The notes below the pieces were generated by a model. The model was not told the DNA's origin and ran no database searches. It saw only the letters and a list, made by a program, of their open reading frames with translations. 21,341 bases of DNA from a virus, in IMG/VR virus record IMGVR_UViG_3300045911_000275, positions 1 to 21,341 of that record; one strand, 5' to 3'. How positions within the stretch are numbered: the stretch's first letter is position 1; the number at the start of each line of letters is the position of its first letter. The position numbers and the translations under genes are program-made. Shown piece by piece: positions 1 through 21,341 of this stretch.

Positions 1-885
1 TAAGGAAAAATCTATCATTGCAGATTTATTATCATTTAGTTTGATCATCATTTCGCCTAAATTTGTTGGGCTTTTCTTTCCCCAACGTGCTCCAGGACAA
101 TCTAACTTCTGAAATAAATCTAATGAAATAGAAGATAATCCATTCCTATACACCTTTCGCTGATTGATTTCTTCCTGTTCCTCAAATGGCTTCGCCTTTA
201 AGGTTGCCTGCCATTTATCCTGTCTTTCTTTCCAGCGCCTAGTTCCTTCATCGTGCCCGTATTTCTTTACTAACTCACTTAACGAAAATGTTGCCTGCGC
301 TTCAGACAGCAGGCGCTTTGCTGTTTCTTCATCATAACCTCTAACCAAATAATAACCGAGTGTTCGAGTTGCATACTTGCTATTTCTAGTGTTACCATTT
401 CGGTTATTTTTATCCTTAGCGGCATTTGCCAATTTCTCGGCTTCTTCGATAGGATAACCTTTCTCCATCCAGTATTCTTTTCTAATTGGGCGAATACTAT
501 TTCTTTTGTACTCGGCTTCTTCTAAAGTGTAATACGCACCGGTGTCAGGATTTATCTTGCTCAACCAATGTTCTACTCCAAATGGAGATTTGATCTTGTC
601 AGTCTTTCTAACACCTGCAAGCTTACGCTCTCTTGCTTTCAATGTAGCTTCTTCTGGCCCCCAGCCGCGCTGTAACCAATACTTTTGATATGTCTGCGGG
701 ACAGCTGAGAGCCTACCAAGGTGATCACCCACGATCTTTGTAGCTATACCCTTGTTTAGCTGTTCGGTGTTTTCCAACTTAGACTTTAAAGCTTTGACGA
801 GATCCGGGTGCAAATCAACATATCGAGCTAGCGTCTGCTCAATTATCTGCTCCTTTGTGTGCTTCCATCTGCCTTGCAAGCTCAT
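1..885 (-). CDS. Free-standing Vsr-like (EDxHD-type) homing endonuclease, partial
   Basis: This frame is open from ATG 885 through the left edge (295 codons, no stop). It begins MSLQGRWKHTKEQ and overlaps the end of the gp46/intein fragment by 47 bases in a different frame. Seen: three copies of a motif of the form YWxxxGxxxEEA (QKYWLQRGWGPEEA, KEYWMEKGYPIEEA, GYYLVRGYDEETA), then FSLSELVKKYGHDEGTRRW and ERQDKWQ. Near the edge come ISLDLFQKL, LGEMMIKL and AMIDF. Known, from memory: phage homing endonucleases of the Vsr-like EDxHD family (I-Bth0305I type) carry such repeats and a KYG-EEG-KWQ segment before the nuclease fold. Inference: the Glu of LGE and the Asp of IDF are the first catalytic residues, with the His/Asp part and the stop outside the window. 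The SD is weak (TTAGAG before the ATG). An exact TATAAATA octamer lies 45 bases upstream. An in-frame join to the intein by a frameshift cannot be fully excluded. Confidence 0.75.
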   Translation of the reverse strand, partial: MSLQGRWKHTKEQIIEQTLARYVDLHPDLVKALKSKLENTEQLNKGIATKIVGDHLGRLSAVPQTYQKYWLQRGWGPEEATLKARERKLAGVRKTDKIKSPFGVEHWLSKINPDTGAYYTLEEAEYKRNSIRPIRKEYWMEKGYPIEEAEKLANAAKDKNNRNGNTRNSKYATRTLGYYLVRGYDEETAKRLLSEAQATFSLSELVKKYGHDEGTRRWKERQDKWQATLKAKPFEEQEEINQRKVYRNGLSSISLDLFQKLDCPGARWGKKSPTNLGEMMIKLNDNKSAMIDFSL

Positions 886-958
886 ATAATTCTCTAATTG
901 ATACCTGTCTTATAACACCTTTTACTCTAATATTTATACGAGTTTCAGGATAAAGGCA
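839..958 (-). other. Split intein N-fragment (IntN) inserted in the Walker A motif
   Basis: Thirty-nine codons starting at Cys51 of the gp46 fragment (TGC at 958-956). The sequence opens CLYPETRINI and continues through VSIRELYELA, then ends in a short charged tail before TGA. This fits intein block A: nucleophilic Cys1, a hydrophobic residue, a Thr at position 6, alternating hydrophobics, then a strand and short helix (I-x-x-L-Y-x-L). A full intein, or a usual split IntN of roughly 90-100 residues, would continue to block B; here it does not. Known, from memory: AceL-TerL-type inteins are naturally split after about 25 residues and start with a similar CVYGDT and EDLY pattern. Inference: an atypically split intein with a short IntN. 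Insertion at the Walker A Lys/Ser boundary is a common intein site. Confidence 0.78.
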
Positions 959-1108
959 CTTTCCAGCACCGTTTGACCCACCCTGGTCCAGGTTCTCGCC
1001 AGTGACGGTGACAGTGCCCTGGTCAGCAAGCTCGATCAGCTGGGGCGCGTTGCCAAATGACATTAGGTTTCTAATCTCAATGGATTTGAAAATAAGAGAA
1101 ATAGACAT
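839..1108 (-). CDS. 46: gp46-like recombination nuclease ATPase, N-terminal fragment fused to split-intein N-half
   Basis: An 89-residue product. Residues 1-50 match the start of an SbcC/Rad50-type ATPase (T4 gp46): IFKSIEIRNLMSFGN, a strand ending VTVTGENLDQGG, then the Walker A segment GSNGAGK (residues 44-50). The next residue should be Ser or Thr but is Cys51, followed by an intein-like sequence of 39 residues and a TGA stop. Start ATG 1108 is chosen because GGAAAGA lies just upstream and homology begins at MSISLIFKSIEI; the longer in-frame extension to 1234 is antisense to the endonuclease gene at 1121. gp46 normally pairs with gp47, encoded at 2388-3461, in end resection for recombination-dependent replication. 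Alone this fragment cannot work: it lacks the rest of the ATPase. Inference: the missing half, preceded by the intein C-half, lies beyond position 1 and protein trans-splicing rebuilds gp46. Confidence 0.87.
   Translation of the reverse strand: MSISLIFKSIEIRNLMSFGNAPQLIELADQGTVTVTGENLDQGGSNGAGKCLYPETRINIRVKGVIRQVSIRELYELARQMEAHKGADN
931..938 (-). promoter_or_regulatory. T4-type late promoter box TATAAATA inside the intein fragment
   Basis: On the minus strand positions 938-931 read TATAAATA, identical to the T4 late-promoter core recognised by gp55. It sits within the codons for Thr-Arg-Ile-Asn-Ile of the intein fragment, with 45 bases between the box and the endonuclease ATG at 885. It would drive the endonuclease separately from gp46. 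T4 group I intron endonuclease genes such as I-TevI are likewise expressed from internal late promoters. An eight-base match could arise by chance in coding DNA, but its strand and placement favour function. Confidence 0.6.
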
Positions 1109-1120
1109 TCTTATCTTTCC

Positions 1121-1870
1121 GTGAAAATACACAAAACTACAGAGTATAGTAACATATTCTTCACCTACATTGCCTTGAATCCCAGGAAGCCCGGTAACTT
1201 CCAATGCCCATTCTGCTCGTTGCTCTTCCAACACGCATATGTCGGAAAGGGTAACTTTGACAGAACTAATGGCATCAATGCAGTTATGAGTGATCCCTCA
1301 ATGAAGCCACATTCAGGAGAGCTTTTGCATTCTTGGTGCAAGAAGCTGCGTAAGGAAAAGATTCTGGAAGTGCCTATCGTCAGGTTAGAAGCACAGGATG
1401 AACTACATGCCTTCGCGACGGAGGAGATTTTGACGCGCCACTTTGGAATCCTGCCAGAAGGCGGTATTTTGTTCAACGGCCGGCATGGTGGAAAAGGGGG
1501 CTGGCAGGTAACAGAACGCACCAAGGAATTGCTATCACTGCTGAATCGCGGCGAAAACAATCCCAACTGGGGGACAACCTGGAGTGAAGAAAGGCGCGCA
1601 AAGTGGAAAACTACATGGCATAGCGAGAAGCGCACACGATCACGTGAAAGCATGGAGGCAGCATGGGCAGCGTATCGAAAGACGTATCTTGCCACGCCCA
1701 TAAATGGTGAACCAATCCTCGTGAATGATCTCACCAACTGGTGCGCTGAGCAGGGCCATCCGCTATCAGCGTTTCGAAGGGCGCTGAAGGGCGATGGTGT
1801 CGTGCGATCTGGCGCCCGCAAGAAGTCACGAATTGAAGACTGGCACATCAAGTACATGTCTCAAGCTTAG
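1121..1870 (+). CDS. GIY-YIG family homing endonuclease with NUMOD3 motif
   Basis: A 249-residue protein. The GIY-YIG core appears as FFTYIALNPRKPG (residues 13-25, Tyr16) and AYVGKG (39-44), with Arg48 and a likely catalytic Glu at 101 or 102 in FATEEILTRHFG. GILFNGRHGGKGGW (115-128) is the usual end of this phage nuclease subfamily. GENNPNWGTTWSEE (144-157) matches the NUMOD3 DNA-binding motif. The C-terminal third, with INGEPILVNDLTNWC and RIEDWHI, looks like a further DNA-binding module. The start is GTG 1121 with no clear Shine-Dalgarno sequence; it is the first usable start, and only 12 bases separate it from the divergent gp46 ATG. The gene runs against its neighbours gp47 and gp46, so it is an insertion in that gene pair. 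Family is fairly certain; cleavage site and activity are unknown. Confidence 0.86.
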   Translation: MKIHKTTEYSNIFFTYIALNPRKPGNFQCPFCSLLFQHAYVGKGNFDRTNGINAVMSDPSMKPHSGELLHSWCKKLRKEKILEVPIVRLEAQDELHAFATEEILTRHFGILPEGGILFNGRHGGKGGWQVTERTKELLSLLNRGENNPNWGTTWSEERRAKWKTTWHSEKRTRSRESMEAAWAAYRKTYLATPINGEPILVNDLTNWCAEQGHPLSAFRRALKGDGVVRSGARKKSRIEDWHIKYMSQA

Positions 1871-1892
1871 TAATTGCCGCCTCGTCAACATC

Positions 1893-2012
1893 TTATGAAC
1901 AGTTGGCTGTTCGTATTTGTAAATGAAGAAACTCCAATTGATCACATTTCGACATTGCCGGCTCAATTGAATCCCAATTGTTACACCAAATCGAAGGAGC
2001 AAGACACATCAT
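1893..2012 (-). CDS. Possible 39-residue Cys-containing mini-ORF
   Basis: ATG 2012 to TAA 1893 gives 39 residues beginning MMCLAPSIWCNNWD, with four cysteines. Its ATG overlaps the TGA of the mini-ORF ending at 2009 (ATGA), the coupling style used elsewhere in this phage. It has no SD of its own beyond that coupling and no recognised family. It may be a real tiny gene, or a remnant of a gene that lay between gp47 and gp46 before the endonuclease arrived. Confidence 0.25.
   Translation of the reverse strand: MMCLAPSIWCNNWDSIEPAMSKCDQLEFLHLQIRTANCS
1897..1912 (+). terminator. Hairpin after the GIY-YIG endonuclease, weak terminator candidate
   Basis: GAACAG, loop TTGG, CTGTTC form a perfect 6-bp stem with a 4-base loop, 26 bases after the endonuclease stop. 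It is followed by GTATTTGT, only mildly T-rich. It lies between converging transcripts and could act on either strand; the poor T-tract keeps confidence low. Confidence 0.3.
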
Positions 2013-2053
2013 GTCAGTTTCCAATCTAGATCGACTTGAATAGGCATGCTCAT
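2009..2053 (-). CDS. Possible 14-residue mini-ORF with strong ribosome binding site
   Basis: ATG 2053 is preceded by AAGGAAGA at good spacing, a better site than several real genes here have, but the frame (MSMPIQVDLDWKLT) ends at TGA 2009. It could be a leader peptide, or the surviving start of a gene broken by insertion or frameshift. It overlaps the next mini-ORF by ATGA. Confidence 0.25.
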   Translation of the reverse strand: MSMPIQVDLDWKLT

Positions 2054-2087
2054 AGGTCTTCCTTTTTACGAATTTCGGCAGGGTCTT

Positions 2088-2231
2088 TTATCCTGCACCC
2101 TTGCACTTCGTTGCTGTCCAATCGTGAAATCTTTCTAAGAACTTCGGTCCTTCCCATAGAAATGCTAGAAGCGGATGAACAATAGCATTATGCACGAACT
2201 TCCAAAACCAAAATGACAGCTTACTTTTCAT
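2088..2231 (-). CDS. Small conserved-looking phage protein, 47 residues
   Basis: Begins MKSKLSFWFWKFVHN and ends HDWTATKCKGAG. The aromatic-rich segment FWKFVHNAIVHPLLAFLWE could be a short amphipathic or membrane-associated helix. The pattern F-hydrophobic-HN-x-hydrophobic-VHPLL followed by a Phe-His-Asp turn recalls small uncharacterised proteins seen in many phages; this is from memory and no function is known. ATG 2231 is chosen over the upstream GTG at 2387 because it is preceded by GAAAGA and because the region upstream is used by another gene in a different frame. It overlaps that gene's end by 11 bases. Confidence 0.65.
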   Translation of the reverse strand: MKSKLSFWFWKFVHNAIVHPLLAFLWEGPKFLERFHDWTATKCKGAG

Positions 2232-2391
2232 ATAGGTCTTTCGGTATATGAGGCACTGCCATTCCGGCAATCTGAACCCAGTCGGTGCCGTCAAACTGCA
2301 TTTCAGCCCAGAATCCAGGTTTTCCAAGTGACAGCCAAACCGTGTCGCCAATCTTTGGCTTCTTTGGCAGCTCATCAACGAACTCACTCAT
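2221..2391 (-). CDS. Small hypothetical protein downstream of gp47, 56 residues
   Basis: Starts at ATG 2391, which overlaps the gp47 stop as ATGA, and ends at TAA 2221. The product starts MSEFVDELPKKPKIGDTVWL and continues through WAEMQFDGTDWVQIAG, the look of a small beta-barrel or SH3-like fold (a K-hydrophobic-GD-x-V-W-hydrophobic opening is typical of such barrels). That is inference from pattern only. Tight coupling to gp47 suggests co-translation. No family is recognised. Confidence 0.7.
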   Translation of the reverse strand: MSEFVDELPKKPKIGDTVWLSLGKPGFWAEMQFDGTDWVQIAGMAVPHIPKDLYEK

Positions 2392-3461
2392 CCCAGCTCC
2401 TCGTATATCTTGACGAGGATAGATGGATCGATAGTCGCTGAAGGTTGTACTCCCTCGTTGATGAGCTTACGCACTGTATTGTCGAGCGACGATAGGTCAA
2501 TTTCACCGTCCATTTCTAGACCTTCTGCCAGCTGCTCTCTGCGAAGCATGATATCTTCTTCTACCGAGAACTCACGCAGACCCAGTGTTTCCACCATCTC
2601 TTCACGCAGCGCCTGCACCTCGGTGTACCCAATGTCCACATCAAGCATACACCGTACGCGGCTGCGGGCTGGGAAATTATAGTCACCTTCAAGTACTCGG
2701 CTAAGCTTAGTTTTGAAGAAAAGAGGAGCATCTGGCCAGTCATGGAAATACACATCATCATTATCAACATCAAAGACGCAGCAGCCCCGCTCTTTGTCAC
2801 CAGCATCACCAAAGTTAGTGGGAAAAGTATTACCGATGTAAATGATATTCTTGTTAGCTTGACGCTTGTGAAAGTGACCACTGAAAATGTACTTTGGTCC
2901 AGCAAAGTCCTCTGCATCTGGCCCATGCTCCATGCGCCGGTCTGCACCAGTTACCACAAAGTTTCGAAACTCAAAGTGACCCAGCACATACTTGTGCGAA
3001 GTAATGTCTGCCACCTGCGAAGCATATTCTTCTCTGAACAAATATGGTGCTACGTACCAATCCTTATTGAGGGACTGGGGTTCACTGATTAAGTAGAAGT
3101 TGTTGAGCTCATTCAATACAGAAGTTGAAAAGATGTATCGATTAGATCGATGGTATAGGTCGTGATTGCCAACAATAAAGATGACTGGTAATCCTAGAGA
3201 ATTGATGCGACGGCAACCTTCAATTGCGTGATTCAAGGTGCGCACATTGATGGCATTTCTATTTTCAAAGAAGTCGCCCAGAAAAGCGATGTGAGATGGT
3301 TTTTCATTCTTAATGATTTCTATTAGCCAGTCAATGTATTCTAGGTTGTCCAGATTATGCTGGTCTGAATTATTACGAGCCCCGAAATGGATGTCAGTCC
3401 ACATTACTACCTTACGGATATGACTAAACACCCCGGCTGCTTGACGGGAAGATGTAATCAT
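2388..3461 (-). CDS. 47: gp47-like recombination endonuclease subunit (SbcD/Mre11 family)
   Basis: A 357-residue calcineurin-like phosphoesterase. The metal-binding motifs appear in order: WTDIHFG (Asp23, His25), FLGDFFENR (Asp63), VGNHD (Asn99, His100, Asp101), LGHFE (His162) and SGHFH (His196, His198). This is the complete active-site set of Mre11/SbcD nucleases; T4 gp47 is of similar size. With gp46 it resects DNA ends in recombination-dependent replication. ATG 3461 is chosen over GTG 3470: GAGGGG lies eight bases before the ATG, while the GTG start would overlap the end of gp55. It follows gp55 with a 5-base gap and overlaps the next small gene by four bases. Its partner gp46 lies downstream but is split by an intein, with an antisense endonuclease gene between them. 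Confidence 0.95.
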   Translation of the reverse strand: MITSSRQAAGVFSHIRKVVMWTDIHFGARNNSDQHNLDNLEYIDWLIEIIKNEKPSHIAFLGDFFENRNAINVRTLNHAIEGCRRINSLGLPVIFIVGNHDLYHRSNRYIFSTSVLNELNNFYLISEPQSLNKDWYVAPYLFREEYASQVADITSHKYVLGHFEFRNFVVTGADRRMEHGPDAEDFAGPKYIFSGHFHKRQANKNIIYIGNTFPTNFGDAGDKERGCCVFDVDNDDVYFHDWPDAPLFFKTKLSRVLEGDYNFPARSRVRCMLDVDIGYTEVQALREEMVETLGLREFSVEEDIMLRREQLAEGLEMDGEIDLSSLDNTVRKLINEGVQPSATIDPSILVKIYEELG

Positions 3462-3466
3462 GGAGC

Positions 3467-3931
3467 TCACCCCTCTAAGTCAGATGAGTTCCGAAAGGCA
3501 GCTTCGTCTGAAGTGTGACTGGCGCTTTTTTCTTGATATGAGAATGATGGATTTGCGCCTGCGTCGATCAGAAGCTCATCACGTATCTCTCGCTGCTTCT
3601 TTTCATCAGAGAGGTACTGTAAAAAGCTGCGATAAACAGCAGTTGTGTAGAAAGCAAAAGGATTGTCTGACTTAGTTGGATCAAACTTGTGCCAATTAGC
3701 CACAAGATTAGTGACAGCAAAAGATACCATATCTTCGCGAAATGAATAGTTAGCGAAGCTATGACTATATGAATAACGCTCTGCAATCATCCAGAGCATC
3801 TTTGCAAGCTCACCGCTTAAGCGATTTGCTTTTTTATCACGCGCAATTGCCTCCAGCAGCTGCGCATTTGTGACATAATGTCCTTTAGTTGTAGTTGATT
3901 TTGGTTTTTTATAAACTGATTTCGTCGCCAT
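3467..3931 (-). CDS. 55: gp55-like late-transcription sigma factor
   Basis: A 154-residue protein; T4 gp55 is 185. Near the start it has YVTNAQLLEAIARDK, like the YVNNKELLQAI start of T4 gp55. The core has sigma region 2-like features: FREDMVSFAVTNLVANWHKFD, NPFAFYTTAVYRSFLQYL and a basic DEKKQREIRDE tail, with aromatic residues suited to melting a promoter. Known: gp55 redirects host RNA polymerase to TATAAATA late promoters, together with gp33 and the sliding clamp. The C-terminus ends RNSSDLEG and shows no obvious copy of the hydrophobic/acidic clamp-binding tail of T4 gp55. AGGAAGGG precedes ATG 3931. Matching late-promoter boxes in the window support the call. Confidence 0.86.
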   Translation of the reverse strand: MATKSVYKKPKSTTTKGHYVTNAQLLEAIARDKKANRLSGELAKMLWMIAERYSYSHSFANYSFREDMVSFAVTNLVANWHKFDPTKSDNPFAFYTTAVYRSFLQYLSDEKKQREIRDELLIDAGANPSFSYQEKSASHTSDEAAFRNSSDLEG

Positions 3932-4064
3932 GAATGCCCTTCCTACGGGTTATTAGAGGCGACGTTAAAGTGAATAATACTACATAGTCAGAAAAAAAAC
4001 TAGAAAAGCGTGATTGGGTGCAGTAGTCATCACCATAAATACTTCGCAGGTTATTGGAGTCATA
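3932..4064. promoter_or_regulatory. Divergent intergenic region between gp55 and the late baseplate genes
   Basis: This 133-base AT-rich gap must start transcription both ways. Rightward it contains the CATAAATACT box at 4034-4043. Leftward an eight-T tract and TAGTATTAT (minus strand, around 3975-3990) resemble a host sigma-type -10 region for gp55, but no convincing -35 or MotA box was identified, so the leftward promoter is only a guess. Confidence 0.4.
4034..4041 (+). promoter_or_regulatory. Late-promoter-like box CATAAATA upstream of the nucleotidyltransferase
   Basis: CATAAATACT matches the T4 late consensus TATAAATACT at all but the first position. Twenty-three bases separate the octamer from ATG 4065, the same spacing as the box before gp6, giving a very short leader that carries the GGAG ribosome site. 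Confidence 0.65.
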
Positions 4065-4763
4065 ATGCAAGAGATTTTTGAGTCCGAAGTCATTCCGGGC
4101 AGACAGAAAAGGAATGTCGTAGTGGCGGTTGGGCGCTTCAGCCCTCCCACGCGCGGACACTATAAGCTGATCAATGCTATGAAGGCATTTATCCGTGATA
4201 ATCCAGATCTCAAGTTAGATGCCCAACCTGTAGTAGTTATTATTTCAGGAAGCAAAACTGACGGTGACAAAGAGCGTAATCCACTTTCCGGTGAAGAGCG
4301 TAAGCTTTTTATGGAAAATTCTGGACGAGCTAATGGTGTCAAGTTCCTTACTGCCCCCTCCGCGTTTGACGCCTTTGCCGCTGTCAGAAAAGCCAGTATG
4401 GAACCGCTTGCCATCGCAGCAGGGGCCGACCGCAAGAAAGTGTATGAAAAACTGCTCCATCAATACTTTACACAAGATGGGACTCCAGTGAAGCATGGAG
4501 GTATCGCCATTAATAGGCACTTTGTCCCTGGGCTTGATCGGGATACTGATACTGAGCACGATGATGGAGAAGATTACTATCAAAAAGTCATTGATATGAT
4601 TAATGATGGCGAGGCAGTGAGTGATGAAATGATAAGCGGTTCTCTTGCCCGCTTCGCCGCTCGCAAAGGAGAAGATAAGGCATTCGCGTATATTGTTGGC
4701 ATGGAGAATAAGCCAATTCTCGCAAAGAAGATGCAGCAGAAGATTGTAGGGAGCAGTAAATGA
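4065..4763 (+). CDS. HxGH-superfamily nucleotidyltransferase (NMNAT/cytidylyltransferase-like)
   Basis: A 232-residue protein. VVVAVGRFSPPTRGHYKLI (residues 18-36) holds the nucleotide-binding [HT]xGH signature as Thr29-Arg-Gly-His32, after a first beta strand. VVIISGSKTDGDKERNPL is the usual second strand and loop, and MISGSLARFAARKGEDKAF near the C-terminus resembles the IS-x-S/T-x-x-R signature that binds the triphosphate. Such enzymes join a nucleotide to a phosphorylated partner, as in NAD synthesis; the substrate here cannot be told. ATG 4065 is chosen because GGAG lies seven bases upstream and the nearby late promoter leaves no room for the longer GTG start at 4014. It overlaps the tube-cap gene by four bases (ATGA). 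Why such an enzyme leads a baseplate operon is unclear. Confidence 0.85.
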   Translation: MQEIFESEVIPGRQKRNVVVAVGRFSPPTRGHYKLINAMKAFIRDNPDLKLDAQPVVVIISGSKTDGDKERNPLSGEERKLFMENSGRANGVKFLTAPSAFDAFAAVRKASMEPLAIAAGADRKKVYEKLLHQYFTQDGTPVKHGGIAINRHFVPGLDRDTDTEHDDGEDYYQKVIDMINDGEAVSDEMISGSLARFAARKGEDKAFAYIVGMENKPILAKKMQQKIVGSSK

Positions 4764-6085
4764 GTCTACTGCCCGGTAACGCGCCGCGCTCATTAGGAAA
4801 TACTCTGAGTTCCTTGAAGACGAGCATACAAGAAACTGCTAATAAGGCTGCATCTACCTTTAAGAATAATTTTCCATTCACTAAGGTATCGTCAACAGCA
4901 GAGCCAATAAATGAGCTAGCGCGCCGTCAAGCAATTGCAGGTGCAGAGCAGATAGCTAGTACATTCGCTGGAAATGCTTTAGTAGATAGCGCTACACGTG
5001 ACTTACTCAATGAGCCAACTACTGCCATAGTTACTGCTCAGCAACTAAATTCTATTATTCGACAAAACGGCACTGATACCTCGCATCGCGTAAAATTGGT
5101 AGAGATTGGCGGCAATCCTGATGGCAAAGACCTCGTTGTAGAATTTAGGGTGATGCCTGAAATCTTTGAAAGTCGTACAGTAGAATATCAAGCAGTGGCG
5201 CCACCTCAGCATCCAGGCGCTTTCCAAAAATACACTGGCACTTCAAGTACGCAGTGGACTGTGAATGCAACCCTTACCTGTAGAACAACTGTAGAAGCAA
5301 CTGAAAATCTTGCTATTCTAAATCTACTGCGCGGGTGGACGATGCCATTCTTCGGTTCGCGTACGCGAGATACCTATGGACAGAAACTTGGAGCACCACC
5401 ACCAGTACTAGAATTCAGTGGATTTAGAAGTCAAATGATTGGTCCAGTGCCAGTAGTAATGACTAGCGCAACTTGGACTTTTCCACAAGATGTTGACTAC
5501 ATTCCCGCAGCATCAAATGATGGGACGCAGTTGATACCATTCCCAACTGTACTGCGCATTACCATCAACTTGGTTGAAACATTCTCTTCAGAGCAGTTCA
5601 ATGGCTTTGACCTTTATGAATTTAGACAAGGCAACTTCAGAAAGGCGTATGCTCCCCACAAGACTATGGGAATACAAGACAGAATGCGTCTTCAAGTGAA
5701 CGCGCCACAAGAAGCGCAGGTGGTGGATGGTAACTACAGTAATGAGGGTAAAAATTATCCTCCTTCTACCAACAACCCCAACTACAGCAATGAGGGCAGA
5801 AATTATCCGCCTTTTACAAACAATCCTAACTACAGTAATGAGGGACGTAATTGGCGACGCGTAGTCTCTGAGAGAAAAGAGGCTGTACCAAGCATTCCAT
5901 CAGGCACTGGCGATTTCCCAGATTTCACTATACCACCGTACGGGAGAGTGGGTAGCCCACCAGCAACTGCAAAAACCGCTAGAAGAAGATTTATATCTGG
6001 TGGTGGCGGCAACTTTGGTGGTGGCGGTGCCAGCGGCGTGGCAGGTCCAGATGATACGAGCATCTTCAGAACAGGTGAATTCTAA
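4760..6085 (+). CDS. Baseplate tail-tube cap/initiator protein (gp48/gp54-like)
   Basis: A 441-residue protein. The central domain (about residues 100-305) has LVVEFRVMPEIFESRTVEY, a HPGAFQKYTGTSSTQW segment, a helix RTTVEATENLAILNLLRGW, LGAPPPVLEFSGF, and PFPTVLRITINLVETFS followed by FNGFDLYEFRQG. This pattern is typical of the tube-like domain of phage baseplate proteins that start or cap the tail tube (T4 gp48 and gp54 share this fold). Which of the two it equals cannot be decided. The N-terminal ~100 residues are helical and polar. The C-terminal ~130 residues are low-complexity: three tandem copies of a 16-residue unit (from residue 325), then a Pro-rich stretch and a Gly-rich run. Overlaps: four bases with the preceding gene and one base (TAATG) with the next, so translation is probably coupled. 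Confidence 0.72.
   Translation: MSLLPGNAPRSLGNTLSSLKTSIQETANKAASTFKNNFPFTKVSSTAEPINELARRQAIAGAEQIASTFAGNALVDSATRDLLNEPTTAIVTAQQLNSIIRQNGTDTSHRVKLVEIGGNPDGKDLVVEFRVMPEIFESRTVEYQAVAPPQHPGAFQKYTGTSSTQWTVNATLTCRTTVEATENLAILNLLRGWTMPFFGSRTRDTYGQKLGAPPPVLEFSGFRSQMIGPVPVVMTSATWTFPQDVDYIPAASNDGTQLIPFPTVLRITINLVETFSSEQFNGFDLYEFRQGNFRKAYAPHKTMGIQDRMRLQVNAPQEAQVVDGNYSNEGKNYPPSTNNPNYSNEGRNYPPFTNNPNYSNEGRNWRRVVSERKEAVPSIPSGTGDFPDFTIPPYGRVGSPPATAKTARRRFISGGGGNFGGGGASGVAGPDDTSIFRTGEF
5732..5854 (+). repeat. 48-base in-frame tandem repeat encoding NYSNEGRNYPPFTNNP
   Basis: Two full units (5732-5779, 5780-5827) and a partial third (5828-5854). The protein unit NYSNEG[KR]NYPP[SF]TNNP is nearly perfect. The units differ mainly at synonymous positions, which suggests an old duplication kept by selection. 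They lie in a flexible C-terminal tail of the tube-cap protein. Confidence 0.95.
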
Positions 6086-6456
6086 TGACGCAGCGTAATA
6101 GCACTCTTCTTCGATATTCACGCTATGTAAGCGGTGGAGAAACCGAGGTAAATTCACGTGCTCTTGAATGGTGGGAAAGAGACGTATTCTTACGCTCTGA
6201 TGATGATTTTACCTACGTTGTAGAGAAGCGCTTTGAGAACCGGTTAGATTTGATAGCAGCAACCTTCCTAGGTGAATCGCGATATTGGTGGGTAATCGCG
6301 ATGCTCAACAATATTTTGGACCCATCAACTGAAGTAACAACAGGAGTAGTGCTGTACATCCCAACGCAAGAGCGAGCAAAACAACTATTGTCTGGTAAGT
6401 TAGGTGGAGTTACCTCTACTCGCACACTATCGTCAACTATCAAGGCCGTAGTATGA
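6085..6456 (+). CDS. 53: gp53-like baseplate wedge protein (LysM-like)
   Basis: A 123-residue protein. Residues about 48-100 (EKRFENRLDLIAATFLGESRYWWVIAMLNNILDP, then a strand LYIPTQ) show the LysM-like pattern of T4 gp53: a helix after a basic residue, IA/ATxxG, a YWWV helix with MxN, and a DP turn. T4 gp53 is longer (196 residues) and links baseplate wedges to the hub. The short N-terminal part (SRYVSGGETEVNSRALEWWERD) is not recognised. It overlaps both neighbours (one base upstream, four bases ATGA downstream). A general LysM wedge protein from another contractile system is the alternative reading. Confidence 0.8.
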   Translation: MTQRNSTLLRYSRYVSGGETEVNSRALEWWERDVFLRSDDDFTYVVEKRFENRLDLIAATFLGESRYWWVIAMLNNILDPSTEVTTGVVLYIPTQERAKQLLSGKLGGVTSTRTLSSTIKAVV

Positions 6457-8570
6457 CAATCTATGGGCGTCTGTTTAATCCACTAGATGAATACGCGTCC
6501 TATTCCACGCACTTCGTCATGCTCGCCTGTCGCTCAAGCGAGCAAGCCCGCATTTTCTCACAAGACAGCAATCGTCGGTCAAGTCTACAGGCAATAAATG
6601 ATGTCAAGTCACTAGGTGATCCAGTTATCTTTGGGAGCACATCTTCAGACATCTTCTTGGTGATGGATACCCGCCGCTTTAGTCAATTTACCATCCAAAA
6701 ATTAGAATTTAATACTTTAGTGCACGGTGTTGGTGCCGGATATTCCGTAAACAACACCATCCAACAGATTTCGATGACAGTGTTGGACAGCGTAGGCATC
6801 TCATTCTTTAACTACATCCAGTGGTTGTTGGATTCACAGATGCAAACAAATTTCGATGGAATGATTTTCTTACTCCGCGTGATATTCGTTGGGCATCGGG
6901 GCGACCCTAAGGACCCGCTGTACAGCAGTGCTGATAATGTTGAAGTACAGACCATCACCATACCAATGACGCTTTTTAAGATGGAACTAAACTTGGACTA
7001 TGCCAAGGGCATCTATGAATGCGAGTTCCTGCCAGTGATGAATTTTTCACCAGTAGAGGGCGCAAGATGGCTCAACATCGGGAATGCTTCTGCCTTCTTT
7101 AGCGGCACTAATAACTCTAAGTTGGGCGCAATGGTGCGTGCCTTTGAGAATGAACTAAATCGCCAATCAATTAAGTTCTACAATGAACTACAACCATTGA
7201 TTCTGCAGGCTGGTAGAAATGTACAACCCGCAACTGGCAAGTTTGGGCGACAGGTTCAGTACATGATTACCTTGCCTAAGGAATGGGAAGATTGGGACTA
7301 TGCAGGCCCCGCGATGCATGGCGCCCTTGAGAAGAAGTTTGGCCCTTCTCAACAGCAGGAAGATACTACCTCTAACCCAGCACAGGGAAGTTATATGTCT
7401 GTGCGTGGTGGGCAAACTATTACACAAGTACTAGACCTACTATTAGATGGTGTGCCACGCATCAAAGAATTAGCCAATGACGACCGCGTCAAAAATGGGC
7501 AGGAGATCGTATTCTATCACTACTTGGTGAGCACTACAAGTAATGATGATAGTATCACTGTGCATGTAGATATAATCCCATTTCAAATGCCTAGACCAGA
7601 CCTTCCATCAAAGAAGGGCGCTGTCAATGATTCAGCATCAGAAACGCAAAGTAAGTGGCTTACTAAAAAGACAGATGATATGGGTATAACACGCCTAGTT
7701 CCAAAGAACGGATGCGAGTTTGACTATATCTTCACTGGCAAGAATTTAGATGTGCTGAATTTTGACATGAAGATTCAGAATTTGCAGTTCCTATTGACGG
7801 CAAATACCCGAGTGTCTGAAGGAGAAATGTTCCTATTAAGCAGTAATCTGCAGGTGTCTGGAACTGGCTCACAACCAAAACAAGAACCCCCAAAGCCAGC
7901 GCTGATGTCGCTGCGCGCATATGACCCAGTTTTACTGCCTCTGCGGACGCCTGCGGAAATGAAAGCATTTTCTAACTATCTAACTTGGCGTAGTGATGCG
8001 AAGACTAAGAAGATTCAAGCGGATGCGCAGAACTATTCACGTAATCTATCAGCATTTTACAACCAATCTCCTATCCAAGTTAATATGGTAATCAAGGGCA
8101 ACCCATGGCTCTTAGACAAATTTAATATCGGCACTCCACCACGTCACGTAAGTCCAACTACAAATCAGGGTGCAGGAACAACTCCTGCTGGCAGTTCAGA
8201 AGAAGTTCGCAGCAGTTATAGGGAGCATCTTGAGAATGACGTATTGAAGGCGCGCAGCGGTGCTACTAGAGATAGTAATGGCGTCTTTAGAGCAAATGAT
8301 TCGTTAGGTGAAGATAGCTTCATTGAAACACCTTTCTTCGTGACAGTAAACATTATGGGGCCAAATTTTGACGCACTGTCGGGGGAAAAAATGCAAGGAG
8401 AGTTTGCGACACGCATTCTAAATGATAACTGGTACACGGTGTTCCAAATAAAGCACACTATTGACAATGGTGTCTTTACACAGGAACTAACTCTAAATTC
8501 ATACAGCATATATGGGGGCGGCTCACTTACCACTGAGCAGCCAACTGAAAGACAAAAGCAGAGGGCTTAA
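6453..8570 (+). CDS. Putative baseplate hub protein (gp27-like by position)
   Basis: A 705-residue protein ending one base into the spike gene (TAATG). The N-terminal half is rich in beta strands: IYGRLFNPLDEYASYSTHF, FTIQKLEFNTLVHG, NTIQQISMTVLDSVGISFF and TITIPMTLFKMELNL suit a hub made of tube-like barrels. The ITQVLDLLLDGVPRIKEL segment and the block LDVLNFDMKIQNLQFLLTAN recall gp27-like hub proteins, which hold the gp5 spike. T4 gp27 is only 391 residues, so this would be an enlarged hub. The end (FVTVNIMGPN, NDNWYTVFQIKHTIDNGVF) looks like a final barrel strand set. The assignment rests chiefly on being directly before the spike gene and on this pattern, not on a clear motif. Confidence 0.6.
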   Translation: MTIYGRLFNPLDEYASYSTHFVMLACRSSEQARIFSQDSNRRSSLQAINDVKSLGDPVIFGSTSSDIFLVMDTRRFSQFTIQKLEFNTLVHGVGAGYSVNNTIQQISMTVLDSVGISFFNYIQWLLDSQMQTNFDGMIFLLRVIFVGHRGDPKDPLYSSADNVEVQTITIPMTLFKMELNLDYAKGIYECEFLPVMNFSPVEGARWLNIGNASAFFSGTNNSKLGAMVRAFENELNRQSIKFYNELQPLILQAGRNVQPATGKFGRQVQYMITLPKEWEDWDYAGPAMHGALEKKFGPSQQQEDTTSNPAQGSYMSVRGGQTITQVLDLLLDGVPRIKELANDDRVKNGQEIVFYHYLVSTTSNDDSITVHVDIIPFQMPRPDLPSKKGAVNDSASETQSKWLTKKTDDMGITRLVPKNGCEFDYIFTGKNLDVLNFDMKIQNLQFLLTANTRVSEGEMFLLSSNLQVSGTGSQPKQEPPKPALMSLRAYDPVLLPLRTPAEMKAFSNYLTWRSDAKTKKIQADAQNYSRNLSAFYNQSPIQVNMVIKGNPWLLDKFNIGTPPRHVSPTTNQGAGTTPAGSSEEVRSSYREHLENDVLKARSGATRDSNGVFRANDSLGEDSFIETPFFVTVNIMGPNFDALSGEKMQGEFATRILNDNWYTVFQIKHTIDNGVFTQELTLNSYSIYGGGSLTTEQPTERQKQRA

Positions 8571-9652
8571 TGCTAATTGAGGGTGTAGTTGTTGATACAA
8601 ATGATCCCCAGCAAATGGGGAGAGTAAGAGTGTGGTGCCCTGCCGTGGATGGTGATGACCCACTCATTGATCGCCTCCCCTGGGCTACATACGTCAGCCC
8701 GTTGGCCGGCAGCGCGCTTGATGGTAGAAGTGGCCCAAATAGCGCTTTATCATCAGGAGGGGTGGCGTATGGGTTTTGGGCAGTTCCAAAGAAGGGCGCT
8801 ACAGTCATCATTGGCTTTCTTTATGATGACTATAATCAACGCTTTTACCTAGGCTCTTACTTTCCAGAGCATTCTAATCGCTCGCTACCTGCTGGTAGAA
8901 ATTCTACTAATGGTCCTACAACTGACACAGATCAGCAACTGCAGCCAGCAACGAAAAACCTTCAAGACCAGTTCCAAGGAAATCTCACAGCATCAGAGGC
9001 GCAGACGCGGGGTGTAAGTGAAAGGCAAGTTGCTCAAGCATCGACTATCAAGGATGGAGCTGAAGGTTATCAGCCATCAGCAGCAGATGCCAAAACTCTT
9101 GACCCACAGACCTATTGCTGGGTAACTCCAGGGCACCATGCTATCATTATGCAGGATTCACCTACATCAGGGCGTGTTAGGGTGAAGACAGCAGAAGGGC
9201 ATCAAGTAATTTTAGATGATGCCAATGAACGCATCTACATTAGTACCGCTAAAGGTAATAACTGGATAGAGATGGACCAAGATGGGCGCATCTACATCTA
9301 TAGTGGTGGTACGGTAAGCATTGCGGCAGCCCGCGACTTAAATTTAACAGCCGGTGGCGACATCAACATTGCTGCTGGCGGTAGCTTCAATGTAAGTGCC
9401 TCAAAAGATGGATTGATTGCTGCTTGCGGCATACTGGGGCTAAGCACAGATGGTGATGCCTTTCTAACATCTGGTGGACAACTTAACTTAAAGGCGGCTT
9501 CTAATATTCTACAGACTGGAAACAATATCCATCTTAATGGCCCAATGGCCGCAGAGGCGCCCTGTCCTGTCAAGACAGATGAGATTCCTCAGAAGGAACC
9601 ATGGAAGCGTCCTGCAACAGCAGGTACACGCAATCCTCATTGGAAGGAATGA
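8570..9652 (+). CDS. 5: gp5-like central spike protein without lysozyme domain
   Basis: A 360-residue protein. Residues 1-105 are an OB-fold: IEGVVVDTNDPQQMGRVRVW, LPWATYVSPLAG, VPKKGATVIIGF and RFYLGSYFP are classic for gp5 and VgrG spikes. Residues 115-180 are a polar linker. From about 185 come strands GRVRVKTAEGHQVILDD and NWIEMDQDGRIYIYSGG, then a repeat-rich beta-helix (ARDLNLTAGGDINIAAGG, GQLNLKAASN) that forms the needle. T4 gp5 has a lysozyme domain between the OB-fold and the helix; here only the linker is present. The C-terminal tail ends GTRNPHWKE. It punctures the outer membrane or cell surface at the tip of the tail. Confidence 0.9.
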   Translation: MLIEGVVVDTNDPQQMGRVRVWCPAVDGDDPLIDRLPWATYVSPLAGSALDGRSGPNSALSSGGVAYGFWAVPKKGATVIIGFLYDDYNQRFYLGSYFPEHSNRSLPAGRNSTNGPTTDTDQQLQPATKNLQDQFQGNLTASEAQTRGVSERQVAQASTIKDGAEGYQPSAADAKTLDPQTYCWVTPGHHAIIMQDSPTSGRVRVKTAEGHQVILDDANERIYISTAKGNNWIEMDQDGRIYIYSGGTVSIAAARDLNLTAGGDINIAAGGSFNVSASKDGLIAACGILGLSTDGDAFLTSGGQLNLKAASNILQTGNNIHLNGPMAAEAPCPVKTDEIPQKEPWKRPATAGTRNPHWKE

Positions 9653-9653
9653 T

Positions 9654-10022
9654 ATGAAGCTAAATGAAATCAATGATATGCGGGCTGAATTGATAGTTTC
9701 TTCTGTCAATAAGTTGATTAATGCAGGCATTAAGGTACAACTTATTACCCGCAGCGATGACAATTCAATTATACGCGGTGTTGTGAAGGAAATAAAGGCT
9801 GGCTTGCCGCATTCGCAGTATGAACTAAGATACACCATGGATGGTGTTTACACCACTACAGGCGATAGCATATTCAAAAACACAGATGATAGTGAAGTTG
9901 ATTCATTCATATTTTCTGAGAACGAAATGAATAACACTGAGTTGACTAAATTAAAGAAGGACGTTTATCTGCTGAGTATTCCGAATGAGAGATTAACACG
10001 TAAAAGCACCTTACACCGGTAA
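9654..10022 (+). CDS. Hypothetical protein between spike and gp25, 122 residues
   Basis: ATG 9654, preceded by GGAAGGA, begins MKLNEINDMRAELIVSSV just after the spike stop. The body alternates helix and strand: INAGIKVQLITRS, then GVVKEIKAGLPHSQYELRY and a polar acidic stretch, ending NERLTRKSTLHR. No signal peptide or transmembrane segment is visible. The middle could be a small barrel-like fold. No family is recognised. T4-type phages often carry small baseplate assembly genes at this place; that is only positional. Confidence 0.75.
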   Translation: MKLNEINDMRAELIVSSVNKLINAGIKVQLITRSDDNSIIRGVVKEIKAGLPHSQYELRYTMDGVYTTTGDSIFKNTDDSEVDSFIFSENEMNNTELTKLKKDVYLLSIPNERLTRKSTLHR

Positions 10023-10024
10023 GA
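10010..10024 (+). other. Short hairpin spanning the end of the 122-residue gene
   Basis: CTTAC, loop ACCGG with part pairing, GTAAG gives a 5-bp stem with a small loop over the stop codon. It is not followed by a T-run, so it is not a convincing terminator. Confidence 0.3.
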
Positions 10025-10036
10025 GTTATGCAGACA

Positions 10037-10086
10037 CAGTAATTAACAAAGACGTAAGTGGCTTTAGACTTAGTGAGTAATTACTG
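10037..10086 (+). other. Nine-base inverted repeat in the gap before gp25
   Basis: CAGTAATTA (10037-10045) and TAATTACTG (10078-10086) are perfect inverse copies with a 32-base spacer. It lies in the 80-base untranslated gap before gp25, whose ribosome site GAAAGAG follows the right arm. No T-run follows. It may be an RNA stem that shields or spaces translation, or a protein site; function is unknown. Confidence 0.4.
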
Positions 10087-10102
10087 AGATTGAAAGAGTA
10101 TC

Positions 10103-10468
10103 ATGGCAACAACATACAGAGGCTTCTCTACGTTTGGCGCTACCAAAAATTTCCAACTATCTGATCAAGAGTTGGTGAAGCGCGACCTCATGAATCACAT
10201 CTACACGCTGAGAGGTGAACGCGTGATGCTGCCTAACTTTGGTACTATGATTCCACTTTTAGCATTTGAGCCTCTTGACCCAGAAACTCTCACTATTGTC
10301 GAGCGAGACCTACGAGAGGTTTTTGACTATGATCCTCGCGTTGAGTTAATTGATTTAGCAGTCATGGCTCTACCTGACAATAATGCCATTGTGGCACTCG
10401 CAGACATTCGCTATGTGGAATTAGGGGTAGTAGAAACCCTAAGACTAGAGTTTCCAACAGGTTCATAA
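10103..10468 (+). CDS. 25: gp25-like baseplate wedge protein
   Basis: A 121-residue protein; T4 gp25 is 132. The diagnostic LRGERVMLPNFGTMIPLLAF (residues about 37-56) contains the LPNFGT turn of the gp25 / type VI TssE family, followed by LTIVERDLREVFDYDPRVELIDL. Known: gp25 helps hold the (gp6)2-gp7 wedge core to the sheath and triggers sheath assembly. RBS GAAAGAG lies four bases before ATG 10103. It is separated from the preceding gene by 80 bases and from gp6 by 52 bases with a late-promoter-like box, so it can be read with the upstream operon. Confidence 0.95.
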   Translation: MATTYRGFSTFGATKNFQLSDQELVKRDLMNHIYTLRGERVMLPNFGTMIPLLAFEPLDPETLTIVERDLREVFDYDPRVELIDLAVMALPDNNAIVALADIRYVELGVVETLRLEFPTGS

Positions 10469-10489
10469 TGTTGCTACAGTCCAACACAG

Positions 10490-10497
10490 CGTAAATA
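10490..10497 (+). promoter_or_regulatory. Late-promoter-like box CGTAAATA upstream of gp6
   Basis: CGTAAATA has the TAAATA core of T4 late promoters but differs at the first two positions. Twenty-three bases separate the octamer from ATG 10521, identical to the spacing before the nucleotidyltransferase gene. Confidence 0.5.
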
Positions 10498-10520
10498 GTT
10501 GATGACACTGAGAATTATCT

Positions 10521-13500
10521 ATGGCACTTCGTACAACATACTCCGCAGAAACTTGGGAAGCAGCCTATCAGGCGTTTAGCGCAGTCAACTTTACTGCGTA
10601 TGACTTTGATACTGTAAAACAGTCTCTGATTGACTATACCAGAATCTACTACGCGGAACAGTTCAACGATTTCATTCAGAGTTCTGAATTCATTGCGCTG
10701 CTTGAGATTTTTGCCTACATCTGTGAGCAGATGGCATATCGCGTTGACATGGTAGCGCATGAAAATTTCATCACTACAGCGCAGCGCAAACAGTCAGTTC
10801 TGCGCCTGGCAAAGTTGATTTCCTATAAGGCAACGCGCAATATCCCACTGCGCGGTCTTGTTAAGGTGTCATCCATTTCTACAACAGAGCAAGTAGTTGA
10901 TAGTCGTGGTATTAATCTGTCTGGTTTGACTATCAACTGGAATGATCCTAACAATCCTAATTGGAAAGAACAGTTCTTTCTGGTAATGAACCGCGTGTTG
11001 AACTCGCGTTTTGGTAATCCACAGAAGACATATCAAATTGGTGACGTGGTGATGGATTTGTACTCACTGCGCAACAACACTGCAGCATTACCACTTGGCG
11101 TCTTTGCATTTAGCGCATCTACCGGCGTTGATACATTCAACATGGAGATTGTGCCTGCAGACATTGATGAAAATGGGCCATTCGAGCGTGAACCCGATCC
11201 TACTTCACCAATGACGGTCATCTACGCAAATGACGGTATTGGCGATGGTTCTGACTATACAGGTTTCCTACTGCACGTTAAGCAGGGTGTGCTGAGTCAA
11301 ATTGAACTGGATATTGTTGACCTACTACCAAATCGTCGTCTAGACTTTGACGCCACAAATGTGAATGATACTGACGTCTGGGTTCAAAGAATAGACGATG
11401 ATGGAAATATCATTGAACGCTGGACACAAGTGGAAACGATTGCTGAACAAAACTTGATGTTCAATTCTAATCGAGACACCCGCCGGAAATACGAAGTTGA
11501 CACTCTTGAAAATGATCGTATTCGCATAATGTTCGGTGATGGCGACTTTGTGGATATTCCACGTGGCACCTTTCGCTTCTGGTTGCGTCAGTCACTCGGG
11601 CGTAGTGTGGTGGTGCAAAAGAACCGCATTACTAATGAACCATTTCCATTTACCTACACTGGTGTAACTGGCAACACTGAGACTTGCACCCTGCGCTTTG
11701 GCCTAGTATCAGCGCTGCAGAATGCATCTGCTACTGAAAGCATCGAGAGCATTAGAAGAAGCGCACCAGCAACATATTACTCTCAGAATCGCATGGTGAA
11801 TGGGCAGGACTACAACACCTTCATGTTGAAGGACCCATCTATCCTGCGTCTAAAAGCAATTAACCGCACTTTTGCAGGGCAGCCAAAATATATTGACTGG
11901 AATGATGCGTCAGGTCAGTATGAGAATATCAAGTTGTTCGGTGATGACCTGTCAATGAAGTACATACTTGGTGTGGAAACACTGACGACTTCTGTTTCAG
12001 GGCAAGTACTTATTGACCGCGTTATTGAACCGCTGCTATCTACGCCAGGCATCATTAACATGCTGCTGCACATCTCAGCAAATGACCCTGCTACAGTAGG
12101 CGTTGTTAGTTCCCCCCGCCGACAGTTAATTGAAGATAACCGCGGTGGTATCCATATTGCGGCAGATGGCTCATTTGTTGATGTGCTAACTGGAGCTCCC
12201 GCTGGTGATGGTTCTTTGAAAGAAAAGACAGCACTTCAGGCATACATTGACCAGCACTACTATGGGGAGCCCTTAGAATTCGTGACTGATAGTAACAATA
12301 ATTTTCTAGCGCGTATTCCTGACCCAGATCTTTTCCCTAAAGATGATAGTCGTATCTATGCGGCAAACGTGCCACGTACAATTGATGGGGTGAATCGGTT
12401 CCCACCTGGCGATACTGGCTCAGGCCTGCAGCCAATCGCTGAGCAAGAGTACTTTGGATTGCGCTTTAACCGGTATATGCAAGGCATTGGTGATGGCAGC
12501 ATTTCTACGTCTACCGCCAATAACCCAGGCTCAGATTGGTTGACAGGTGGATACTTCCTGCCAGATGGCGAGGTGTTCACAGTAGAAATGAAGGCTGATG
12601 GGGTTACATTTGATGTTCGTAGCAACAAGCGCGGTTCATTCCCAGCGGGTGAAGTTGGAGTTCCCTACCTTATTCAACCAAGTGGGTTTTCAACACCTGC
12701 AGAACTGTTAACTGTTACGCAGGGGCTAGTATCATTTGAGCAGGGTGATGCCTTTGTACTTGATGTTGCTCCTTCAGGGATTATTAATCAGAGAGCCTTT
12801 CCCCCACTGCCTATTGGACGAGCAATCAATCTAAATGGTTGGTGGGAAGTCATGAAGGCAGCAGATATGCCTGACTACGGGTCATCTATCCCTAATGCTG
12901 CTTACTGGACGACGTCTGACCAGATTGCACCTGATAATTTAAAGCAGCATAGTTGGCTTATCTTTGTACGTAAAGTACGTAACCCGGTAACTAGTGAAGT
13001 TATTAGTTATGAGGTACATCATCGCACTCTATCGCTTGTTGTGACAAGCCCAACTACTAAATTCTGGTATAATGCCGTTGACCAGTTAATTGATAGTGAA
13101 ACGCAGAAGCGCGTGTTCGACAATATCAAGGTGCTGCGCTCTAATAAAGATGCACTTGGTAATGTTATTAGCGCCAGTCAAATCTACGATGTAGTTGGTG
13201 CTGTAAAGGACAATAATGGCGTTATTGACGTTCACTCACTCTCAGTCATGCCTTCAGACCTGCTGAATGAGGATGATAGCGGTAACTTGATACCTGATAG
13301 ACTATTGCAGTTCGAGATGTTCGCTGGTTCAGGCACTGGCAGCGCTTCGTATGAGTATTTTCTAATTGGCCCACCTGAAGTTACACTCCCATCTGATCCT
13401 CTTGGTCCTTCTGCTTGGGCGCCTGCTTCGATGGCTGCGTATGATCCAATTTCTACTAACTGGTATGGCAGACGTTTGCGTATGACAGGACAGCCAGGTG

Positions 13501-14120
13501 ACCCAGGTCTCGACTTCATGTGGCAGCATTTCTCACCATTTACTAACATTATTGACCCTTCAGTTACCAACATCCATGACATTTACTTGATGACACGTGG
13601 CTACTATGACAACGTCATCAATTATATTCGTGGTATTGAGGGCTCTAGGCCAACTCCACCAACTCCACTAGAACTGCGCTCATCTTACGGGTATCTGCTT
13701 AACAATAAGATGCTATCAGATACTATAGTGCTTCATCCTGGTAAGATAAAGTTACTGTTTGGCGCTTTGGCTGAACCCCAATTGCGGGCTAAATTCAAGG
13801 TAGTGCGCCAGGCAACTGCTATTTTGACGAATGAGCGCATCAAGGAAGAGATTTTGAATGTCATTAACACCTTCTTTGATATAGACAATTGGGATTTTGG
13901 ACAGACATTCTATGCAACTGAACTAATCACTCTCATTCATCAGCGACTACCATCTGATGTTGCATCAGTTGTTTTAGTTCCTGTTTACAGCACCAATTCA
14001 TTTGGCGCTCTGTTCACTGTTGAAAGCGGTCATGACGAAATTCTTCAGTCTGCCGCTCAGTTGGCGGACATTGAGATTGTTGAGGCTCTGACACCAACGA
14101 TTATTAGACAGGTCAGGTGA
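10521..14120 (+). CDS. 6: gp6-like baseplate wedge protein, enlarged (baseplate J type)
   Basis: A 1199-residue protein; T4 gp6 is 660. The N-terminal region matches gp6: TWEAAYQAFSAVNFTAYDFD, TRIYYAEQFNDF, EIFAYICEQMAYRVDMVAHE and TAQRKQSVLRLAKLISYK, then NIPLRGLVKV. The baseplate J part follows: YEVDTLENDRIRIMFGDGDF, RRSAPATYYSQNRMVNGQDY and NTFMLKDPSILRLKAINRTF. The C-terminal gp6 part ends with KEEILNVINTFFDIDNWDFG and SDVASVVLVPVYSTN, which usually forms the ring contact between wedges. The insert between, about residues 550-1000, holds gp7/fibre-like segments such as GINRFPPGDTG and NGWWEVMKAADMPD. gp6 dimers form the inner ring of the baseplate. Weak SD (TGAGA). Confidence 0.94.
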   Translation: MALRTTYSAETWEAAYQAFSAVNFTAYDFDTVKQSLIDYTRIYYAEQFNDFIQSSEFIALLEIFAYICEQMAYRVDMVAHENFITTAQRKQSVLRLAKLISYKATRNIPLRGLVKVSSISTTEQVVDSRGINLSGLTINWNDPNNPNWKEQFFLVMNRVLNSRFGNPQKTYQIGDVVMDLYSLRNNTAALPLGVFAFSASTGVDTFNMEIVPADIDENGPFEREPDPTSPMTVIYANDGIGDGSDYTGFLLHVKQGVLSQIELDIVDLLPNRRLDFDATNVNDTDVWVQRIDDDGNIIERWTQVETIAEQNLMFNSNRDTRRKYEVDTLENDRIRIMFGDGDFVDIPRGTFRFWLRQSLGRSVVVQKNRITNEPFPFTYTGVTGNTETCTLRFGLVSALQNASATESIESIRRSAPATYYSQNRMVNGQDYNTFMLKDPSILRLKAINRTFAGQPKYIDWNDASGQYENIKLFGDDLSMKYILGVETLTTSVSGQVLIDRVIEPLLSTPGIINMLLHISANDPATVGVVSSPRRQLIEDNRGGIHIAADGSFVDVLTGAPAGDGSLKEKTALQAYIDQHYYGEPLEFVTDSNNNFLARIPDPDLFPKDDSRIYAANVPRTIDGVNRFPPGDTGSGLQPIAEQEYFGLRFNRYMQGIGDGSISTSTANNPGSDWLTGGYFLPDGEVFTVEMKADGVTFDVRSNKRGSFPAGEVGVPYLIQPSGFSTPAELLTVTQGLVSFEQGDAFVLDVAPSGIINQRAFPPLPIGRAINLNGWWEVMKAADMPDYGSSIPNAAYWTTSDQIAPDNLKQHSWLIFVRKVRNPVTSEVISYEVHHRTLSLVVTSPTTKFWYNAVDQLIDSETQKRVFDNIKVLRSNKDALGNVISASQIYDVVGAVKDNNGVIDVHSLSVMPSDLLNEDDSGNLIPDRLLQFEMFAGSGTGSASYEYFLIGPPEVTLPSDPLGPSAWAPASMAAYDPISTNWYGRRLRMTGQPGDPGLDFMWQHFSPFTNIIDPSVTNIHDIYLMTRGYYDNVINYIRGIEGSRPTPPTPLELRSSYGYLLNNKMLSDTIVLHPGKIKLLFGALAEPQLRAKFKVVRQATAILTNERIKEEILNVINTFFDIDNWDFGQTFYATELITLIHQRLPSDVASVVLVPVYSTNSFGALFTVESGHDEILQSAAQLADIEIVEALTPTIIRQVR

Positions 14121-14146
14121 TGCCCTGGGAAGACTTGTGCTATCCC

Positions 14147-14154
14147 AGTAAATA
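14147..14154 (+). promoter_or_regulatory. Late-promoter-like box AGTAAATA upstream of gp7
   Basis: AGTAAATA keeps the TAAATA core and is 25 bases before ATG 14180. Its last bases are also the left arm of a 9-bp hairpin, so promoter and hairpin overlap. Confidence 0.5.
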
Positions 14155-14172
14155 AGCAACTACTGCTTATTT
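14150..14172 (+). terminator. Perfect 9-bp hairpin between gp6 and gp7, possible weak terminator or leader stem
   Basis: AAATAAGCA (14150-14158), loop ACTAC, TGCTTATTT (14164-14172) pair fully. It lies 29 bases after the gp6 stop and ends eight bases before the gp7 ATG. The stem is AT-rich and the right arm ends TTATTT. It could end gp6 transcripts, and in longer read-through transcripts it would sit over the place where a ribosome site for gp7 should be (none is obvious). Confidence 0.4.
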
Positions 14173-14179
14173 GAAATTT

Positions 14180-17100
14180 ATGGCACAGCAGCCTGACAAT
14201 TTTCTTCCCTTTACGGACCTAACGCAATTTGTTCCGCAGTATCTGCGGAACAATGTGAATATGGCTCTGTTGAGCAACCTGTTCAACAGATTCATGACTA
14301 AAGATGAAACTGTTCCACTGTTTGGTTTCATTGGTCGGAAGTCTGCAGACAGTGAGGACCGCAGCGTCCGGGTTCCACAGTCGTCTGCTGAACGCGACAT
14401 CAATGCTGTTACTCCGGTACTCACCTTCTTAGAAGGAACAGAACGCGTTGCATATACAGTTCAGGATTTACTTAACCGTGCCCGTACCCTTGGTATTGAT
14501 ACGAATGACCTTGCTTGGTTATATTCACAGGGCAATAATTTCTTACCACCAATCGACCTAGACAAGTTCGTTAACTACTTTAGGTACTATTGGGTTGCAC
14601 GTGGACTCCCATCAGTCGTAAATTCGCCTGTGACTGATAAGCCAAAAAGATGGAATCCAGAACTGGCTGCAGAATACTACGTCATTGCACCACCTGCTCT
14701 AACTGATTCTAATAAACTTAATGTTGCGACTGCCTCAGCACCAGGTGAGAACTACGTGCTAACTGGTTCGGGCTTTTTGGACCAATCATTCATTGTCAAC
14801 TTTACAACCGCTACTGACTTTACAGTTACAACCACTGCGCCTCTTTTTGGCCCCTTAAGCGATGTGTTTACACCGTACGTACCAGTACAGACATTTTGGA
14901 GTTTGTCCCCAACTCCTACTATACCACAAGCAGTACCAGTAGATTTGGTGGACACCATTGAGTTTAATGTAAGCGGCCCAGCAGGCACGTTCAAACTAGT
15001 AGAGTTTCGCATCATTAGGGAACCAATATTTGATGCCTTTACGAATGTTCACATTGGTTATACAGGATTTGCTGCTGGAGATGAGCTGACAATTGACACA
15101 ACATTTCTGTCAACTAACTACTCTGTCACATTTACTGGCGCCTTAAATCCATTGAAAGGCAAGATTGCATTCGTAAGAGCGCTGAATGAATACCAAAGCA
15201 TCAATGGATGGCAACTTAGTAAAGGCGATCGTGTTCTCATTAAAAACCAATTAAATGGTGCTGAGAATGGGATTTACATCGTAAGCGAGCAAACTTGGCA
15301 GAGAGCGCCTGATTTTGATGTTAATACATGGGCAGCAGGCGCACGGGTTTTTGTGCGGCACGGTGCCCAAGCAAATTCGCTTTGGGAATCCACGCAGGTG
15401 ATGCCCACGCAGTTTGCATGGAACCTGGTGTCAAGCAACACCTTTAGCAATACGAATGACTGGCAAGAAGGAAATTTTTGGGTAAAAGATACTGACCTGG
15501 CCGCATTAGGACTATCTGCTTCTCAAGTAATTCAGGGACAACGACCCATTATCGAGTTTCAGTCTGGAATTCAACTAAACTCTAGAGTCGTGAATGGTCT
15601 TCCTACCGAAGGTGTTCCTAACTACAATCAACAGAAAAGTGAATTTAACCAACTGCCACTATTTGATTTGTTTAGGTATGATGGAACTCACTCTGGTTTA
15701 GTGAGCTCGCTGTTCTACTATGTAGAAGACCTAACTGCAGACCTAGATGTTGCCTTGCAGAAGCGCATCAAGCGTACTAATGATCAAAGCGCAGATGCCA
15801 TCTTCAACCATGGATGCATGGGCAATGACGGACATCTTCTGTTCTTTAAGAACAATGGTCAATTAGGCAGTGTTTGGCATCCAGGGCATCTATCACCTAC
15901 TGTTGATATTGCCTACATTTCAACGGGTAATGGTACAATTACAGTGACGCCAAGCAACACGACGCTGCCTGCACTTTGGACACTGCGCGCGTTGACACCT
16001 ACTTCATTTAGTGTGCAGACATCCAGAACTGCTCAACTTCCACCACCATTCAATGTAGCGACAGTGGGTGTTCCATATAACAATGGTGAAATAGCATTTA
16101 CCATCTCTGCTGGTTTGGTGCCATTTGCTGTAGATGACACAATTCTAATACGAGTTGGCAACTTAGAGCGGCCTCGCTATGTGTATAGAGCGAGTGATGA
16201 AAGCATTCAAGACTTTTTTGGAGGCCCAAGTGCTGACACCAACAATGTTGGCGCTTATGCTGTGCCACGCACTTTCATTCATAATCCATATAACAGCGTC
16301 AGGGATGAAATTTCAGAAGGTGCTGCGCTCATGCACTTTAGAGGCATTCTCGCAGCGCAAAGTCCATATCTTCCAGTAGATTTTTCGTTTGGCGGTATTA
16401 TCAAACTGTGGAGTGAACAGCACACTCTACTAGCATCACTGCTGATGCAGCGTGATTTGACGCTTACCTCACTCATCGATATGGCAAAGCGGCACTATGA
16501 AAATGGCCTTAATGCCGTTCGTGACATTTACTTAAAGCATGTTATTGATTACTTCTCTACCGAAGAAGTGGCAAATGCAGACAATCCTGCAGAGTTGGCC
16601 CGTCTACTTGATTGGATTCTTCAGTTACGAACTAGAGACAATGATGCGCGAACAGTGTTATTTGACACAACTTCGGGCGTAACTGGCATTCCCATCACGC
16701 TTCCACAAATGGGTCTTGCCCCTCTTACCGTACCTGGATATCAGTTTGATTTGGTATTAGATCAACAGGTATTAATCCACCATGATGGGCATCGCTCATC
16801 ACTGCTAGTAGATAGTCAAGAACTTAGGGACCTAATTCTAGGCAACTACATTGGGCGCTTTGTGTCGCGTTCTGATGGTACTAGCACTGCTGCAGTTGGT
16901 TCATTCACTGCCACTCCACCTTCAATGCCTTACAAGGGCGAACTTTGGCTACGTCCTACAGGAGGCAACTTATCAGATATATTGGCATTTGACGTGGATT
17001 ATGATACCGCTACTCCACCACCAGTATCACAGGCAGGAAAGACCTGGTATCAGCGTGGCTCTAATACGCTATTCTTGAGCAATGGATTTTCCTGGGTTCC

Positions 17101-20100
17101 ACAACCAGATCCCACTGCGGCATGGCGACAAATCAATTTTGCCGATACCATAAATGAACTGTTGATATTGATTGAACAACGCCTGTATGCAGCGTGCAAT
17201 CCAACGCAGCGGCAATACGATTTCAGTCTGACAATTAATGATACAGTTTTCAAACAGGAACTGCAGAGAGAACTATCAAACTTTGCTGCTCTTAATGGGC
17301 TTGACCCACTTGCCACTGACTATGATGCCTTCAACGCATTTACATGGAACTACTCACAGTCATTAGTATCATCATTTGCGCCACTTAGCACGCCATCTGT
17401 CCCAGCGCGTTGGCACAAAGCGCTTATTGCGCATCAGCAGACAGTAGTAGGAGTCATTCCTACTGAACGCCCTGATATTGAACCATGGAAATTGTTTGGG
17501 TTCCCAACCTATACTGCTTGGTGGTCAAGTCTAACCCCAATCCAGCAAGCATCATACACACCATTTGCTTCTCAGCTTGATGGCACTTTCATTTACGGCG
17601 GCGAGGTAAGAGCAGTAGATACAACCTTCTCTATTTCTCCATTGTCTGGACTGCCAGTTGTTGATGGCGTTGCACTCGCCACTGGTGATAGGGTCCTACT
17701 TCAGAACCAAGCAGCTTCAGCAAATAATGGTATTTGGATAGTTGGACTTGGGTCATGGACACGGGCAGCAACTCCTCTCGTATTCAAAACCTATGTTACT
17801 GTAATGCAGGGGGAACAGTGGGCATCAACAACTTGGGCACTAACAGCGACTGTCAATCTGGTCAACGTTGACCCGGTTGAATTCAGTCAGGTGCGCAGTT
17901 GGACGTTCCAAATGTGGTCTGATTTACAGACTCTTTATCCTTCACTGCGACTAAGTGTCAGTCCTTTTAATGGTGCCCTACTACCACCATATGTAAGCAA
18001 CACCCTTGCAACTGCTCCATATGCGCTGACTACAACTCTGCCGACTGGTATCACGCTTCCATATGAATTTGGTGAAGGGTCACCAGTAGAGGAAGCATGG
18101 GTCCGGTCTGTTGAATACCCCTATGCATTGGTGAAAGCACTTGCAAGATATGACCCACTTGCCCTACTTGGTTTTGCATGGGGCTTTAATTGGGTAGAAG
18201 TAAATGGTGTGCTCTATGATGGTTACGATATGTCCATTCCAGGACACCTGCGCTTCCACCTGCATGGTGATGCAATTACGCCTACTACGAATGGACAACT
18301 TATTCTGTCAAGCATCTCATCACCTGCAGGATGCGACTTGACGCTGCGCTATGACGCGTATGATACAGCGAGGCGTCAAAGTTTCAGCGTGCGCGATACT
18401 GCAACTTCGCAGTTGCTTGCTGTCGTGGTGGAGGGAATAACAACAACTGTTGTTGCTGGCGCAACCACTCTTAACAACCTCCACATTGAAGACAATGGGG
18501 TACCCTTCAAATTAGGAGATGCATTCCGCATTACATGCCTGCCAGGAGGCGTTAACTTAGTAGTACAGTTTATTCCAGCGACCTATCACCGCATCCATGG
18601 TCTCGGCCAGACATTCACGAATGCGCTAAGAGAAATTTCTGCAAATAGCGGTGGGAGTTACGCACAACTAGCATTCAAGGGCTGGGAAGCCAGAATGGGC
18701 TATCGAGCAGGCGGCATGGTTGCTACAGATGACCTATTAATCGCAACTGAAAATGATTCACTAAGCACAGCCTCGTATGAACTTATACTCAAGCGCAATG
18801 ACTTTGCATCTGATATTTGGCTGCATGCGCTGCGTGTAGTAGTAGTTCAACTAGGTAGCGCGCCAGATGCATCCGACTGGGTCTACCGTATTGAGGGATA
18901 TAACCCACGGATGACGCAGATTTCTTACTATGAACTTGATGCACCACCTGCTGGTATGGCATTCCCGTTGATAGCAGTGACTGGTGACCGCTTCTTTAGG
19001 CATGACTTAGGTTCTCTATATGAGTTCAATGGTACAGACTGGGTCGCTATCACTCAGGGTGTGATGACCTTCAACGTGTTAGATAAAAGCGACACAGCGC
19101 TTGTCTGGATGCAGCCTACTAATGTAGTAGATGCTTTCACCGTAAACCTACCTATTACAATAGTGGGTCTTCAGAATGTAGTGACTTTCTTGTTTGGATA
19201 TTCTAAGTATGCCATTGATATTGGCTGGAGACTTAACAATGGCCATGAATTCAAAGTTGATGAAGAAACGGGCAGACACATAGACTGGCAGTTAGAGATA
19301 GAAAAGACTATACGCGCCACTTATAAAGCGTCTGACATTGGCGCTGCAAACATCGTGAATCCATTCATGGATGAAGTGTGGGTGCATCATCCTAAGGGGC
19401 TCTTGTCAGCATTTAGCGATAGCGCGCTCTTTGACATTACTGGTGACCCAGGAGTTTTTGACCTTGCTGGTGTAAAAATGCCAGTGCGTGACATCACTGT
19501 TATCCGGGGATCTACTCTATCTCGCATTAGCGCAACTGCGCCTATGCATTCAGTTCACGCTCAAACTTCTGAGTATGAACACCTATTCATCTTCAAGAAC
19601 TTTATCGATGAAGCGTCAAATTTTGGTCAACTATACGAGCCATTCACTGGCAGTCGCGTAGTAACTTACCGCTTCAATGGGCGTCAGCAAGGTATTCGCA
19701 ACTTTAGGCCAGAGATGGGTGGATACTACATTGCTGGTAATAGGGCGCGTCTTAACCTGCAGGCATCTACGGATGAACTGGAACGTCTGTATGACCCGCT
19801 ATATGCCTTCGAAAACGCGCTAAGCAGCAGACACGCAACTGCGCTGTTAGGATACAGTCAAAGAACAACTGGCAAATATCTTGACCCACTTGAAACAACA
19901 CATAAGACGCAATTCAACTTCTGGCGTGGGCTAATTCACAGCAAGGGCACTAACCTTTCTATTGATGCGTATCTAAACAACAACCGCTTTAAGCAGGTAT
20001 TCATAGATGAATACTGGGCCTATAAGTTGGCTGAGTATGGCGATGCTCGTCAAAAGAAATTTCCTGAATTACGTCTACGAGTTGAGGACTGCTTCCAGCA

Positions 20101-21341
20101 AGTAACTCAACTGCAGTTTGATGCACTTCCAGGACTTGAGTTGACTAACTTCCAACAAATTAGTCGGTTTGATGAAACACGGTGGTTTAGCATTGAAGAC
20201 CTTGACCAAGACGCTTTCTTCAAGGCAGAACAAGTAGGTACCTTCACACGAGTTATTACACCTGCTGATGACATCTCACAGGGTATTATGCTGCCATTTG
20301 TCGCTGACTTGCTAGTAATAAGTGGTCCTGCCATAGTATTGAACCAAACTGCAGTGAAGGCAACCGGAGTTGGTACTATCACGGTGATTGGATGGTCAGC
20401 TGCCCCTGATCGTTACAGCCCAATTAAATTGATCAACTATGCTGATGACCAGTCAGTAGAGGATATTCCCTACTGGCATCCTGCAGCAAATTATCACACA
20501 CCACTGGCGCTTGAAAACATCAACACGATTGGTACACGCAATCCTGCTCGCTATAATCAGGCCACAGTAGTAACTGGCAACGTAACGTACGACCCACTAC
20601 GCCCATGGGGCGAGAAAGAAGTTGGTCGTGTGTGGTTTGACACGCGTCGTTTAGCGTATGTGCCTTACTATGATCCGTCTATCTTTTCCAATCTAGCAGA
20701 ACGACTCAGTAGATGGGGTGCTCTTGCAGACTACGCATCTATTGACGTCTATGAATGGGTTAAGTCAAGTGTTCCTCCCTCTGAATATAACGCCCTCGCT
20801 GCAACTGAGGCACTTAATGCTGACTTAACGGGCGATGATAAGGCATCTGGTGAAGTTGCTCTTGTAGAAATCTTCCAGCGTGACCGCATCTGGTTCATCA
20901 GACCAATTGCCTGGTCACAGACTGGAACGACTGCTGGCGGTCATCCATCTTTCACCGGGTCCTATAATTCTAAATTGCTGCTTTTTGGCAACATCTACGT
21001 GCTTGAACTAGGCACTTTTGCTGAGCGTGGTATTACAGCAGGAAGCCGCATTGGTGCATGGCGGTATGACCCATTTACACCACAGCCTCTGTCAGAAGCA
21101 GAAGTTTTGGATGATTTTCGCAAGTGGTTTGACTTCAACGGTTCAACACAGCAGGCCGGACTATCACTTGAAATGAGCCAAGTATTCAGTGGCATTGGCA
21201 CTACTATTTCTGTGTCAATGTCTAAACATACTGATTTAACCGGGCAGATAGTCGTGTCTGCATCTACAGATGGACCTATTGCCCGAGTTGACCCAGATGC
21301 AGTCACCATTGGATATGACTATTTCTTCAACTTGACGCTTT
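14180..21341 (+). CDS. 7: Giant gp7-like baseplate wedge protein, partial at right edge
   Basis: Open from ATG 14180 to the right edge: at least 2387 codons with no stop seen on reading through. T4 gp7 is 1032 residues. The start MAQQPDNFLPFTDLTQFVPQ and following VPLFGFIGRKSADSED, QDLLNRARTLGIDTND and KFVNYFRYYWV fit a gp7-type wedge protein, and so does its place directly after gp6. Later segments WSEQHTLLASLLMQRDL, NGLNAVRDIYLKHVIDYF and YDPLYAFENALSS look structural. Two modules (residues about 334-410 and 1150-1235) share GDRVL[IL][KQ]NQ followed by NGI[YW]IV, a pattern seen in tail-fibre proteins. Gly/Thr-rich beta segments lie between helical wedge parts. No convincing SD is present; a hairpin ends eight bases before the ATG. 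Seen: length and motifs. Inferred: gp7 role. A fused fibre or hub-extension protein is the alternative. Confidence 0.8.
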   Translation, partial: MAQQPDNFLPFTDLTQFVPQYLRNNVNMALLSNLFNRFMTKDETVPLFGFIGRKSADSEDRSVRVPQSSAERDINAVTPVLTFLEGTERVAYTVQDLLNRARTLGIDTNDLAWLYSQGNNFLPPIDLDKFVNYFRYYWVARGLPSVVNSPVTDKPKRWNPELAAEYYVIAPPALTDSNKLNVATASAPGENYVLTGSGFLDQSFIVNFTTATDFTVTTTAPLFGPLSDVFTPYVPVQTFWSLSPTPTIPQAVPVDLVDTIEFNVSGPAGTFKLVEFRIIREPIFDAFTNVHIGYTGFAAGDELTIDTTFLSTNYSVTFTGALNPLKGKIAFVRALNEYQSINGWQLSKGDRVLIKNQLNGAENGIYIVSEQTWQRAPDFDVNTWAAGARVFVRHGAQANSLWESTQVMPTQFAWNLVSSNTFSNTNDWQEGNFWVKDTDLAALGLSASQVIQGQRPIIEFQSGIQLNSRVVNGLPTEGVPNYNQQKSEFNQLPLFDLFRYDGTHSGLVSSLFYYVEDLTADLDVALQKRIKRTNDQSADAIFNHGCMGNDGHLLFFKNNGQLGSVWHPGHLSPTVDIAYISTGNGTITVTPSNTTLPALWTLRALTPTSFSVQTSRTAQLPPPFNVATVGVPYNNGEIAFTISAGLVPFAVDDTILIRVGNLERPRYVYRASDESIQDFFGGPSADTNNVGAYAVPRTFIHNPYNSVRDEISEGAALMHFRGILAAQSPYLPVDFSFGGIIKLWSEQHTLLASLLMQRDLTLTSLIDMAKRHYENGLNAVRDIYLKHVIDYFSTEEVANADNPAELARLLDWILQLRTRDNDARTVLFDTTSGVTGIPITLPQMGLAPLTVPGYQFDLVLDQQVLIHHDGHRSSLLVDSQELRDLILGNYIGRFVSRSDGTSTAAVGSFTATPPSMPYKGELWLRPTGGNLSDILAFDVDYDTATPPPVSQAGKTWYQRGSNTLFLSNGFSWVPQPDPTAAWRQINFADTINELLILIEQRLYAACNPTQRQYDFSLTINDTVFKQELQRELSNFAALNGLDPLATDYDAFNAFTWNYSQSLVSSFAPLSTPSVPARWHKALIAHQQTVVGVIPTERPDIEPWKLFGFPTYTAWWSSLTPIQQASYTPFASQLDGTFIYGGEVRAVDTTFSISPLSGLPVVDGVALATGDRVLLQNQAASANNGIWIVGLGSWTRAATPLVFKTYVTVMQGEQWASTTWALTATVNLVNVDPVEFSQVRSWTFQMWSDLQTLYPSLRLSVSPFNGALLPPYVSNTLATAPYALTTTLPTGITLPYEFGEGSPVEEAWVRSVEYPYALVKALARYDPLALLGFAWGFNWVEVNGVLYDGYDMSIPGHLRFHLHGDAITPTTNGQLILSSISSPAGCDLTLRYDAYDTARRQSFSVRDTATSQLLAVVVEGITTTVVAGATTLNNLHIEDNGVPFKLGDAFRITCLPGGVNLVVQFIPATYHRIHGLGQTFTNALREISANSGGSYAQLAFKGWEARMGYRAGGMVATDDLLIATENDSLSTASYELILKRNDFASDIWLHALRVVVVQLGSAPDASDWVYRIEGYNPRMTQISYYELDAPPAGMAFPLIAVTGDRFFRHDLGSLYEFNGTDWVAITQGVMTFNVLDKSDTALVWMQPTNVVDAFTVNLPITIVGLQNVVTFLFGYSKYAIDIGWRLNNGHEFKVDEETGRHIDWQLEIEKTIRATYKASDIGAANIVNPFMDEVWVHHPKGLLSAFSDSALFDITGDPGVFDLAGVKMPVRDITVIRGSTLSRISATAPMHSVHAQTSEYEHLFIFKNFIDEASNFGQLYEPFTGSRVVTYRFNGRQQGIRNFRPEMGGYYIAGNRARLNLQASTDELERLYDPLYAFENALSSRHATALLGYSQRTTGKYLDPLETTHKTQFNFWRGLIHSKGTNLSIDAYLNNNRFKQVFIDEYWAYKLAEYGDARQKKFPELRLRVEDCFQQVTQLQFDALPGLELTNFQQISRFDETRWFSIEDLDQDAFFKAEQVGTFTRVITPADDISQGIMLPFVADLLVISGPAIVLNQTAVKATGVGTITVIGWSAAPDRYSPIKLINYADDQSVEDIPYWHPAANYHTPLALENINTIGTRNPARYNQATVVTGNVTYDPLRPWGEKEVGRVWFDTRRLAYVPYYDPSIFSNLAERLSRWGALADYASIDVYEWVKSSVPPSEYNALAATEALNADLTGDDKASGEVALVEIFQRDRIWFIRPIAWSQTGTTAGGHPSFTGSYNSKLLLFGNIYVLELGTFAERGITAGSRIGAWRYDPFTPQPLSEAEVLDDFRKWFDFNGSTQQAGLSLEMSQVFSGIGTTISVSMSKHTDLTGQIVVSASTDGPIARVDPDAVTIGYDYFFNLTL
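15165..15420 (+). repeat. First fibre-type module within the gp7-like gene
   Basis: The encoded segment reads FVRALNEY, SINGWQLSKGDRVLIKNQ, then NGIYIVSEQTWQRAPDFD and ends near FAWNLV. The pattern is one found in phage tail-fibre and host-contact proteins. A diverged second copy is at about 17628-17880. Confidence 0.7.
17628..17880 (+). repeat. Second fibre-type module within the gp7-like gene
   Basis: The encoded segment reads VVDGVALATGDRVLLQNQ, then NGIWIVGLGSWTRA and ends near WALTATVNLV. It matches the first module in order and spacing of motifs but is diverged in sequence, so the duplication is old or the two were gained separately. Confidence 0.7.

What the first reader, a model, noticed from the sequence alone, without database searches (positions are those of the whole stretch)
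1..1108. Fractured gp46 gene with an atypically short split intein at the Walker A motif
Seen: the gp46-like frame runs to GSNGAGK, then Cys-Leu-Tyr-Pro-Glu-Thr begins an intein-like sequence that stops after 39 residues, and a separate endonuclease gene follows. Known: 'fractured genes' in phages combine a split intein with a free-standing Vsr-like endonuclease between the two gene halves, and a few inteins (AceL-TerL type) have very short N-fragments. Inference: this is such an arrangement in a recombination nuclease gene, with an IntN of about 39 residues, rarer than the usual ~90-100-residue form.
Basis: partly seen in the sequence, partly recalled or inferred. Interest (0 to 1): 0.88.

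Follow-up and report, generated by a model that had tools for sequence, protein, structure and literature searches.

The report
Split gp46 gene with short intein
A phage DNA-recombination gene is broken in two by a mobile element, and the two protein halves are predicted to be joined by a naturally split intein with an unusually short first piece; this is a new example of a known, and more common than expected, kind of protein-splicing parasite.

Summary
On the minus strand, gp46 (SbcC/Rad50-like) reads to the Walker A lysine (GGSNGAGK), then enters a 39-residue intein N-fragment at Cys51 (1108..842). A nuclease gene starts inside that fragment in another frame (885) and runs off the window at position 1. 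The window is a whole IMG/VR record, so nothing lies to its left. A sister contig (L003) continues: a 376-residue nuclease, then IntC (122 aa, ...SHN) joined to Thr+1 and the rest of gp46. The nuclease C-terminus models as a Vsr/I-Bth0305I-like domain. The cassette is 94-96% identical between the two phages while gp47 and the gp46 N-extein are saturated at silent sites, and 16 related contigs have an empty site: recent homing.

The short IntN is not rare within its family. Among about 60 IMG/VR loci the median IntN is 37 aa, nearly always after a P-loop GK (gp46, terL, helicase- and clamp-loader-like genes). The nearest solved relatives are VidaL and Cat; AceL- and GOS-TerL have 25- and 37-aa IntNs. 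So: a new gp46 member of the fractured-gene/atypical split-intein kind. Trans-splicing is inferred, not shown. Bonus: in some terL relatives the nuclease lies out of frame inside one uninterrupted intein ORF.

The parts
959..1108 (-). gp46 (SbcC/Rad50-like) N-extein, 50 aa, ending in Walker A GGSNGAGK
   Evidence: ORF; PHROG 77 E 2.7e-5; 16 related contigs read through this site uninterrupted
842..958 (-). intein N-fragment (IntN), 39 aa, Cys1...Asn39; stop codon 839-841
   Evidence: 92% aa and 95.7% nt identity to L003 IntN; leave-out profile beats 998 shuffles
1..885 (-). Vsr-like homing endonuclease gene, first 295 codons of about 376, cut by the window edge; overlaps IntN by 47 nt in another frame
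   Evidence: 94.9% identical to the L003 nuclease over 295 aa; nuclease-domain model Z 10.4 to I-Bth0305I, 10.2 to Vsr (modelled on L003, because most of that domain lies beyond the window edge)
958..959 (-). intein insertion point, between the Walker A Lys codon and the Cys1 codon
   Evidence: nt identity to L003 rises from about 60% to 94-96% towards and past this point; empty sites in relatives
2388..3470 (-). gp47 (SbcD/Mre11-like), upstream neighbour and partner of gp46
   Evidence: PHROG 100 E 3.5e-58; Pfam Metallophos

Best explanation
A selfish cassette (split intein plus Vsr-like homing endonuclease) sits in the Walker A codons of a jumbo-phage gp46 gene. gp46 is made as two proteins, N-extein+IntN (50+39 aa) and IntC+C-extein (122+529 aa in the sister). 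The IntN hairpin and helix dock onto IntC to complete a Hint fold. Cys1, the block B and block F histidines, the terminal His-Asn and Thr+1 then carry out class 1 trans-splicing, which rebuilds GGSNGAGK-TTIINA and an active gp46 ATPase. The endonuclease cuts intein-free gp46 alleles at or near this site, and recombination copies the whole cassette in. The three ORFs overlap end to end, which probably couples their translation. Shown: anatomy, cassette mobility, empty sites, purifying selection in relatives, Hint and Vsr-like folds by model. Inferred: splicing, cleavage site, coupling, jumbo-phage origin.
For: The complete arrangement is in L003. Homing signature: window vs L003, gp47 pS 0.75 and N-extein pS 0.72 (saturated), against IntN dS 0.08 and nuclease dS 0.22, dN/dS 0.10. 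16 relatives have an uninterrupted site. In 9 other fractured gp46 loci dN/dS is 0.25 (IntN), 0.14 (IntC) and 0.20 (nuclease). IntC profile: VidaL 5e-10, Cat 1e-9, gp41-1 3e-9 in PDB. A contiguous natural homologue (L051) models at pLDDT 88.6 with its one disordered loop (40-56) where relatives are split, and is nearest VidaL, TM 0.86. Nuclease domain: I-Bth0305I Z 10.4, Vsr Z 10.2, with near-invariant D292, E301, W307, H308. HEN-deleted copies stay split (L062, L097).
Against: The window ends before IntC, so its own C-half is unseen. The window IntN is only a weak match to intein profiles on its own. dN/dS over the 24 IntN codons that do not overlap the nuclease is 0.94 in the window/L003 pair, but only about four changes are involved, too few to judge. 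No splicing, expression or cleavage data exist. The full-length nuclease Foldseek search gave no match with E below 0.001.
Confidence: 0.9

Rival explanations
1. The arrangement is decay: a once contiguous intein with an internal nuclease has been broken by frameshift, so gp46 is a pseudogene or works as two unjoined pieces.
For: The nuclease lies in a different frame from the intein; some relatives are clearly degenerate (L050: IntN cut to 16 aa and nuclease in pieces).
Against: Same frames, stops and overlaps in L003 and similar ones in many gp46 loci; purifying selection on IntN, IntC and nuclease; catalytic residues intact; the Walker A Lys and Thr would lie on different chains without joining.
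Confidence: 0.05
2. Assembly or sequencing error makes an apparent split in a contiguous intein.
For: Single metagenome contig; the window ends inside the cassette.
Against: An independent contig with the same ORF ends; about 30 stops in the intein frame across the nuclease, as expected by chance.
Confidence: 0.02
3. A programmed ribosomal frameshift or stop bypass joins the pieces at translation instead of protein trans-splicing.
For: IntN and IntC share a frame in 35 of 60 split loci, and the nuclease ORF overlaps both ends.
Against: About 30 stops in the intein frame rule out simple readthrough; a double frameshift through the nuclease would put about 370 aa inside the intein; HEN-less L097 has IntN and IntC in different frames with only a short overlap.
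Confidence: 0.03

Closest known systems
Fractured genes (Dassa et al. 2009, doi 10.1093/nar/gkp095; paper not held, content from memory)
   Same: Phage-type gene broken in two by a split intein, with a separate Vsr-like homing endonuclease gene between the halves.
   Different: Host gene is gp46; split between blocks A and B (IntN 39 aa) rather than at the usual endonuclease site (IntN about 90-100 aa); endonuclease ORF overlaps both intein halves.
Atypically split TerL inteins AceL-TerL, GOS-TerL and the consensus Cat (PMC11766414)
   Same: Short IntN (25, 37, 30 aa) and long IntC (104-115 aa); related IntC sequence (CatC E 1e-9).
   Different: Those sit in terL with Cys+1 (as tabulated in PMC11766414); this one is in the gp46 P-loop with Thr+1.
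VidaL ultra-short split intein (PDB 6vgv)
   Same: Best structural match of the family's contiguous homologue (TM 0.86, rmsd 2.1) and best PDB sequence match of IntC.
   Different: About 20% identity; VidaL's IntN is shorter (from memory).
I-Bth0305I and Vsr endonucleases (3r3p, 1cw0)
   Same: C-terminal nuclease domain fold (Z 10.4 and 10.2), D...E-Y-G-D-Y-W-H pattern.
   Different: Long helical N-terminal part with YW-L-x-RG-x-EEA repeats and a WKERQDKW block; encoded between intein halves.

Membership tests
Class 1 intein | Cys/Ser at intein position 1, right after the N-extein | tested here: met
   GAGK|C in window, GSGK|C in L003
Class 1 intein | Block B histidine | tested here: met
   CADNH in L003 IntC; this His invariant in A1 and A5
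Class 1 intein | Terminal His-Asn followed by Cys/Ser/Thr+1 | tested here: met
   SHN|TT in L003; not visible in the window itself
Class 1 intein | Hint fold | tested here: inconclusive
   Contiguous homologue L051 is clearly Hint; the split protein itself was not modelled as a complex
Class 1 intein | Protein splicing activity | not testable with these tools
   needs expression
Fractured gene (Dassa type) | Host gene in two ORFs, each carrying one intein half | tested here: met
   L003 797-1066 and 2126-4081; the window shows the N half only
Fractured gene (Dassa type) | Separate homing endonuclease gene between the halves | tested here: met
   L003 1020-2150, overlapping both halves
Fractured gene (Dassa type) | Endonuclease is Vsr-like | tested here: met
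   Z 10.2-10.4 to Vsr and I-Bth0305I; weak profile hits to the same entries
Atypically split (short-IntN) inteins | IntN of about 16-40 aa, split before block B | tested here: met
   39 aa; block B lies in IntC
Atypically split (short-IntN) inteins | Homology to characterised members | tested here: met
   VidaL and CatC are the best PDB hits of the IntC profile
Homing mobile element | Empty sites in relatives and cassette less diverged than its host gene | tested here: met
Homing mobile element | Endonuclease cuts the empty allele | not testable with these tools
   needs an assay

The most novel reading that the evidence does not exclude
Short-IntN splitting in this family may be a by-product of one conserved cassette design: the endonuclease gene is out of frame, starting in the tail of IntN and ending 25 nt into IntC. 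Lineages then differ only in whether the intein frame across the nuclease is closed (split, as here) or kept open (a contiguous intein with the nuclease nested in a second frame, as in several terL genes). If so, these are interchangeable states of one element, and overlapping frames rather than gene breakage explain the origin of naturally split inteins of this type.
Probability: 0.45. Interest if true: 0.72.

Novelty: new member of a known kind. Interest (0 to 1): 0.52.

Why it matters
It adds gp46, the phage Rad50 homologue, to the genes fractured by short-IntN inteins; no report of this turned up in the papers that could be searched. gp46 and gp47 may themselves help process breaks during phage homing (PMC2988022), so the element would depend on a protein that works only after the element splices itself out. 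The wider survey shows natural IntNs near 37 aa are common in uncultivated phages and nearly always interrupt P-loops, a large pool of possible labelling tools. Intermediates (HEN-less split, HEN-deleted, contiguous, out-of-frame nested) make the origin of split inteins testable.

Tried and rejected
The window's own left flank: not held. Indel or assembly artefact: rejected. A dual-coding open frame in the window or L003: rejected, stops at expectation. Pfam on the N-half gave nothing and NCBIfam/TIGR01445 was below cutoff. Scan with the 89-aa N-half found only L002; profile scan with the nuclease (A2) added no contigs beyond. Tblastn of cultured phages found no record where one place covers 80% of a fractured-gp46 IntC plus C-extein query; best hits were terL, contiguous in the two Ackermannviridae records opened (one by annotation only). 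Caulobacter phage Cr30, a nuclease hit next to terL, has an intact terL (SRQSAK|STT uninterrupted) with the nuclease free-standing upstream. Dassa 2009 is not held; searches for inteins with gp46, or with an alternative reading frame, found no report.

Full report
Observation. The window is a complete 21,341-base IMG/VR record, so its left edge is a contig end. On the minus strand gp47 (2388-3470; PHROG 100, E 3.5e-58) is followed by the gp46 start at 1108. gp46 reads 50 codons to the Walker A lysine (GGSNGAGK) and continues in frame into CLYPETRINIRVKGVIRQVSIRELYELARQMEAHKGADN and a stop at 839-841. A second frame opens at ATG 885, inside the last part of this ORF, and stays open to position 1 (295 codons).

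The missing half. A scan with this second ORF found contig IMGVR_UViG_3300045911_000368 (L003), 94.9% identical over all 295 residues. There gp47 overlaps the start of gp46; gp46-N plus IntN is 797-1066; the nuclease is 1020-2150; and an ORF at 2126-4081 begins with 122 residues ending DHRYFSNGFLSHN, then TTIINAICYALYNKPF and the rest of gp46. IntC matches Pfam Intein_splicing (E 1.1e-5, below cutoff), and the C-extein matches SMC_N and SbcC models.

Mobility. Between window and L003, gp47 (pS 0.75) and the N-extein (pS 0.72) are saturated at silent sites. IntN is 95.7% identical at the DNA level (dS 0.08) and the nuclease 94.4% (dS 0.22, dN/dS 0.10). Identity climbs from about 60% to 94-96% over the last part of the N-extein, as expected of co-conversion. 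Sixteen related contigs (a few near-identical to each other) carry the uninterrupted site, mostly GGSNGAGK|TTIINA. The cassette therefore moved recently between diverged phages; gp47's nearest isolate records are jumbo phages such as XacN1.

Fold and chemistry. An IntC profile finds VidaL (5e-10), CatC (1e-9) and gp41-1 (3e-9) in the PDB. A natural contiguous homologue in terL (L051) models at pLDDT 88.6 with one disordered loop (40-56), where the split relatives are broken; its best structural match is VidaL (TM 0.86). Cys1, the block B His (CADNH), block F (DHRYFSNGFLSHN), terminal His-Asn and Thr+1 are all present, as for a class 1 intein. The L003 nuclease models at pLDDT 82, and residues about 250-376 align to I-Bth0305I (Z 10.4) and Vsr (Z 10.2), above most other rows. 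A profile search gives the same entries weakly. Near-invariant D292, K298, E301, G304, W307, H308 and E356 fit the Vsr pattern (correspondence to Vsr residues is from memory).

Family. Of the 80 loaded plus the earlier ones, 60 distinct split cases have a median IntN of 37 aa; 63 of 66 entries sit right after GK; +1 is Thr 46, Ser 17, Cys 3; and in 30 the nuclease stop overlaps the IntC start by exactly 25 nt (automatic table, a few rows mispaired, for example L015 and the second rows of L066, L070 and L107). About 20 of these are gp46; others are terL and genes that look like a replicative helicase, ClpX-like AAA proteins and a clamp loader (gene names outside gp46 and terL by eye). Purifying selection acts on IntN, IntC and nuclease in nine gp46 loci (dN/dS 0.25, 0.14, 0.20). 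Two gp46 loci have lost or lack the nuclease but are split: L062 keeps a 36-codon remnant bridging IntN and IntC, and L097 has directly overlapping IntN and IntC ORFs.

A related oddity. In terL inteins L064, L085, L092, L130-L135 and L137 the nuclease lies in a second frame inside one uninterrupted intein ORF: 0 stops where 15-19 are expected, and the minima over 2,000 to 20,000 synonymous shuffles were 5-10. The nuclease stop sits 25 nt past an ATG at the IntC start in L064, as in split members, and the frame offset is the same. The window and L003 do not share the open frame. This suggests that split and nested forms are states of one cassette; the order is not established.

Verdict. Observation confirmed, interpretation supported with its rarity claim corrected. 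It is a new gp46 member of a known kind (fractured gene with an atypically split intein). Splicing, cleavage and translational coupling remain inferences.

Noticed in passing
L064:3343-6162, L085:3277-5487, L092:3316-6279, L137:2104-4977, L130:2131-5094: terL inteins in which the 280-305-codon endonuclease gene lies out of frame inside one uninterrupted intein ORF (0 stops vs 15-19 expected; shuffle minima 5-10): apparent dual coding. L132/L134 carry a 97% identical nuclease in a different terL from L130.
   Followed up: partly
window 1121-1870 (+): Free-standing NUMOD3-bearing homing endonuclease gene (Pfam E 8e-6), opposite in orientation, between gp47 and gp46; absent from L003, where gp47 and gp46 overlap. 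L023 has a 49% identical gene at the same place. GIY-YIG-like by eye, untested.
   Followed up: partly
L004:3798-5182 and L007:9992-11376: A relative of the same endonuclease sits between gp47 and an intact, intein-free gp46, in two overlapping ORFs: the nuclease without the intein.
   Followed up: no
L062:4177-6489 and L097:3648-5823: gp46 still split by the intein although the nuclease is deleted to 36 codons (L062) or absent (L097); overlaps between neighbouring ORFs are kept.
   Followed up: partly
L070, L085, L107, L112: terL genes with two or three inteins of this family, at the Walker A GK|T site and again before Cys (SHN|CEFLGSTNTLI and similar).
   Followed up: no
L094:3261-6486: terL case where the nuclease matches inside the same 1,019-aa ORF as IntC while IntN is a separate ORF: nuclease fused in frame to the C-half.
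   Followed up: no
window 3467-3931 (-) and 4014-4763 (+): By eye, a T4 gp55-like late sigma factor and a NadM-like nucleotidyltransferase next to gp47; not searched.
   Followed up: no
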